A stretch of DNA of 64,000 nucleotides. It comes from Bryobacteraceae bacterium. Its GTDB lineage: Bacteria > Acidobacteriota > Terriglobia > Bryobacterales > Bryobacteraceae. The translations under genes were made by a program, and so were the position numbers. The stretch is taken from the NCBI GenBank assembly GCA_029975915.1, contig JARKOC010000332.1:1-64000 (forward strand). Reading direction: 5' to 3'. The first letter of the stretch is position 1; each line of letters opens with the position of its first letter. This document shows positions 1-64,000 of this stretch, in pieces. The notes below the pieces were generated by a model. The model did no database searches. It saw only the letters and a program-made list of their open reading frames with translations, and was not told where the DNA came from.

Positions 1-62
1 TCCGGGCCTCGGCATTAGTGTCGAGGCGGCAGGCATCAGTGCCTGCGCTACGAGAGGATGAG

Positions 63-224
63 GCGGGGTCGGGGGACCCCGCGCGGACCAGGGGGTCCGC
101 CTTCCGGGCTTCGGCAGGAGAGTCTGCGCGGGGAGCGGCAAGGGCGGGGTCAGGGGACCCCGCGCGGACCAGGGGGTCCGCCTTCCGTGCCTTGGCTGGA
201 GTGTCTGCGCGGGGAGCGGCGAGG
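63..224. repeat. Tandem repeat, two 81-bp units with internal palindromes
   Basis: Two near-identical units follow each other with a period of 81 bp; for example GCGGGGTC recurs at 63 and 144, and GTCTGCGCGG at 122 and 203. Each unit carries two adjacent inverted repeats, a GGGGTC/GACCCC pair and a GCGGACC/GGTCCGC pair, so the transcript or single strand would form two GC-rich hairpins. A further short palindrome, GCAGGCA/TGCCTGC, lies just upstream at about 30-48. Short reading frames across it are repetitive and arginine/glycine rich, and I do not regard them as genes. It may belong to a REP-like intergenic family, but no other copy was seen in the window. Confidence 0.8.
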
Positions 225-787
225 GCGTCAACGCTGCTGGATGGATTCGGGTTGATCATGTGGAGTCCTCCGGTAGCGGATGGGTATCCGCCGATGTCGA
301 CAATGATTGGCCAGTGATCGGATCACGGAGCGACGAATATCTGTAAGTGTTTGATTTGACAACGTCGATTTTGAGGGCCGACTCGTGACGGCGCATTAGG
401 GAATGGCTGGGGCCAGCTATCGCGTTGGAATTGGAAAGGTTGGCGACGTGCCAGGGGCTGTCCACCGCCGGCCCGGGCCTGCGGCAGCAAGGCGGAAGGT
501 CCAATTGATGAAGGGAGAGACGGTGGCGTTGATGTGAAGGAGTCTGACGATTATCCGCTCTTTGAGAACGTCGCCGGCGCGCCGGTCGTGTTGGAGAGGC
601 GGCGCTTACCGAAACCAGGCCGGGCAGATCCGGCGTCCCTCCCGCACGGCATCCCCGAAGGGTTGCCTACTCTACGAGCGAGGTGGGCAGCCGGGCGGCG
701 GAACTGAAGGCGGGCAGAGCACCGGAATCATGAGAGTACATGCAGAAGCTGTATCCGGCTGCGGGTGCGGGGCGGAGTGGAAGGCGG
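225..787. other. Intergenic stretch with no supported gene
   Basis: About 560 bp between the tandem repeat and the first clear gene. The reading frames here are short, compositionally like antisense frames, and show no recognisable domain, ribosome site or signal peptide. No tRNA, CRISPR or insertion-sequence end is visible. It could be degraded sequence. Confidence 0.5.
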
Positions 788-1864
788 TTAACTCCGCCAG
801 TTGATCCCGGCGCCCAAGCTCTTCTTCGCGTAATCGAGAGAACGCTCAAGATCGACTTTTTGCTGTGCCTTCATCGCGGCCGCATATTCCGGCACGTCTC
901 TCACGCCATCGGCGATCACCATGTGCTTCATCAGCGGCGTGCCCTGCTTGACCAGCGACACGAAACGGGCGAACTCCGAGGCTCGGGCCTTCGGAAAGCC
1001 TTTCCAAAAGCTCTCTTCCAAGAACGGCACGATGCGAGGCGGGCGGCCGGTGATGATCTCGAGATGCATGGGCGCCGCCGGGCAGAGTTTCCTGTGAAGA
1101 CCGACGATTCGCTTGAAGTGAATCGAGCCGTCGCCGAGAGCCGTCCAATGGGCAGCGCAGCCGCTGGGATGCGCGAAAAGGGCGGTATCGCGGACATGCG
1201 TGGTCACGGTCACCGGGCCCAGAACTTCCATGGTGACCTCGGGGTGTTCGGCGCACCAGATCGGGTTGCCCGTGTCGAGGCAGGCGCCGACGAACGATTT
1301 GCCGGACTCTTCGATGATCGTCCGCGCCTCCCATGCCTGGAGGTCGCCTGAGTGGTTTTCAAGCGCGATCTTCACGCCTGTGGATTCTGCCGCGGTTTTG
1401 GCTGCCCGGAAGACCTTGATGGTGTCTTCCATGTGCTGCTCTACGGGCGTGGCGTCGAAGCGGTCGGCGAAGTCGCCGAGGTAGCAGCGGAGTGTGCGGG
1501 CGCCGGCGTGTTTAGCTGCTTCGAGGGCGCGGCGGAGTTGGGCCGCGGGCTCCTCCTTGGACCGGTAAGCGCGGGCCGACGGGCAGATGCATCCCGTGCC
1601 GGCGTCGATGACTATGTTGGCAGCCCGCGCCTGCTCGCGGATCTTCGCCAGATAAGAGGGTTCGAGCGATTCGAAATCGCTCAGCGACGAGATCTGGATG
1701 GCGTCCAACTTGAGCGATGCGGCAAATTCGAGATGGCGGGGCGCCTTCCAGTCCCAGGCGCGGATGGAGTAAGTGTCGTAGCCGAGCATCAGGCCGGGAG
1801 CGGCGGCCCGCAAACGGGCAGCGGCGGCCGAGAGTCCAAGCAAGGAAAAAGTTCGCCGGGTCAT
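788..1864 (-). CDS. Exported sugar phosphate isomerase/epimerase (xylose isomerase-like TIM barrel)
   Basis: A 358-residue protein of the AP-endonuclease-2/xylose-isomerase-like TIM-barrel family, which isomerises, epimerises or dehydrates sugars and related polyols using a divalent metal. The N terminus MTRRTFSLLG followed by an Ala-rich stretch looks like a twin-arginine signal, so the enzyme probably acts in the periplasm. Metal-ligand-like residues are seen in the IALENHSGD segment (about residue 200), in ACLDTGNP (about 228) and in the late HLEIITG segment. It lies 45 bp downstream of the pseudopilin genes on the same strand, but no functional link is evident. The substrate cannot be read from sequence. 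Confidence 0.82.
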   Translation of the reverse strand: MTRRTFSLLGLSAAAARLRAAAPGLMLGYDTYSIRAWDWKAPRHLEFAASLKLDAIQISSLSDFESLEPSYLAKIREQARAANIVIDAGTGCICPSARAYRSKEEPAAQLRRALEAAKHAGARTLRCYLGDFADRFDATPVEQHMEDTIKVFRAAKTAAESTGVKIALENHSGDLQAWEARTIIEESGKSFVGACLDTGNPIWCAEHPEVTMEVLGPVTVTTHVRDTALFAHPSGCAAHWTALGDGSIHFKRIVGLHRKLCPAAPMHLEIITGRPPRIVPFLEESFWKGFPKARASEFARFVSLVKQGTPLMKHMVIADGVRDVPEYAAAMKAQQKVDLERSLDYAKKSLGAGINWRS

Positions 1865-1909
1865 TACCTAAGAAGTTATCTCACGCCGGACGCGTGGAGG
1901 GACCGCGCC

Positions 1910-2317
1910 TCACCACTCGGCGTAGGGAGTGCCTTCGAGCGACTGTTTATCGGACTTCGATTTAACGTCGAAGATACCGGGTTCGGTCTGATTGACTGAC
2001 GTCACGGCGTCTTCCATCACGATGGCCCAGTCGGCCTGTCCGGTCATCGGGTCCACCGGGATCTGGCGGAGGTATCCGGCCGAGACGAGATCCTGGAGCG
2101 ACTGAGGGGCCTTGGCCTTGTCGTAGGTGTACTCGTCAATCACCGTGCGCAGCGAAAACAGGTTCTGGCGGAGGACGCTTTCCTTGGCGCGGATGACCGA
2201 TTTCTGGTACATCGGCACGGCGATGGCGACCAGGATGCTGATCACCGCCATGACGATCATCAGCTCGATCATGGTGAAGCCGAAGTTGCGCTTACCAGTC
2301 CGAGTAAGGTGTGCCAT
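1910..2317 (-). CDS. Type II secretion/type IV pilin-like pseudopilin (GspG-like), second copy
   Basis: A 135-residue pseudopilin. Near the N terminus it has the prepilin motif GFTMIELMIVM, with cleavage expected after the Gly and methylation on the following Phe, then a hydrophobic helix that anchors it in the inner membrane and drives fibre assembly. The C-terminal part contains the PVDPMTGQADW segment typical of GspG-type major pseudopilins and ends GTPYAEW. The start chosen is the ATG at 2317, because translation upstream in this frame is Arg/Ser-rich antisense-like sequence. It overlaps the preceding pseudopilin gene by 26 bp and is the last of three secretion genes. Confidence 0.88.
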   Translation of the reverse strand: MAHLTRTGKRNFGFTMIELMIVMAVISILVAIAVPMYQKSVIRAKESVLRQNLFSLRTVIDEYTYDKAKAPQSLQDLVSAGYLRQIPVDPMTGQADWAIVMEDAVTSVNQTEPGIFDVKSKSDKQSLEGTPYAEW

Positions 2318-2759
2318 CACCGGCCCTTTCCATGGTCTTCGAGAAGACATCAAAAACATTCTGGCCACCCCAGGCGATCGACTGCGGGTCGTCCTGGGTC
2401 GCGCGCAAGCCCCATTCGCGTTGCTTGGTGAACGGGTCCATCGGAATGCGGCGCAGGAAACGGATCTTTTTGCCGGTGGCGTCGTTGGCCATTTTGACGC
2501 CCTCGACGAGGATTTCGAGCGTTTCAGGATAGCAGTCGGTTCCGATCTTGGGCGGACCCAGCACGCCCTGGTCGCAGGCGTCCTTGTACTTGTCGATGGC
2601 GGTGCGCATCTCGCGTAGCGCGAAGCGCAGCTCGCGCTCATGTTCGCGCCGGACCTTGAAGCGCGCCAGCGGCACGGAGAGCGCAGTGAGCAGCGTCAGG
2701 ATGGTGAAGGCGACAATGAGCTCAACCAGGGTCATGCCGCGTTGTGCAGACTTGCGCAT
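2292..2759 (-). CDS. Type II secretion/type IV pilin-like pseudopilin (GspG-like), first copy
   Basis: A 155-residue pseudopilin with the N-terminal processing motif RGMTLVELIVAFTILTLL. Glu at +5 after the cleavage site is present, followed by a transmembrane helix. The C-terminal domain has IPMDPFTKQREW and ends GTPYSDW, almost the same end as its downstream neighbour, so the two look like tandem duplicates that diverged. It starts 4 bp after the secretin stop codon and is probably translated from the same message. It would be part of a pseudopilus or fibre using the neighbouring secretin. No ATPase or inner-membrane platform gene is in the window. Confidence 0.88.
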   Translation of the reverse strand: MRKSAQRGMTLVELIVAFTILTLLTALSVPLARFKVRREHERELRFALREMRTAIDKYKDACDQGVLGPPKIGTDCYPETLEILVEGVKMANDATGKKIRFLRRIPMDPFTKQREWGLRATQDDPQSIAWGGQNVFDVFSKTMERAGDGTPYSDW

Positions 2760-2763
2760 ACGC

Positions 2764-5205
2764 TCACTTCACGCTGAGGGTGACCGGCGTCGAGGTCACG
2801 GCGATCGGCTGCAACTTGCCGTCGCGCAGGGTGATTTCCGGCAAAGACACGCTGCTGGAGCCAGCGCCGATGGTCTGGAAGACCAGCGTGACAAGAGTGC
2901 CAGATCCGGAGACGCCGCCAGCGCCGGCCACTCTTTGCAGAGAGACAACCGCGCCGCCGGGATCTTCCGTGATTGTTCTTTCGAACGATACTTGCTGGCC
3001 GTCCTGCGACAGGAAGGCGCCCCGCCTGACGTCCATCAACTTCAAAACTTTGTTGTCAAAAGCGACCTTCATCGGCGCGGCAAAGAGGTCTTCGACTGTT
3101 TCAACGTTCACGTTTATCATCACCATCGAGTTCAGAGCGGGCTGAATGGTGGAGGGGGCCAGAACCACCCGCGGCGCGGCCGCGGCTGCTCCACCCGGGC
3201 GGGCCAGCCCGGGAATGCCGGGCGGCAAGCCGGGGACCTCGGGCACGGGTTGGGACGGCTGCGTTTCTCCCGCCGGGGCGGGCGGCGGTTGTGCCGCGGG
3301 TCCGGAGGGCGCAGGAGGAGCGATGGCCGCCGGCGCCTGGATGAGACCGGAAGGCTTTGCGGCCGGTTCGGACTGAGGAGCGGCAGGCTTCGGTTCTTCG
3401 GGCGGAGCGCCCTGACGCTGGCCGTAGTTCAGCTTAAAGATGGTTTCAGTGCCGGTGGCGACGCCGCGGAGGTTGTCGGGAGAGATTTCCGGGGCGCGAA
3501 CGATATGCGGCACGACGACGACCAGCAGGTCGGCATCATTGGTCTCGAGCGTTTCGGAAGAGAACCACCGGCCAATCACCGGCAGATTCATGAGACCTGG
3601 CACGCCCGACCGGGAGATGCGCTCAGATCCCTGCATGAGGCCGCCGATCATGGTCGCCTCACCTTCGCGTATCCGGATGATATGCGAGACCTTGCGCTGG
3701 CCGATGACGGGCTGTTCGAGGTCGCCGATCTTGATGCGCTCTTTGATGGATGAGACTTCGAGCTCGATCTGCATGGACACTTCGTCGGCGCCGTGGATGC
3801 GGGGCGTCAGATCGACGTTCACGCCGACGTCGGCGAACTGAAACTGCGTGGACACCAGAGCGCTGACGGCCGCGCTGGACATGCCTGTCTGAAATGAGCC
3901 TGTGGCATAGGGGTATCGGTCGCCCAACTTGAGCGACGCCTTCTGGCCGTCCGTGGCACGGACCTGGGGCGATTGCAGCACCTTGGCGAAGCCGCGCGAG
4001 AGGATGGCTGTCAGCTGCGCGCCGGGCAGAGTGACAGTCCAGTCGCTGCTGCGGATCGTATCGAGCTGGTTGAGCGGAAGGGATTCGCTGCCCTTTGCCG
4101 GGCTTACAGGGAAGGCCAGGCCGGGAGCGCCGCCGGAGGTGAGCGTCATGGCCCAGTTGCGCGTCTGGCTGCGGCTGGCTTCCATGACCAGGATGTCGAC
4201 GACCACTTCGGGCTTGGGCTTATCGATGTCCATCAGAACCTTTTCGGCCAGGGCAATCTGGTCGGCCGTACCGCGCACGATGAGGGCGCTTTGCGAGTTA
4301 AAGGGAAAGACCTTGCGCACGTCAGTGACGGTGCGCATGGCGGTCATGGCTTCCTGGAGTTCCTGAGGGCTGGTGACGTTTTGGAGGTAGAAGACGCGGG
4401 TGACGTGTTCTTCGTAGTCGCGCCGTTTGGTGACGTTGTCGTTGGTGACGAAGATGGCGTTGGCCGACAGCGGCTTCCAGAAGGTCTTGGTGAGGATGGC
4501 GACGTAGTCGAGCGCCTGGTCGAGCGAGGAGTTGGCGAGGTCGATGGAGTGGCGCTTGTTGTTATCGGTGAAATCGCTGTCGAACAGGACGTTGATGCCG
4601 GTGAGTTTGCCGAGTGTCTCGTAGAGAACCTTGACCGGCTGGTTTGCCATTCTGAGGTTAGTCACGCTGCGCGATAAAGGGCGCAGTTCCGGGGCGGGCG
4701 TGATGGCGGCTACTCGCTCCTCGGCCTGCAGCCGGGCGGTCTGGGCGGGCGTCAATCCACGGGCGGCCGTATCGGGTTCGTCCTTGCCTTCCTTCTTGTT
4801 CTTTTCACGCTGGATCATCTGGTAGGTGCGGCGCATTTCGGTTTCCGCAATCGACGAGGCCGGATCGATGGCGAAGGCGCGGCGGAATTCCTCCAGAGCG
4901 GCTTCAAGATTGCCCTCATTGCGCAACTTCTGGCCGCGATCGACGTGCAACTGGCCCGCCTGGAAGCGGACCCGGTGCACGGACATCTGGTAGGCAGCGT
5001 CCATGGGATCCTGTTGGAGCGCCTTCTCATACAGGTCAAGAGCTTCGTCCCATTTCTTCAACGCTTCCGCTTTCCGGCCCTGCTCGACGAACTTGTCGCC
5101 CTTGCGGTTGCCAGCCAACAGGAGGGGGAAGGCGAGAAGGAACAGTAGCGTGGCCAGTGTTAACCTGTTCCAGATCAATGCTTTAGAGTGACTAATGCGT
5201 ATCAT
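2764..5205 (-). CDS. Secretin (GspD/PilQ-like) with N-terminal TPR and C-terminal cohesin-like domain
   Basis: About 813 residues from the ATG at 5205; an upstream GTG at 5256 is possible but would precede the signal peptide. The order is a hydrophobic signal segment (about 12-32), TPR-like helices (about 35-125), secretin N1-like domain (about 190-330), secretin channel domain ending in VPGLMNLPVIGRWF and a following LLVVVVPHIVR, a Pro/Ala-rich linker (about 610-690), and a C-terminal beta-rich domain that resembles a cohesin fold. Secretins form the outer-membrane channel of type II secretion or type IV pili. The two pseudopilin genes follow at once, which supports an operon. The TPR and cohesin-like additions are unusual compared with classical GspD. 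Confidence 0.88.
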   Translation of the reverse strand: MIRISHSKALIWNRLTLATLLFLLAFPLLLAGNRKGDKFVEQGRKAEALKKWDEALDLYEKALQQDPMDAAYQMSVHRVRFQAGQLHVDRGQKLRNEGNLEAALEEFRRAFAIDPASSIAETEMRRTYQMIQREKNKKEGKDEPDTAARGLTPAQTARLQAEERVAAITPAPELRPLSRSVTNLRMANQPVKVLYETLGKLTGINVLFDSDFTDNNKRHSIDLANSSLDQALDYVAILTKTFWKPLSANAIFVTNDNVTKRRDYEEHVTRVFYLQNVTSPQELQEAMTAMRTVTDVRKVFPFNSQSALIVRGTADQIALAEKVLMDIDKPKPEVVVDILVMEASRSQTRNWAMTLTSGGAPGLAFPVSPAKGSESLPLNQLDTIRSSDWTVTLPGAQLTAILSRGFAKVLQSPQVRATDGQKASLKLGDRYPYATGSFQTGMSSAAVSALVSTQFQFADVGVNVDLTPRIHGADEVSMQIELEVSSIKERIKIGDLEQPVIGQRKVSHIIRIREGEATMIGGLMQGSERISRSGVPGLMNLPVIGRWFSSETLETNDADLLVVVVPHIVRAPEISPDNLRGVATGTETIFKLNYGQRQGAPPEEPKPAAPQSEPAAKPSGLIQAPAAIAPPAPSGPAAQPPPAPAGETQPSQPVPEVPGLPPGIPGLARPGGAAAAAPRVVLAPSTIQPALNSMVMINVNVETVEDLFAAPMKVAFDNKVLKLMDVRRGAFLSQDGQQVSFERTITEDPGGAVVSLQRVAGAGGVSGSGTLVTLVFQTIGAGSSSVSLPEITLRDGKLQPIAVTSTPVTLSVK

Positions 5206-5312
5206 GCGTGCTACACTCAATCCATGGTGGCCTGTTGCCTGGGGGCGCAAGCTCACTCGATAAGCTAGACGAGCGGCGGCGCCCAGGCGTGGAAACCGAG
5301 GTTTGAATTCAG

Positions 5313-5804
5313 ATGAGCGGAGCGAAGAAAGACGGCGGCTCGAAACTGGTGACCGAGAACCGGAAGGCGTTTCACGACTACTTCGTGCTGGATCGCTTTG
5401 AGACCGGAATCGTGCTTACCGGGACCGAGATCAAGTCCGCGCGCGAGGGCAAGGTCCAGTTGCGGGACTCCTATGCCGAACTGGAGAAGGGCGAGATCTG
5501 GCTCAAGAATGCCCACTTTTCGCCGTACTCCCACGGCAACATCTGGAATCACGAACCCACGAAGAAGCGCAAGTTATTGATGCGTAAGGCGGAGATCCGC
5601 AAGCTGACCGGGAAGACCGTGGAGAAGGGCCTGACGCTGGTGCCGCTGAAGATGTACCTGAAAAACGGCTGGCTGAAGTGCGAACTCGGCCTATGCAAAG
5701 GCAAGAAAGACCACGACAAGCGCGACTCGATCGCCGAACGTGAGCAGAATCTCGAAGCCAAACGGGCCATGCGGGCCCGGAATGCAGGAGGCCGCGACGA
5801 CTGA
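5313..5804 (+). CDS. smpB: SsrA-binding protein SmpB
   Basis: A 163-residue protein that binds tmRNA and brings it to stalled ribosomes for trans-translation. The sequence shows the family hallmarks: VTENRKAFHDYF near the N terminus, FETGIVLTGTEIKS, the GKVQLRDSYAE segment, NAHFSPYSHGN, and a basic C-terminal tail with KGKKDHDKRDSIAERE. Length is normal for the family. It is followed at 1 bp distance by pepA, so the two are probably co-transcribed. No tmRNA gene was seen nearby. It is divergent from the secretin gene, separated by about 107 bp. Confidence 0.97.
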   Translation: MSGAKKDGGSKLVTENRKAFHDYFVLDRFETGIVLTGTEIKSAREGKVQLRDSYAELEKGEIWLKNAHFSPYSHGNIWNHEPTKKRKLLMRKAEIRKLTGKTVEKGLTLVPLKMYLKNGWLKCELGLCKGKKDHDKRDSIAEREQNLEAKRAMRARNAGGRDD

Positions 5805-5805
5805 C

Positions 5806-7290
5806 ATGGAACTTAAACTCACCCAGACAAATCTTGAGTCGATGGAGGCAGATGCCGCCGTTGCGCTGTGCTTTACGGGCGGCGCGGCGTGTCCGGCGCT
5901 GGCGGGGGCATCCGCCGAACTACTGAAGGAGGTTCTGGCGGGTGGCGAGTTCGAGCCCAAGCCGTTCGAGACGATCCTGGTTCACAGGCCCGAGGGCATT
6001 CGCGCCAAGCGGCTCTTGATTGCCGGCGCGGGAGACCGGGAGAAGTTCACCCCGGCGGTGGCGCGGCAGGTGGCCGGGGCAGCCATCCGGAAACTCAAGC
6101 CGCTGAAGTTTCGCAGCGCAGGATTCGTTCTGGAAGGCGATTTGGCGTCGCCGGCAATGACCGAGGCGATCGCCGAAGGGGCGCTGCTGGCCGACTTCGA
6201 GACCGACAGGCTCAAGACCGACGAGAAGTTGCGCGAGAAGCACATAGACACCGTGTTGATTAGCGCCGGTAAAGTTACGCCGGAGGATGAAGCCGCGCTG
6301 CGGAAAGCCATTGCCGTCGCCGGCGGGCAGAACTTCGCGCGGACCCTGGCCAACGAACCTTCCAACCTGATGACGCCGACGAAACTCGCGGAGCACGCCC
6401 GGGCGATCGCGGCCGAGCATGGGCTGAAGATCGACATTCTGGATGAAGCGAGGCTCAAGCAGTTGGGCTGTGGCGCGCTGCTTGGCGTAGCGCAGGGGTC
6501 GATTCAGCCACCTTGCCTGATTCATCTCGAATACGTTCCCGAAGCGGCCGCCGATGAGACGGTTCACCTGGCGCTGGTCGGCAAGGGCGTCACCTTCGAT
6601 ACAGGGGGCGTTTCCATCAAACCCGCCGACGGGATGGAGAAGATGAAGTACGACATGTCGGGCGCGGCGGCTGTCCTTGGGGCGATGGCGGCGATAGCGC
6701 AACTGAAGCCGGCCGTGCGTGTGTCAGGATTCGCGCCGTGCGTCGAGAACATGTTGTCGAACAACGCGCAACGGCCCGGCGATATCGTGCGCACGTTGAG
6801 CGGCAAGACGGTGGAAGTGCTCAACACCGACGCCGAGGGCAGACTGATCCTGGCCGACGCGCTCACCTACGCTATCCGGAACTGCGGCGCCACGCATGTT
6901 GTGGATGCCGCCACTCTGACCGGGGCCATCGTTGTCGCCTTGGGGCATATCCATACGGGGCTGTTCTCAAACAATCAGGCGCTGCAGGAAGCCATTCTGG
7001 CCGCGGCGAAACAGTCCGGCGAGACTTTTTGGCCGATGCCGCTGGACGACGACTACAACGAGTATTTGAAATCGCCGGCAGCCGATCTGCCGAACATCGG
7101 CGGACGCTGGGGCGGCGCAGTGACGGCGGCCAAGTTCCTGGAAGCGTTCGCGGATTCCAAGCCGTGGGCGCATCTCGATATCGCGGGCACGGCGTGGCTG
7201 GAGGACGGTAAACCGTATATGGCCAAAGGGCCGTCTGGAACGCCGGTACGGACCTTCGTGGAACTGGCTCTCGGCTTTGGGTTGAAATGA
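5806..7290 (+). CDS. pepA: Leucyl aminopeptidase (M17 family, PepA)
   Basis: A 494-residue cytosolic aminopeptidase that releases N-terminal residues from peptides using two metal ions. The M17 signature NTDAEGRL is present (about residue 343), as are VGKGVTFDTGG and the KYDMSGAAA segment that supply metal ligands and the catalytic Lys. The N-terminal half is the poorly conserved macro-like domain typical of PepA. I chose the ATG at 5806, 1 bp after the smpB stop; an AGGAGG lies about 15 bp upstream inside the end of smpB. It is probably part of an smpB-pepA operon. Confidence 0.96.
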   Translation: MELKLTQTNLESMEADAAVALCFTGGAACPALAGASAELLKEVLAGGEFEPKPFETILVHRPEGIRAKRLLIAGAGDREKFTPAVARQVAGAAIRKLKPLKFRSAGFVLEGDLASPAMTEAIAEGALLADFETDRLKTDEKLREKHIDTVLISAGKVTPEDEAALRKAIAVAGGQNFARTLANEPSNLMTPTKLAEHARAIAAEHGLKIDILDEARLKQLGCGALLGVAQGSIQPPCLIHLEYVPEAAADETVHLALVGKGVTFDTGGVSIKPADGMEKMKYDMSGAAAVLGAMAAIAQLKPAVRVSGFAPCVENMLSNNAQRPGDIVRTLSGKTVEVLNTDAEGRLILADALTYAIRNCGATHVVDAATLTGAIVVALGHIHTGLFSNNQALQEAILAAAKQSGETFWPMPLDDDYNEYLKSPAADLPNIGGRWGGAVTAAKFLEAFADSKPWAHLDIAGTAWLEDGKPYMAKGPSGTPVRTFVELALGFGLK

Positions 7291-7320
7291 CGTCACCGGG
7301 GCGGTGATAGAATTGCCGCC

Positions 7321-8517
7321 ATGAACCGGCGCGACCTGCTCAGACGGTCGTCGCAGGCGGCCATCGCCTGGACGGCATCTTCGTACGCCAGAATCCTTGG
7401 CGCGAACGATAAGATCAACCTTGGCCTGATTGGCTGCGGGGGACGCGGCCGCAGCGTGATGGGCACGTTCATCAAGACCAACCAGGTGAACGTGACCGCC
7501 GTGTGCGACGTGTTCACCGAACGCATCGATCAAGCGCAAACGGCCGCTCCAGGGGTCAAGGGGTTTGGCGACCACAGAAAACTTCTGGAAGCCAAGCTCG
7601 TTGACGCAGTCCTCATCGCCACGCCGGACCACTGGCACGCCGGCACCGCCATCGATGCGCTGAACGCAGGAAAGGACGTTTATGTCGAGAAGCCGCTGAC
7701 GCTGACCATCGAGGAAGGTCCGCGGATTGTCAAGGCGGCGAGGGTGAACAACCGCGTCTGTCAGGTCGGAATGCAGCAGCGATCCGGGCAGCATTACATC
7801 CAGGCGCGGGAAGAGATCGTCAAGCCAGGCAAACTGGGGAAAGTCACGCTGGCCCGCACGTGGTGGCACGGCAACGGCGCGCACTTGATGAAGGCTCCGC
7901 CGCGCATGGCCACCCTGCCGTCGAATCTCGATTGGGCGCGGTTCCTTGGGCCCGTGAAGTGGCGGGAGTACGATCCGCAACAGTATTGGAACTTCCGCGC
8001 GTATCTCGATTTTGGCGGCGGCCAGATCACGGATCTGTTCACGCACTGGATCGATGTGGTTCACATGATGCTGGGCGAGGATGGGCCCATCTCGGGCGTC
8101 GCCGCCGGCGGCGTCTACCATTACAAAGACGGCCGGACCGCGCCAGACACCATCAATGCGCTGCTCGAATATCCATCCGGTTGGACGGCCACCTTTGAGG
8201 GGACGCTGGCGCCGGGCATCACCGGGGCCGGAGTTGAGATTTGCGGCACCGAGGGCAAGCTCTTCATCACACGCAGCAGGTATGAATTCACGCCGGCAGG
8301 AAAAGGCGCGCAGCCGACTATCGTTCAGAGCCCGCGCGAGCAGACCATCGACCATGTCGAGAACTTCCTCGATTGCTGCCGCACCCGCAAACGGCCGAAT
8401 GGCGATGTCTACATCGGGCATCGATCGGCGGCTGCGTCGCATCTGGGCAACATCAGCTACGTCCAGAAACGGCGGCTGCGTTACGATCCGGACCGCGAGG
8501 AGATTTTGCCGCTGTAG
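7321..8517 (+). CDS. Exported Gfo/Idh/MocA-family oxidoreductase
   Basis: A 398-residue NAD(P)-dependent sugar or polyol dehydrogenase of the Gfo/Idh/MocA family. The N terminus MNRRDLLRRSSQAA is a twin-arginine-like signal. The Rossmann motif GLIGCGGRG (about residue 38) binds the nucleotide, ATPDHWH and the VEKPL motif follow, and the C-terminal alpha/beta domain holds the substrate. A Tat signal fits a cofactor-loaded enzyme folded before export. A paralogue and an isomerase follow on the same strand, so the three may process one sugar in the periplasm. The substrate is not predictable from sequence. Confidence 0.9.
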   Translation: MNRRDLLRRSSQAAIAWTASSYARILGANDKINLGLIGCGGRGRSVMGTFIKTNQVNVTAVCDVFTERIDQAQTAAPGVKGFGDHRKLLEAKLVDAVLIATPDHWHAGTAIDALNAGKDVYVEKPLTLTIEEGPRIVKAARVNNRVCQVGMQQRSGQHYIQAREEIVKPGKLGKVTLARTWWHGNGAHLMKAPPRMATLPSNLDWARFLGPVKWREYDPQQYWNFRAYLDFGGGQITDLFTHWIDVVHMMLGEDGPISGVAAGGVYHYKDGRTAPDTINALLEYPSGWTATFEGTLAPGITGAGVEICGTEGKLFITRSRYEFTPAGKGAQPTIVQSPREQTIDHVENFLDCCRTRKRPNGDVYIGHRSAAASHLGNISYVQKRRLRYDPDREEILPL

Positions 8518-8633
8518 GCCGGCAAGACGGCCCTTCGCGGCTTCCGGTTAGTAAGAACAGGCCGCAAGGCATTGATAATGAATGGCTTTTGCAGCGGTTT
8601 CGCGGCGCCTCCGAGGTGCGGTACGATCCCCAC

Positions 8634-9923
8634 ATGCCAACAAGCCAGATTGCTCGCCGCACCTTCCTGCAAGCAGGCGCGTCTGCCGCCATGGCGCCGC
8701 GCGCTTTCTCCGCAAACGACCGCATCTCGCTAGCCTTCATCGGGACCGGCGTGATGGGGTCGGAGAACCTCCAGGCCGCGATCGATCAAGGCGGCGTGGC
8801 CGTGACCGCCGTTTGTGATGTTTTCCAGCCGAACCTGGAACGGGCGGCCGCCGTGGCCCGGCGCGGGGGCCATCAGCCGAAGGAGGTGCGCGACTTCCGC
8901 GAGATCCTGGCTGACAAGTCCATTGACGCAATTTGCATCTCAACACCCGACCACTGGCACCCGTACATCACTGTCGAAGCGTGCAAGGCGGGCAAGGATG
9001 TTTATGTGGAGAAGCCAGCGTGCGTGGCCATCGATGAGGGGAGGGTGATGGTGGAGGCGGCGCGGAAGTATAACCGCGTGGTGCAGGCCGGCACATGGCA
9101 GCGGTCGGGGGCGCACTTTCAGAAGGCGTGCGAGATGGTCGCCAGCGGTGAACTGGGCAAAGTCGCCTTCGCGCGAAGCTGGATTTACAGCAACCAGCCG
9201 CCGAAAGGGATTGGCAATCCCGGCGAGCAACCGCCGCCTCCGGGCCTGGATTGGGATCTCTGGCTGGGGCCGGCTCCGCAACGTCCGTTCAACCCAAACC
9301 GCTTTGGAGTATACCCGGACGCTTATTCGTATTTCCGCTTCTTTTGGGACTACGCCGGCGGGCAAGTCACCGACTCAGGTATCCATATGATTGACATCAT
9401 CCAGATGGCTCTGGGCGACGCTATGCCCGGCGGGGTGGTGGCACTGGGCGGCAAGTACTGGCTTCAAGATGACAGCGAGACGCCCGACACAATGCAGGCC
9501 ACCTTTGAATATCCGGGCATGATCGGCTCGTGGGAGCACCGTTCGAACAATACCGAACGGAACAAGAGCCGCTTGATGGGGATCAACTTCCATGGCTCCA
9601 GGGGCACACTCTATGTCGACCGGGCCGTTCTGCGCGTGACGCCTGAGGAGGGATCAGACTTGCAGCCGTTCGAGATGAAACGCGTGGCCGACCCCCATCC
9701 GCTCCATTGGGCCAATTTCCTCGACTGTGTCCGCACGCGGAAACGCCCGAACAGCGATATCGAGACCTGCGTGAAGTCGTCGGTGACTTCGATTCTTTGC
9801 AATCTGTCGTTGAAGTCCGGTATGAGGTTGGATTGGGACCAGCAGGCCCAGACGGTGAGGCAGGCGGCGGCGCGCCCGTTGCTGCGCCGCGTATATCGCA
9901 AGCCCTGGAAGTTGGAAGCATGA
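8634..9923 (+). CDS. Exported Gfo/Idh/MocA-family oxidoreductase, second copy
   Basis: A 429-residue paralogue of the upstream gene. The ATG at 8634 is chosen because it starts a Tat-like signal (MPTSQIARRTFLQAGASAA); sequence upstream in frame is antisense-like. AFIGTGVMG is the nucleotide-binding loop, STPDHWHPY and VEKPACVAI are the family motifs, and FFWDYAGGQVTDSG marks the C-terminal domain. Its stop overlaps the start of the next gene (ATGA), which is strong evidence of translational coupling with the isomerase. Probable role: oxidation or reduction of a sugar intermediate in the periplasm. Confidence 0.9.
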   Translation: MPTSQIARRTFLQAGASAAMAPRAFSANDRISLAFIGTGVMGSENLQAAIDQGGVAVTAVCDVFQPNLERAAAVARRGGHQPKEVRDFREILADKSIDAICISTPDHWHPYITVEACKAGKDVYVEKPACVAIDEGRVMVEAARKYNRVVQAGTWQRSGAHFQKACEMVASGELGKVAFARSWIYSNQPPKGIGNPGEQPPPPGLDWDLWLGPAPQRPFNPNRFGVYPDAYSYFRFFWDYAGGQVTDSGIHMIDIIQMALGDAMPGGVVALGGKYWLQDDSETPDTMQATFEYPGMIGSWEHRSNNTERNKSRLMGINFHGSRGTLYVDRAVLRVTPEEGSDLQPFEMKRVADPHPLHWANFLDCVRTRKRPNSDIETCVKSSVTSILCNLSLKSGMRLDWDQQAQTVRQAAARPLLRRVYRKPWKLEA

Positions 9924-10762
9924 TTCGACGCAGAGAGTTCCTGTTGAGCGCATTCGCGATCCGGGCGCTGGCCGGCCCGGCGTTTCGCGCCGAGGTAGGC
10001 ATCAATCTATATAGTTTGAGGAATGAGGCGGAGAAGGATCTGCCGGGAACGCTCGCTCTGATCGCGCAACTTGGATTCCGCAAAATTGAAGCCGGCAATC
10101 TCTACGGCCGGACACCGGGTGAGTTTCTTCGTCTGCTCAAACAGAACGGACTCCAGGCAGTTTCCATGGGGGCTGCCCACGACGCACTGAAACGGGACGC
10201 GGCGGCCGTGGGAGCGCAAGCGCGCGCGCTGGGCGCCGGCTATGTGGTTTGCGACACGATCCCGCACAGCGCCAAGCACCTAGCGGAAAGGGACGTTGCG
10301 CCCGCGGCGGACGCTCTCAATCGCTGGGGGAAGCGCCTGGCGGAGGATGGATTGCGGCTTTGTTATCACACGCACGGCACCGAGTTCGATCCCTCACCCG
10401 ACGGAACCCGTTTTGACACGCTGGTGCGGCTGACCGATCCGAAGCATGTCGCTTTTGAGATGGACATCTTCTGGATTGTCTATGGCTTCCAGAATCCGGT
10501 GGTGCTGCTGAAGCGCTATCCGGACCGTTTCCCGCTGATGCATATCAAGGATATCCGGAAGGGGACCAAACTGGGCGGTTCGCCGGCCGATGTTCTTGAA
10601 GAAGAGAGCGTGCCGTTGGGAACCGGGCTGGTGGATGTCCGGGCGGCGCTGCTGGCGGGCCAAGAGACCGGTGTTCGCCATTTCTTCTTGGAGGAAGAGG
10701 CCGTTCCGGCGCTGCCCCAGATCCGCGAAAGCCTGAAGTTCCTCCGGGGCGTCGCCGGCTGA
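9920..10762 (+). CDS. Exported sugar phosphate isomerase/epimerase (TIM barrel)
   Basis: A 280-residue TIM-barrel protein of the xylose-isomerase-like family. The start ATG at 9920 lies inside the stop of the preceding oxidoreductase gene. MIRRREFLLSAFAIRALAG is a Tat-type signal. LCYHTHGTEF (about residue 158), FEMDIFW (about 187) and LMHIKDI (about 212) hold the expected metal and substrate residues, and the late FLEEEAVP is typical. Paired MocA dehydrogenase and TIM-barrel isomerase/lyase genes are common in glycoside 3-oxidation pathways, so a shared substrate is an inference from coupling. Confidence 0.88.
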   Translation: MIRRREFLLSAFAIRALAGPAFRAEVGINLYSLRNEAEKDLPGTLALIAQLGFRKIEAGNLYGRTPGEFLRLLKQNGLQAVSMGAAHDALKRDAAAVGAQARALGAGYVVCDTIPHSAKHLAERDVAPAADALNRWGKRLAEDGLRLCYHTHGTEFDPSPDGTRFDTLVRLTDPKHVAFEMDIFWIVYGFQNPVVLLKRYPDRFPLMHIKDIRKGTKLGGSPADVLEEESVPLGTGLVDVRAALLAGQETGVRHFFLEEEAVPALPQIRESLKFLRGVAG

Positions 10763-10779
10763 ACAGCCATTCAGTTTTA

Positions 10780-10803
10780 TGCCGAAAAATGGGCTTTTTG
10801 GCA
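10780..10803. repeat. Short inverted repeat, possible weak terminator
   Basis: TGCC-AAAAA and TTTTT-GGCA pair around a GGGC loop just 18 bp after the isomerase stop. The U-rich strand is inside the stem and not after it, so a terminator role is uncertain. Confidence 0.4.
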
Positions 10804-10837
10804 ACGCAACTGTCATCTGCCGGCGTTCGGGGTGACT

Positions 10838-10843
10838 TATAAT
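10838..10843 (+). promoter_or_regulatory. Probable -10 box of the receptor gene at 10872
   Basis: A perfect TATAAT lies 28 bp before the GTG start of the giant receptor, and an AGGAG ribosome site follows at 10861. No convincing -35 box is seen at the standard distance, so an activator or alternative recognition is possible. Confidence 0.5.
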
Positions 10844-10871
10844 AGAGAAGTATCCTTACCAGGAGTCTCTC

Positions 10872-13800
10872 GTGAACAGTCTCACCAGAACATTTCTCTT
10901 ACTAGCTCTAGCTGTGTGCCTGGTTGTGCCGGCCGCAGCTCAATCACTGGCAGGTCTCGGCGCCATCAATGGCGTTGTGCGCGATGCGTCGGGCGCTGTC
11001 GTTCCGGCCGCCAAGGTTGTCGTTTCGAATGCTTCGAACGGCATCCGCCGCAACTTGGAGACCAACGAATCCGGGCTCTTTGCCGCTCCCTCGCTCACCC
11101 CTGGCGAGGGTTATGAAGTTTCGGTTCTCAAGGAAGGCTTCGCGGCTTACACGGCGAAGCAGATTGCGATCCAGGTTGGCCAAAATGTCACCCTGAACAT
11201 AAGTCTTGACGTGCAGGCGCAGGCACAGGAAGTGACCGTGACGACGTCGGCGCCCATCGTGGACGAAAGCAAGACTGGCGTATCGCAGGTGGTGGGCAGC
11301 CGGGAAATCCTGAACCTGCCGATCAACGGGCGCCGGGTGGACAGCTTTGTGCTGCTGACACCGGGCGTGGTGCCCGACGGCACGTTCGGCTTGGTGAGTT
11401 TCCGCGGCATCGCCGGCGGCAACGCGTTCCTGACCGACGGCAACGACACCACCAACCAGTTCTATAACGAAAACGCGGGGCGTACGCGCATCAGCACCCA
11501 GATCTCGCAGGATGCCGTGCAGGAGTTCCAGGTGCTGACAAACGGCTATTCGGCGGAATTCGGCCGGGCGTCGGGCGGCGTGATCAATACGGTAACGCGC
11601 AGCGGCGGAAACGACGTTCATGGGACGGCGTACTGGTTCTTCCGGAACCGGAGCTTGAACGCTCGCGACCGGTATGCGACGCTGAATCCACCTGAGTCTC
11701 GCCACCAGACGGGCGCGAGCATCGGCGGCCCCATCCAGAAGGACAAGCTGTTTTACTTTTTCAACGGCGAAATGACCCGCCGCAACTTCCCGGCCCAAAA
11801 CCGCATCATTTCCTCGGCGCTGACCGATGGCGTGGGTAACTGGACGGCGTCGTGCGGAACGGCCACGCAGGCGCAATGCGATGCGGCGAAGGCATACATC
11901 CTGCGCAACAACAATAAGCTGATCGAGCGCACGGCTGACAGCGAGCTGCTGTTCGGCAAGCTCGACTGGCGGCCGAACGAGACGCACAGCCTGAGCGCGA
12001 GCTTCAACTACCTGCGCTGGGTTTCACCGAACGGCATCCAGACGCAGGCAGTCCTGACCAACAACAACGCGGCGTCGAACAACGCGAACTCAACGGTGAG
12101 GACTCGTTACGGGCGTTTGGCGTGGACATCGATTATCTCCAACAACATCGTGAACGAAGCGCGGTTCGGCTGGTTTAAGGACCGGCTGTTTGACGACTTC
12201 AACGATGCCTTCATTCCGGCCGCGACGGGCCGGCTGGGTGTGACGGTGGGCGGCGTGCCGGTGGGCACGGCGATCGACTATCCGAGGTTAAACCCCAGCG
12301 AGCAGCGGTACCAACTCGCTGACAACCTGACGTGGACCATCGGCACGCACACGCTGAAGATGGGCATGGACTTGGTGAACACGCAGGATTATCTGAAGAT
12401 TCTGCGCAATCAGTTCGGCAGCTACAACTATGCCAACTTCGCAAACTTCGCGCTGGACTTCACGGGTAACACGACAGGCGCGAAGCGGTATCAGACGTTC
12501 ACGCAGACCTTCGGCAATCCCCTGCTGGACTTCACGACGCGGGACTGGGCGTTCTACATCCAGGACCAGTGGCGCGCGGCAAGGAAGCTGACGGTGAATC
12601 TGGGAATGCGGTATGAGTACTCGGAACTGCCTCAGCAGAAGCAGGTGAATCCGGATTATCCGCAGACGGGCCGGATTCCGAGCCCGAAGATGAACTTCGG
12701 ACCGCGCGGCGGCATCGCTTACGCGATGAACGACAAGACGGTGGTGCGCGCCGGGATGGGCGTGTTCTTCGCGAGATTCCAGGGAGCTTTATTGCAGACG
12801 CTTTTCTATGGCAATGGGTTGTATCAGCCGCAGATTTCGGTGCTGCCGTCCCAGACGGGCGCGCCGACTTTCCCGAACACGGTGACCGACTTCGCGTCGT
12901 TCCCGCGCGGCAGTGTGAGCCTATACTACGCGGCCGACGGGTTCCGGAATCCTTACACGATTCAGGGCGACATCGCGATCGAGCGCCAGTTAGCGCGGGA
13001 TCTCGGCTTGACGGTGTCCTACGTCTACACGCGCGGCATGCGGATCACGACGACGATGGACCGCAATGTGGGTCCGGAGGGCCCAACGGTGACCTACCGG
13101 ATCAACGACGCATCGGGCAACCAGGTGGGCACCTATTCGACGCCGACCTACCGATTGGCCAACCGCGTGGACCCGCGCTATCAGCGCGTGTTGCAGGTGG
13201 AGAACGGTGGCGACAGTTGGTACAACGGCCTGATGGTGCAGTTGAACAAGCGCATGTCGCGAGGCTTGCAGATGAGTTTCAACTACACATGGTCTCATGC
13301 CATCGACAACGCGAATCAGGGCGGCGGCAGCAACGCGCTGTTCTTCGACTCACTGCGATCGACTGCGAACCGCAGCTACGACTCCGACAAGGGTTCATCG
13401 TCGCTGGATCAGCGGCACCGGGCGGTGACCAACTTCGTATGGTCGCCGACATTTACCAAGAGCACGGCGCCGGGGGCGCGGTATCTGGTCAACGGCTGGC
13501 AATTGTCGGGCATCATGACGCTGTCGTCGGCTCAGCCACTGACGCCGACCATGCGGGTGAGCGGTTCGCCGTTCTCGGGCGCGGCATTCAACACGACGCT
13601 GAACGGCTTTGGCGGGTCGAATCGCGTACCGTTCCTGCCGTTCTCGATCCTGGACATCGACCAGACCTACCGGTTGGATGCGCGCCTGGCTCGCGAGTTG
13701 CCGTTCACCGAACGGGTGAAGGGCTACCTGCAGTTTGAGGCGTTCAACGTCACGAACTCGGTGGTGGATACCTTCCGTCTGACGGAAGCCTACAGCGCGT

Positions 13801-13913
13801 CTGGCGGGGTGATCACGCCGACGGCGAACTATGGGTCGCCGACTCAGTCGCAGGGTTTCCCGGATGGCACCAACGCCCGCCGGGCGCAGGTATCGCTCCG
13901 CTTGGTATTCTGA
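10872..13913 (+). CDS. Oar-like TonB-dependent receptor with carboxypeptidase-regulatory N-terminal domain
   Basis: A 1013-residue outer-membrane protein. The GTG start has AGGAG 6 bp upstream. A signal peptide (LLALAVCLVVPAAAQ) is followed by a CarboxypepD_reg-like beta domain (about 30-110, INGVVRDASGAVVP), a plug-like region (PINGRRVDSF, then FRGIAGGNAFLTDGNDT) and a long beta-barrel with many aromatic strands. It ends in LRLVF, and a terminal Phe is the signal for outer-membrane insertion. These receptors are abundant in Acidobacteria and are thought to import glycan fragments. Ligand unknown. The preceding oxidoreductase/isomerase set may process its cargo. Confidence 0.92.
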   Translation: MNSLTRTFLLLALAVCLVVPAAAQSLAGLGAINGVVRDASGAVVPAAKVVVSNASNGIRRNLETNESGLFAAPSLTPGEGYEVSVLKEGFAAYTAKQIAIQVGQNVTLNISLDVQAQAQEVTVTTSAPIVDESKTGVSQVVGSREILNLPINGRRVDSFVLLTPGVVPDGTFGLVSFRGIAGGNAFLTDGNDTTNQFYNENAGRTRISTQISQDAVQEFQVLTNGYSAEFGRASGGVINTVTRSGGNDVHGTAYWFFRNRSLNARDRYATLNPPESRHQTGASIGGPIQKDKLFYFFNGEMTRRNFPAQNRIISSALTDGVGNWTASCGTATQAQCDAAKAYILRNNNKLIERTADSELLFGKLDWRPNETHSLSASFNYLRWVSPNGIQTQAVLTNNNAASNNANSTVRTRYGRLAWTSIISNNIVNEARFGWFKDRLFDDFNDAFIPAATGRLGVTVGGVPVGTAIDYPRLNPSEQRYQLADNLTWTIGTHTLKMGMDLVNTQDYLKILRNQFGSYNYANFANFALDFTGNTTGAKRYQTFTQTFGNPLLDFTTRDWAFYIQDQWRAARKLTVNLGMRYEYSELPQQKQVNPDYPQTGRIPSPKMNFGPRGGIAYAMNDKTVVRAGMGVFFARFQGALLQTLFYGNGLYQPQISVLPSQTGAPTFPNTVTDFASFPRGSVSLYYAADGFRNPYTIQGDIAIERQLARDLGLTVSYVYTRGMRITTTMDRNVGPEGPTVTYRINDASGNQVGTYSTPTYRLANRVDPRYQRVLQVENGGDSWYNGLMVQLNKRMSRGLQMSFNYTWSHAIDNANQGGGSNALFFDSLRSTANRSYDSDKGSSSLDQRHRAVTNFVWSPTFTKSTAPGARYLVNGWQLSGIMTLSSAQPLTPTMRVSGSPFSGAAFNTTLNGFGGSNRVPFLPFSILDIDQTYRLDARLARELPFTERVKGYLQFEAFNVTNSVVDTFRLTEAYSASGGVITPTANYGSPTQSQGFPDGTNARRAQVSLRLVF

Positions 13914-13945
13914 GCGGCCGACCTGATATAATCTTGGTTTGGCGG

Positions 13946-13978
13946 ACCCGCGCTCTTCCGGGGGCGCGGGTTTGCTTT
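13946..13978 (+). terminator. Probable Rho-independent terminator after the first receptor gene
   Basis: An 8-bp GC-rich stem, ACCCGCGC at 13946-13953 and GCGCGGGT at 13964-13971, with a 10-nt loop, is followed by TTGCTTT. It lies 33 bp after the receptor stop. A TATAAT at 13927-13932 just upstream could alternatively be a promoter reading toward secG. Confidence 0.6.
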
Positions 13979-14036
13979 GGGGATGAGGCCGCGCTTGGTC
14001 CTCCGTTCATCGCGTTCGCGGTTGCAGGAAGAAGAA

Positions 14037-14456
14037 ATGATTATTCTGTTGACGATTATCCACGTGATTGTCTGTCTGTTTCTGATCATCGTGGTGCTGC
14101 TTCAGAGCGGCAAAGCGGCCGATCTGGCAGGCGCGTTTGGCGGTATGGGATCCCAGACTGCATTCGGTCCCCGGGGCGCCGCCACGGTTCTGTCGAAGGC
14201 GACCACGATTGCAGCGGTCCTCTTCATGGCGGGTTCGCTTTCGCTTGCCGTGCTTTATACGCGTGCGGGCCGGGGAACGGCCTCCACTGTTTTGGAGAAA
14301 GCGCCTCCGCCAGCCACGCAGCAGGCGCCGGCGCAGCCGCAGCAGCCTGGTCCGATCAAGATGACGGTGGAAACCGAGAAGGGTGAGAAGGTTAAGGAAG
14401 TCGAGATCCCGGTCCCGCCGCCTCCTGGCCAGAAACAGGCCCCGGCGAAGAAGTAA
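14037..14456 (+). CDS. secG: Preprotein translocase subunit SecG
   Basis: A 139-residue inner-membrane protein of the SecYEG translocon. Two transmembrane helices (about 2-21 and 53-73) flank the typical cytosolic loop with LLQSGKAADLAGAFGG and GSQTAFGPRGAATVLSK. The C-terminal 60 residues are Pro/Gln/Lys rich and form an extension longer than in E. coli SecG. I start at the ATG at 14037, preceded by purine-rich GGAAGAAGAA; an in-frame TTG further upstream gives an arginine-rich stretch without family similarity. tRNA-Leu follows 55 bp downstream, as in many genomes. Confidence 0.93.
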   Translation: MIILLTIIHVIVCLFLIIVVLLQSGKAADLAGAFGGMGSQTAFGPRGAATVLSKATTIAAVLFMAGSLSLAVLYTRAGRGTASTVLEKAPPPATQQAPAQPQQPGPIKMTVETEKGEKVKEVEIPVPPPPGQKQAPAKK

Positions 14457-14511
14457 GGCGTTATAATTGATTTTGGCCGGCGCGCCTGAGACTGGCGCGG
14501 CCGGGCCACCT

Positions 14512-14598
14512 GCGGAGGTGGCGGAATTGGCAGACGCACTAGCTTGAGGTGCTAGCGGGAGTAATCTCGTGGGGGTTCAAGTCCCCCTCTCCGCACCA
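14512..14598 (+). tRNA. tRNA-Leu (anticodon GAG)
   Basis: The acceptor stem GCGGAGG pairs with TCTCCGC (one G-T wobble), and CCA is encoded at 14596-14598. The anticodon stem CTAGC/GCTAG holds the loop TTGAGGT, giving anticodon GAG at 14546-14548, which reads CUC and CUU leucine codons. A long variable arm (about 14556-14571) is typical of leucine tRNAs, and GGGGTTCAAGTCCCC forms the T arm. A TATAAT at 14462-14467 could be the promoter. Confidence 0.97.
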
Positions 14599-14610
14599 AG
14601 GATCGAACAA

Positions 14611-14656
14611 ACCGGGCGGCGCCCATTTTCCGGGCAGACCGCCCGGTTCCGTTTTT
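14611..14656 (+). terminator. Rho-independent terminator after tRNA-Leu
   Basis: ACCGGGCGG at 14611-14619 pairs with CCGCCCGGT at 14639-14647 and is followed by TCCGTTTTT. The strong 9-bp stem and T run directly after the tRNA make this a convincing intrinsic terminator. Confidence 0.85.
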
Positions 14657-14740
14657 GAAGCGCATTTCGGCGGCCCACTCTCCGCGGCGGTTCCACCGAG
14701 AACCAGCTTTGGCATAAGATACCCGGCAAGAGGTTTGAAA

Positions 14741-16549
14741 ATGAACGGCAGCGGACGCAAAGGTCTCTCGAGGCGGGGATTTGTGGGCAGCGCGGCTGCG
14801 GCGGGAAGCGTGCCAGTTGCTGGAGCAGCCGGATTCAACGCGCAAGCCTCCCAGGAGCGGATCGCGCGCGTCAGCGTGACAGGTCCGGCCGAGATCCGCG
14901 TGGAAACCGCCACACTGACCGCAACAATCGAGAAGGGTTTTCTCACCTCGCTGAAAAGCAAGGCGACCGGCGAGGGCCACATCGCAGCCTTCGACAAAAC
15001 GCAATCCGACGCCCTGCAACTCATCTACCGGGCGGGCGAGGTGGTGGAGGTTGGCGAACAGCGTTTCGGCCAGATCGAGGCGCGCCAGGTATCCGGGCGG
15101 CGGGCAGAGTTCATCTTCCACAACTGGAATGGAGACGGCGTCGTCGCCGTCTCGGCGGATCCCGAGAGTGGCGACCTCATCGTAGAACCATCGGCGTTCT
15201 CGTCGCGTCCGGGCATCAGGTCCTGCCGATGGGTGCTAAAGGGAATAAGGAGCGGAACAAGGCTCGCGGCTCCGCTTTATCAGGGGGTCTCTCTGCCTTT
15301 GGACGACCCGCTTCTGAAGAATTCCCACTGGGCCTGGCCCATGGGCTGGGAGGCGGGCCTGGCTATCTTCCAGTCAGGTTCGTCCGGTTTCTGGGTCCAC
15401 TGCCAAGATGACCGCTACCGGTACAAGGCGATGCACGTGGGCAGCACGGCGGATGCTCTCCAGGTTGGATTTGACACGGAGGGCTATGGCCCGATGGATG
15501 ACAACCTGGCGGCGGGTGGGCTCGCGTGGCGGATCAACGTCTACCAAGGCGACTGGAAGGCGCCTGCGGTGCGTTATCGCGATTGGCTGTGGAAGACGTA
15601 CTCGCTCGACCGTGAGCAGGCGCGGCGGCCCGAGTGGCTTCACAAACTAGGCATGGCCATCTCGTGGTGTCCGGGCGACATCGCAATTCTCGATGCCATC
15701 GCCAAACGGGCCGACCCGAAACGGGTGCTGATCCACTTCTCGAATTGGCGCACAGACGCTTACGATGAAAACTACCCCACATACGAGGCCAGCGAAAGCG
15801 CGCTGAAGTTCATCGGCCGGGCGCGCCAACTCGGCTTCCATGTGATGCCGCACTTCAATACGCTGGAGACCGACCCGAATCATCCGGTCTATACGGCATT
15901 ACGCGATTTCAGCTACCGGGAGATCGAATCGAAAAAGCTCCAGGGCTGGAGTTGGGTGAATCGCCGCGCCATCGGCGTGCCTGAGTCGAACGCCAGCCGT
16001 CTGAGTCATCGCAGCCACAAGGTGATGGTTAAGATTCATCCCGGCCTTTCGATGTGGCGTTCGACTCTGTGTGAGCGGATTCTGGCCGCCGTGAAGAAGG
16101 CCGATCTCGCCGAGGTTTTCGTCGACGTCGCGCTGGTGACCCAGAATCTACACAACTGTCTTGTCGAAAACACGACTTCCTCCGAGGGCATGAACAAACT
16201 GATCCGTGAGATCGGTCAACTCGGCGCCGGATTGCAGGTTGGGGCGGAGGGGCTGAACGAAACCACATTCCAGGGCCTGTCGTTCGCCCAGGTCCACCTG
16301 TTCCGAAGCTCGCAGGCGAGCGTCGAAGGACTGGAGCGCACCGGCGGCTGTCCCCTGAATGACTTCCTGTTCGGCCGCCTCACGCGTTCGTTTGGCTATT
16401 CGGGCCTTGGCGGCAGGGACGCGAATGAGGAACTGCGGGCGCGCATTCACGAAGAGCATGGCGCGCTTCCAACCATCACGCCGCGCTCGGCTGCGGAGAT
16501 CGAGAACCCTACGTCCGCGGTGAAACGGGCGCTCGACAGCGCGAAGTGA
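14741..16549 (+). CDS. Exported glycosidase-like protein (DUF6259-like)
   Basis: About 602 residues from the ATG at 14741, which has AGAGG 8 bp upstream; the frame continues upstream through the terminator and tRNA region, which cannot be coding. The N terminus (NGSGRKGLSRRGFVGSAAAA) is a Tat-like signal. A beta-rich N-terminal part is followed by a TIM-barrel-like part with FSNWRTDAYDENYP, VMPHFNTLETDPNHP and EVFVDVALV strands that resemble retaining glycosidases acting on glycans. I believe it matches the DUF6259 family, but that is from memory. Catalytic acids are not assigned. It overlaps the convergent aldolase-like gene by about 40 bp. Confidence 0.6.
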   Translation: MNGSGRKGLSRRGFVGSAAAAGSVPVAGAAGFNAQASQERIARVSVTGPAEIRVETATLTATIEKGFLTSLKSKATGEGHIAAFDKTQSDALQLIYRAGEVVEVGEQRFGQIEARQVSGRRAEFIFHNWNGDGVVAVSADPESGDLIVEPSAFSSRPGIRSCRWVLKGIRSGTRLAAPLYQGVSLPLDDPLLKNSHWAWPMGWEAGLAIFQSGSSGFWVHCQDDRYRYKAMHVGSTADALQVGFDTEGYGPMDDNLAAGGLAWRINVYQGDWKAPAVRYRDWLWKTYSLDREQARRPEWLHKLGMAISWCPGDIAILDAIAKRADPKRVLIHFSNWRTDAYDENYPTYEASESALKFIGRARQLGFHVMPHFNTLETDPNHPVYTALRDFSYREIESKKLQGWSWVNRRAIGVPESNASRLSHRSHKVMVKIHPGLSMWRSTLCERILAAVKKADLAEVFVDVALVTQNLHNCLVENTTSSEGMNKLIREIGQLGAGLQVGAEGLNETTFQGLSFAQVHLFRSSQASVEGLERTGGCPLNDFLFGRLTRSFGYSGLGGRDANEELRARIHEEHGALPTITPRSAAEIENPTSAVKRALDSAK

Positions 16550-17438
16550 GATCCAGGCAGACGTCAATCAACTCGTCGGCAACTCGCAGCGCATAGGAGT
16601 CCCACTCAAAACGTGGTGGCCGCATCTCCGCCGTGGAAAAGATGCCGCGGCGCACGAGCAGGCGTTTGAAGAAAGCGATGGACAGGCGGATCTCCTGATT
16701 CGTGAACGCGACGACGGGCAGGAACTGGCGGAAAAGCGCGACGGCCTCCTGCCGGCCGCCGCCATGGTGCAGCCGCCAGATTGCGCTGTAGACTCGGGTC
16801 ATCGAGGCTTCGGGAATGAGAGCGTCGATGCCCCGGTCCAGGGCCTCGATGAACTGCTGAGCGGCCCACCCGCCGGAGATGTGAAACTCCGGCCCGAATG
16901 CGGCTCGGACCGCCGAGTACTTCGGCCCGGCCGGCACGCTTTCGATCTTCGCGCCAGCCAGTCGCGGCAATTCGTGCCGTAGCCTATCCAATACCTCCAT
17001 GCTTAAGCCGGGTCCCGACCAGTCCAGATCCTGGATGATGAGCGGCAGATTGCAGCCCTCAGTGGCTGTGCGAAAGAACTCCTTCAATCCGCCGGTGCCC
17101 GCCCGGAGTTCGTCTGGAACAGAAATCAGAACCGCCGAAGCGCCGGCGGACCCGGCTGCCGCCGCCAGCCCGGCGCAGATCGCCGCGTCAGAATGCGAGC
17201 AGCCGGCAATCACAGGGACTCGACCATTGACCCGTTCCAGCACGAACGGCAGTAAGTGCGCCCTCTCCTCCGCGCGTAAAGCATGGACCTCGCTGGCCAC
17301 GGCGGGCGACAGGAATCCGGCCGCGCCGCCTTCGATGGCATCGTCGATCAGCCGGGCGAGGCTGGGGAAGTCGATCTCACCGCCGGCGCTGAATGGCGTC
17401 TGCAAGACCGGAACAATTCCCTGGGGGAGTCTTGTCAT
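16509..17438 (-). CDS. DHDPS-family (DapA/NanA superfamily) aldolase/lyase-like protein
   Basis: About 309 residues from the ATG at 17438. The (beta/alpha)8 barrel starts with GIVPVLQTPF, and the Schiff-base lysine is probably in LAGAKIESV (about residue 164). The tyrosine of the usual Y-N-x-P motif is not seen at the matching place (LIIQDLDWSG), so the chemistry is likely not dihydrodipicolinate synthesis; a keto-sugar-acid aldolase or dehydratase is more likely. It starts 5 bp after the stop of the upstream glycoside hydrolase-like gene, which suggests an operon that releases and then cleaves an acidic sugar. Its 3-prime end overlaps the convergent gene. Confidence 0.75.
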   Translation of the reverse strand: MTRLPQGIVPVLQTPFSAGGEIDFPSLARLIDDAIEGGAAGFLSPAVASEVHALRAEERAHLLPFVLERVNGRVPVIAGCSHSDAAICAGLAAAAGSAGASAVLISVPDELRAGTGGLKEFFRTATEGCNLPLIIQDLDWSGPGLSMEVLDRLRHELPRLAGAKIESVPAGPKYSAVRAAFGPEFHISGGWAAQQFIEALDRGIDALIPEASMTRVYSAIWRLHHGGGRQEAVALFRQFLPVVAFTNQEIRLSIAFFKRLLVRRGIFSTAEMRPPRFEWDSYALRVADELIDVCLDLTSRCRAPVSPRT

Positions 17439-17443
17439 TCGCT

Positions 17444-19804
17444 TCACTTTCGCTTCAGCAGCCACACTTCCGAAAGACGCGAACGCTGACGCCAGTTCAG
17501 GTGGTCTTCGCCGCCGGGCATCTCGAAGGTGAGAATCAGCCTCCGGTCCTTCAATACGTCCGCTGGCACCGGGAATTCCTTGAACTCGCCCATCTGCTTG
17601 CCGTCGATGGAAGGCTCAATGCGCCGGCCGTCGGCGCTCAACAGGCACTGGCCCTGGCCTGTGGTCCGGACGGCGTAGTTCGCCGACGGATCTAGTCCTT
17701 CATAGACAATCCGGCGCGGCCACATCGTGACCTGCCATGACAGCCGCGCCCGGCTGCGCCCTTCATCCCACCACCAGAACAGAGGCTCAGGCCCGCGCAG
17801 AGTCTCAGGATCGATCTCCAGATCGCCCTCGACACGCGGAGAATTGGCGATATTGCCGATGTCGTCGTAGTAACTTCCCTCACCGGGGGTGGACCAGTTG
17901 GCGATCTCAACCAGCCGTTTCACCCTGTCGGCCTCTGATCCCATGGCCTCCACCTTTTTGAACTCATCCTCGAGCCACCAGCGGTTGTTCAGCGGCGTGT
18001 CGATGAAATCAAGAACGGCGCCCCGCTCGGCCCCGCTGGCGTGGTACTTCTCGACGCTCGATTGCAGCCCGACCGACTGGAATAGCCTTTCGCACAGATC
18101 GATGATTCTCGCCCTCAGGTCGCGACCCGCCTGCTCCGTCGTGGCGCGGCTCAACATCTCCTGAGCCAAACGAATCGAGGCTTCCGATCCAATCGCCGGC
18201 GCCTGCGCCAGCAACACATTGGCTTCACGCTCCAAGCCCGTCTCGTGGATCAACCGGCGGCGGACATACGGATCGTAAGCGGCGCGCAAGAGGCAAAGCT
18301 GCCAGCGCCAGTTTCCCGACAACTCCGCCAATTGGGAGTTGAGCTTGTCCCACATCATCAATGTGGCTTCCACCGAACCGTTGTTTATCAGCGGACCGGC
18401 CCAGTTGCGCTCGAGCGCCAGGATTGCATCGGCGATCTCCTCGGCCCTCGCGGCGCTGAAATGGAATCGGGCGTAATCAATCAGGATCTTCCGGACCGGC
18501 TGCTTGGGATCCCAGGCCAAAGCGCCCCAGATGGCTTTGTTCACGTCGTCATGCACGCCATCTGAATACGAGATGAACCCATCGGTGGCGGAAACGTACC
18601 TATTGTGAATCGCGGCATACTCAGCCGGGCGCGGATTCGGCGCCTCGCGGCCCAGCGTGAGGGCGTAAGCCTGATCCCAGTCCGGCACTTGGTACTGGCA
18701 GAGCTTGTTGTGCGTCAGATCGGGATAGAGACGGAGTTGATAGCGGGCCGGCAGCCGCTGGCGGTGCCGGGTAATGGGTGGGCTTTGCGGACCGGCCACC
18801 AGGCCGCCCAGCCAATCAGGCTGGTTCTGCTCGATGTAGCGATACACGTACTCCTCTCGCTCAGCGTTGAAGCCCTGCATGGACAGCCAGACCTTGGCTT
18901 TTGGGTGCTTCCGCGCCATTCGCTTGGCGATGTCCTCCAGCAACGGCAGGACGAGCGACGGATGATTGTGCCCTGGGTCGCCGCCGGGAACGAAAACTCC
19001 GGTCAGCGTGGCGCTGTCGTCGAACATCTCGTCGAACCGGGCGAGCAACGCATCGCGTTTCGCTCTGTCGCCGAGATCGACGTCTGCCGGCGTCCAGACC
19101 CAGTAATCGAGACCGTATTTCCGGCATAACGCGCTAATGCCGCGGTTCGCCTCGCGCGGCTGCATCTTCATCACCCGGTTGCCCTTGGGGTTTTGGAACG
19201 GGATGTTTTCGATGGCGTTGATACCCCACAGCGCGAACTCGCGGAAATATTGGTCAAACTGCTCAATCGTCCAGGCATCCCAACTGTTGGCCGTCGAGCG
19301 GTAGCCGATCTGATGGCCGCGGATCGGCGAGTGGGGCGCACTGTACTCTCTGATGCCGCTGGCAATGGCCAGCCTTCCCTTGGACCATTCAGCCTTCCGC
19401 AGAAAAGCGCCAGCGCCGTAAAAAATTGCACGCGGACTGGCGCCGAGAATGTACACGACAGGCTTGCCATTGTGCGAGCCAGTGACGAGAGCGTAGCCGT
19501 CAGGGGGCAGCGGCGGCATCTCCGCCAAGCCGGGCCATGACGCTCCTTCGAGAGTAGTCACAACAATGGACGGCCCGGACGGGTTGAAACTGGCGCCGCT
19601 CGCCAGCCGGATCCCGGTCCGTTTCTCGATCTCCTCCACCAGCGTTGCTGACGCGGCGCGCTCAGTCTCGCTGACTTTGCCGGCTTGGATGACCACCGTG
19701 GCGCGGGAAAGGTCGATCGCAGGTTGCGCCGTTGCGGCGGCCAGTGCCGCACATGGCAAACACGCCAGCAGGCGGATCGGGGATCGGCGGAATTGGAGAT
19801 TCAT
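17444..19804 (-). CDS. Secreted glycoside hydrolase-like protein with GH67-N-like domain
   Basis: About 786 residues from the ATG at 19804, with GAGG 6 bp upstream. A signal peptide (LLACLPCAALAAATAQ) is followed by a domain resembling the N-terminal fold of alpha-glucuronidases and beta-hexosaminidases (ATVVIQAGKVSETERAA, then VYILGASPRAIFYGAGAFL). A barrel region follows with WAL/WGINAIENIPF, YGLDYWVWTPADVDLGD, GVFVPGGDPGHNHP and KVWLSMQGF, then a helical C-terminal part. Probable role: removing a uronic acid or hexosamine from a glycan. The exact family and catalytic residues are not established. It is divergent from a giant receptor gene across about 140 bp, an arrangement like a glycan-use locus. 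Confidence 0.65.
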   Translation of the reverse strand: MNLQFRRSPIRLLACLPCAALAAATAQPAIDLSRATVVIQAGKVSETERAASATLVEEIEKRTGIRLASGASFNPSGPSIVVTTLEGASWPGLAEMPPLPPDGYALVTGSHNGKPVVYILGASPRAIFYGAGAFLRKAEWSKGRLAIASGIREYSAPHSPIRGHQIGYRSTANSWDAWTIEQFDQYFREFALWGINAIENIPFQNPKGNRVMKMQPREANRGISALCRKYGLDYWVWTPADVDLGDRAKRDALLARFDEMFDDSATLTGVFVPGGDPGHNHPSLVLPLLEDIAKRMARKHPKAKVWLSMQGFNAEREEYVYRYIEQNQPDWLGGLVAGPQSPPITRHRQRLPARYQLRLYPDLTHNKLCQYQVPDWDQAYALTLGREAPNPRPAEYAAIHNRYVSATDGFISYSDGVHDDVNKAIWGALAWDPKQPVRKILIDYARFHFSAARAEEIADAILALERNWAGPLINNGSVEATLMMWDKLNSQLAELSGNWRWQLCLLRAAYDPYVRRRLIHETGLEREANVLLAQAPAIGSEASIRLAQEMLSRATTEQAGRDLRARIIDLCERLFQSVGLQSSVEKYHASGAERGAVLDFIDTPLNNRWWLEDEFKKVEAMGSEADRVKRLVEIANWSTPGEGSYYDDIGNIANSPRVEGDLEIDPETLRGPEPLFWWWDEGRSRARLSWQVTMWPRRIVYEGLDPSANYAVRTTGQGQCLLSADGRRIEPSIDGKQMGEFKEFPVPADVLKDRRLILTFEMPGGEDHLNWRQRSRLSEVWLLKRK

Positions 19805-19946
19805 TTCGAACCTCATCTTCTCAGCAACCGGGGTGCGCCCGCAAAGCGCGGGCAGCCTTAAGGGTCGTGATAGAATTCCGGCATCTACGGCGACACGGGG
19901 CGATTGGCGGCTGAGGTGATGATTGCGTTTTGCCGGGAGAGAAAGA

Positions 19947-22900
19947 GTGAAGCTGATGAGTACCATTTGGGTGGCCGTGGTTGTCTTGGGCGTGTGCGCG
20001 TGTCCCCTCGCTTGGGCGCAATCAGTCACCACAGGCGCGTTGGAGGGAACTGTCCACGACTCGTCGGGCGCGCCAGTCGGCGGAGCCAGCGTCACACTCA
20101 CCAATCCAGCCACCGGGTCCGTGCTGTCCTCTGTTACAGGCCAGCAGGGCGAGTTCCGATTCTCCATGCTCACGCCAGCCCCTTACGAGGTACGATTCGC
20201 CGCCAAGGGCTTCAAGACGGCGCGCTTGGATCAGGTCACCGTCAATGTCTCAGAGGTCGCCGCACTGGAAGCCTCCATGGAACCTGGCGATTCCTCCGAA
20301 ACCGTCGCTTGCCAGTGCCGCCTGGCTGCAGCCGCGCCGTCGACGGGAACGGTTGTGGATCAAAAGACAATCACCGCCGTCCCATTGAACACCCGTAATT
20401 TCACGCAGGTTCTGTCAATGTCGTCCGGATCGGCGGCCGATGTCAACAACGCCGGCACCCTGGGGCGTGGAACGTCGAGCGTGAACGTGAACGGCAACAC
20501 CACCGCTGGTTCCTACACCATCGACGGCGCATACTCCACCAGTACCGTCCCCAATCCCGACACCATCAGCGAATTCAAGATCCAGACTTCGCAGTACGAC
20601 GCTGGTTTCGGCGCCATGACGCCCAGCACCAATCTGATGCTGCGTTTCGGCCAGAACGGCCTGCACGGCAACCTGTGGGAGTTCCTGCGCAACGACATCT
20701 TTAACGCCAACGCCTTCTTTCGCAACGCCACCGGCCAGCCCAAGCCGAATCTGAAGCAGAACCAGTTCGGCGCGACGCTCGGCGGCGCCGTGAAACAAAA
20801 CAAATGGTTCTTCTTCGGCTCCTACCAAGGCACCCGGCAGGTGAACGGTCTCGACCCGACTTCGGTCGCCAACCCCATCCTGCCACCCCTCGGCGATGAC
20901 CGGTCCGCAAAGTCCATCGCCGCCCGTTTCTGCCCCGGCAATAATCCCGGCGGCTTGGCACGCTACACCAGCTTCGCCGGCGGCCGCCAGCTCGACTGCA
21001 ACAACCAGAACACATCCACCACCGCCCCAATCAACGCTGTCGCGCTGCGGCTGCTCCAGGCGAGGGACAGTTCCGGCCAGTATCTCGTTCCGCTCCCCCA
21101 GACCACGCTCGCCTCCGGGCCCAATGCGGGCCTCGGCTTCTCGTCCTATTCCATGCCGTCGACCTATAAGGAGAACCACTGGGTTGGCAACACCGACTAT
21201 ATGGCCAGTACCAGGAATACCCTCTCTGGCCGGTTGTTCGCGTCCACTGTTGACCAGTTGCGTTCGTTTGGTTCGCCTGGCGGGTATCCTGGAGCGCCGG
21301 TTGTCCCTGGCTGGGGATCGCCGCAACTGCTCAAGGCGGCCGACGTGGCTGCGAGTCTCAAACTGACGACCACTCTCTCGTCGAACGTGATCAACGAGGC
21401 CCGCATGAGTTACACCCGCAGCAACACGGACGCCGTCGCCGACGGGCTGCCGCTGGCATCCGAGTTTGGCATGACCGCCGTTGACCCGGCGTTTCCCCAT
21501 CCGCCGGAGATCACCGTACTCGGCCCGCTGGGTACATTCCGGCTGTTCGGGACGAACCCGAATGACAACCACTTCAAGACTGTCACCTACTCCTGGGCCG
21601 ACAACCTCTCCTGGGTCCGCGGCAAACAGCGCATCCGGATGGGCGGCTTCTTCCTGCGCCAGTTCAACGGCCGCGCCGACACCGGAGGCGCCCGCGGGAA
21701 GATCACGTTCCAGACTTTCTCCGACTTCCTGCTCGGGTTGGACGCCGCTGGAACAGCTAGCCCCGCCGGACGGAGCAACATTCAGACGGTCCAGGCCAAT
21801 GAAGGCGCCGGCGAGTTTGGCGAGGTTGTTTACAACTACCGCCGTTACTACGGCGCGGCCTACATTCAGGACGACATCAAGCTGACTCAGAGATTCACGC
21901 TGAACCTGGGTTTGCGCTGGGAGTACATCGGGCCTGCGTTTGACACATCCGGCGCTGTCGGGAATATCTCGATGAAGTTGTTGCGGCAGGTGGCGATACC
22001 GCCGCTCAGCGGGACCCTCGTGGGCAACACAGTCGCATCCAATTACGACGCGAATCTCATCAACCCATACACGGGCAAGCCGTTCGGTCCGCCCCCTGCA
22101 GGTGTGGTGGTCCGCAGCCGCAAGAGCTTCTACGACAACGGGACGCCTCTGGACAGCTTCGCTCCGCGCCTGGGCTTCGCCTGGCAACCGTTTGGTTCAT
22201 CGGGCCGCGTCGTCTTCGGAGGCGGCTATGGCTGGTTCTACCAGGCGCCGCTTTTTAGCGGAAACGCTTCGTCGTCCCCTTTGTTCACAGCGCCGCCGTT
22301 CGCCCAGAGTTTCACCAACACCGACTCAAGCAACGGCGGATCCACGTTCGAACAGCCGTTTCCTGTCACGACTCTCGGCTTCGTCCCAAGGACCCCCACA
22401 TCTCAACTTTCCGACCGTGTCGCCGGGCCGATCTTTCGCGTCCCACGCCTGCAGCAGTGGAATCTGTCGACCAAGTGGAAGCTGGCAGGATCGTCTTCGC
22501 TCGACCTAGGCTACGTGGGATCGAAAGGTGACCGCTTGCTCATGGCTCATGGCCTCAATCAGCCTCTTCTTGCCAGCGCCTCCAACGCGGTCAACTGCGG
22601 CTATGACGGTGATCCCACCCACTGCATCACGGAGAACACCTCAAAGAACGCCCGGCAGCGCACCCCCATTCTCGGTGAAACGCCGACAGCGCTTCTCAGT
22701 AGTGAGTTCACCGGCCATAGCTGGTATCAAAGCCTCCAGGCGACCTTCCGTGCACAGATCGCCAGGTCGCTCACGTTCCAGAGCGCCTACACCTGGTCCA
22801 AGGCGATGAACGATCTCACTGTCCAAAACGATCAGAACCGGCTCGACCTGGCCAAAGCCCGCGCCTCGTTTGACCGCACCCACCGCCTGATCACCAATTT

Positions 22901-23447
22901 CGACTACCAACTGCCCCAGCCCGCCGCCCTGAGCGGCTGGCGTGGGAAGCTATTGCAGGGATGGTCGGTCGCGGGCATCGTCGTCATGCAAAGTGGTTTG
23001 CCCATGACGCTGACCGATCCCGCCGGCGGCGCTGTCTACGGGCGCGCCGGCACATCCACTGTCACGATGTGCAGCGGCTCGACTTACGCTGATCTGGTCA
23101 CCCCAGGCAGCTTGCACGACAGGCTCGGCAGTTGGATCAACTCAAAGGCAATCTGTGCTGCGCCTGCCGTCGGCTCTGACGGCGCATCGGGCTACGGCAA
23201 CGCCGGTCAAAGCATCATGAACGGCCCTGGCCAGGTGAACACAGACTTTTCGCTTGGGAAGCGCACCCGGGTCGGCGGCCTTCGCGAGGATGCCGAACTG
23301 GCCTTTCGCGTGGAGTTCTACAATGCGTTGAACAAAGCCCAGTTTTCCAACCCAGGGACGATTCTCGGTACCGCCAATTTTGGCGTGATCACCCAAACAT
23401 CCGTCGCGCCACGCCTCATCCAGTTTGGTCTGAAGTATCTGTTTTGA
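19947..23447 (+). CDS. Oar-like TonB-dependent receptor with carboxypeptidase-regulatory N-terminal domain
   Basis: About 1166 residues, starting at a GTG (19947) or the ATG 9 bp later; both give the signal STIWVAVVVLGVCACPLAWAQ. A CarboxypepD_reg domain (GALEGTVHDSSGAPVGGASV) is followed by a plug-like part with PLNTRNFTQVLSM and GSYTIDGAYS and a large barrel ending in LKYLF with terminal Phe. A CQCRLAAAAP stretch after the first domain carries two Cys, unusual among its paralogues here. It is divergent from the GH67-N-like gene, so it may import the sugar that gene releases. Ligand unknown. Confidence 0.9.
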   Translation: MKLMSTIWVAVVVLGVCACPLAWAQSVTTGALEGTVHDSSGAPVGGASVTLTNPATGSVLSSVTGQQGEFRFSMLTPAPYEVRFAAKGFKTARLDQVTVNVSEVAALEASMEPGDSSETVACQCRLAAAAPSTGTVVDQKTITAVPLNTRNFTQVLSMSSGSAADVNNAGTLGRGTSSVNVNGNTTAGSYTIDGAYSTSTVPNPDTISEFKIQTSQYDAGFGAMTPSTNLMLRFGQNGLHGNLWEFLRNDIFNANAFFRNATGQPKPNLKQNQFGATLGGAVKQNKWFFFGSYQGTRQVNGLDPTSVANPILPPLGDDRSAKSIAARFCPGNNPGGLARYTSFAGGRQLDCNNQNTSTTAPINAVALRLLQARDSSGQYLVPLPQTTLASGPNAGLGFSSYSMPSTYKENHWVGNTDYMASTRNTLSGRLFASTVDQLRSFGSPGGYPGAPVVPGWGSPQLLKAADVAASLKLTTTLSSNVINEARMSYTRSNTDAVADGLPLASEFGMTAVDPAFPHPPEITVLGPLGTFRLFGTNPNDNHFKTVTYSWADNLSWVRGKQRIRMGGFFLRQFNGRADTGGARGKITFQTFSDFLLGLDAAGTASPAGRSNIQTVQANEGAGEFGEVVYNYRRYYGAAYIQDDIKLTQRFTLNLGLRWEYIGPAFDTSGAVGNISMKLLRQVAIPPLSGTLVGNTVASNYDANLINPYTGKPFGPPPAGVVVRSRKSFYDNGTPLDSFAPRLGFAWQPFGSSGRVVFGGGYGWFYQAPLFSGNASSSPLFTAPPFAQSFTNTDSSNGGSTFEQPFPVTTLGFVPRTPTSQLSDRVAGPIFRVPRLQQWNLSTKWKLAGSSSLDLGYVGSKGDRLLMAHGLNQPLLASASNAVNCGYDGDPTHCITENTSKNARQRTPILGETPTALLSSEFTGHSWYQSLQATFRAQIARSLTFQSAYTWSKAMNDLTVQNDQNRLDLAKARASFDRTHRLITNFDYQLPQPAALSGWRGKLLQGWSVAGIVVMQSGLPMTLTDPAGGAVYGRAGTSTVTMCSGSTYADLVTPGSLHDRLGSWINSKAICAAPAVGSDGASGYGNAGQSIMNGPGQVNTDFSLGKRTRVGGLREDAELAFRVEFYNALNKAQFSNPGTILGTANFGVITQTSVAPRLIQFGLKYLF

Positions 23448-23489
23448 ACCGTCCCCCGGCTCCGCCCGGCCGGATGCTATCTTGACAGC

Positions 23490-24098
23490 ATGGCCCGATT
23501 CCTCCTTGCCTTCGCCGGCGCAGCGTTGCTCGCCTGTTCCTGCCTACCCGCCCAGACTCTCTCCCAGGGTGAGCGCGACCGCGCGATGAGCGAACTCCAT
23601 GCCACCCGGAAGGCGTTCGTCGACCTGGTTTCTTCCGTTTCGCCTGCACAGTATAACTTCAAGCCGTCGGCCACAGTCTGGTCGATCGCCGAAATCGCCG
23701 AACACATCACACTCACCGAGCCGGCGCTCGCCAAATTCGCCGCCACCGGACTCGCCCAACCGGCGGACCCGGAGAAACTGGCTCAGACGAAGGGCAAGGA
23801 TCAGTCGATTCTGACGGGCATTGCAGACCGTTCACAAAAGGCCACGGCTCCTGCGTCGCTGGTCCCGAAAAAAACATTCGCCTCCCGCGACGCACTTCTG
23901 GCCGAGTTCAACAAGGCTCGCCACGCCAACATCGCTTACCTGCGCGACACGAAGGACGCGCTTCGCGCCCACATGGTCGATGCCGGGGGCATGCCGATGG
24001 ACTGCTACCAGGTCTATCTGATGATCGCCGCCCACACCCACCGCCACATCGCGCAGATGAAAGAGGTCCAGGCGAATCCGGCTTACCCGGCCAAGTGA
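23490..24098 (+). CDS. Secreted DinB-like four-helix protein
   Basis: A 202-residue protein. A signal peptide (RFLLAFAGAALLACSCLPAQ) is followed by a four-helix DinB/YfiT-like fold: TRKAFVDLVSSVSPAQYNFKPS, WSIAEIAEHITLTE, and a late HTHRHIAQMKEV. The His residues in EHI and in the HTHRH segment are the usual metal ligands of this superfamily. The family includes thiol transferases and uncharacterised metal proteins, and export is common for Acidobacteria members. It is 42 bp after a receptor gene on the same strand but has no clear link to it. Confidence 0.78.
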   Translation: MARFLLAFAGAALLACSCLPAQTLSQGERDRAMSELHATRKAFVDLVSSVSPAQYNFKPSATVWSIAEIAEHITLTEPALAKFAATGLAQPADPEKLAQTKGKDQSILTGIADRSQKATAPASLVPKKTFASRDALLAEFNKARHANIAYLRDTKDALRAHMVDAGGMPMDCYQVYLMIAAHTHRHIAQMKEVQANPAYPAK

Positions 24099-24102
24099 GT
24101 TT

Positions 24103-24780
24103 TCACTCGATCACTGCTGGCGTGCCGTTCAACGCGCCGAGAATCGTCCGGACATAGTCTTGCGTTTCCGCAATGGCAGGCACTCGACCGAGCCGGTCCA
24201 CGCGGCCAGGACCGGCGTTGTAGGCGCCCAGCGCCAGCGGCAGGTTTCCGCCATACCGGTCGATCAGGAATTTGAGGAACCTGCTGCCGCCTCTCACGTT
24301 TTGTTCCGGATTGAACGGATCCTCCACGCCCAGCCACTCGGCGGTCTCCGGCATGAGTTGCATCAACCCCTTGGCGCCGGCGCGGCTCACGGCGCAGGCG
24401 TTGAATCCCGACTCCTTTCTAATCACCGCCCGAAGTAGCTCATCGCTGATGCCAGACTGCCGGGCATTCCGCTCGATCAACGCGTCATAAGTGGATAGCC
24501 CCGAAGGGATACAACTCAGCGAGATGGGGGATACTTCGAGTATCGCTTTGGCCGCCGGACTCCACTCCCAATGCGACACTGGCACGGCCCTGTCGCGCTG
24601 CCGGGCAGCCGAGTTCGTTTGTTTCTGGATGCTTGCCGGGGTCTGGGCTGTGCCGGTCACGCGGCCAACACCGGCGATTTGTTTGGCCACCGAGGCCTTC
24701 TGCCGGTCCAGCCAGTTTCCCGCTGGTTGAGCAACGCAGAACGTGAAAGAGATGAGGAGAACAAGTGCGGCGCGGCCCAC
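24103..24780 (-). CDS. Lytic transglycosylase (SLT domain)
   Basis: A 225-residue protein with GTG start and signal peptide (ALVLLISFTFCVAQ), so periplasmic. The SLT domain spans about 100-215: LRAVIRKESGFNACAVS holds the catalytic Glu, then GAKGLMQLMPETAEWLGV, FNPEQNVRGGSRFL and LPLALGAYNAGPGRVDR, all diagnostic. It cleaves the peptidoglycan glycan strand and forms 1,6-anhydromuramic ends, in wall turnover or in placing envelope machines. It ends 4 bp from the convergent DinB-like gene. Confidence 0.92.
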   Translation of the reverse strand: MGRAALVLLISFTFCVAQPAGNWLDRQKASVAKQIAGVGRVTGTAQTPASIQKQTNSAARQRDRAVPVSHWEWSPAAKAILEVSPISLSCIPSGLSTYDALIERNARQSGISDELLRAVIRKESGFNACAVSRAGAKGLMQLMPETAEWLGVEDPFNPEQNVRGGSRFLKFLIDRYGGNLPLALGAYNAGPGRVDRLGRVPAIAETQDYVRTILGALNGTPAVIE

Positions 24781-24889
24781 AGCCTTTCATCGGCCATGGC
24801 ACGAATTTCTGCATACCCCGCATGCTTTGAAGCGGTAGCCCGATAGCGCTAAACTCAGGATGACCCACCTCGTCAGTACAGGGAGCGTC

Positions 24890-27800
24890 ATGACGCAATT
24901 TTTCCGCCGTGTTGCCCTAATTGTCTCTGCATTCCTCTGTCTAAACGCCCAGTCGGCAACCACCGCGCTTTCTGGAACCCTAACCGATCCATCGGGAGCC
25001 ACGGTCCCAATGGCCGAGATCTCGCTCTCGTCAGTTTCAACCGGGATCGTGCTTCGCCAAATGACTAATTCCTCGGGGCTGTTCTCTTTCGCCTCCATCC
25101 CAGCGGGCGTTTACTCCCTGACAGCCTCCAAACCCGCGTTCAAGACTCTCCGTTTGCGAACCCTGACTCTCCAAGTCTCATCGCCGCTCCATCTCGACCT
25201 GACCCTCTCGCTGGGCGATTCCTCCGATTCAGTCTCAGTCAGCGCCTCGGCGGCACCTCTGGAGACTTCAAGCGCGGCGCTGGGCAACGTAATTGAACAG
25301 CGGGCCATTGCCAGCCTTCCGCTCAACGGGCGCAACCCGTTGACACTATTGATTCTTGAGCCTGGCGTCAGCCAGCGGTCGGGCAATACGATTACTGTCA
25401 ACGGGGCGCGCTCGGCCGCCAACAACATCACCATCGACGGGATTGAGGCCAACGAATCCTCCAACCCCAATGCCGTCAACAACGTTTTCCGGCTGACTCC
25501 GGACTCGGTTCAGGAATTCAAGGTGACCACCTCGAACCCCACGCCGGAGGAAGGCCGCAACTCGGGAGCCTCCATTTCCATTGCCACTCGCTCCGGCACG
25601 AACGAACTCCACGGCCGGGCTTTCCATTTCTTTCGCAACACGGCGTTGAACGCAGATGAGTTTTTTGCCAAGGCTCAGGGGAATGAGAAGCCGGACATCA
25701 AGCTGAATCAGTATGGATTCGACCTTGGCGGCCCGGTGCGCCGCAACCGGACCTTCTTCTTCGGTTCCTGGCAGGGCCAGCAGATCAACTACGCCCAATC
25801 GGTCGATACTGTGCTCGGCGACTCGGTCGATCTGTACACCGCCACCGCCCGCTCTGGTATCTTCAGATACTTCGTCGTTGACCCTTCGAGCCCGCTTGTG
25901 ATCGACGGCCAGCGGATCACGCAGAACTCGCCGTTGCTCGTAGATCCTTCAAACGGAATGCTTAAGCCGGGAGTCGTGAACTGCACGACCGCCGGCCAAA
26001 CGAACTGCGTCGCCTCCTACAACATCTTTGCCGCTGATCCTGCACACATCGGTGCGGATAAAGCAGCCTTCGCTGTACTGAACTCCTACCCGCTACCGAA
26101 TTCCTACGCGGCAGGCGACGGCCTCAACACCGGCGTCTATGTCTGGAACCCGCCGATCCGCGTGCGGGGGCCGCAGTTGATGGGCCGAGTCGACCACATC
26201 TTCAATCCGAACAACACGGTTTTCGCCCGCTATCTGTATGGCGATAACCAGAGTCTGAACGGAGACCCCCTGAATGGCCGCCCGCAGGTTCTGCCCGGAT
26301 TCCCGCCCCGTGGCGAAGTCTTTCGTCCGGCGCACAATGCGGCCGTCTCATGGCGGCGCGTCGTTACGCCCCGGATCGTCAATGAACTCACGGCCGGCTT
26401 TGCGCGCTTCAAGTTCCTTTTCACCAGGGGCGAAGCCAACCCGTCCTTCCCCGACATGCCGGCCTTTGTTTTCAACAACTCCGACGTGGACTACACCAAC
26501 TTCCCGCGCACCGACCGAACGATTAATACCTACCAGTTGATCGACAATCTCAGCGTCGTTTCGGGCGCTCACCAGTATCGGTTCGGCGTGAACATCCGCT
26601 TTTACCAGCACAACGACATCCGCGGTGATCTTGGCGGCGGCGGAGTCACGCCGTTCATCTCGCTCTCCCGAACCATCCGCCCCCCTGCTGGATTTGACAC
26701 TCCTGCCCTCGCCACATCATCCCGCGCCGGCATCTCATCCGCGGATAACAACCGGTTGCTGAATGCCATCAACGACCTGCTGGGCATTCCGGCGCGAATC
26801 CAGCAGCTATTCCTGGGCGATTTGCAGTCGGACACATTTCTGCCCTACCGGACGGGGCCGAACTCTGTTTCGCTGTGGGTTCAGGGCCAGCGGCTGAGGC
26901 AATACAACTTCTACGCCCAAGACGAATACAAAGCCGCCCGCAACCTGACTGTCCACTATGGCGTGCGGTGGGAGATCAATCCCGCGCCCACTGAGGCTGC
27001 CGGGCGCGTTTGGGTTCCGGATCGAATGATCGATGGCTCGAAGGGCCTGGTTTCGTTTGTGCCGGCCAAAACCTGGTTTCAGAACAATAACTTAGGCGCC
27101 TTTGCTCCGCGTTTGTCTCTGGCATGGGCACCCGGCCGATCCGGCCGCACGGTCCTCAGGACGGGCTATGGAATCGCATTCGATACTCTGTCGTCGTTTC
27201 AAGTGACCGCAGTGGCGCTGCGGGTTCCCGGCCAGCAATACACGTGCTCTTCGACCCTGGGCGGCACGACCACGCCGGGCTGCGCCGCCGTGCCCGATGT
27301 CCGCCTTGGCCAGGGCTTCCCGACCGAGATGGCGGCGCCGAGTTTGAAACCATCGAGCTTTCTGACGCCGCCACTTCAGAGCCTCAGTAACGCCCCTGCC
27401 GCCACTGTCTTCGATCAGGGGCTCCGGGTTCCGACCGTCCATCAATGGAACTTCACTCTGCAACACGACCTGCATCGCGGCCTTGTTGTCCAGGGAGCGT
27501 ATGTGGGCCGCCGGGGCACACGACTTTACCGGTCTTTCAATATCAATCAAATCGACGCGAAGCCGATTCTACCGTCCTTCCTGGCCATGCAGTCCAACGT
27601 GGCCAAGGGTTGCGCGCCGTCGGGGTCGGGGTGTCCATCGGGCGTTTCGCCTTCGCCGGTGGCCATCGTCGATCAGGGCGTTGTCACTGCGGCATTCGTC
27701 AATACAACCACCACGCGGACTGAACTCGCCCAGAACGCCGCCGGATCGCTGGTCACCCGCATCGAACAAACCACCCTGGCCGGCAAATACCGCCCAAACC

Positions 27801-28660
27801 AGCAATTCGGGACAATTGTCTACATCGACAATGGCGGCGACTCCATCTATCACTCGCTCCAGCTTTCGGTCCGCAAGCGATTCGACGCAGGACTCCTTTT
27901 CAATCTCGCTTACACGTTTGGCAAGTCCATCGATAACCAGTCACTCGACCCCATTGGTTCATCGACTTCGGGCGCACTGACGACAACCTCTGACCGCACC
28001 CCGGCCGACGCCCGCAACTACTCAAACGAGCGGGGCCGCTCAGACTTCGACCGGCGCCATGTGCTGAATGTCACCGCGGTCTACGAACTCCCGTTCGGAC
28101 GCCGCAAGCGCTTCGGCGCCGAATGGGGTCCGCTCATGAATGCAATCGCAGGCGGGTGGAGCTTGAACGGATTCGCTACCTATATGTCAGGTGAGCCCTT
28201 CAGCGTCCGTTCGGGCGTTTTGACAGCGAATTCGGCCTCGCAATCCAGAGCCGAGATCGTGGGTCCCATGCCCGAGGCGAAGCTCCAATCGGTCCCTGGG
28301 GTGGTGGGGCCGGTGATGTTCGCCAGCGCCGCCGGATTTGCCATTCCAGTTCCAGGCTCGCTCGGAGCAGGCCGCAACATCTTCACCGGCCCATCATTCA
28401 AGTCCATGGATCTCGGCCTTGCCAAAGCATTCCGGACGGCAGAGCGCACCCGGCTGGTCTTCCGAGCTGAGGCGTTTAACGCCTTCAACCACCCGAACTT
28501 CGAGAACCCCCGCTCGGCATCGTCAGGCAACCCCAGCATCTTGTCGCCGTTGTTTGGCCAGACCTGCTGCGTCACGATGTCCACGGCATCCTCGGCCAAT
28601 GTTCTGCCTCAGGGCGAATCATGGCGCGTCGTCCAACTCGCCCTCAAATTGGAATTCTAG
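24890..28660 (+). CDS. Oar-like TonB-dependent receptor with carboxypeptidase-regulatory N-terminal domain
   Basis: About 1256 residues from the ATG at 24890, with GGGAG 5 bp upstream; the upstream in-frame ATG at 24860 lacks such a site. The signal TQFFRRVALIVSAFLCLNAQ leads into a CarboxypepD_reg domain (ALSGTLTDPSGATVP), a plug-like region with SLPLNGRNPLTLLILEPG and TIDGIEANESSNP, and a long barrel ending LKLEF with terminal Phe. It is the largest of the four paralogues in the window and the start is the least certain part. Substrate unknown; its 3-prime neighbour is a DUF1326-like secreted protein. Confidence 0.9.
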   Translation: MTQFFRRVALIVSAFLCLNAQSATTALSGTLTDPSGATVPMAEISLSSVSTGIVLRQMTNSSGLFSFASIPAGVYSLTASKPAFKTLRLRTLTLQVSSPLHLDLTLSLGDSSDSVSVSASAAPLETSSAALGNVIEQRAIASLPLNGRNPLTLLILEPGVSQRSGNTITVNGARSAANNITIDGIEANESSNPNAVNNVFRLTPDSVQEFKVTTSNPTPEEGRNSGASISIATRSGTNELHGRAFHFFRNTALNADEFFAKAQGNEKPDIKLNQYGFDLGGPVRRNRTFFFGSWQGQQINYAQSVDTVLGDSVDLYTATARSGIFRYFVVDPSSPLVIDGQRITQNSPLLVDPSNGMLKPGVVNCTTAGQTNCVASYNIFAADPAHIGADKAAFAVLNSYPLPNSYAAGDGLNTGVYVWNPPIRVRGPQLMGRVDHIFNPNNTVFARYLYGDNQSLNGDPLNGRPQVLPGFPPRGEVFRPAHNAAVSWRRVVTPRIVNELTAGFARFKFLFTRGEANPSFPDMPAFVFNNSDVDYTNFPRTDRTINTYQLIDNLSVVSGAHQYRFGVNIRFYQHNDIRGDLGGGGVTPFISLSRTIRPPAGFDTPALATSSRAGISSADNNRLLNAINDLLGIPARIQQLFLGDLQSDTFLPYRTGPNSVSLWVQGQRLRQYNFYAQDEYKAARNLTVHYGVRWEINPAPTEAAGRVWVPDRMIDGSKGLVSFVPAKTWFQNNNLGAFAPRLSLAWAPGRSGRTVLRTGYGIAFDTLSSFQVTAVALRVPGQQYTCSSTLGGTTTPGCAAVPDVRLGQGFPTEMAAPSLKPSSFLTPPLQSLSNAPAATVFDQGLRVPTVHQWNFTLQHDLHRGLVVQGAYVGRRGTRLYRSFNINQIDAKPILPSFLAMQSNVAKGCAPSGSGCPSGVSPSPVAIVDQGVVTAAFVNTTTTRTELAQNAAGSLVTRIEQTTLAGKYRPNQQFGTIVYIDNGGDSIYHSLQLSVRKRFDAGLLFNLAYTFGKSIDNQSLDPIGSSTSGALTTTSDRTPADARNYSNERGRSDFDRRHVLNVTAVYELPFGRRKRFGAEWGPLMNAIAGGWSLNGFATYMSGEPFSVRSGVLTANSASQSRAEIVGPMPEAKLQSVPGVVGPVMFASAAGFAIPVPGSLGAGRNIFTGPSFKSMDLGLAKAFRTAERTRLVFRAEAFNAFNHPNFENPRSASSGNPSILSPLFGQTCCVTMSTASSANVLPQGESWRVVQLALKLEF

Positions 28661-28877
28661 CGATTGGGTAGCGTCTGGCGACCGCGACCGCCAAGCGCCC
28701 TGCGAAGGAAGTAAATGCAATAGCCCCGCGCAGCCCCTGTGCCCGAGTCAAAGACGAAGTGCGACGTCCGGGATCTCAGCCGCGCTGGTTCAAGCTGAGG
28801 TATGCTCCGGCTGGATCTCGTCCATCTTTGGTGTGACAATGAAACCGGCCGAATCCCACGGCTGGAGGTGAAACGCG

Positions 28878-29549
28878 ATGCGGTGTGCGTTTTTCCTGCT
28901 CATGGTTCTGCCCCTTACGGCACAAGATGATGTCATCAGGGGCGAATACGTTGAAGACCGTTCAAACCACGTACACGGCTGTTACTGTGAGTGGTCCGGC
29001 CAGAGCCAGACCGGAGGCCGCGAGGCCATGCTGGCGTGGCGTGTCCGCTCCGGCAATTATGCAGGCGTTGACCTCGCCGGCACTGTGTTCGCGCTGATCG
29101 TGCTTGGAGACGCCAACCTGAGTTTTGGCTGGGCGGCGCAGTTCACGCCACCTCCGCGACGCAGCGTCCTCGTTGTGGACGAAAAGGCCAGTGCCCTGCA
29201 AAAGCGAGCCATTGAGTCCCTGATTCGGGATCGTTTTGCTGTCATGGCCGGCCGGATTGTCGCCACGCGCCAGTCCGGCATTGATTTCCAGATTTCGCCA
29301 GAGGGAGCATCGGTCTCATCGCCAAGGCTGTTCGAGATGAGGATGCGGAAGGCCCGTCTGCCCGAGGACAATCTGCCCGGAGCCACGAAGTGGTACGACT
29401 CATTCCTGCCGATGGCCACGGGAGAACTCGGGACGACGCTGATCAACCGATGGTCGGGGGATGAGTTCCGGTTCACCTGGTCGAGAGAGGAGCCGACGAC
29501 GTCCGGCTACTACGGGACGTTCAGTTTCTTCACCCGTCCGCCGACCTGA
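28878..29549 (+). CDS. Secreted DUF1326-like protein
   Basis: A 223-residue protein with a short signal peptide (CAFFLLMVLPLTAQ) and a strong GGAGGTGAAA ribosome site. The early region (VIRGEYVEDRSNHVHGCYC, then an AWRVRSGNYAGVDLAG segment) resembles DUF1326, a family of unknown role with a Cys-containing N terminus. The family match is from recall of its pattern. It is followed by a convergent hydrolase gene. No function can be assigned; candidates from its Cys and export are metal binding or envelope stress. Confidence 0.55.
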   Translation: MRCAFFLLMVLPLTAQDDVIRGEYVEDRSNHVHGCYCEWSGQSQTGGREAMLAWRVRSGNYAGVDLAGTVFALIVLGDANLSFGWAAQFTPPPRRSVLVVDEKASALQKRAIESLIRDRFAVMAGRIVATRQSGIDFQISPEGASVSSPRLFEMRMRKARLPEDNLPGATKWYDSFLPMATGELGTTLINRWSGDEFRFTWSREEPTTSGYYGTFSFFTRPPT

Positions 29550-29603
29550 TTTCGCGGCCGTTCAGCAACTCGGAGATGGTACGGGTGGCCTCGCGGGCAC
29601 ATC

Positions 29604-30443
29604 CTATTGCCGGGGTTTGGTGATCTCGCCGTAAAGCTCAGGCCGCCGCTCCTGGATGAGTTGCACAGGCGCGCCGTCTTTCAAGGCAACCGTCGCCATG
29701 ACGATCTGGTCGCTCTCGCCTGTGTTCTGCGCGACGATGGTCCCGCGCGGGTTGATGACGAGGGTACGTTTGGGATGAACGAATGCCAGCCAGACTCCGT
29801 TCTCATAGGCGCGGACACGCATCATCTGATCGTTCATCTCGCTGTAACTGCCCCAAGCCGGAACGAGGATAAATTGTGCGCCCCGGAGCGTAAGGATTCG
29901 GGCCGTTTCAGGCAGTTGGCGGTCGAAGCAAATGAGCGTGCCCCAGCGGCCCAGAGCCGTATTGGCGACGGGGAATTCATCACCCTTGCTGTTGAACGGC
30001 TCGTCGTTTGCCGTGTGCGACTTTGAATAGCGGGACACAACCTTCCCCTCGGGCGAGAAGATGACCGCGGTGTTATACATGCGGTCATCGCGCCGTTCGG
30101 CGAACCCAATCAGAAGGTGGATTTTCAGTTCGCGGGCCAAGGCAGCAGCCCGAGTCATCATTGGGCCGTCGACGCGTTCGCCGACACTGAAGTACCGTTC
30201 GCGGTCGAGGCCGGGTGAGCGATGCTGGTTGGCCACGTATCCCTCAAGGAATCCCTCTGGAGTCGCCACCACTTGCGCTCCGCGCGCCGCCGCCTCCCGT
30301 GCGTACTTCTCCAGCAGCCTGAAGTTGGACTCCTTATCCCACGGCGTGGGGGTCAGGCTCAGGCCGGCAAAGACAAATGTGGCGTCGGCGGCGCCGGCCA
30401 AAGCCGCGGAGAGCAGGACTGAGGAAAGACATCTCAGAAGCAT
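29604..30443 (-). CDS. Secreted carbon-nitrogen hydrolase (nitrilase superfamily)
   Basis: About 279 residues from the ATG at 30443. A signal peptide (LLRCLSSVLLSAALAGA) is followed by the CN-hydrolase fold with the Glu-Lys-Cys triad: Glu in VVATPEGFLEG (about residue 58), Lys in YSKSHTAND (about 138) and Cys in GTLICFDRQLPE (about 170). Members cleave amides or nitriles, and export suggests action on a periplasmic amide. It is downstream of an isomerase gene on the same strand at 64 bp distance. Substrate cannot be told from sequence. Confidence 0.9.
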   Translation of the reverse strand: MLLRCLSSVLLSAALAGAADATFVFAGLSLTPTPWDKESNFRLLEKYAREAAARGAQVVATPEGFLEGYVANQHRSPGLDRERYFSVGERVDGPMMTRAAALARELKIHLLIGFAERRDDRMYNTAVIFSPEGKVVSRYSKSHTANDEPFNSKGDEFPVANTALGRWGTLICFDRQLPETARILTLRGAQFILVPAWGSYSEMNDQMMRVRAYENGVWLAFVHPKRTLVINPRGTIVAQNTGESDQIVMATVALKDGAPVQLIQERRPELYGEITKPRQ

Positions 30444-30507
30444 AGCCTGGGTCCTTTGCGCAAGCCGGATTTGGCCGCCACGATTCGTGCGGTCCGCGGC
30501 CCAGTTG

Positions 30508-31365
30508 CTAGGCAAGAGCGAGGATCGAATCAAAGCGGCTGCAGGTGTCGCGGAGATAGGCTTCATCGCCGCCTGCCATCTCGAGGGTCGCCGATCCTTT
30601 GTAGCCGATGGTCCTAATCGCAGAGGCGACTGCCTTCCAGTCGATGTCGCCCTGGCCGAGCACCAACCGCTGGCCGGGTACTCGTTTAATGGAGGCTTCC
30701 TTGAAATGGAGCTTGACGATGCGCTTGTTCAGAGTCAGGATCCAGTCCTGCGGGTAACCGATGTTCATGCTGACGATGTTGCCAACGTCGAAGTAGGCGC
30801 GAACCCAGGGAGTTTTGAAGTCATCGACGTAACGGGCAAATTCGAGAGGACTCAGTAGGAACTTGTTGCCGACGTTTTCCATCGCGATGATGACCTTCAA
30901 CTCGGCCGCTAGCGGCAGGATCTTACGGACCTGCTGGACTGACCTGGTCCAGGCATCCTCATAGCGCGTTTCTGGGTTGACCACGGCGGGGACCAAAAGA
31001 ACCGTTTCTGCTCCCCAGAAGTGGGCATTCCGGATGCTGGTTTCCAGCCCCGTCATGCTTTCCTTGACGACCGCCGGGTCAGCGGATGAGAGAGGGAACT
31101 TCCAGTGGGCCTGGTTCATTACAGAATGGATCCGGACGCCTGCGGCTTCAGCGCCCTTCTTGATCTCATCTGCATCCCGCTGATCTGGAGTCGTGTAGCA
31201 TTCAACCTCGGGGAAGCCGGTGTCCCGGGCGAGTTTGAACCGGTCGGCAATGGACAGTTCCTTGGGCAACATTCCAAAGACAAGACCCTTGGTGAGCGGC
31301 AGCGGAGCCGCATTGGCGGCGAGGACGGGGGCGAGTGACGCCGCGCAGAATTCTCTTCGGTTCAT
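30508..31365 (-). CDS. Exported sugar phosphate isomerase/epimerase (TIM barrel)
   Basis: A 285-residue TIM-barrel protein with a Tat-like signal (MNRREFCAASLAPVLAANAA) and an AAGGAG ribosome site 8 bp upstream. IIAMENVGN (about residue 148), RAYFDVGNI (about 179), LHFKEASI (about 211) and ATLEMAGG (about 253) carry the metal-binding Glu/Asp/His residues of the xylose-isomerase-like family. It resembles the two other exported members in the window. It lies between the hydrolase and the aminotransferase genes, all on the minus strand, which suggests one transcript with short gaps. Confidence 0.88.
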   Translation of the reverse strand: MNRREFCAASLAPVLAANAAPLPLTKGLVFGMLPKELSIADRFKLARDTGFPEVECYTTPDQRDADEIKKGAEAAGVRIHSVMNQAHWKFPLSSADPAVVKESMTGLETSIRNAHFWGAETVLLVPAVVNPETRYEDAWTRSVQQVRKILPLAAELKVIIAMENVGNKFLLSPLEFARYVDDFKTPWVRAYFDVGNIVSMNIGYPQDWILTLNKRIVKLHFKEASIKRVPGQRLVLGQGDIDWKAVASAIRTIGYKGSATLEMAGGDEAYLRDTCSRFDSILALA

Positions 31366-31420
31366 GGCAGGCTCTCCTTTGCTTGGTAGTCGTAATGCTA
31401 TCGAATCTCATCACGGACTG

Positions 31421-32731
31421 TCAGATCTTGGACAGTTCAGCGGCGTGTTTCCTGATTTTGCCGATCGCCGTGGCGATGTCTTCCATGTCGGCGCGTGTGG
31501 CTAACAAGGCCGACTGCGGCAGCCACATGCCCTCGCGGCAGAGCCGGTCGTTGGCCGGGCAATGGTTACGTTCCCGCCAATGGGCGATTTCCTGCTGCGT
31601 GTAGACCGCCCGGAAGGTGCGGGAGTTCAGCGTGTTCTCAAGAAACGCCTCGCGGTTGAGCGGCCCGTATCCGGCTGAGATGGGCACACCCTCGGCGCGG
31701 GCCGCTTTCAAGAACCGCTCACGGGATAAGCCGGAGAAGGCTTCGGCGTCGTAGCGGAGCATGTAGAGGTGGTAAGCGTTGCGGGTACAGCCGCCGTACA
31801 TGCGGGCGGGCCTGATGCCGGGAATCTCCTTGAGCAGCGCCGTGAGCGTGGCGGCATTCTCCTCGCGGCGCTTGGCCTGCTCGTCCAGACGGGTCAGTTG
31901 AGCCATGAGGACGGATGCCTGAAACTCGGATAATCGGAGGTTGATCCCGTTGGTCCCCTTCGGGTCGGCCGGCCCCTCGTCGGGGGTGCGGTAGTGGGAA
32001 TGGAAACCGTAAGCGCGGCGATAGAGAGTCTCATCGTTGGTGACGGCCGCGCCAGCCTCTCCACCTGGGAGGTTCTTGAACTTCTGGAAGCTGAAGCAGC
32101 CGAGGTGTCCGATGGTGGCGGCCTTTCTGCCGCGCCATTCGGAGAGGTGGGCCTGGCAGGCGTCTTCGATGACAGGGACGCTGCGCCGTTTGGAGATGTC
32201 CATGATGCGGTCCATGTCGGCGACGTAGCCGCCTAGGTGGACGGGCATGATGCAGCGGGTGCGAGGAGTAATCAGAGCCTCGATCTTTCCGGCGTCTATG
32301 AGCCCGGCGTCAGGATCGGAATCGGCAAAGACGGGCAGGGCGTAATGGGCCAGAATCGAGTTGATCGTGGCGATGAAAGTGTAGGGCGAAACGATGACTT
32401 CGTCCTTGGGCCCCACATCGAGCGCATGGAGCGAAGCCATGAGCGCGCTGGTCCCGTTGGCGGTTGCGAGGCAGTGGCGGGCGCCCATGCGAGCGGCCCA
32501 AGCCTGTTCGAAGTCGCGGACAAAATGACCTTCCTTCCGCCACCACTTGCAGGCGCGCAGAGCTTCGATGAGTTTTGCTTCGTCCTGTGGCTCGGACTGA
32601 GGCCAAGAGGGCCAGGACTTCTTCCGCACTGGTTCGCCGCCCAGGATGGCTGGCTTCTGGTCCGCGGCGCGGCCGGTTGACTGTGTGAGGGCGAGAGCCG
32701 GTCCTGCTCCCAAAAAGAAACGACGGCGCAT
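31421..32731 (-). CDS. DegT/DnrJ/EryC1/StrS-family aminotransferase with export signal
   Basis: A 436-residue PLP-dependent enzyme of the sugar-aminotransferase family. The PLP lysine is in GCFSFQKFKNLPGGEAG (about residue 206-220), VIEDACQAHLSEW supplies the cofactor-ring Asp, and GTSALMASLHAL is the phosphate-binding region. Start RBS AAAGGAGG is 8 bp upstream. Unusually the N terminus is MRRRFFLGAGPALAL, a Tat-like signal, suggesting that the PLP enzyme is folded and then exported; most relatives make amino-sugars in the cytosol. It is upstream of the isomerase and hydrolase genes on the same strand. The substrate is unknown. Confidence 0.85.
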   Translation of the reverse strand: MRRRFFLGAGPALALTQSTGRAADQKPAILGGEPVRKKSWPSWPQSEPQDEAKLIEALRACKWWRKEGHFVRDFEQAWAARMGARHCLATANGTSALMASLHALDVGPKDEVIVSPYTFIATINSILAHYALPVFADSDPDAGLIDAGKIEALITPRTRCIMPVHLGGYVADMDRIMDISKRRSVPVIEDACQAHLSEWRGRKAATIGHLGCFSFQKFKNLPGGEAGAAVTNDETLYRRAYGFHSHYRTPDEGPADPKGTNGINLRLSEFQASVLMAQLTRLDEQAKRREENAATLTALLKEIPGIRPARMYGGCTRNAYHLYMLRYDAEAFSGLSRERFLKAARAEGVPISAGYGPLNREAFLENTLNSRTFRAVYTQQEIAHWRERNHCPANDRLCREGMWLPQSALLATRADMEDIATAIGKIRKHAAELSKI

Positions 32732-33005
32732 TACATCCGCCTCCTTTACGCGATTAGCACTATACCGCAGTCAGTGAGGCACCGGGGTTGAGAGCTGAAA
32801 CCAAGGCGCCGATATCCGCGAAACCAATCGTGTTCATGCGGTGGTTGGCCAGGGGGAACCCGCTCACGTTGTCCTGTCCGCACTGGCCAGGCCTATCGTC
32901 GGCCGTGGTCTAGCCAGGCAGCACGCATGTTGGCGGTCGCGTGTTTTGTCCGGAGGCATTTGCCTTTAGTCCTCCCGGCATGGAGGACCGCCAGCGACTG
33001 GCTGT
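32732..33005. other. Intergenic stretch with two small hairpins, possible transcript end
   Basis: No gene is seen. AGGCA/TGCCT (about 32954-32965) and a perfect 7-bp stem GTCCTCC/GGAGGAC (32969-32988) lie 18 bp beyond the stop of the FecR-like gene. They could stop transcription of the lasso-peptide operon, but no T run follows in that direction, so a terminator is only a possibility. Confidence 0.35.
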
Positions 33006-33530
33006 CTACTGGCTTGGACTCACGGACGGGGGCGTAGAAGTCGCGACAACTCCCAGTCCCGCTGCCGCCGCAGCTGCGCTCCCCAGCACGATGGCGATAT
33101 TCCTTGCGGTCCAGAAGCCGGCACGTCTTTTGTCGTTGCTGACGCTGTAGGATCCTCGCTCAGAGGAGACGGTCACGACCCTGCCCGATTCGGCGAGAAC
33201 CGGGGAATCCAGACGTTTCAAGTCGTATGCGGCTTCCCCGGACAGCAGGCGGAAAAGGGGTTTGCCGCCAGCGAGTTCGACTCTGGCGCGGGAGCCCGGC
33301 GCCACGGCGACTCTTGAGCCGTTCTCGAAGGTAAATGTCACAGGCCCGGAACCGGCGGTGGTCTCGTCACCCGGCATAATTGGCCAGGATGGGATCCCGC
33401 TGGGGTTCACCTCCACGCCCCTCAGAGTGAAAGGTTGAGCGGCGGTGGCGGTGGCCAGCCTTGTCGTTTGGCCAAACATCAGGCCCTGGATCGCAAATGT
33501 TGTAAGCAGCAGTAAACGAGTGGAGAGCAT
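33006..33530 (-). CDS. FecR-like secreted/anchored protein beside lasso-peptide genes
   Basis: A 174-residue protein. The N terminus (TRLLLLTTFAIQGLMFGQ) is a signal segment. The middle shows a FecR-like pattern: FTFENGSRVAVAPGSRARVEL, then FRLLSGEAAYDL. Near the C terminus is a hydrophobic helix (ARNIAIVLGSAAAAAAGLGVVA), followed by Ser/Pro residues, so it may be anchored in the inner membrane. FecR-type proteins sense or relay outer-membrane signals to sigma factors, but no sigma factor is in view. It is 83 bp after the PqqD-like gene on the same strand, so it may belong to the lasso operon. Confidence 0.6.
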   Translation of the reverse strand: MLSTRLLLLTTFAIQGLMFGQTTRLATATAAQPFTLRGVEVNPSGIPSWPIMPGDETTAGSGPVTFTFENGSRVAVAPGSRARVELAGGKPLFRLLSGEAAYDLKRLDSPVLAESGRVVTVSSERGSYSVSNDKRRAGFWTARNIAIVLGSAAAAAAGLGVVATSTPPSVSPSQ

Positions 33531-33613
33531 ACGACCTCATGCGGCGGACACAAACCGCTCGCCTTTAGTTTACCCGGCACGGATGTGAGAATCAAGACTT
33601 AAGTTATTTGTAA

Positions 33614-33910
33614 TCAATCAGTTGTATGACAAATGACAGACGAGCGGCGCGCGAGGCCGCGACGCTCCAACTCCTCGGCGAGATCCCTAACGTCCTGCTC
33701 CAGAGTGTTGGGATCCACATCGTATTCAGCCAACAGCAGCTGACATATCTGCGCCAAAGTGCAGCCTTCCGAAGCGAGTTGCCATATTCTTGACCCCGTT
33801 TCGTCCAGCGTGTAGTAGATGCCCGAATGCAGATCCAGGATCACGGTCTCCTGCCCGGCATGCCGCGCCATGACATGGTTGGGCGTCTCCAGGCCGTAAG
33901 ACAACGTCAT
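33614..33910 (-). CDS. PqqD-like RiPP recognition element (lasso B1 protein)
   Basis: A 98-residue PqqD-fold protein. The domain reads from ILDLHSGIYYTLDETGSRIWQLA through LAEYDVDPNTLEQDVRDLAEEL, the hallmarks of the beta-wing/helix platform that binds the leader peptide and gives it to the B2 protease. In lasso-peptide clusters this stand-alone protein is called B1. The start overlaps the stop of the upstream kinase gene by ATGA, so the two are translationally coupled. It is expected to bind the Y-x2-P-x-L leader motif of the precursor gene encoded two genes upstream. Confidence 0.9.
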   Translation of the reverse strand: MTLSYGLETPNHVMARHAGQETVILDLHSGIYYTLDETGSRIWQLASEGCTLAQICQLLLAEYDVDPNTLEQDVRDLAEELERRGLARRSSVICHTTD

Positions 33911-34764
33911 ACATCCGCCCCCAAATTGGCTAGAATTTTTTGCCGGACCTCCCCAAGGACGGAATAGCGTCGCGGGAAATCCAACCTGTAGAAATGCGGA
34001 AACTCCACCATCCGCGCCAGGTGATCGAAATGGCGGGCGATCAGGTCCCTGTCATCCAGGTCGAGCAAGAACGCGTGGCTGACCAGTTCTATGAGTGCGT
34101 CTGCCGCGCTGACGGCCTCGATGTTGATCTCTCCGGCACCCTCCTGGCGAAGGAAATAGACCTGTCGCAGCGGCGCTGGGGCGGTGGAGAAGCCAATGCA
34201 GCCATCGGTCAGAATCCGGAACTTGGCAGTGTAGCCGGCTGCTTGAACGCGGCCGGTTCCGGGCGGCAGCAGAGCCGCCCGACTGTCTGGCCAGAGCCTC
34301 AACGATCCATGTCCCGGCCTAGCCTGCCACTGCCCATCATCTGATTGCTCGATATGCAGACCGTCGTCAGTAATCAACTTGGCGCCGTTCAGCGCAAAGG
34401 CGGTAGCCAGCGTCGATTTCCCCATTCCAGACTGGCCGAGGAAGGCCAAGGCTCCACCGTCCACAACTACAGCACTTCCGTGAAATACAAGTTTGCGCTG
34501 GCAACTCAAAGCCAGAGGGAGGACTTGGTTCTGATAGAGGTGTTCAATCGTCTCTTGGGAGGCGCCGGACAACGCCCTTGAACTGATTGATGTGCCGTCG
34601 CGCGAAATAGCAAACTCAGCCAAGTCTGGAAACTGGAGGACGTAGCCCTGACTGGTACGGAAGAAGCGGAGCCAATCACCGCCGCCAGGCAGCCTCCAGA
34701 CATGGTACAGTTCCCCCCATCGAGCGATGCCGCCATTCGGACCGCTATTACCAGACACGATCAC
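33907..34764 (-). CDS. HPr kinase-like protein (lasso-peptide kinase)
   Basis: A 285-residue protein with GTG start, 9 bp after the precursor stop. The C-terminal part has a P-loop GQSGMGKST (about residue 111) and a LITDDGLHI motif (about 130), as in the C-terminal kinase domain of HPr kinase/phosphorylase, without its N-terminal HPr-binding domain in recognisable form. In some Firmicutes lasso clusters a homologue phosphorylates a C-terminal Ser of the precursor. Here the predicted core ends in Ser-Ser-Ala-Lys, so phosphorylation of one of these Ser is possible but not shown. It ends overlapping the B1 gene. Confidence 0.82.
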   Translation of the reverse strand: MIVSGNSGPNGGIARWGELYHVWRLPGGGDWLRFFRTSQGYVLQFPDLAEFAISRDGTSISSRALSGASQETIEHLYQNQVLPLALSCQRKLVFHGSAVVVDGGALAFLGQSGMGKSTLATAFALNGAKLITDDGLHIEQSDDGQWQARPGHGSLRLWPDSRAALLPPGTGRVQAAGYTAKFRILTDGCIGFSTAPAPLRQVYFLRQEGAGEINIEAVSAADALIELVSHAFLLDLDDRDLIARHFDHLARMVEFPHFYRLDFPRRYSVLGEVRQKILANLGADV

Positions 34765-34773
34765 CTTCCGCGC

Positions 34774-34935
34774 CTACTTGGCGCTGCTGGGTGGTCCACC
34801 TTCGGCCCGCTTTCCATGCCAATCGGTGCCCGAGTGCCCGCGGCCCTTGGTCAGTTCCCGCATTGAGCCGCGAACGTGGAGCGCCGGCTTGTTGTACGGC
34901 TTCTTTGGAGCCTTGTTCGGAGGCGGTTGCGTCAT
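34774..34935 (-). CDS. Lasso-peptide precursor
   Basis: A 53-residue peptide starting at the ATG at 34935, preceded by purine-rich GAGAGAGGG. The leader (residues 1-30) holds the conserved Y14, P17, L19, G23 and T29, exactly the Y-x2-P-x-L-x3-G-x5-T pattern of lasso leaders bound by B1. The Thr at -2 sets the cut after Lys30. The predicted core starts at Gly31, and a ring GRGHSGTD would close from Gly1 to the Asp8 side chain. The 15-residue tail begins WHGKRAEGG and ends PPSSAK. Only one core copy is present. It lies 58 bp after the cyclase stop and 9 bp before the kinase start. Confidence 0.88.
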   Translation of the reverse strand: MTQPPPNKAPKKPYNKPALHVRGSMRELTKGRGHSGTDWHGKRAEGGPPSSAK

Positions 34936-34993
34936 ATTGCAGCCCTCTCTCAAACATAACCGTAATTGATTGTCCTGACAATAGCCGATTCTC

Positions 34994-36883
34994 TCACTCT
35001 GGCCCAGGCCGGAGGACACCCTCTGCCTCGCGCCTGTCCAGGGCATCCACCAGGCACATGCATCCGAAGACCCCCCAAGCCTGGAACCCTATCGGAAGGA
35101 TCTGTCGGGGATCATCCATGGCGACGGCTTGGTAGAGTGCAGCCAATCCAGCAGGATCAACGAGACCTGCCAGTGAGTTGCCAGCCCGCACAACGAAGTC
35201 CTCAGGCAGTCCGGCGAGGGCGCGGCGATAGACGCCGGAGAACTCGGCTTTGGATCTGCGCTGCCGAACCGGCTCAGGCAGTAAACCGCCGATCGCTTGG
35301 CGGTGCAGCCACCTGTCTGTCGATCCCACACGCAGCAACCGTTCCGGGACGGCGAAGGCAAATTCCACTACTGCCTTGCTGCGGAAAGGACTACGGATCT
35401 CCAGGCCGGAGTGAGACAACTGCCGTTCAGACCATTCGCCTGCGCGGCGGATGTAGGGATCGAGCAGAATTCCGAGTTTCTCGCTCTTGCGTTTCAACTT
35501 GCGCCCGGCGGGGCGGCGAGTCACCAACTCGGCCTTGGCGGCGGCGGTGAGGATCTCTGGATGAGGCGGCGAACGCCTGCGCGCCTGCCACCGGCGGTTT
35601 GCGGCGATCAGACGTTCAGGCGCAGCCAACTTCAGCATCTGGCGCACGAACCAAGCAGTGCCTCTATCTCTGATATCGGCCCGCGCGCAAGCGAGCAACT
35701 CGCCCCAGCGGCCGGCCCGCAGCTCCTCGATATAGCGTTCCGGGCAGCCGTCCAGCCATTCGTCGCCGCCCAGACCGGTGACAATCACACGAGCCCCGCG
35801 TCTGGCCGCCAGCTCGTAGAGCCCCAGTCCCATAGTCCAATTTGGGAAGGGTGGGCATTCGAGGTATCGCGCCGCCCATTCACGGTGCGAGGCCGTGGAG
35901 GGAATCACGGGTTCTGTCTCATGAATGGGTTGGGAAAGATGGCCCCCTACCGCTCTGGCATACTCCAGTTCATCCGCGCGGGTATCGCCGGGAAAGCGGA
36001 GCGTAAAACCCTCGATCCGAGGAGCAGGGAGCCGGCCTTGCCGGTTGAGCGACGCGGCGGCGGCAAAGACGGAAGAGGAATCAAGCCCACCGCTCACTTC
36101 GTATGCCACCGGCTGGTGGGAGCGCGACAGTCTTCGGATGGAGTCGAATAGCAGCTCCCGGTAGCGTTGAACGTAATCGGCCGTCGATGAGAAGCGCAAC
36201 TCCGGAATTTCCTCAGGAGCCCAGTAGCGTTCTGACTTCTGGCCCGTCTCCGAAAAGAACACCCAATGAGCCGCGTTTAGGCGTTCGACGCCCGCCCAGA
36301 CCGTGCTGGTCAGGGATTGCCACTCGTCGGCGGCATATTCGGCAAGCGAGGACCAATTCAGCGTGCGCGGAATCCAGGGCAGGCTCAGTATTGCGTGCAG
36401 GTCGCTTGCCACCACCAGCGAGGTTGCGGTGCGGTGGTAGTGGAGTGGCTTGTTGCCCATCCGGTCGCGCGCACAAAAAGCTCGGCGGGCGCGAGTATCC
36501 CAGATCACGAAGGCGAAATCGCCATCGATGTGGTGCAGGCAAGCTTCCCCCCACTGTTGGTAAGCGCGCAGCACCAGTTCAGCGTCCGAGCGGTTCCGCA
36601 GTTGCGTTCCACGGCAAATCAGTTCGAGTCGCAGTTCCTCGCGGTTGTCCACCCTGCCGTCCATGACAAGTATGAGCGACTGGTCTTCATTCGCCCAGGG
36701 TTGCTGTTCCTCCAACGACTCAGGCGTCGTGCGGAGCATGCACTGTCCGAGAGCGGCTTGGCCCATGTTCCAGTGCCCGATCCCGTCGGGTCCGCGGTAC
36801 GCCATCGATGCCGTCATCCGCCGAATCTCGCCAGAGTCCGCCGGCCGGCCGTCGAAGTGGATGATTGCGGCAATCCCGCTCAT
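34994..36883 (-). CDS. Lasso cyclase (asparagine synthetase homologue)
   Basis: A 629-residue protein of the asparagine synthetase B family, the C protein of lasso clusters, which uses ATP to activate the ring Asp or Glu and close the macrolactam. The N-terminal Ntn-type domain begins MSGIAAI with Ser where glutamine-using enzymes have Cys2, so the glutaminase site is lost, as expected when the free amine of Gly1 is the nucleophile. The PP-loop SGGLDSSS lies at about residue 265, and GLGGDEWLDG (about 369) is typical of the synthetase domain. It overlaps the B2 stop by 4 bp. Confidence 0.93.
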   Translation of the reverse strand: MSGIAAIIHFDGRPADSGEIRRMTASMAYRGPDGIGHWNMGQAALGQCMLRTTPESLEEQQPWANEDQSLILVMDGRVDNREELRLELICRGTQLRNRSDAELVLRAYQQWGEACLHHIDGDFAFVIWDTRARRAFCARDRMGNKPLHYHRTATSLVVASDLHAILSLPWIPRTLNWSSLAEYAADEWQSLTSTVWAGVERLNAAHWVFFSETGQKSERYWAPEEIPELRFSSTADYVQRYRELLFDSIRRLSRSHQPVAYEVSGGLDSSSVFAAAASLNRQGRLPAPRIEGFTLRFPGDTRADELEYARAVGGHLSQPIHETEPVIPSTASHREWAARYLECPPFPNWTMGLGLYELAARRGARVIVTGLGGDEWLDGCPERYIEELRAGRWGELLACARADIRDRGTAWFVRQMLKLAAPERLIAANRRWQARRRSPPHPEILTAAAKAELVTRRPAGRKLKRKSEKLGILLDPYIRRAGEWSERQLSHSGLEIRSPFRSKAVVEFAFAVPERLLRVGSTDRWLHRQAIGGLLPEPVRQRRSKAEFSGVYRRALAGLPEDFVVRAGNSLAGLVDPAGLAALYQAVAMDDPRQILPIGFQAWGVFGCMCLVDALDRREAEGVLRPGPE

Positions 36884-37401
36884 TCAGCCGCGGCTCCTCC
36901 GCCAGACATAGGCTGATACTCCCTGTCGGCAATGGCGCCGATCACGGCGGCTCCCGCCACCTCGACCCAGGCATGCGCACCGAATTCCCCTTCAACGGAG
37001 ACGCCGATTCGGAGCATCGCCTGATGGCCGGAGGCTTTCAGCAGGGCCTCGCCGACCATGGCCCTTTCCAGGCAACGGGATAGGGGGACACGGTTCAGCG
37101 CGGCGTCGACGGCCCAGACAATCTCCTTCAGTTGCATAGTGTCATGCCCGGCCAGGATCGCCATCAGCCGGCGGACGTCCTCGTACTTGGCGATCCGGAG
37201 CGCCATAAGGCAGACTACGCCCATCACCCAGGCCCGCAGGAGAGCCACCCGCGCAGGCCACGTGAGACTGAACCATTTTGCTGCCCGGCCTCCGCTGCTC
37301 ATATTAAGAATGCGCGACGCCGGGATGAGGGCGAACCGCAGCGCCGTGTCCTCCGAAGTATACCGCCGCGAGGCCAGCCCGCCTTCAGTCCAAATTGGCA
37401 C
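36880..37401 (-). CDS. Lasso B2 leader peptidase (transglutaminase-like)
   Basis: About 173 residues from a GTG at 37401 with AAGGAG 6 bp upstream; the ATG at 37407 sits directly on that ribosome site and is less likely. The transglutaminase-like protease domain shows the nucleophile Cys110 in PLSRCLERAM and His143 in GAHAWVEV. The Asp seen 12 residues after His in the McjB type is not at that place here (Gly), while Asp159 is nearby; this variant seems usual in part of the family. It cleaves the leader before ring closure. It starts the minus-strand lasso operon and overlaps the cyclase gene (ATGA). Confidence 0.88.
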   Translation of the reverse strand: MPIWTEGGLASRRYTSEDTALRFALIPASRILNMSSGGRAAKWFSLTWPARVALLRAWVMGVVCLMALRIAKYEDVRRLMAILAGHDTMQLKEIVWAVDAALNRVPLSRCLERAMVGEALLKASGHQAMLRIGVSVEGEFGAHAWVEVAGAAVIGAIADREYQPMSGGGAAAE

Positions 37402-37435
37402 TGTCATCTCCTTCAGTACTTCGCTATTCTGTGGC

Positions 37436-39265
37436 TTGCCCGGCGCATCGTCAGATCTGGCACTTGAACGATTGAGACGGTTGGTCAGGGAGTTCCGCCA
37501 CCTTCCGCGCATCCTGCGTCTGGTCCACCAAGCGGCAGGATGGAGGACTGCGGCATGGGCCGCACTGCTGTCGGTTGAAGGGGCTGTCCCACTGCTGACG
37601 GTCATGTTCTCCCGCCAGGTAGTCGACCAGTTGCTGAGTTCGCTTAAGACTGGGCGGATCGAACCGACCATTGCCGCCGCGGCGGGACTCGTGGCCACCG
37701 TTCTGGCTGGCGAACTTGTCTCGGCGGCAGCGGCTCATTTGCGCACAGTACAGGCTGAGATGGTCCGGGATCACATACACGAGCTCGTGCACCGCCAGTC
37801 TGTCCGGGCGGGCCTGGCGTTTTACGATTCGGCCGACTTCCACGACCACCTGCACCGGGCGCGGGCAGAAGCGGCATACAGGCCGGTCCAACTGCTCGAA
37901 AGCCTGGGCGCCACGGCTCAAGCCGTCTTCACGCTTGCGGGATTCACCATTATTCTGGCGGCGTATGCCTGGTGGCTGCCACTAATCTTAATCGGCGGCG
38001 CTGTGCCGGCTCTCGCACTCCTGCTCCGATCCAGCCTTTTATTCCATCAATGGCGGCGCCAGTCGACGTCCGCGGAGCGCCGGACGTGGTATCTCGATTG
38101 GGTCCTTACCGCGGCTGAAACAGCCGCCGAAATCCGTCTGTTCGGCCTTGGCGGACTATTCAGCGGCGAGTTTGCCCGGTTGCGGAGTTCGCTGCGCCAG
38201 CAAAGGATCGAGATTTCAGTCCGGCAGGCCCGTGACCGCCTTGCCGCGTCCCTGGTCTCGTTCATGGCGGCCGGAATCATTGGCGCCTGGATCCTGCTTC
38301 AGGCTCTGGCTGGACGATTCACGCCTGGCGATCTGGTTCTTTTCTACCAAGCACTCCAACAGGGACTTCGATTGGTACATTCCCTGCTTGGCAACGCGGC
38401 GGACATTTATGGCAGCATGCTGTTTCTGGGCAACCTTTTTGAATTCCTGGATCTCCAGCCGGACGTGATCGAGCCGCACGACCCGCGTCCCGTACCATCA
38501 AAGCTCGCCGCTGGGATCACATTCAACCAGGTTTCGTTTTCCTACCCAGGATCGAAGGCTGCTTTAATCGAGGGACTGGACCTGTTGCTCCCGGCCGGAA
38601 AGATGACGGCGGTAGCGGGTGCAAACGGTTCCGGAAAGTCCACACTCGTTAAGCTCCTTTGCCGTTTCTATGACCCGCAACGCGGCTCGATCGAATTTGA
38701 CGGGATTGACCTCCGGCTCTTCGATCCCGCGGAGTTGCGCCGGGCAATTACTGGCCTACTTCAGGGCGCGGCGCGATTCCACGATACTTTCGCCCGCAAT
38801 GTTTGGATGGGCGACGTTTCCGGTCCGCCGGACCAGAGCAGAATCCGGCAGGCCGCCGTAGGAGCCTCCGCAGCGGCGATCGCCGAAGCTCTGCCATGCG
38901 GAATTGAAACCATGCTAGGCCGTGATTTCGAGGCCGGGCACGAACTCTCAGCCGGACAGTGGCAGCGATTGGCCCTGGCACGCGGTTTCTACCGGCAGGC
39001 TCCGCTGTTGATCCTAGATGAACCGACCGCCTCGATGGACCCCTGGGCCGAGTCTGAATGGCTGGCCGGTTTCAGGTCCCTGACTGCCGGCCAGACGGTG
39101 CTGCTCATCACCCACCGCTTCACCGCCGCCCGGCACGCCGACACGATCCATGTCCTGGATGCCGGGCGAATCGTCGAATCGGGTTCGCACGCGGAGTTGC
39201 TATCGCAGAACGGCCTGTACGCGAAGGGGTGGGCCGCACAAACAGGCGGCGGGCCACGCCCATGA
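37436..39265 (+). CDS. ABC exporter (permease fused to ATPase), lasso-peptide export
   Basis: About 609 residues if translation begins at the TTG at 37436; TTG at 37472 or 37481 are also possible, and no strong ribosome site is seen, so the start is uncertain. Sequence upstream in frame lies antisense to the B2 gene. Six transmembrane segments (about 50-330) are followed by an ATPase domain with Walker A GANGSGKST, the signature LSAGQWQRLALAR, Walker B LLILDEPTASMD and LITHRF. It is divergent from the lasso operon with about 30 bp between starts, and is coupled to the nucleotidyltransferase gene by ATGA. Likely exports the mature peptide, giving immunity. Confidence 0.88.
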   Translation: MPGASSDLALERLRRLVREFRHLPRILRLVHQAAGWRTAAWAALLSVEGAVPLLTVMFSRQVVDQLLSSLKTGRIEPTIAAAAGLVATVLAGELVSAAAAHLRTVQAEMVRDHIHELVHRQSVRAGLAFYDSADFHDHLHRARAEAAYRPVQLLESLGATAQAVFTLAGFTIILAAYAWWLPLILIGGAVPALALLLRSSLLFHQWRRQSTSAERRTWYLDWVLTAAETAAEIRLFGLGGLFSGEFARLRSSLRQQRIEISVRQARDRLAASLVSFMAAGIIGAWILLQALAGRFTPGDLVLFYQALQQGLRLVHSLLGNAADIYGSMLFLGNLFEFLDLQPDVIEPHDPRPVPSKLAAGITFNQVSFSYPGSKAALIEGLDLLLPAGKMTAVAGANGSGKSTLVKLLCRFYDPQRGSIEFDGIDLRLFDPAELRRAITGLLQGAARFHDTFARNVWMGDVSGPPDQSRIRQAAVGASAAAIAEALPCGIETMLGRDFEAGHELSAGQWQRLALARGFYRQAPLLILDEPTASMDPWAESEWLAGFRSLTAGQTVLLITHRFTAARHADTIHVLDAGRIVESGSHAELLSQNGLYAKGWAAQTGGGPRP

Positions 39266-40368
39266 GCCCGGAACTGAGGCTTGTTCTCGCCAGCGCGGCG
39301 ACGGTCCCTTCAGAGGCGGCCAAGGCATTCTGGGCAGACTTGGCCTCGGGCGGACTGAACTGGGACGAAGTCTTGGAACTTGCGGCCAAGCACCGCGTCC
39401 GCCCAGCACTTTTTAAGAACTTAGGTGCGTTACTGCCGCCGTCTTATCTGGCGCGAATGGAGCAGGCGTGCGAGGCCATCTCCGCCCATAACCGCTTTCT
39501 GGCGTCGGAACTTTGTTCGGTGATGCAGATGCTCGAAGCATGCGGAGTTCAGGCGATCGCCTTTAAGGGTCCCGTATTTGCTCAGCAGGTTTGCGGCGAC
39601 ATCACTCAGGCCGAGTTCGCCGACCTGGATCTGCTGGTTCCGCGTGAATTGGCATGGCTTGCCGTCGAAACACTAGAAGGACAAGGCTACCACTGCGAAT
39701 ACGCGGCCGGAAACTGGCGCCGCCAGGTCCTACTCGACTTGGAGTGCGAGGTGACCTTGGCTCATCCCGCTGGCCACACCGTGGACCTCCACTGGGACTT
39801 CACCGCTCCGTATTACCGCCCATTCCCCATCACGCTTCCAGTTGAAACCGTCGAAGTCCATGTGCTGGGTTCGCCCTTGCGTACTCTTGCTTACGAGGAT
39901 GCCGCTTTGTTTGCCATCGGGCACCTATCCCGGCACGGTTTTTGGATCGCAAAGGAGACGGCCCAAATCGCTTCGATTCTTGGTTCTATACAGACGCTCG
40001 ACTGGGATCGCGTCCTGGAGAGGGCCTCGCGGCAGGGCTGCCGCCGGATGGCTCTTTTCGCCGTGGCCGCGGCCGCCGAGTTTCACCAGGCTCAGATCCC
40101 GGCGACGCTGGCGCAAACGTTGTCCCGTGAGCGTCACTGGCTGAACGGCGCACTGTTCCGGAGCAAACGGTCGTTCGACGGCGCGGCAAGTCATCCTCCA
40201 AGTGCGCTGCCGAGACTCGCCATGAGACTTAGCCATCTGGATTCAATCGGCCAGCGCGCAGGGCATATGGCGCGATTTCTGTTCACGCCCCGCCCCGCGG
40301 TTTGGTCGCGATTGCCTTGGGCCGGTCTGCTGGCGGGAAGGTTGCTGCGCGGGCGAGGCCACCCGTGA
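39262..40368 (+). CDS. Nucleotidyltransferase-like protein of the lasso cluster
   Basis: A 368-residue protein whose ATG overlaps the ABC exporter stop by 4 bp. The pattern GVQAIAFKGPVFAQQV (about residue 93), then EFADLDLLVP with acidic residues, resembles the uncharacterised nucleotidyltransferase family (NTP_transf_5) that has a GNAT-free fold of polymerase-beta type. Homologues occur in kinase-containing lasso clusters, where their role is not settled; modification of the peptide or of a phosphorylated tail is a hypothesis. The conserved Arg usual before the acidic pair is not seen here (AEFADLD). It ends 17 bp from the convergent GH127 gene. Confidence 0.7.
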   Translation: MSPELRLVLASAATVPSEAAKAFWADLASGGLNWDEVLELAAKHRVRPALFKNLGALLPPSYLARMEQACEAISAHNRFLASELCSVMQMLEACGVQAIAFKGPVFAQQVCGDITQAEFADLDLLVPRELAWLAVETLEGQGYHCEYAAGNWRRQVLLDLECEVTLAHPAGHTVDLHWDFTAPYYRPFPITLPVETVEVHVLGSPLRTLAYEDAALFAIGHLSRHGFWIAKETAQIASILGSIQTLDWDRVLERASRQGCRRMALFAVAAAAEFHQAQIPATLAQTLSRERHWLNGALFRSKRSFDGAASHPPSALPRLAMRLSHLDSIGQRAGHMARFLFTPRPAVWSRLPWAGLLAGRLLRGRGHP

Positions 40369-40385
40369 GCGCCTAATTCAGAGTC

Positions 40386-42341
40386 TCACCGTTGGAGGTA
40401 AAGCACCCAAACCTGACTCGCAGAGGGCCCGCGGTTCAGGAACGTGTAGTAAGGCGTGAAGATCAAATCCACCGGCTCGCCGGGCCGGGCCAGCGATTCC
40501 CCCATCCTGGTGTAGAGAGGTAGCGAATCATAGGCCGCCACCGCTTTTCGCCCTTTATGCGTGAGTGTCACGACGCCGCCCAGCAGGTTCGGTTCATACT
40601 GTTCCGCGAAATCACCTGAACCATCTCCAGTGAGGCTCAGATAGCTCTCCAGCACATTCACTCCCGGCGCTTGGCCGGCCTGTTCCAGCAGATAGACGAC
40701 CGGGCCGCGGCGTACCGCCGCTCGCCCTTGATTACTGGCCACTAATGGATTGGAGACCAAAACCTGCGGCTTCATGTCGAAGGAAACACGGACAGAATCG
40801 CCTTTTCGCCATACGCGCCGGATTTCAAAGTAGGAACCCGGCCGAGGCTCGCCGGAGGCTTTACGGCCGCCGACTGTCACCGAAGCCGACCGCGCCCAAC
40901 CAGGGATGCGCAGCATCAGGGAAAACTCGGCGGCTGGCGCTTCTTCAAATGTCAGATCGACGGTTCCCTGCCACGGGTATTTTGTCGCTTGAGTGAGTTT
41001 GACCGGTGCGCCGCCGTCGAGTTTCCAGTCTAAGCGATTGTTGTCATAAAGATGAACCCACAGGCCCTCCTTGCTAATGCCATAGAAGTAGCCCGGCAAA
41101 GAAGCCAGCATGCGTTGCAGATTCGGCGGGCAGCAGGTGGTGGTGTACCAGGGATTGCGAATTCGTTTGGACGCCTCCTCGGTGAGTTCAAGCGGATTGC
41201 GATAGCAGTACATCGTTCCGTCGAGCGACATACCGGAGTTGATGGAGTTGTAGATCGCCGTCTCGACGATGTCAGCGAACCGCGCTTCGCCGGTGGCCGC
41301 CAGCATGCGCCAGTTCCACATCAGGTTGGCGATGGCGGCGCAACTCTCGGTATAGGCTTTGGCATTGGGCAATTCGTACGGATCGCCGAATGTTTCGCCG
41401 GCGGCGCGCGATCCGGTGCCTCCGGTGACATACATTTTGCTTTTGACGAGATCAGCCCAGAGGCGTTCGAGCGCTGCTTTATAGGCGGAATCGCCTGTCT
41501 CCAGGTAATAGTCCGCCGCGCCGGAAGCCGCATACCCGGCGCGGACGGCATGGCCCTCAATGACCGTCCGGTCCGTGAACGGGCGTCCACTGAAGGTGTA
41601 GCTCATCTGGGCCGGAGTCAGTTTCAGGCGCGCGCCGTCGCCGCGCAGGATGTATCCGGCGAGGTCCAGGAACTCCTTGCGGCCCGTAGTCCGGTACAGT
41701 TCGACCAGCGCCAGTTCGATTTCAGGGTGGCCGGCGAGCAGCGGCTGCTTTTCCGGGCCGAAATCGCGTAACAGGTACTCGACGAAGCGGATGCCGCCGT
41801 CCATCAGCTTGCTGTTGCCGGTGGCGCGGTAGTAGGCGATGCCGGCTTGAAGCATGTGGCCGAGGCAATACAGTTCATGGCCGGTGACCATCTCTTTCCA
41901 GCGGCGGTCCTTGCGATCCTCGATCCAGTAGGTATTGAGGTAGCCGCTGGCCTCCTGGGCAGCGAGGATCTCGTCGGTCAGCTTGTCGAAGGTTGCGCGG
42001 AGTTTTGGGTCGTCGGCCGTCTGAAGGACAAAGGCAGCGGCCTCCATCCATTTGTAGATGTCCGAGTCAGTGAACAGCGGGCCTCTGCGAGGGACGTTCT
42101 TCCCGGCCAGACGCCGGAAGTTATCAACAATGCCGTGCTCCTCGAGAAGGTCCAGCAAAGTTGGGATGCTGCGCTCGACATTCGTCTTCATGCGAGGCGC
42201 CCAGAAGCCGTCACGCATCGTTACGGCCGAGACTGGCACGTTTCTCACCTTTGCATAGGGCGATTTCTCAAGGTTCAGCACCATACGGTCGGCCCCCGGC
42301 GCCAGTGAACTCATCACGCAAAAAACCAGCAGGAATCTCAT
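40386..42341 (-). CDS. Secreted GH127 beta-L-arabinofuranosidase-like protein
   Basis: A 651-residue protein with an ATG 7 bp after AGGAG and a signal peptide (RFLLVFCVMSSLAPGA). An (alpha/alpha)6 barrel family: GHELYCLGHMLQAGIAYY is diagnostic. The GH127 zinc/nucleophile residues can be placed: Glu in GETFGD, then Glu and Cys in YTESCAAIANL with 16-residue spacing as in HypBA1, and two adjacent Cys in TTCCPPN. These support a cysteine-nucleophile beta-L-arabinofuranosidase that works on plant hydroxyproline arabinans or arabinogalactan. The divergent receptor gene follows across about 234 bp, which fits an arabinose-glycan module. Confidence 0.9.
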   Translation of the reverse strand: MRFLLVFCVMSSLAPGADRMVLNLEKSPYAKVRNVPVSAVTMRDGFWAPRMKTNVERSIPTLLDLLEEHGIVDNFRRLAGKNVPRRGPLFTDSDIYKWMEAAAFVLQTADDPKLRATFDKLTDEILAAQEASGYLNTYWIEDRKDRRWKEMVTGHELYCLGHMLQAGIAYYRATGNSKLMDGGIRFVEYLLRDFGPEKQPLLAGHPEIELALVELYRTTGRKEFLDLAGYILRGDGARLKLTPAQMSYTFSGRPFTDRTVIEGHAVRAGYAASGAADYYLETGDSAYKAALERLWADLVKSKMYVTGGTGSRAAGETFGDPYELPNAKAYTESCAAIANLMWNWRMLAATGEARFADIVETAIYNSINSGMSLDGTMYCYRNPLELTEEASKRIRNPWYTTTCCPPNLQRMLASLPGYFYGISKEGLWVHLYDNNRLDWKLDGGAPVKLTQATKYPWQGTVDLTFEEAPAAEFSLMLRIPGWARSASVTVGGRKASGEPRPGSYFEIRRVWRKGDSVRVSFDMKPQVLVSNPLVASNQGRAAVRRGPVVYLLEQAGQAPGVNVLESYLSLTGDGSGDFAEQYEPNLLGGVVTLTHKGRKAVAAYDSLPLYTRMGESLARPGEPVDLIFTPYYTFLNRGPSASQVWVLYLQR

Positions 42342-42531
42342 CAGCTAACTCCTATCCCGTTCATTCCATTCGAGATTAATCGTATCGCAAGCCAGCTGTG
42401 CGCAGGGGCAATGAAGTACTCAACCGAATCTCGTTCGAGCACGGGGAGCACCGCGGCAAATGAAAACCGACTCATATGGGAAATTTTCCTTGCTACTGAT
42501 ATGGCATCTCTGTTAGGCTCTGTAGCCAAAC

Positions 42532-42559
42532 TGTAACGTTGTTGTTACAAACGTTTACG
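42532..42559. promoter_or_regulatory. Overlapping palindromes, possible LacI-type operator
   Basis: TGTAAC/GTTACA (42532-42537 and 42544-42549) forms a perfect inverted repeat with a 6-bp spacer, and AAACGTTT (42549-42556), a perfect CG-centred palindrome of the kind LacI-family regulators bind, overlaps its end. They sit 17-44 bp before the receptor ATG, between divergent GH127 and receptor genes. No regulator gene is in the window. Confidence 0.5.
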
Positions 42560-42575
42560 TCAAGAGGGGTTTCCC

Positions 42576-45500
42576 ATGGTTCAGTTGCTTTCTCTGTTTT
42601 GCTTATTGCTGGCGGTTTCGATGGCCGTGCCAGCACAAGTCCTTTACGGTTCTCTGGTCGGGAATGTGACCGACGCTTCCAGCGCAGCCGTCCCCGACGC
42701 CAAGGTCGTCGCGAAGGAAATGCGCACTGGTTTCGTTCGCGAAGCTACAACCAACGAGAGCGGCCAGTACCAGATCTCAACTCTGCCAGGCGGCACTTAC
42801 GAAATCACCGTCGCCAAACAGGGCTTTACAACGTTTGCGGCCCGCGAAATTGCGGTCGCCGTCAACGCCGCCACTAGAGTCGATGCCTCTCTCCAGGTCG
42901 GCGGGCTCGCCGAGACTATTCAGGTCGAAGCGGCTCCTCCCGCGATTCAGACTGATCGCGCCGAGGTCCGCGCCGAGATCGGTGCGAAACAGTTTGAAAA
43001 CGCTCCATTACCTCCTGGCCGCAATTATTCACACATGTTCAAGACCCTGCCGGGCTTTACGTATCCGCGCAACGGCAACGGGCCGAGCGTCGATCCCTCC
43101 CGAGCCGCCCTATACAACGTCAACGGCACCAGCCGCAGTTCTAACGCCGTCCGCATAGAGGGCGCCGGCGTAAATCAGATCTGGCTTCCGCACCTCCCCG
43201 GCTACACGCCCGCGCTGGAAGCCGTAGAGGCCGTGAATGTCACAACTAACTCCTTCGATGCCGAAACTGGTCTCGCGGGTGGCGCGGCGGTCAACGTCCA
43301 GATCAAGAGCGGCACCAACCAGATGCACGGCTCGCTGTTCGAATACCACAACAGCAATGCCACCAAAGCGAAGCCTTTCTTCCTGCCCGCCGGCCAACGT
43401 AATCCAAAACAGATCCTCAACCAGGCCGGCGGCACCTTCGGCGGCCCGATCATCAAGGACAGACTCTTCTACTTCGGCAGTTATGAATCTACCTGGGACC
43501 GCCAGTTCGGTTCCCGCCTCCTTACCGTTCCCACCGCTGCTATCAAAGCTGGCGACATGTCGGCTTCGCCCAACCTTGTCTATGACCCGGCCACCGGCGC
43601 AACCAACGGTTCCGGCCGCACGCCCTTCCCCGACAAGCGGATTCCCGACTCCCGGATGGAGCCTATCGCTTTGAAAATTCAGAGCATGCTTCCGGCGCCC
43701 ACGTTCCCGAACCAACTCACCAACAACCTCTTCGCTCAGGGTCCCTACTTCTTCAATTCAAAGAAGTTCGATGGCAAGATCAACTGGAATCCTTCCACCA
43801 ACCTCACGATGTTCGCCCGCGGAGGCGTTCAGGATCACTATTTTGACAGTGCGCCGAGCCTGGGCGAAATCCTCGGCGTGCCCGTCTATTCACCGGCCTC
43901 CGTTTCAGGCGGAACCTACGGCACCACCGGCAATATGGCCGTCGGTATCACCTACGTCCTACGCCCCACGCTCATCCTCGATGGTAACTTTGGATACACC
44001 GCCTATGACGCCAATTCAGAGGAACGTGGTCTGGGCAAGAACATTGGCCGCGATGTTCTTGGCATCCCTGGCACCAACGGCACCCGTTATTTCGAGAGCG
44101 GCTACCCGCGGTTTTCCGTCTCCAACTACGCAGTCATGGGCGCGCAGGGCAACTCTTCCCGGCCCTTTTACAACCGCGACCCGCGCTTCCAGTTCGTCGG
44201 CAATGCTTCCTGGACCAAGGGCACTCACAACATCCGCTTCGGATTCGATTCCTCCAAGCAGCAGATCAACCACACGCAGGCTGAGTTCGTTGGCGCTCTG
44301 CACGGGCCTTCTGGCGGCTTCACTTTTGCCGGCGGACCAACCACACTTCAGGGCGGCCCGGCGTCCAACCAATTCAACACCTGGTCGGCTTTCCTGCTCG
44401 GCTTGCCGACAGGAATCGGCCGCATTCTCCAAGTGCCAGAGGAATACTCCGTCCGCGCTTCAATGCATTCGCTTTACTTCCGCGATCAGTGGCAGGTCAC
44501 GCGTCGCTTGACGGTTTCTCTCGGGACCCGTTGGGAGTACTTCCCCATGCCTCGCCGCGCGGATCGGGGCCTGGAACGATACAATCCCGTCACCAACAAG
44601 ATGCATGTCTGCGGCGTCGGCGATGTCCCCATGGACTGCGGCGTGGAACAAAGCAAGACCCTGTTCGGCCCGCGCGCCGGTTTGGCCTTCCGCCTTAAGG
44701 ATGACTTTGTGATCCGCGCCGGCTACGGCATCACCGTCGATCCCTACAGCCTAGCCCGCCCCATGCGCACCAACTACCCGATGCTCGTTGTGCTCAATTT
44801 GAACGGCGTCAACTCGTTCCAACCGGCCGGCCGTCTCCGCGACGGTATCCCCACCCTCCAGGCGCCCAACTTGGGCAACGGCATTATCGACATCGGCAAC
44901 GCCGTCGCCGCCAACGCGCTCGAAGACAAATACAACCGCGGTTACATCCAGAGTTGGAACTTCACCATCCAGAAGAAGCTGATCTGGGGTTTTGTCGGCC
45001 AAGCCGGCTATGTGGCAACGCGCCAGATCAACCAGGTAGGTTTCGCCGAGCTCAACGCCGCTCCTATCAACGGCGGCAACAGCGGCCGGTTCCTGGCACA
45101 GAAGTTCGGACGCACAGCCGAAACCCGCCTCGTGACGCCTATAGGCAACTCACAATATGACGGACTTCAGATGTCACTTGAGCGGCGGTTTTCCGGCGGT
45201 CTCCAGGTTGGCGTCTCGTATACCTGGTCGAAGGCGCTGGGTATCTGCTGTAGCGAAAACAGTGACGGGCTAGCTGCGATCCAACTGAAGGAGTACTATC
45301 ATCTGAACCGCTCGGTCACCAACGCGAACTCCCCCAACAACCTGACCATGAACGGAGTTTGGGAACTCCCGTTTGGCACAGGCCGCAAATGGGCCAACCA
45401 GCGAGGCCCAATCACCTGGCTGGTCTCTGGCTGGCAGGTGAACGGCATCCTGAGCCTCGTTTCCGGACAACCGTTCTCGGTCACTGCCTCAAGTACTTCG

Positions 45501-45926
45501 CTCAACGCACCCGGAAATACACAGCGGGCCGACCAGGTGAAAGGCAGTGTGGCCATCATCGGCGGCGCCGGTACGGGACAGTCCTACTTCGATCCGTTCG
45601 CATTCAAACCGATTACGGATGCACGCTTCGGAACCGCGGGGTTCAACAGCCTTTACGGTCCCGGAATCGTCAACCTTGACGCAGGCCTGTTCCGGAGCTT
45701 CCGCATCAACGAACGCTTCACTATGCAGTTCCGCGCCGAGGCCTTCAACGCGACCAATACGCCTCACTTCGGAACACCCGGCACCAACGTCTCGAATCTT
45801 CAGCTCAACGCAGACGGTACAATTCGGGCTCTCGGCGGATTCACCGAAATTACCAGCCTCCAGAATACCGGCCGCGACGGAATCGACGAACGAGTCTTCC
45901 GTTTCGGCCTGCGGCTCAGCTTCTGA
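42576..45926 (+). CDS. Oar-like TonB-dependent receptor with carboxypeptidase-regulatory N-terminal domain
   Basis: A 1116-residue protein, ATG with AGAGGGG upstream. A short signal (LLSLFCLLLAVSMAVPAQ) is followed by a CarboxypepD_reg domain (LVGNVTDASSAAVPDAK), a plug-like region (PLPPGRNYSHMFKTLPGF), and a barrel that ends LRLSF with terminal Phe. Its divergent partner is GH127, and the next gene on the same strand is a DHDPS-like aldolase, so arabinose-containing glycan fragments are a reasonable but unproven cargo. It is preceded by the palindromes that may serve as operator. Confidence 0.92.
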   Translation: MVQLLSLFCLLLAVSMAVPAQVLYGSLVGNVTDASSAAVPDAKVVAKEMRTGFVREATTNESGQYQISTLPGGTYEITVAKQGFTTFAAREIAVAVNAATRVDASLQVGGLAETIQVEAAPPAIQTDRAEVRAEIGAKQFENAPLPPGRNYSHMFKTLPGFTYPRNGNGPSVDPSRAALYNVNGTSRSSNAVRIEGAGVNQIWLPHLPGYTPALEAVEAVNVTTNSFDAETGLAGGAAVNVQIKSGTNQMHGSLFEYHNSNATKAKPFFLPAGQRNPKQILNQAGGTFGGPIIKDRLFYFGSYESTWDRQFGSRLLTVPTAAIKAGDMSASPNLVYDPATGATNGSGRTPFPDKRIPDSRMEPIALKIQSMLPAPTFPNQLTNNLFAQGPYFFNSKKFDGKINWNPSTNLTMFARGGVQDHYFDSAPSLGEILGVPVYSPASVSGGTYGTTGNMAVGITYVLRPTLILDGNFGYTAYDANSEERGLGKNIGRDVLGIPGTNGTRYFESGYPRFSVSNYAVMGAQGNSSRPFYNRDPRFQFVGNASWTKGTHNIRFGFDSSKQQINHTQAEFVGALHGPSGGFTFAGGPTTLQGGPASNQFNTWSAFLLGLPTGIGRILQVPEEYSVRASMHSLYFRDQWQVTRRLTVSLGTRWEYFPMPRRADRGLERYNPVTNKMHVCGVGDVPMDCGVEQSKTLFGPRAGLAFRLKDDFVIRAGYGITVDPYSLARPMRTNYPMLVVLNLNGVNSFQPAGRLRDGIPTLQAPNLGNGIIDIGNAVAANALEDKYNRGYIQSWNFTIQKKLIWGFVGQAGYVATRQINQVGFAELNAAPINGGNSGRFLAQKFGRTAETRLVTPIGNSQYDGLQMSLERRFSGGLQVGVSYTWSKALGICCSENSDGLAAIQLKEYYHLNRSVTNANSPNNLTMNGVWELPFGTGRKWANQRGPITWLVSGWQVNGILSLVSGQPFSVTASSTSLNAPGNTQRADQVKGSVAIIGGAGTGQSYFDPFAFKPITDARFGTAGFNSLYGPGIVNLDAGLFRSFRINERFTMQFRAEAFNATNTPHFGTPGTNVSNLQLNADGTIRALGGFTEITSLQNTGRDGIDERVFRFGLRLSF

Positions 45927-46036
45927 GCTGCAACGGTATCCGGGCATATTCCAATCAGTTGGAGTGCGCGGTTGGCGGGAGCCAGCCGCGCGTCATTGAA
46001 TGACCGGGCGCCTCCGATCGTGGTAGGAATGATCTC

Positions 46037-47008
46037 ATGTCTAACCTGATAGCCCGGCGAACGCTCTTGGGAGCCCCACTTGCGATTTCTGGAATACCAG
46101 ACGCACTTGCTAAGGCTGCTGATTCACGGAAATGGGAAGGGATCTTCGTCATCATGCAGACGCCCTTCTTGCAGACGCTTGAAATTGACGAGGAGTCGCT
46201 GCGGCGGGAGTCCGACTTCCTGGCGCGCGCGCGAGTGCACGGCATAGTCTGGCCCGCCGGCGCAGGCGAGTCCGTTTCGCTTTCCTACAAAGAGCGGATG
46301 CAGTACTCGGAAGCCGTCGTCAAGGAGGCAAAGGGACGCACGACTGTGCTCATTGGCGTCCATGGCGTGAGCAAGTTCGAGGCGATGGAGTATGCGCGAC
46401 ACGCTGAGAAGATTGGGGCTGACGGCTTGCACGCTCTTGGGCCAACAAACGGAACCTCGGATCAAGAAATCCTGACCGATTACTTCAGCGCTATTGCTTC
46501 TGTCTCAAAACTGCCCATGTGCGTGCAGGTTTCCACTCCGGGCATGACCACGGACTTTCTCCTGAAGCTCGCAGACAAGTTGCCGACGGTGAAGATCTTG
46601 AAGTTGGAGAATCCCGACGTGACCCAGGATGTAACACGCGTCTTGAGGGAACGAAAGCGGCCCGTGATTCCGTCCACTGGCGGCGGGGCGATGCACCTGA
46701 TGAATGAGATGGAGCGAGGATCTGGCGGAACGATGGCCGGCGCCGGGTTCGCCGACATTCAAGCGGAGATTTGGGATCTCTTCCATGCCGGGCGGAAGAA
46801 GGAAGCCGAATCGCTGTTCATGAAATTCCTGCTGTCGGCCGTGCTCGAACGGCGGACGACCTACGTTCTGCAGAAGGAAATTTTGAGACGGCGTGGAATC
46901 TTCAGGACGGTGGTCATGCGAAATACCCGTCGCTTCACCATGGACGACGGGGACATGCGGGAACTCGACCGCATTATGGAGCTACTAAAACCCCACTTCC
47001 GCGTATAG
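46037..47008 (+). CDS. Exported DHDPS-family aldolase-like protein
   Basis: A 323-residue protein. The N terminus MSNLIARRTLLGAPLAISG resembles a Tat signal. The barrel starts with GIFVIMQTPF, and the probable Schiff-base Lys is in VKILKLEN (about residue 194). The Tyr of the usual Y-N-x-P motif is replaced (CVQVSTPG), as in the other DHDPS-like protein near 17 kb, so a non-DapA reaction on a keto acid or sugar acid is likely. It is 110 bp after the receptor gene and convergent with the enolase-superfamily gene, which could supply its substrate. Confidence 0.78.
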   Translation: MSNLIARRTLLGAPLAISGIPDALAKAADSRKWEGIFVIMQTPFLQTLEIDEESLRRESDFLARARVHGIVWPAGAGESVSLSYKERMQYSEAVVKEAKGRTTVLIGVHGVSKFEAMEYARHAEKIGADGLHALGPTNGTSDQEILTDYFSAIASVSKLPMCVQVSTPGMTTDFLLKLADKLPTVKILKLENPDVTQDVTRVLRERKRPVIPSTGGGAMHLMNEMERGSGGTMAGAGFADIQAEIWDLFHAGRKKEAESLFMKFLLSAVLERRTTYVLQKEILRRRGIFRTVVMRNTRRFTMDDGDMRELDRIMELLKPHFRV

Positions 47009-47041
47009 CGAGGTCTGATTGCACGCGGGCAGGAACGGCCT

Positions 47042-48301
47042 TCACAGTTTCACGGGTTGATGCCTGCTCACCCAATCGGGATCGAAGTCGGCGCCGAAAC
47101 CAGGTCCAGTGGGCACCTTGATTTTGCCGGCAGAAACTTTCAGCGGCGAGGTCTTGCATTCGAATCGGACGTTCGTCTTGAAGGACTTGAACTCATGGTG
47201 TTCGCCCGCATTCGGCACTGCGGATACGAATTGGATGTTGTACAGGAAACCCAAACCGCCGCCGGACATATGCGGGATGCACTGCTTGCCAAAAGCCGCC
47301 GCCATGCGAGCGACTTTCATCGACCGGATCAGGCCGCCGAAGTAATAGTTATCGGGCTGGACGATATCGACGCCGTCATTGGCAATGAGCCAGCGGAAGC
47401 CATAGAAGCTGTAGTCCTGCTCGCCATTGGCGATGGGCAACGCCAGGGCATCGGCCACCTGTTTGATCTCCTCGAGGTGGTCAAACATTACGGGCTCCTC
47501 GAAATAGCGGTACTTGTACTGCTCCAGCAGCCTGCCCACGCGGATCGCCTCCGGAACCGTATAGAAGCTGTTCGAATCGGCGTAGAGCGCCATCTTGTCA
47601 CCGAAGGTCTTGCGTACCAGCGGGATGATTTTCTCTGTCCGGCCGGGCGGTCCTTGGGCGTACATGTCTGTTGTCATGAACATCAGGCCGCCGACCTTGA
47701 TCTTCAGCGCATGAATATCGTACTCGGCCACAGCGCCCTGGATCAGCTTGATTGACTCCTCGACCGGTTTTTCTCGCCATTCCGTGGCCATGTAGACGCC
47801 GACTTCCGGGTTGTGAATTTCGCCGATCAGTTCGCCGACGGGTTTGTTCGCCATCCGGCCAAGCATGTCCAGGATGGCGAATTCGATGGTAGCCAGTGGC
47901 AGACCGAGCGCCAGGCCGTTGAACCGGAAATTGAAACCGTAGATGTAGACTTTCTCGAGGATCAGGTCCAACTCGCGCGCATCCTTGCCCAGAAAGAAGG
48001 GCCTGACGTTTCGCAGGAAGATGGGGTACAGCGTGTTCATTGTGCTGTGGCCCACTGAGATACCTTCAGCTCCATCGCGTGAGCGGACCCGGCACAGATA
48101 GCTGCCCTGCGCATGAAGCAGTTCGACCGAGTCGATGATCACAGGTTCTTTGAACAGGTGTTTCTTAAGGACGGGCTGCTTCAGGATCGCATCAAGCTTC
48201 TCGTATCGCGCCCGAATGGCGGGCGTGGGCGCGGCGGCCGACGGCAGCGCTGCGATCCCTCCGGCGGCGGCTGTGATGAAACGGCGGCGGTTGGTGTTCA
48301 T
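47042..48301 (-). CDS. Exported enolase-superfamily (mandelate racemase/muconate lactonizing-like) enzyme
   Basis: A 419-residue enzyme with ATG after AGGAGG (8 bp) and Tat-like signal [21 protein letters not shown] carries the K-x-K acid/base pair (about residue 205-207); metal ligands appear in [18 protein letters not shown] and [18 protein letters not shown] and [10 protein letters not shown] complete the active site. Such enzymes dehydrate sugar acids or epimerise dipeptides. Next to a DHDPS-like aldolase this resembles a sugar-acid dehydratase followed by a keto-acid aldolase, which is a familiar pathway logic. The exact acid is not defined. Confidence 0.9.
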
Positions 48302-48413
48302 GACTGGGCCCTCCTGAATCGACTAACTGTAAAACAGACCGGCACGGAGGCCAGACTATCACGGTTCGCCGTAAACAGAAGAGGAGTTCAATCCTCGCCT
48401 GCAGGCCCGGATC

Positions 48414-48795
48414 CTAATGATCGATTGCGAGCCCGAGTTCTGCGGCATCGGCAAAAGCAAGGAAGCTGCTGTTTCGAGTGATGAGGTGAGCGCCGCAGTC
48501 GAGGCAGTTCTGTGCAATGAGAGCATCGCCCAGACGGGCCCTGCGGCGGCGCCGTTGCACTTTCGCGCACAAGGCGCCGAGTTTTGCCCCGTCGCCCGGC
48601 TCCAACTCGATCATCGGCAAATCCAGCAGTGTCCCGGCGACGGCGGAAAACGAGCTTCGGGTTACTCAGAAGCTCGGCGACAACCGCTGGCGGCATGACA
48701 ACGCGCCTGTCGGAAAGCGCGTGATTCAGTAGGTCACTGTCGTTGCCAGGAACGCTCTCGAGATAGCCAATCCCAGTGCTGATGTCCGCGGCCAT
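48414..48795 (-). pseudogene. Frameshifted PIN-domain (VapC-like) toxin
   Basis: The N-terminal half reads in one frame from the ATG at 48795: MAADISTGIGYLES, then LSDRRVVMPPAVVAELLS, as in PIN toxins. Near 48647-48651, at a run of T, the similarity jumps by one base to another frame that continues FSAVAGTLLDLPMIEL, ending LGDALIAQNCLDCGAHLITRNSSFLAF, the C-terminal PIN motif with the Asp pair. The single frame change could be mutation, sequencing error or recoding. An upstream small frame (about 48795-48950, GTG start, TGA overlapping this ATG) could be a degraded antitoxin, but I do not recognise its family. Confidence 0.55.
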
Positions 48796-48964
48796 CAACG
48801 GTCCGCTTTCAAATCTGCCAAGGTGCTTGCGAACTTGACCTTGCCGCTCAGTCGGCACACTTTTGCATATGCGAGTGAAGCCGCAACCAACTCCAGACCG
48901 GAACGATATGGTAAACATCCACAGACGCATTCGCGGGGAGCCGATCTCACGCTCGTATTTGAAA

Positions 48965-50386
<1,422 letters not shown>

Positions 50387-50403
50387 TCAGGTACGGGAGC
50401 CGG

Positions 50404-51726
50404 TCAGGCCTTGGGAGCCTTGTCGGACACCTTGAACGTGCGCTCGTCGAAATAGAGCACCTTGCCCTGACGGTAGCTGTGGACGGCCATGGTGATGACC
50501 ACCTGAGCGCGGGCGGCGGTTTCGACGTCGAGCGTCGGTTTTTGGCGCGTGCGAATGCAATCAAGGAAGTTGCCGATGTGGGTGTCCATCGTGTCTTTGT
50601 TGTCGACGGCGATCTGGATGGGTTCTTCGCCGAACTTCGCCTTGTACTCGGCGCTGACGACGCGCTTTTCGGGCTTCACCGTAATATACGGAGCATAACC
50701 CTCAAACCGCCCGTGCTCCACCATCACGATGGTGCCGTCGTGTCCGCGGACTGTGCCCGGGATGTGCTCCGAGTTTGCCATGGACGAACTCAGAACCACA
50801 GAGAATCCCTTGGCATACTCGGCCATGAAGTGGAAGGTATCCGGCACTTCGCGCTCGTCCTTGAACTGGTAGATGCCACCGGAGCCGGCCACTTTGTGAG
50901 GGAATTGAGGTTCCCCCCAGCAGATGTTCATCGGCGCCATGACGTGGAAGAACAGGTCTGTCGCGATGCCGCCCGAATAATCCCAGTACTTACGGAAACG
51001 GAAGAACCGGTCGGCGTCGTAGGGGCGTTTCGGGTTGGCCGAAGCGGCGGTAAACATCTTCCAGTCGATGTAGTCGTCACCCTTGGCGTTGGGGCCGGCG
51101 TTCGGGTCGATTTTGTAATTCCACTCACCCCCGGTGGAGTTACGGTGGTAGGATCCCTGGCTCATCAAGTGGTTGCCGATCATGCCGTCGGCGATTGCCT
51201 TGCGGGCTTTCCACCACTGATCGCCCGAGGTAGTTTGCGAGCCGACCTGCACGACGCGCTTGGTCTCGCGCACCGTGTCGATCAGCGCCTTCACCTCTTC
51301 GATGGTGTGGCACATGGGTTTTTCAAGGTAGACGTCCTTGCCCTTATCCATCGCTTCCAGAGCGATTCTGGCGTGCCAGTGATCCGGGGTGGCGACAATA
51401 ACCGCATCGACATCGCTACGAGTGAGGATTTCGCGGTAATCGAGCGTGCCAGCGCACTTGAACCGGTCCTTGCCGTTGGTGACGCGGCGCTGGAACACGT
51501 CGCAAACGCCGACGATCTGGCAGGAGTTCGCCTTAATGTCGTTGTACTTGTCGAACTTGTCGGCCACATAGAAACCGCGTCCGCCGGTGCCGATCACGGC
51601 CACGTTGATACGGTCGTTCGCGCCGATGACCCGGCCCTGGTTCGCGCTTCCCGCCCTGACTGTTGAAGCCAAACTCAGAGCGGCGGCGCCGGCGACAAAC
51701 TGCCTGCGGTTGGACTGGATAGACAT
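50404..51726 (-). CDS. Exported Gfo/Idh/MocA-family oxidoreductase
   Basis: About 440 residues from the ATG at 51726. [21 protein letters not shown] is a Tat signal. [13 protein letters not shown] is the nucleotide-binding loop, [12 protein letters not shown] and [11 protein letters not shown] are family motifs, and [19 protein letters not shown] marks the C-terminal domain. Sequence upstream of the ATG in frame is antisense-like, and a GAGGT lies 13 bp before it. It closely resembles the enzymes at 7.3 and 8.6 kb in organisation. A periplasmic dehydrogenase for a sugar or polyol is the likely role; the substrate is not predictable. Confidence 0.9.
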
Positions 51727-51878
51727 GTTGTTTTGATTACCTCGGTGGGGGGATTCCGCCTTTACTATATCCCAGTTCGCGCTCAGGCGGACAAGCGGCC
51801 CGCGCGAGCGTTCCAGCGCAAAGGGGTTCAACCGGCGCACGCCGCTACGGTATCGCGTCAAGAATCCGGCAAAATCAG

Positions 51879-52466
51879 CTAGATGGTTCGCCGGCGGCGC
51901 CTGTATGCGGCGAACAGGGCGCTCAGGGTGAGCATGCCCAGCGAATAAGCGCCAGGTTCAGGCACTGGGGTGAGGAATCCACGAATCTCTCCACCGGGCC
52001 GGAAAGCCGTGTGGATGTTGAAGTAGGCCTTGCCGTCGTACAGGCCTTGTATCAGCGCCGCCTCCGCTCCTGCCACCGTTCCACCGCCAAAGTTATTGAG
52101 GAAGTTGGTGGTGAAACTCGTTGCCTCCGTGAGATCGATCTGCCCGGAGTAGGATCCGGAAGTCACGCCAACCGGGAACCCAGGGAATGTCCCCGGGTAG
52201 GTGGCCACCCCGATGTTGTTGGGTGCATCCGTGCAACAGTGGATATGCGCAACCGTGGTTGTACCAATCAAGTCGGAAAACGTTGCTTGAACGGACAACT
52301 TATGGGCAGCCGAATCATAAGTGACCAGCGCCGTTCCCTTTCCCGGAGTCACTACGGCAGGGTTCTCATTGGCGCCGAGCAGTATTGTGCTGAACTGCAC
52401 TACCCCAGCCTGGGCGGTGACCGCACTCCAAACGACAAACGACATGACGAGTAAGCTTCTTTGCAT
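51879..52466 (-). CDS. CHRD-domain protein with PEP-CTERM sorting signal
   Basis: A 195-residue secreted protein. A signal peptide ([16 protein letters not shown]) is followed by a CHRD domain: [16 protein letters not shown], then a TVAHIHC segment and [14 protein letters not shown]. The C terminus reads [12 protein letters not shown] followed by a hydrophobic helix and an Arg cluster, a PEP-CTERM tag processed by an exosortase, which marks proteins for the cell surface or biofilm matrix. No exosortase is in the window. AAGGGG lies 6 bp before the start. It is divergent from the RhaT-like transporter gene, about 220 bp away. Confidence 0.9.
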
Positions 52467-52687
52467 CTTTGTCCCCTTCTTGGGTCGAGTCTAGCACCTG
52501 CCCGGAGAAAAGCATACTATTTTTTCAAGAATGTGTACCGGGCCACTTGCGACGCGGCTCCTGCGCCAAGCCCCCGGTCTTTAGACAGCCACTCCATCCC
52601 GGCTCACCTGCGGCTCCAGATACAATGGCGGCTACACTGAGAAACGCGCGGCCGGTTTTGCGCGCCTCATCAGTCGAGGTCAAATTC

Positions 52688-53779
52688 GTGCCTAATCCCG
52701 TACTCGGCGTGTTCTTCCACTGGCTCGGCGGTCTTGCCTCCGGCAGTTTCTATGTCCCTTACCGCGGAGTCAAATTCTGGTCGTGGGAAACCTACTGGCT
52801 CGCCGGCGGTTTCTTTAGTTGGATCATCGCTCCGTGGGTTCTGGCCGGATTGATGACGCGCGATCTCGCCGCCGTGCTGGCCGAGGCGCCGCCGTCATCC
52901 ATGATGTGGTGCTACATCTTCGGCGCCATGTGGGGATTGGGCGGCCTCACCTTCGGGCTCACGATGCGTTACCTTGGCATGTCGCTTGGCATGGCCGTGG
53001 CGCTTGGCTATTGCGCCGCATTCGGCACATTGATGCCGCCCATCTTTAATGGGACGTTCATATCGCAGGTGGTTGGAACCGAGTCTGGACGCGTCATTCT
53101 ATTCGGCGTCGCCGTCTGCCTGGCCGGCATCGCCATCGCCGGACTGGCTGGCATCTCCAAGGAGCGTGAGATGCCGGAAGAGAAGAAGAAGGAGGCGATC
53201 AAGGAATTCAACCTCCGCAAAGGCATCCTTGTGGCAACCTTTTCGGGCATTATGTCCGCCAGCATGAGCTACGGACTCGCCGCTGGCGACCCGATCAAGG
53301 CCATCACCCTCGCCCATGGAACCGAGACCCTCTGGCAAGGCTTGCCCGTACTGGTGATCGTGCTGTTCGGCGGTTTCACGACCAACTTCGTTTGGTGCGT
53401 CATCCTGAATGTCCGCAACAAGACCGGCCACGAGTACATCACCCCGCGCCTTGCCACGGCCGAGCGCGGCACGGCGAGCGTCCCGATGCTGGCGAATTAC
53501 CTTTTCTGCGCGCTGGCCGGGACCACCTGGTACATGCAGTTTTTCTTCTATTCGATGGGCGAGACCCAAATGGGCGCCTACAAGTTTTCGAGCTGGACTC
53601 TGCACATGGCCAGCATCATTATCTTCTCGACACTCTGGGGCATAGCGCTGAAAGAGTGGTCGGGCGCCAGCGCAAAGACAAAGAGGCTGGTCACCCTTGC
53701 CCTCGCCGTACTGATCGGCTCGACCGTGATCGTCGGCTACGGCAACTACTTGGGGACGACCCCAGCAGCTGGACATTGA
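52688..53779 (+). CDS. rhaT: L-rhamnose:H+ symporter (RhaT-like)
   Basis: About 363 residues. The GTG at 52688 with GAGG 8 bp upstream is preferred over the ATG at 52625, because the sequence from PNPVLGVFFHWLGGLASGS matches the start of RhaT. VKFWSWETYWLAGG, LGGLTFGLTMRYLGMSLGMAV and FTTNFVWCVILNVRN are highly diagnostic, and about ten transmembrane segments are present. It imports L-rhamnose with a proton across the inner membrane. No rhamnose isomerase or kinase is adjacent; an L-fucose isomerase-family gene lies 5 kb away. Confidence 0.9.
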   Translation: MPNPVLGVFFHWLGGLASGSFYVPYRGVKFWSWETYWLAGGFFSWIIAPWVLAGLMTRDLAAVLAEAPPSSMMWCYIFGAMWGLGGLTFGLTMRYLGMSLGMAVALGYCAAFGTLMPPIFNGTFISQVVGTESGRVILFGVAVCLAGIAIAGLAGISKEREMPEEKKKEAIKEFNLRKGILVATFSGIMSASMSYGLAAGDPIKAITLAHGTETLWQGLPVLVIVLFGGFTTNFVWCVILNVRNKTGHEYITPRLATAERGTASVPMLANYLFCALAGTTWYMQFFFYSMGETQMGAYKFSSWTLHMASIIIFSTLWGIALKEWSGASAKTKRLVTLALAVLIGSTVIVGYGNYLGTTPAAGH

Positions 53780-53825
53780 TACCCGACCGGTCTCCTGCTT
53801 TCTTGAAGCCGTGCTCTAAACTCAA

Positions 53826-54476
53826 ATGGTGAAATACAGGTTGCGGGTTGGGGGGCTTGGTCTCGCTGCGGGCGCGCTGTGCGTGCTGCTTCTCGTCGCC
53901 ATCAGTCCGGCGGCACAGCCAGGCGGCGCTGAACTGCGTGCTCGGGCCTGGGATGCTCTTCGATCTAAGGTGCAGGACAAGAAATACATCGACCACTCGC
54001 TTGCCGTCGAGGCGATCATGCGCGAACTTGCCGCGGCGGCAGGTGAAGACAAGGACGAGTGGGGCGCTACCGGACTGCTGCACGACATCGACATCGCTTC
54101 CACCAAGGATGATCTTTCGCGGCACGGCCTCCTCGGTGCCGGAATCCTGCAGGAACTTGGATTCAGCCAGGCCATTGTCCATGCCGTCAGCGCTCACGAC
54201 GACCGGGCGGGCGTCGCCCGCTCATCCCGGCTTGACCACGCAGTCTACTGCGCCGACCAATTGTATTGGCTACTCGCCGCCGCCAGAGCCGGCTTCGGGT
54301 CAGAGAAACTCCATGTCGCGGAGCCCGATGGGCTGTGGTCTCAAATCCAGTCGATTTCCGCAAAGCGCGGGGTGGCCGCGAAGGTCGCCACTGAATGCGC
54401 CATGCTCGGTCTCACAGCGCCAAAGGCGATCGCCGCGGCGCGGACCGCCTCACAACGATCTTCGACTGCGCCCTGA
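53826..54476 (+). CDS. HD-domain protein with N-terminal membrane segment
   Basis: A 216-residue protein. A hydrophobic N-terminal stretch (LGLAAGALCVLLLVAISPAA) suggests a signal or membrane anchor. The HD motif GATGLLHDIDIA (about residue 78) and HSLAVEAIMREL, then VHAVSAHDDRAG (about 121), show the metal-binding histidines and aspartates of HD hydrolases (HDIG-like). Such domains usually hydrolyse nucleotides or phosphoesters in the cytosol, so export or anchoring is unusual. It ends 31 bp from the convergent phosphoesterase gene. The substrate is unknown. Confidence 0.75.
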   Translation: MVKYRLRVGGLGLAAGALCVLLLVAISPAAQPGGAELRARAWDALRSKVQDKKYIDHSLAVEAIMRELAAAAGEDKDEWGATGLLHDIDIASTKDDLSRHGLLGAGILQELGFSQAIVHAVSAHDDRAGVARSSRLDHAVYCADQLYWLLAAARAGFGSEKLHVAEPDGLWSQIQSISAKRGVAAKVATECAMLGLTAPKAIAAARTASQRSSTAP

Positions 54477-54507
54477 CCAGCGCCGTCGCTCCGCGCAGCG
54501 GCCACGC

Positions 54508-57051
54508 TCAACGATCGTCGTCGTCGATGTCGAGAGAAAGCGGCGCGAAAACGTTCTGCGGCGGCTGTGGGTAAGGTTTGTCCCAACCGCGGATCATGCC
54601 CCAGACGATGCGGTTCAAACGCTCGGTCGGAGCGGCGTCGGGCACCTCCCAGCGCATCTTCGCCGAATCGATGGCCGCCTGGCGCGCTTTGCCGCGAAGG
54701 GCCTGGACGGGCGGGTTCAAATCATCAAGAGATTGAGCCGGCGTCAATGCGGTGAAGGGCTCGAGGTTGGGCGTGTCGGTGAAACAGGCGCGCATGTCGT
54801 TGGCGATCAGATCGAACAGAGATAGGGCGGGAAGGCCGAGGATCAGTTCGATGGTCTTGACGATGCTCTGGTTCGAGTAAAAGGTTGAATCGATGGCGCC
54901 CCGGCGGGCATACGGGCTGGCGACGGTAGCGACGGTGCGGTGGCCGTCGACGTGATCGACGCCGTTTTGGGCGTCGTCCTCGACGACGAAGATGGCCATC
55001 TTCGGCCAGAACGGCGAGCGTGAGAGGCCTTCGACGATGCGGCCCAGGGCAAGATCATTGTCGGCGACCATGGCCTTGGGGGTGGACGCATTGGGAGTCG
55101 CCCCGTAAGTGTGATTTGAAGGAAGTTGGACGATGACGAGGTTGGGCATCTTCTTCTCGCGGGTCCAGGTCTCGACGTCCTTCAGGAAGATGCTGGCGCG
55201 AACCTGGTCGGGGACGGCGTTGGTATAGGTGGGGTAGTTGCGAGCGAGCAGGGCGTCCAATTGCGGGATGGGCGAGGAGACGTTGAACTCTTTCGAGAAG
55301 TCCTCGCCTTTGCGCCAGCGGGCGAAGTACTCGGCACGCTGCGGCGGTTTGGCTTCGCTGAGGCGCGGGGCGTATTCGCCATAGACCCTGACGGTCTTGC
55401 CAGCCTTAAGGGCGGCGTCCCAAAGGAAACCGCCTCGCGAATAGGCCAGCGGATCGGTGCCGTCATAGGGATAGCTGCGGCCTTCGTAGCCGGGCCAGAG
55501 CGTATAGGCGACTTCGTTGGCCTGGGTGACCCACTGGTGGCCATTGGCGCTGTTGCCGCCGGTGGCGAAGAAACGGTCCATCAGGACGTAGCGGCGGGCG
55601 AGGGCGCGCTGATTCGGCGTGACGTCCTGGCCGAACATGACGAGGGATGGATCACCGTCTCCTTCCGGGAGGTCGCCGAAAAGCTGATCGTAAGTGCGAT
55701 TCTCCTTGACGATGTAAACGACATGCTCGATCAACGACGGATCGCCGGACCGTGCCGGAATCGCCTTAGGCGCGGGGCGCGGACCGGCGGCGACGGGCTG
55801 GCGGACGGAGCGGCCCTTCAAGGTGAGGTGGGTATTCTCGGCCACGGCGGTCGAATAGTTAGCCAGTTGGGCGGCGTCGGGGATATCGATGACTGCGGCC
55901 GAACCGCGGTAGGTGTGGACGTATCGTTGCTTTGGAGTGTCGCGCCAACCAGAGCCCGCGCCGAGAAGTGCCCCCACGGCGAGACGCTTGCCATCGGCAC
56001 TAAGGGCGAGCGACGAGGGATACCAGGCGGTGGGGATCATGCCGGCCAGACGCCCATTTGTTGCTTCAATGACCGCCACGGCGTTGATGCCGCCGAGGGC
56101 GACATAGAGGCGGCGTGATTGGACATCAAGGGCCAAAGCTGTCGGGGCGACTCCAGGGGCGCGCTGGTCAAAGGGATCGATGGTCCATGTCGCGATGAGT
56201 TTGTTGGCTGAAGTGTCAATGACGGAAATGGAGTCGGCGTTGCTGTTGGCGACGTACAGGCGGTTGCGTCCTTGATCCCAAGCGAGCGCGGTGGGGGCTA
56301 GGCCGGTTTCGATTTCGACAATCACCTTGCCGGTCTGGGTGTCGATACGGGAGACCGTTCCAGAGGCGGCGACGCCTCGGGCGTCGATCGGAACCTTGTC
56401 GGCCGTCGTTGCGAGGCCTGTTGGCGCCGTCTTTTCGCCGGGTTTGGGTTTGTGGCCTCCCCAGTGGGAGACCCAGGCCACGCAACTGTCATCTGAGATG
56501 ACGGCCGAAGCGGGGGCTGTGGAGACATCAGCCTTGACGGCTGGCTTTGCACCGTCGAGGTCCACGAAAGCGACTTGGTTGTTAAAAATCAATGGCAGGG
56601 CTGCCAGGCGCGAGCCTCCGTTGCAGCCCTTCGAGGCGATTGCGGGCGCGCCGGAGATGCTGGCCCCGAGTTTTTCGGCCACCATGGGTTTGCCAGCGAG
56701 GGCGCGGGCGAGCCAGACTCCTGGAGCGCGGTCGGTTCCCGCGAAAAGGGCGTGGCCCGCTATGGCATCAAAGGCGACTCCTTGCAGTGAAGGGCGGCGG
56801 CCTGCATCGAGTCGCTGTACGACCTTGTTAGCGGCCCAATCGTAGCGGTAGAGCCCGCTGGCAGCAAGCACGTAGAGTTCATTGGAATCGCGGCCGAAGG
56901 CGACACCATAGACCCGGCCATCGAAGACCGCGGGAACTCCGGCCGGTGTGATTTCCTGACGGGTAGTGACAATACCGGGATCAGTCACCCGGCGGACAGG
57001 GGACTGTGCGAGCAAGGTTGCGGCAAATAAAACACCAACGATTTGTTTCAT
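54508..57051 (-). CDS. Beta-propeller plus phosphoesterase-family protein (secreted)
   Basis: About 847 residues; start ATG 57051 overlaps the stop of the preceding gene by 4 bp. A signal peptide (KQIVGVLFAATLLAQ) is followed by a YncE-like propeller (about 50-440; repeated motif with LYVANSNADSISVID and LYVALGGINAVAVIE) and then a phosphoesterase domain of the acid-phosphatase/phospholipase C type (EHVVYIVKENRTYDQLFGD, MDRFFATGGNSANGHQW, and FVVEDDAQNGVDHVDGHR). The family acts on phosphoesters at the cell surface. Coupling to an aldehyde dehydrogenase is odd and may be incidental. Confidence 0.88.
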   Translation of the reverse strand: MKQIVGVLFAATLLAQSPVRRVTDPGIVTTRQEITPAGVPAVFDGRVYGVAFGRDSNELYVLAASGLYRYDWAANKVVQRLDAGRRPSLQGVAFDAIAGHALFAGTDRAPGVWLARALAGKPMVAEKLGASISGAPAIASKGCNGGSRLAALPLIFNNQVAFVDLDGAKPAVKADVSTAPASAVISDDSCVAWVSHWGGHKPKPGEKTAPTGLATTADKVPIDARGVAASGTVSRIDTQTGKVIVEIETGLAPTALAWDQGRNRLYVANSNADSISVIDTSANKLIATWTIDPFDQRAPGVAPTALALDVQSRRLYVALGGINAVAVIEATNGRLAGMIPTAWYPSSLALSADGKRLAVGALLGAGSGWRDTPKQRYVHTYRGSAAVIDIPDAAQLANYSTAVAENTHLTLKGRSVRQPVAAGPRPAPKAIPARSGDPSLIEHVVYIVKENRTYDQLFGDLPEGDGDPSLVMFGQDVTPNQRALARRYVLMDRFFATGGNSANGHQWVTQANEVAYTLWPGYEGRSYPYDGTDPLAYSRGGFLWDAALKAGKTVRVYGEYAPRLSEAKPPQRAEYFARWRKGEDFSKEFNVSSPIPQLDALLARNYPTYTNAVPDQVRASIFLKDVETWTREKKMPNLVIVQLPSNHTYGATPNASTPKAMVADNDLALGRIVEGLSRSPFWPKMAIFVVEDDAQNGVDHVDGHRTVATVASPYARRGAIDSTFYSNQSIVKTIELILGLPALSLFDLIANDMRACFTDTPNLEPFTALTPAQSLDDLNPPVQALRGKARQAAIDSAKMRWEVPDAAPTERLNRIVWGMIRGWDKPYPQPPQNVFAPLSLDIDDDDR

Positions 57052-58574
57052 ACGTTGAACTCGATTCCCTGCGCGAGAGGCAGATTTTTGGACCAGTTGA
57101 TGGTGACGGTCTGGCGGCGCATGTACTGTTTCCAACTGTCGCTGCCGGCTTCGCGGCCGCCGCCGGTTTCTTTCTCGCCCCCGAACGCCCCGCCGATCTC
57201 GGCGCCGCTGGTGCCGATGTTGACATTGGCGATGCCGCAATCGCTTCCTCGTGTGCTGAGAAACGTCTCGGCGGCCGAGACGCTGTCGGTAAAGATGGCC
57301 GATGAGAGGCCCTGCGGGACGGCGTTATGCCAATCGATGGCCTCGTCAAGGGTGTCGTATTCCATGAGATAAAGCACCGGCGCGAAAAGTTCTTCCGCTA
57401 CGACGGGCATGTGGGGCCAGGCGCGGATGAGGGTGGGTTCGACAAAAAAACCGCCGCCTCGTTCGATGGCATTCCCGCCGTGGATGACCTCGCCGCCTTC
57501 CGACTTGGCCTTGGCGATGCCTTCGATCATGTCGTCGACGGCGGCGCGGTTGACGAGCGGGCCCATGACTGTGGACTCGTCGAGCGGGTCGCCGATTCGG
57601 ATCTGGGCATAGGCGGCGCGGAGGCGTTCGATGAATCCGGTGGCGATCTTCTTTTGAAGGAAGATGCGGCGAATCGTCGTGCAACGCTGTCCGGCCGTCC
57701 CGACGGCGCCGAACAAAACGGCGCGCAAAGCGAGATCGAGGTTTGCGGATTCAGTGATGATGACGCCGTTGTTGCCGCCGAGTTCGAGAATGGTGCGCCC
57801 GAGGCGGCGGCCGACAACCTCGGCCACGCGGTAACCCATGGTGCAACTGCCGGTCGCCGAAACCAGCGGGACTCGCTTGTCGTGCAACATGCGCTCGCCG
57901 ACGGTCCGGCCCTTGCCGATGACGAGCGTGAAGACGCCCTGCCAGCCGTGCCGTTCAAGGACGCGGTTGCAGATGTTCTGAACGGCAATGGCGGTCAGCG
58001 GCGTGTCGGAGGAGGGTTTCCAGAGTACCGTGTCGCCGCAGACGGCGGCGATCATGGCGTTCCAACTCCAGACGGCGACGGGGAAGTTGAAGGCGGAGAT
58101 GACGCCGGCAATGCCGAGAGGATGCCATTGCTCGTACATACGGTGCTCAGGGCGCTCGCTGTGCATGGAGAGGCCGTAGAGCTGGCGGGAGAGGCCGACG
58201 GAGAAGTCGGCGATGTCGATCATTTCCTGGACTTCGCCGCGGCCCTCGGCGATGATCTTGCCCATTTCGAGGGTGACCAATGCCGCGAGCGGCTCCTTGT
58301 TGATGCGAAGCTCTTCGCCAATCTGGCGGACGATCTCGCCGCGCTTGGGAGCGGGCAGCAGACGCCAGCGGAGGAAGGTTTCGTGCGTCTCGGAGGCGAC
58401 CCGGTCGTAATCGTCTTCGGTAGCCATGCGGACAGAGGCGATGGGCTCGCCCGTGGTGGGGTTCAACGAGACCAGTTCACGGCTTGAGGGGGAGTCGAGC
58501 CAGTTCCTGCCACAGGCGCCTGGATTGGACGGTTGGATACCGAGTTGATCGAGAATTTGTTGTAGGTCTGCCAT
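57048..58574 (-). CDS. ALDH7-family (alpha-aminoadipic semialdehyde type) dehydrogenase
   Basis: A 508-residue NAD-dependent aldehyde dehydrogenase of the ALDH7/antiquitin group, which oxidises alpha-aminoadipic semialdehyde in lysine catabolism. Catalytic Cys is in GTAGQRCTTIRR (about residue 296) and catalytic Glu in LELGGNNGV (about 262). The tail SGAEIGGAFGGEKETGGG and DSWKQYMRRQ is diagnostic of ALDH7. GAGG lies upstream. It is the first gene of a pair with the phosphoesterase gene; no other lysine gene is near, so assignment to lysine breakdown rests on family alone. Confidence 0.92.
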   Translation of the reverse strand: MADLQQILDQLGIQPSNPGACGRNWLDSPSSRELVSLNPTTGEPIASVRMATEDDYDRVASETHETFLRWRLLPAPKRGEIVRQIGEELRINKEPLAALVTLEMGKIIAEGRGEVQEMIDIADFSVGLSRQLYGLSMHSERPEHRMYEQWHPLGIAGVISAFNFPVAVWSWNAMIAAVCGDTVLWKPSSDTPLTAIAVQNICNRVLERHGWQGVFTLVIGKGRTVGERMLHDKRVPLVSATGSCTMGYRVAEVVGRRLGRTILELGGNNGVIITESANLDLALRAVLFGAVGTAGQRCTTIRRIFLQKKIATGFIERLRAAYAQIRIGDPLDESTVMGPLVNRAAVDDMIEGIAKAKSEGGEVIHGGNAIERGGGFFVEPTLIRAWPHMPVVAEELFAPVLYLMEYDTLDEAIDWHNAVPQGLSSAIFTDSVSAAETFLSTRGSDCGIANVNIGTSGAEIGGAFGGEKETGGGREAGSDSWKQYMRRQTVTINWSKNLPLAQGIEFNV

Positions 58575-58898
58575 CGAAATCTGGTCCTCGCGTCATTGTA
58601 AGACGGGAAACGTTTCAATGGCTTGAATCGAAGGTTGGCGGCGGGCACAAAAGCACATGGACGAACCGCCCAGACTGAACCCCAAAGTTGAAGCACGGCG
58701 AATGTGGCTGTGCGTCCGCGCCAACAGAGAGATGGCGCAATGAGCAGCAGGCAATTCCGTCATCTCCAAGGTTCAAGTGCTGCGCGAGCCCCAACATCCA
58801 CGCAGCCTCACGCATTAGGTGCTCCGGCGCCGGGAACCCGGCCCTCATCCATCCAGCGGACTAGGGCCGGGTACTCGGATTCACTCGCGATCTCAGTT
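58575..58898. other. Intergenic stretch without a clear gene
   Basis: About 320 bp between the dehydrogenase start and the isomerase stop. A minus-strand open frame that begins inside the end of the isomerase gene reads LVRWMDEGRVPGAGAPNA before a stop, which is protein-like but has no start of its own. I see no tRNA, terminator with T run, or known repeat. It may be a remnant. Confidence 0.35.
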
Positions 58899-60500
58899 CT
58901 ATTCCAGTCCGTGCTCCGTCCCGCACACATTCACTTCAATCCCCATCTCACGGAACATCGCCGCCTTGGCGGCCAGCGCTTTGTTCGCATCGGCCGCCGA
59001 CGGCGCATACGCCACCTGGATATGGTTCGCCTTGTGCTTCGCCATAAACTGGTCGCGCGACACGCCATAGGTCACCGCGCTCATGATTGGCCACTGCGGT
59101 GTGGTCAACTGCCAGCGGCGTTCGGTCTCTTCCTGCGGCAAGTCCACCACCTTGGCCCGGCCGATGTCGGCGCGCAGAATCCCTGCGTCCACATACACGC
59201 GGCTCCAGACAATCTCACCCGGCTTCGAGATGCCCTTCAGCGATCCGCCGCCCAGCCGGAAGTACATCGCGCCCTGGCGTTCACTTGATGCACCGGCATA
59301 ACCGCCAACGAAATGCTGCGGCGGCGCCGCGCCCGAGATCAGGTACACCCAAACGAACTCGCCGTTGTACTCCTCGCCCCACCGCACGTCATGCAGCGTC
59401 GTCTCCGGGTCATACCCTAGTTCCGTCCAGATCCGGTTCGTGCACAGCGCATCCAGGCCCGCGCACTCGTCCACTTCGTTGAAGTGCGGCAGCGCCTTGC
59501 CCTCATACAGCACTCGGCCGTTTCCTCGCGCCGTCACCGGCGGACGGTCCACGTTGTTCAACAACCCCTCGGCCAGATCCGACGCGGGCGACAGGTCCTT
59601 CAACCCCTGCTGATACTGGATGCCGATCGTCGCGCAACCGAAGTCGTCGGCAATGCGCAACGCCGAGATGTACATCTTGCACTGCATCAGTATCTGATCT
59701 TCGGTCAGGTCGGTCTCAGGATTCGGACCTGTGACGAACTTCATGCCCTTGGCGTCGAGCCACGCCTTCACGGCCTTGGCCTCTTCGTCCGGCGTCGCCA
59801 GCATCTCGGCCCACAGCGCGCTCTGGCTCAGCCGCTCTTTGAAGATGCCGGTCCGGTGCAGCAATTCGTCGGGGATGATGGCGTTGTACATACCCATGCA
59901 CCCTTCGTCAAAGATGCCCATGATGGCTTTGTTCTTGTAGAGATCCTTGGCCAGTCGCGCGCCCAGCGCCTCAGCGTCGGCGGGCAGCTTGAAGGCGCCC
60001 AGCGGCCGCGCGTGCTTGGTTTCGTGGACGATCTTCTCGCCCTTGAGCCACTTTTCGAGATTCGACAGGAAGAATTCGTCGTCGAAGTTCACGCTCCACA
60101 GCGACGAATACGGCACGCCCGCTTTCGTCAGACTGCCGTTCAGGTTCAACATGCCCACGAGACCGGGCCACTGCCCGCTCCAGTTCGCCACGGTTAGGAT
60201 CGGGCCCTGATGCGTCGTCAGCCCAGGCAGAACATGATGGGTGTATTGCCAGACGGCCTCAACGACAATGATCGGCGCCGTCGGGGAGATCTGACGGAAC
60301 ACCTCCATGCCCTTCTTCTGGGAATCGAGGAAGCCGTGCCTCTTCTCCTCGTCATAGGCGTGGCCGCGCTCGATCTGGTAGCCCAGGGCGCGCACCGCCG
60401 CCATGACCTTCTCTTCCGCTTGTTTCTGGGCCTCCCAGCAGGTCTGGTTGGCCGAAAGGCGCAAGTCGCCGCTCGCAAGTAAGATGACCGTGTCTGCCAT
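58899..60500 (-). CDS. L-fucose isomerase-family protein
   Basis: About 533 residues from the ATG at 60500 (an ATG 6 bp upstream is possible). It shows features of the L-fucose/L-arabinose isomerase fold: an N-terminal region with VILLASGDLRLSANQ, a GIFDEGCMGMYNAIIPDELL segment with a metal-binding Glu, LMQCKMYISALRIADDFGCA, and a C-terminal beta domain with HDVRWGEEY and VYVDAGILRADIGRAK. It lacks a signal, so it acts in the cytosol. It could convert an aldose such as fucose to the ketose. The RhaT-like gene 5 kb away may bring such sugars in. Confidence 0.75.
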   Translation of the reverse strand: MADTVILLASGDLRLSANQTCWEAQKQAEEKVMAAVRALGYQIERGHAYDEEKRHGFLDSQKKGMEVFRQISPTAPIIVVEAVWQYTHHVLPGLTTHQGPILTVANWSGQWPGLVGMLNLNGSLTKAGVPYSSLWSVNFDDEFFLSNLEKWLKGEKIVHETKHARPLGAFKLPADAEALGARLAKDLYKNKAIMGIFDEGCMGMYNAIIPDELLHRTGIFKERLSQSALWAEMLATPDEEAKAVKAWLDAKGMKFVTGPNPETDLTEDQILMQCKMYISALRIADDFGCATIGIQYQQGLKDLSPASDLAEGLLNNVDRPPVTARGNGRVLYEGKALPHFNEVDECAGLDALCTNRIWTELGYDPETTLHDVRWGEEYNGEFVWVYLISGAAPPQHFVGGYAGASSERQGAMYFRLGGGSLKGISKPGEIVWSRVYVDAGILRADIGRAKVVDLPQEETERRWQLTTPQWPIMSAVTYGVSRDQFMAKHKANHIQVAYAPSAADANKALAAKAAMFREMGIEVNVCGTEHGLE

Positions 60501-60547
60501 GTCCACTATTTAAGCACCGCGCGGACCATGGCAAACGCAATCGCCCT

Positions 60548-62266
60548 TTACCTGTCCCTGACCCGGACCTCCACACTTGCCGAAGCGCCGGGACCCACCA
60601 CCACCTGCTGCGCGTTCGCCATGGTCGCAAGCAAGCCAGGATCATCCCGCCACAACGCATCCTTCGCAAACGCCGCCACCCTGTACTTGCCCGCCAGCAG
60701 GTTTGCAAACGTCGCATTGCCCTCGCTGTCGGTCGTTCCCGGTGGCGCAGTGTACGCCAGGCTCGTTCCCGTCACCGGCTCCCGCACCACCGCCACCATC
60801 GCGCCTTCCGCTGGTTTTGAACCGTCGGTCACCTTCACCTGAATCCCCGAAGTCGCCGGCCGCGCCAGGATCTCCAGTACGTGCCTATCCTCGCCCGGCT
60901 TCACCTCGATCGTCATCCAATCGCCCGGTGACCCGTTGTAGCGCAACTCCGCGAGCTTGTACCCCTTCGGCAGCCTCGCAACATAAACCCTGTACTCATC
61001 CGGAAACACCGCCGGCACGGAAAACGTCCCGTCCGCTTTGTTCACTGTGTTCGGCGCGTCCCTGGCGTACGACATACTCCTGGCCGACGAAAGCCCCACG
61101 TTCATCTCGGTCTCAAACGGCTTCTGCTCACCCACCAGTTCGCCCTCCGCCGGACCCAACAACACCCGCCCCGTCACCGTGTATCCCGTCATCAGGTTCA
61201 ACTCAATCCCGTCGGCGTGCTCATCCGTGACTTCCAGGTAGACCGACGCCCGTTGTCTCTCCGTCGCCGGTTTGTCCGCTGTCATCACCGAAAGCGCATA
61301 CGACCCTGGAGGCACATGGTCAAGCTGAAAGGTCGCCCCTGGAGTGACCTTTGTGCTGGCGATCCGCTGGTAGGACCTGCTGTCCCGCCCATGCCGGTGC
61401 TCGGTCAACATCAGGTCAAGTTGCTCCCCGCCGCCCAGCCCCACTCCGCCCGCGATGCGCCCGCGAATCGAGGCCACCCTCTGCTTCGCGATCCGGATGT
61501 CCAGCCCCTCCATCCTCGCGCCCGGCAGCACCGTCACCGGCGACGCCTCCTCCGGCGTCGCTGCGCCCGGATAGTAAACCCGCGAATATCCCCGCTTCTC
61601 CACATCCTTCAGCGTTTCATCCGGGGCGGGCGTCTTGAACGCCGCCTGCAAATCCGGCTTCACTTGCAGGTAATACTCGCCCGGCGCCAACCCCTTCATC
61701 TCGAACCGCCCTTGCGCATCTGTCTTCACGGCCTCTCCGGCGAACGAGAACATCCGGTATCCGGAACTCTTCGTATAGCTGTAAGGCGCCACAGCCAGGC
61801 CCGCTACACCCTGCCTCGTGTCAGCATCGATCACCCGTCCATACAAAACGGCCTCGGCATCAATGGCCAGGACGATATCGGTCCTAGGTTGCCGCGCTTT
61901 CAGCACATACTCCACTTGATTCCGGCCGAAGCGTAACGGTGTCCGGACGTACCCCTGCGCCGAAACGAACAGCATCACCGTCGCCGGCGCCTTCACTTTG
62001 AATCGGAACCCGCCGTCGCGCTCGGTCACCATCGCCATCCGGCTGCTTTCCGGATCGTTCAGCCCCGTCCCTGGTTCCACCTGGTAAATGCTCGGCCCAT
62101 AGCCGTCTCCGGCAATCCCCATCCGCACCAGGATCACCCGCGCCCCTTCCACCGGCTGTTTGGTCGCCGAATCCACCACCTTGCCCGACAACTCCACCGC
62201 CTCATCTGCCGGCGCCTGAGCCCACGCGGCAGCAGCCATCAGGATCAGTCCAATCCAGAATTTCAT
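60548..62266 (-). CDS. Secreted protein with repeated carboxypeptidase-regulatory-like domains
   Basis: About 572 residues from the ATG at 62266, with signal KFWIGLILMAAAAWAQ. Several Ig-like CarboxypepD_reg beta sandwiches follow: LSGKVVDSATKQPVEGARV (about 28), VLYGRVIDADTRQGVAGLAV (about 143), RGRIAGGVGLGG (about 258), then TVTGRVLLGPA and KVTDGSKPAEGAMVAV. Such proteins lie at the envelope in Acidobacteria and may bind glycan or other ligands; no catalytic motif is seen. It is separate from the giant receptors although it shares their N-terminal domain type. Confidence 0.8.
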   Translation of the reverse strand: MKFWIGLILMAAAAWAQAPADEAVELSGKVVDSATKQPVEGARVILVRMGIAGDGYGPSIYQVEPGTGLNDPESSRMAMVTERDGGFRFKVKAPATVMLFVSAQGYVRTPLRFGRNQVEYVLKARQPRTDIVLAIDAEAVLYGRVIDADTRQGVAGLAVAPYSYTKSSGYRMFSFAGEAVKTDAQGRFEMKGLAPGEYYLQVKPDLQAAFKTPAPDETLKDVEKRGYSRVYYPGAATPEEASPVTVLPGARMEGLDIRIAKQRVASIRGRIAGGVGLGGGEQLDLMLTEHRHGRDSRSYQRIASTKVTPGATFQLDHVPPGSYALSVMTADKPATERQRASVYLEVTDEHADGIELNLMTGYTVTGRVLLGPAEGELVGEQKPFETEMNVGLSSARSMSYARDAPNTVNKADGTFSVPAVFPDEYRVYVARLPKGYKLAELRYNGSPGDWMTIEVKPGEDRHVLEILARPATSGIQVKVTDGSKPAEGAMVAVVREPVTGTSLAYTAPPGTTDSEGNATFANLLAGKYRVAAFAKDALWRDDPGLLATMANAQQVVVGPGASASVEVRVRDR

Positions 62267-62412
62267 GCTACAAGTAGTGGCACAAGAACCCGGCAAATAC
62301 AATCCCGGGCGCACTTTCGCCTCATAGTCTGCATCACAGGCGATCGCGCCTGCCGTCCAGATTCTGCAAAAGCGCCGCGTATTGCACTACGGCTGGCCGC
62401 GCGTCGACGGAC

Positions 62413-63576
62413 CTATTTTGCCGCGAGGCTGGATATGTCGAAATAGGCCAAGTCCATCTTGGAAAGGCCTGGGAGTCCGTCGCCTCCCGACGCGAATGCG
62501 AGCAGAACTCGCGTGCCAACGAAATGGATGGCTGTGTAGCAGTACCATCCGTTGGGCGAGGCGAGCAGATCATGCGCGAGGATCCAGGTCTTGCCTTCAT
62601 CTCGAGAGAGTGCCACCGTCAACGGTGTCCGCTTGCCCCCACTGCGCCGTTCTCCCGAATCGGAGGCCTTGTAACTCGGATCGATCGAGGAATGGTCGTT
62701 CCAGACCATCAGGAGTTCCCCCGTCGACGGGACCCGTTTGATCGACGCCGGCGACAACGGTGAATGAATCGACGATGGCCGGGCTTCGCTCCATGTGTCT
62801 CCGCCGTCGCTCGAATAGGAAAGGTACTGGCTGCCCAGTTGGGTCCGGATGAACATCATGATGCGGCCGTCCTTCAACTCGACAACGCCTGGCTCCTGGA
62901 ATCCGGCATTGCTGGCGGTGGGGCATTCGAGTTCTGTGCGGCTCCGTCTCCAGGTTTTGCCCGCGTCGTCGGAGAGATAGGCCATGGCGATTCCGCGAGA
63001 TCCGTAGTTGCCGTCCTTCGCTCTGTGCCAGGCGACCGGCGCCACCAGGCGCCCAGATCGAAGCTGGATCACGCGGTCATTGTTCAGCACAAAGTAGCCC
63101 TCTTCTTTGATGCAGAGCGAGGCTGGACTCCAGGTCTTGCCCTCGTCGTTCGAGTAGCGAATATAGGGGCGGCAATCGACAACGGAGTTCTTGCGGAGAT
63201 AGATGAGGGCGATGCGCCCGTCCTGGAGCCGCAACAGGCTGACGCTCATCACGTTCATGCCGCCTTCGTTGGCGACGACGGGCGTGTCGGTCTCCGACCA
63301 CGTCTTGCCGCCGTCAGTCGAGTACCTGGCGACGATGGTGGCGGCATCGTGATCGCCTCCGCCGCTGAAACGCGTATAGGCGAACATGATGCGCCCGTCT
63401 TTTAAGGTGACAAAGGCGCCTTCGGTATTGCGGGGGTTGCCAGGCGCCGGAGGCAAAAGTTTGAGAACCGTGGCGCCGCCAAGCGGCGGGTTCCTGGTCA
63501 ATGGCTGGGCGCCGAGGGGCGGATCGAGGGCGGCGAGCAGGCTGCCGCAGACGAGCACACTGAGCCGGAGTCGCAT
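62413..63576 (-). CDS. Secreted sialidase-like (BNR/Asp-box) protein
   Basis: A 387-residue protein with a signal peptide (RLSVLVCGSLLAALDPPLGA). The six-bladed propeller carries at least five Asp boxes: STDGGKTW, SNDEGKTW, SDDAGKTW, SSDGGDTW and SRDEGKTW. The arginine, tyrosine and acidic residues of a true sialidase are not all assigned here, so it may be a related BNR-repeat hydrolase and not an active neuraminidase. It could remove terminal sugars from glycans. It is divergent from the truncated MFS transporter at the window end, about 163 bp away. Confidence 0.82.
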   Translation of the reverse strand: MRLRLSVLVCGSLLAALDPPLGAQPLTRNPPLGGATVLKLLPPAPGNPRNTEGAFVTLKDGRIMFAYTRFSGGGDHDAATIVARYSTDGGKTWSETDTPVVANEGGMNVMSVSLLRLQDGRIALIYLRKNSVVDCRPYIRYSNDEGKTWSPASLCIKEEGYFVLNNDRVIQLRSGRLVAPVAWHRAKDGNYGSRGIAMAYLSDDAGKTWRRSRTELECPTASNAGFQEPGVVELKDGRIMMFIRTQLGSQYLSYSSDGGDTWSEARPSSIHSPLSPASIKRVPSTGELLMVWNDHSSIDPSYKASDSGERRSGGKRTPLTVALSRDEGKTWILAHDLLASPNGWYCYTAIHFVGTRVLLAFASGGDGLPGLSKMDLAYFDISSLAAK

Positions 63577-63739
63577 ACTGATGTCCTAACTGAACAGTAC
63601 CTCAGGGCGGAGGCGCACAGGACTATGTGTTGCGGCAAGTTTCCGCGGAGCCAGGGCCCGGCGGCGTTGCTGACCGGCCATCATGCTATTCTGAGAACCG
63701 TTTCGGCTTCAGTGGAGTCCGCCCATCAGGAGATTCGAC

Positions 63740-64000
63740 TTGGTTCAGAGCGAAGGCACCCTTCAAAGGATCCGCACCGGCTTTTCGCCCACTTTCTGGA
63801 TCGCCAATACCGTTGAATTGTTCGAGCGGCTGGCCTTCTATGGTTCCAAGGCCGTCCTGAGTTTCTACCTCGCCAACAAGATCGGGCTCGACCTGGCTTC
63901 GGCCGGCTGGCTGATTGGAATGTTCGCGGGCCTCACCTGGTCGCTGCCCGTCATCGCCGGCGTCTTTGTGGACCGCTATGGGTTCAAGCGGACTCTCGCG
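63740..64000 (+). CDS. MFS/POT-like transporter, cut by the window end
   Basis: Only the first 87 residues are present; the gene continues beyond 64000. The TTG start has AGGAG 8 bp upstream, and the frame stays open to the window end. TFWIANTVELFERLAFYGSK and VLSFYLANKIGL are typical of the first helices of proton-dependent oligopeptide or related MFS carriers; FVDRYGFKRTL is the loop between helices 2 and 3. It is an inner-membrane transporter; the substrate is not defined. The divergent partner is the sialidase-like gene. Confidence 0.75.
   Translation, partial: MVQSEGTLQRIRTGFSPTFWIANTVELFERLAFYGSKAVLSFYLANKIGLDLASAGWLIGMFAGLTWSLPVIAGVFVDRYGFKRTLA

Follow-up and report, generated by a model that had tools for sequence, protein, structure and literature searches.

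A predicted class II lasso-peptide gene cluster with a kinase gene in a Bryobacteraceae genome

Lasso peptides tailored by kinases and nucleotidyltransferases have already been characterised. Two reviews (PMC9266682, PMC8498205) describe paeninodin, ThcoK and SyanK as belonging to class II clusters with an HprK-like kinase, separate B1 and B2 proteins and an exporter. Their kinases use a C-terminal Ser, the acceptor of the characterised firmicute kinases (PMC8498205), and in the pseudomycoidin cluster psm the protein PsmN adds hexoses to the phosphate on the terminal Ser. In Bradymonas sediminis FA350, the bsf cluster comprises genes A, B1, B2, C, D, K and N, and its kinase BsfK, aided by B1, phosphorylates an internal residue, core Ser3 (PMC10368454). 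Acidobacterial lasso clusters 40.1, 482.1 and 44.1 have been cloned from soil DNA, and no product was observed (PMC9064862).

We analyzed a 64,000-nucleotide stretch of contig JARKOC010000332.1 from a Bryobacteraceae bacterium (the window) and found the bsf-type set A, B1, B2, C, D, K and N, each gene with an open frame (Table 1). Judged from sequence, the locus very probably encodes a kinase-tailored lasso-peptide pathway of class II. Compared with bsf, it shares the gene set, a ring from Gly1 to Asp8, a precursor without a C-terminal Ser and, as a likeness of motif residues, the kinase motif spacing; the two differ in phylum, bsf has Ile at -2 and the window Thr, and bsf phosphorylates Ser3 whereas the window core carries Gly3 and Ser5 (PMC10368454). 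The window resembles the paeninodin-type clusters in its class II layout, HprK-like kinase, separate B1 and B2 and exporter, whereas its precursor ends in Lys; with psm it shares, by gene presence, a kinase and a nucleotidyltransferase-like tailoring gene (PMC9266682, PMC8498205). The soil-DNA clusters likewise hold acidobacterial lasso B1, B2 and C genes but in a different gene order, and cluster 482.1 has an aminoglycoside-phosphotransferase-like kinase where K is of the HprK type (PMC9064862). The initial annotation suggested that acidobacterial clusters with this order are not known to have been characterised, and among the open-licence papers listed by our searches we found no report of the order in an acidobacterium or of a characterised acidobacterial lasso product; the gene set itself and acidobacterial lasso clusters as such were already in print. 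What is new is the core sequence and its rare placement, and the kind of cluster is already known.

Table 1. Features of the locus in window coordinates
Feature	Length	Coordinates	Strand	Basis or remark
B2, leader peptidase	140 aa	36880..37302	-	start set by L006/L023 alignment; alternative in-frame ATG 37407
C, asparagine-synthetase-type lasso cyclase (predicted)	629 aa	34994..36883	-	Pfam Asn_synthase, GATase_7; NF033535 below cut-off
A, lasso precursor (predicted)	53 aa	34774..34935	-	Y-17/P-14/L-12/T-2 register; homologues P0121, P0122
K, HprK/PEPCK-fold peptide kinase, GTG start	285 aa	33907..34764	-	motif and predicted fold
B1, PqqD-type leader-recognition protein	98 aa	33614..33910	-	PF05402; TbiB1 match
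D, ABC exporter		37436..39265	+	ABC_tran; TTG start set by L006/L023 alignment
N, NTP_transf_5 nucleotidyltransferase-like protein		39262..40368	+	PF14907; start from alignment with relatives
FecR-like secreted protein adjoining B1		33006..33530	-	50-52% identity to L006/L023 counterparts
Promoter-like TTGTCA-17-TATGTT, weak, immediately 5' of precursor		34953..34981	-	pattern search

As first annotated, B2, the cyclase, the precursor, the kinase and B1 form one minus-strand set, in that order (33614-37302), every gene being found, open and supported by family models, and the exporter and nucleotidyltransferase genes lie divergently on the plus strand (37436-40368). The 4-base overlaps reported for the set are present as ATGA at B2/C (36880-36883) and K/B1 (33907-33910), and also at D/N (39262-39265), but not between precursor and kinase, where 9 bases separate the A stop (34774) from the K GTG (34764). 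Position 33006, previously taken as the start of the locus, belongs to a gene for a FecR-like secreted protein outside the named gene set. That gene adjoins B1 in two relatives as well, L006 (a Bryobacteraceae MAG) and L023 (a Candidatus Solibacter MAG); homologues also occur without a lasso cluster (54 of the 237 genomes of the window's family have a match at E ≤ 1e-3), and the gene is at most a candidate member of the cluster. The promoter-like pattern occurs once, where chance alone would give 1.5. Ahead of the precursor, the word TTATGTTTG is present in the window and in L006 and absent in L023.

The precursor consists of a leader, MTQPPPNKAPKKPYNKPALHVRGSMRELTK (residues 1-30), and a predicted core, GRGHSGTDWHGKRAEGGPPSSAK (residues 31-53), with a predicted ring from Gly1 to Asp8. 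It bears the full lasso signature, namely Tyr at -17, Pro at -14 and Leu at -12 (YxxPxL), Thr at -2, a small residue at position 1 and an acidic residue at position 8, within the 7-9 span; the bsf-type combination of Ile at -2 with Ser/Thr at core position 3 is absent. The leader spacing matches that reported in PMC10368454 for recognition by B1. This register pattern matched once in the window's open reading frames; 60 first-order Markov sequences, each 64 kb long, gave a single match in total. Against each of the three NCBIfam models for lasso precursors that touched it, the precursor scored below cut-off (17.0 of 30, 14.7 of 33 and 12.8 of 19 bits). Only two homologues were found, P0121 (96% identical) and P0122 (79%, core GRGQSGSDAHGKRTQGGPPSSAK), and both keep Gly1, Ser5, Asp8 and the SSAK tail, ending in Lys. 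The computed monoisotopic mass is 2313.111 Da for the lasso and 2393.077 Da with one phosphate. There is no obvious steric lock in the predicted lasso, since the only bulky residues of the tail are Trp9/His10 and Arg/Lys.

We then compared the processing proteins with family models and solved structures. B2 scored 65.5 bits against lasso_biosyn_B2 (NF033537; cut-off 33), and its Cys in SRCLERA and His in AHAWVE align with relatives. The twelfth residue after this His is Gly rather than Asp, a feature shared by 12 of 32 B2 rows from L001-L080 and by 15 of 17 from loci numbered L081 upward, where L082 and L114 represent a single gene. B1 reached 77 bits with PqqD (PF05402; cut-off 23.4), as expected of a leader recognition element, and among solved structures it comes closest to TbiB1, a lasso B1 protein (E = 9.8e-14); B2 had no match among them. 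The cyclase scored 125.6 bits with Asn_synthase, over the cut-off and in keeping with a macrolactam cyclase, and across the 16 aligned cyclase rows the SGGLDSS motif is invariant and residue 2 is always Ser. The lasso cyclase model NF033535 matched it at E = 8.5e-105 but, at 351.7 bits, stayed below its curated cut-off (525), and the plain asparagine synthase model TIGR01536 gave 265.7 bits, just under its 267.1 cut-off. Its five solved-structure matches were a hydroxyamidotransferase and asparagine synthetases, with no lasso cyclase among them. Of the HMM searches on which the initial annotation made its reading depend, those for B1 and B2 came out in favor, and the lasso-specific cyclase model fell short of its curated cut-off; the scores of the cyclase, the kinase (Hpr_kinase_C 26.3 bits, under the Pfam gathering threshold of 33.3) and the precursor, under its three cut-offs, are less strong than had been implied. 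For the exporter and nucleotidyltransferase genes, D scored 88.7 bits with ABC_tran and N 137.1 bits with PF14907, and they are 66-68% and 44-46% identical, respectively, to the genes at the matching places in L006 and L023.

Despite its Pfam score, K can be placed among HprK-like kinases by its motif and by a PEPCK/HprK fold on structure prediction. Its residues H, GxxGxGKS and DD are spaced as those tested in BsfK, which supports the kinase-tailoring reading. A paeninodin-like use of a C-terminal Ser is ruled out because the window precursor, like P0121 and P0122, ends in Lys. From the sequences, it is likelier that K acts on an internal Ser, perhaps ring Ser5. Among kinase-bearing relatives, a terminal Ser was found in 3 of 35 S74-free precursors, while Ser/Thr lay inside the ring in 48 of 49 precursors, one row of these counts (L039, -2461) being probably spurious. 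Against Ser5 in particular, position 5 carries Ser/Thr in 27 of the 49, and position 2, which is Arg in the window, does so equally often (26 of 49). The kinases of L006, L023 and L013 are 47-50% identical to K and their precursors have no terminal Ser, suggesting that kinases of this clade are independent of a C-terminal Ser. This argues against the alternative that K targets core Ser20/Ser21, the tail pair, in a shifted version of paeninodin-type C-terminal phosphorylation, as does the Ala-Lys that follows the pair in the window. The SSAK tail is nevertheless unchanged in the window, P0121 and P0122, and a C-terminal Ser is the acceptor of the characterised firmicute kinases (PMC8498205), so that the tail pair is a possible target to which we give appreciably less than even weight, with ring Ser5 as the preferred site.

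In L006 and L023, the order of N and D on one strand and B2, C, A, K and B1 on the other is conserved with orientation, as is the FecR-like gene, and the cyclases are 54-55% identical to that of the window. Both relatives differ from the window in having a class I methyltransferase gene that separates A from K and, in the precursors that follow C, different cores with 9-residue rings; L006 also has a second precursor before C. The order is not kept in three other acidobacterial-lineage loci among the 80 cyclase loci in genome contigs: L045, whose cyclase is 34% identical and where N, C, A, K and B1 but not D were found; L031, which ends at a contig end; and L058, with a cyclase 27% identical. 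Precursor and methyltransferase counts were taken from L001-L056, leaving out the 24 weaker loci. Of the 43 among these with C and K adjacent on the plus strand, 27 (L006 and L023 included) carry the methyltransferase between C and K, with Methyltransf_25 over cut-off and weak PRMT-like matches at the C-terminus; the window has none in the 9 bases between A and K. The window could accordingly be a degraded copy of an acidobacterial A-methyltransferase-K-B1 cassette. We find such decay improbable, as the remaining frames are all open and tightly spaced, homologues are found elsewhere (a cyclase with 92% identity, precursors with 96% and 79%), and 16 of the 43 related loci also lack the methyltransferase there by the same test, though L014 among them shows weaker matches.

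Reading an intact kinase-tailored lasso pathway from gene identity, precursor register, synteny, the kinase motif and the predicted fold, all of which are established by sequence, we infer the following course for phosphorylation, cleavage, ring closure, threading, export and the role of N. B1 would bind the leader at YxxPxL and present the precursor, and K would phosphorylate an internal Ser of the linear form, most likely ring Ser5 and otherwise the tail Ser pair. B2 would cleave after Lys30, with Thr at -2. C would then use ATP to activate the side chain of Asp8 and couple it to the amine of Gly1, so that the tail is trapped; D would carry the product out of the cell, and N may attach a further group to the phosphate.

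The lasso reading draws on the B2 and PqqD models over cut-off, the nearness of B1 to TbiB1, a precursor between C and K with the leader spacing for B1 recognition (PMC10368454), the gene order shared with L006 and L023 (the two named loci whose cyclases are 54-55% identical to that of the window), and two precursor variants that retain Gly1, Ser5, Asp8 and SSAK. Counted against it are the cyclase scores, under the lasso cut-off and near that for plain asparagine synthase, the solved-structure results for C and B2, the sub-threshold precursor and Hpr_kinase_C scores, the lack of an obvious steric lock, the order lost in L045, L031 and L058, and the cloned clusters for which PMC9064862 reports no product. 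That the locus is instead some other PqqD- and HprK-related peptide system (e.g., NCBI HPr-rel-A) with an asparagine-synthetase-like enzyme is very improbable: its matches are weak and below cut-off (K to HprK_rel_A 32.7 of 200 bits, B1 to PqqD_rel_X 24.8 of 35) and, although the cyclase is under its lasso-specific cut-off, B2 clears the lasso B2 threshold, the precursor has a complete lasso leader and acceptor register, and B1 is nearest to a lasso B1.

The description of the locus as a complete acidobacterial lasso cluster is therefore borne out by the HMMs, the precursor anatomy, the syntenic Bryobacteraceae and Candidatus Solibacter MAG loci and, as a rough guide to lineage because it belongs to a large paralogous family, an outer-membrane protein of the window whose best matches in genomes of its family are 74-75% identical. 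The locus offers a complete gene set that can be tested and a precise mass prediction for a phosphorylated lasso peptide, in a phylum with few cultured members. Some lasso B2 occurs in 52 of 237 genomes of the family. With the best few candidates per genome scored, a close cyclase (E ≤ 1e-100) was found in 2 of these 237, the genomes of L006 and L023, and a cyclase at E ≤ 1e-80 in 1 of 396 genomes drawn from the phylum, that of L023. In a quick-method, midpoint-rooted tree of 75 cyclases, the window groups with P0001 (support 100) inside a 13-row clade (100) that includes L006 and L023; adjacent to it, with a joint support of 92, is a 33-row clade in which every named member belongs to the Pseudomonadota. 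This patchy spread and the neighborhood in the tree suggest horizontal transfer of the cluster, in one direction or the other.

Beside related cyclases, 16 of 53 precursor rows are fused to a Peptidase_S74 chaperone domain, which Pfam detects in all 16 aligned fused precursors; a further S74 precursor, in L032, for which no start was found, is not counted in the 16. S74 domains are familiar from phage tailspikes; they cut themselves at a Ser and trimerise. The fused precursors align in leader register, core and a Ser-x4-Lys motif, with Ser59 nearly invariant and Lys64 invariant. Searching proteins with one of these precursors gave 1352 homologues, and among the 120 matches listed, 119 combine a lasso leader with an acceptor residue, placed at core position 8 in 115 and at 9 in 4, and 112 have the Ser-Asp...Lys motif. 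If cut before the Ser, the 111 cores measured among these 120 would span 14-27 residues, except for one row (6). A fold comparison is only suggestive. In the literature searched, we found no mention of S74-fused lasso precursors. The window precursor stops 15 residues past Asp8 without such a domain, and the S74-core word pattern has no match in the six frames of the window.

We tentatively propose, at close to even weight but leaning slightly against, that the window is a stripped-down branch, without methyltransferase and follower domain, of a large, mostly proteobacterial kinase-tailored lasso lineage, in which many precursors would consist of leader, core and an S74 domain that cuts itself at Ser-x4-Lys to leave a core of about 14-27 residues, the product perhaps being made as a trimer. 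If so, the tail end of a RiPP would be fixed by a follower domain that cuts itself off, which would be a new kind of RiPP maturation. It would also correct the annotation of lasso precursors fused to a chaperone domain: P0188 and P0192, among the matches listed, are named tail fiber domain-containing protein by NCBI.

The genes flanking the cluster encode a CN_hydrolase, a xylose-isomerase-like protein, a DegT aminotransferase, a GH127/aceric acid hydrolase, a TonB-receptor-like barrel and a DHDPS. These look like genes of sugar and carbon metabolism, so the lasso cluster forms an island among them. In each of the two genomes with a syntenic locus, L006 (Bryobacteraceae) and L023 (Candidatus Solibacter), the FecR-like secreted protein of the window had a single match at E ≤ 1e-3, adjoining the PqqD-type B1 gene, yet its homologues are present in 54 of the 237 family genomes surveyed.

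Many members of this acidobacterial family carry lasso B2 peptidase genes (52 of 237 genomes, in some cases two or three), and nearly all of these B2-bearing genomes lack a close relative of the window cyclase. The window B2 has Gly 12 residues past the conserved His, a residue frequent there within the family; Asp occupies this position in 16 of the 32 rows parsed from L001-L080, the contig loci with related cyclases.

The 43 related loci with adjacent cyclase and kinase genes on the plus strand include 27 in which a class I, PRMT-like methyltransferase separates the two, namely L023, L006 and 25 more. By eye, the C-terminal stretch of this methyltransferase looked like a PqqD-like winged helix. 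L006 also encodes a second lasso precursor upstream of the cyclase, with Glu as the acceptor and the core GGAGSKGEQNDSQKFKRP; the first stands after the cyclase.

Next to related cyclases, some lasso precursors continue at their C-terminus into a fused Peptidase_S74 domain, an intramolecular chaperone; the five loci tabulated are examples, and further ones exist. Homologues of these fused precursors numbered 1352, and among the matches listed, 119 of 120 had a lasso leader and acceptor.

Coordinates of the features in the window and in related loci
Feature	Sequence	Position
Cluster flank	window	29604-32731
Cluster flank	window	40386-47008
FecR-like secreted protein	window	33006-33530
B2 peptidase	window	36880-37302
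Second lasso precursor	L006	6288-6449
Class I PRMT-like methyltransferase	L006	8890-10017
Class I PRMT-like methyltransferase	L023	12155-13285
S74-fused lasso precursor	L001	11910-12332
S74-fused lasso precursor	L003	8101-8508
S74-fused lasso precursor	L005	2860-3312
S74-fused lasso precursor	L012	11918-12382
S74-fused lasso precursor	L049	12011-12433
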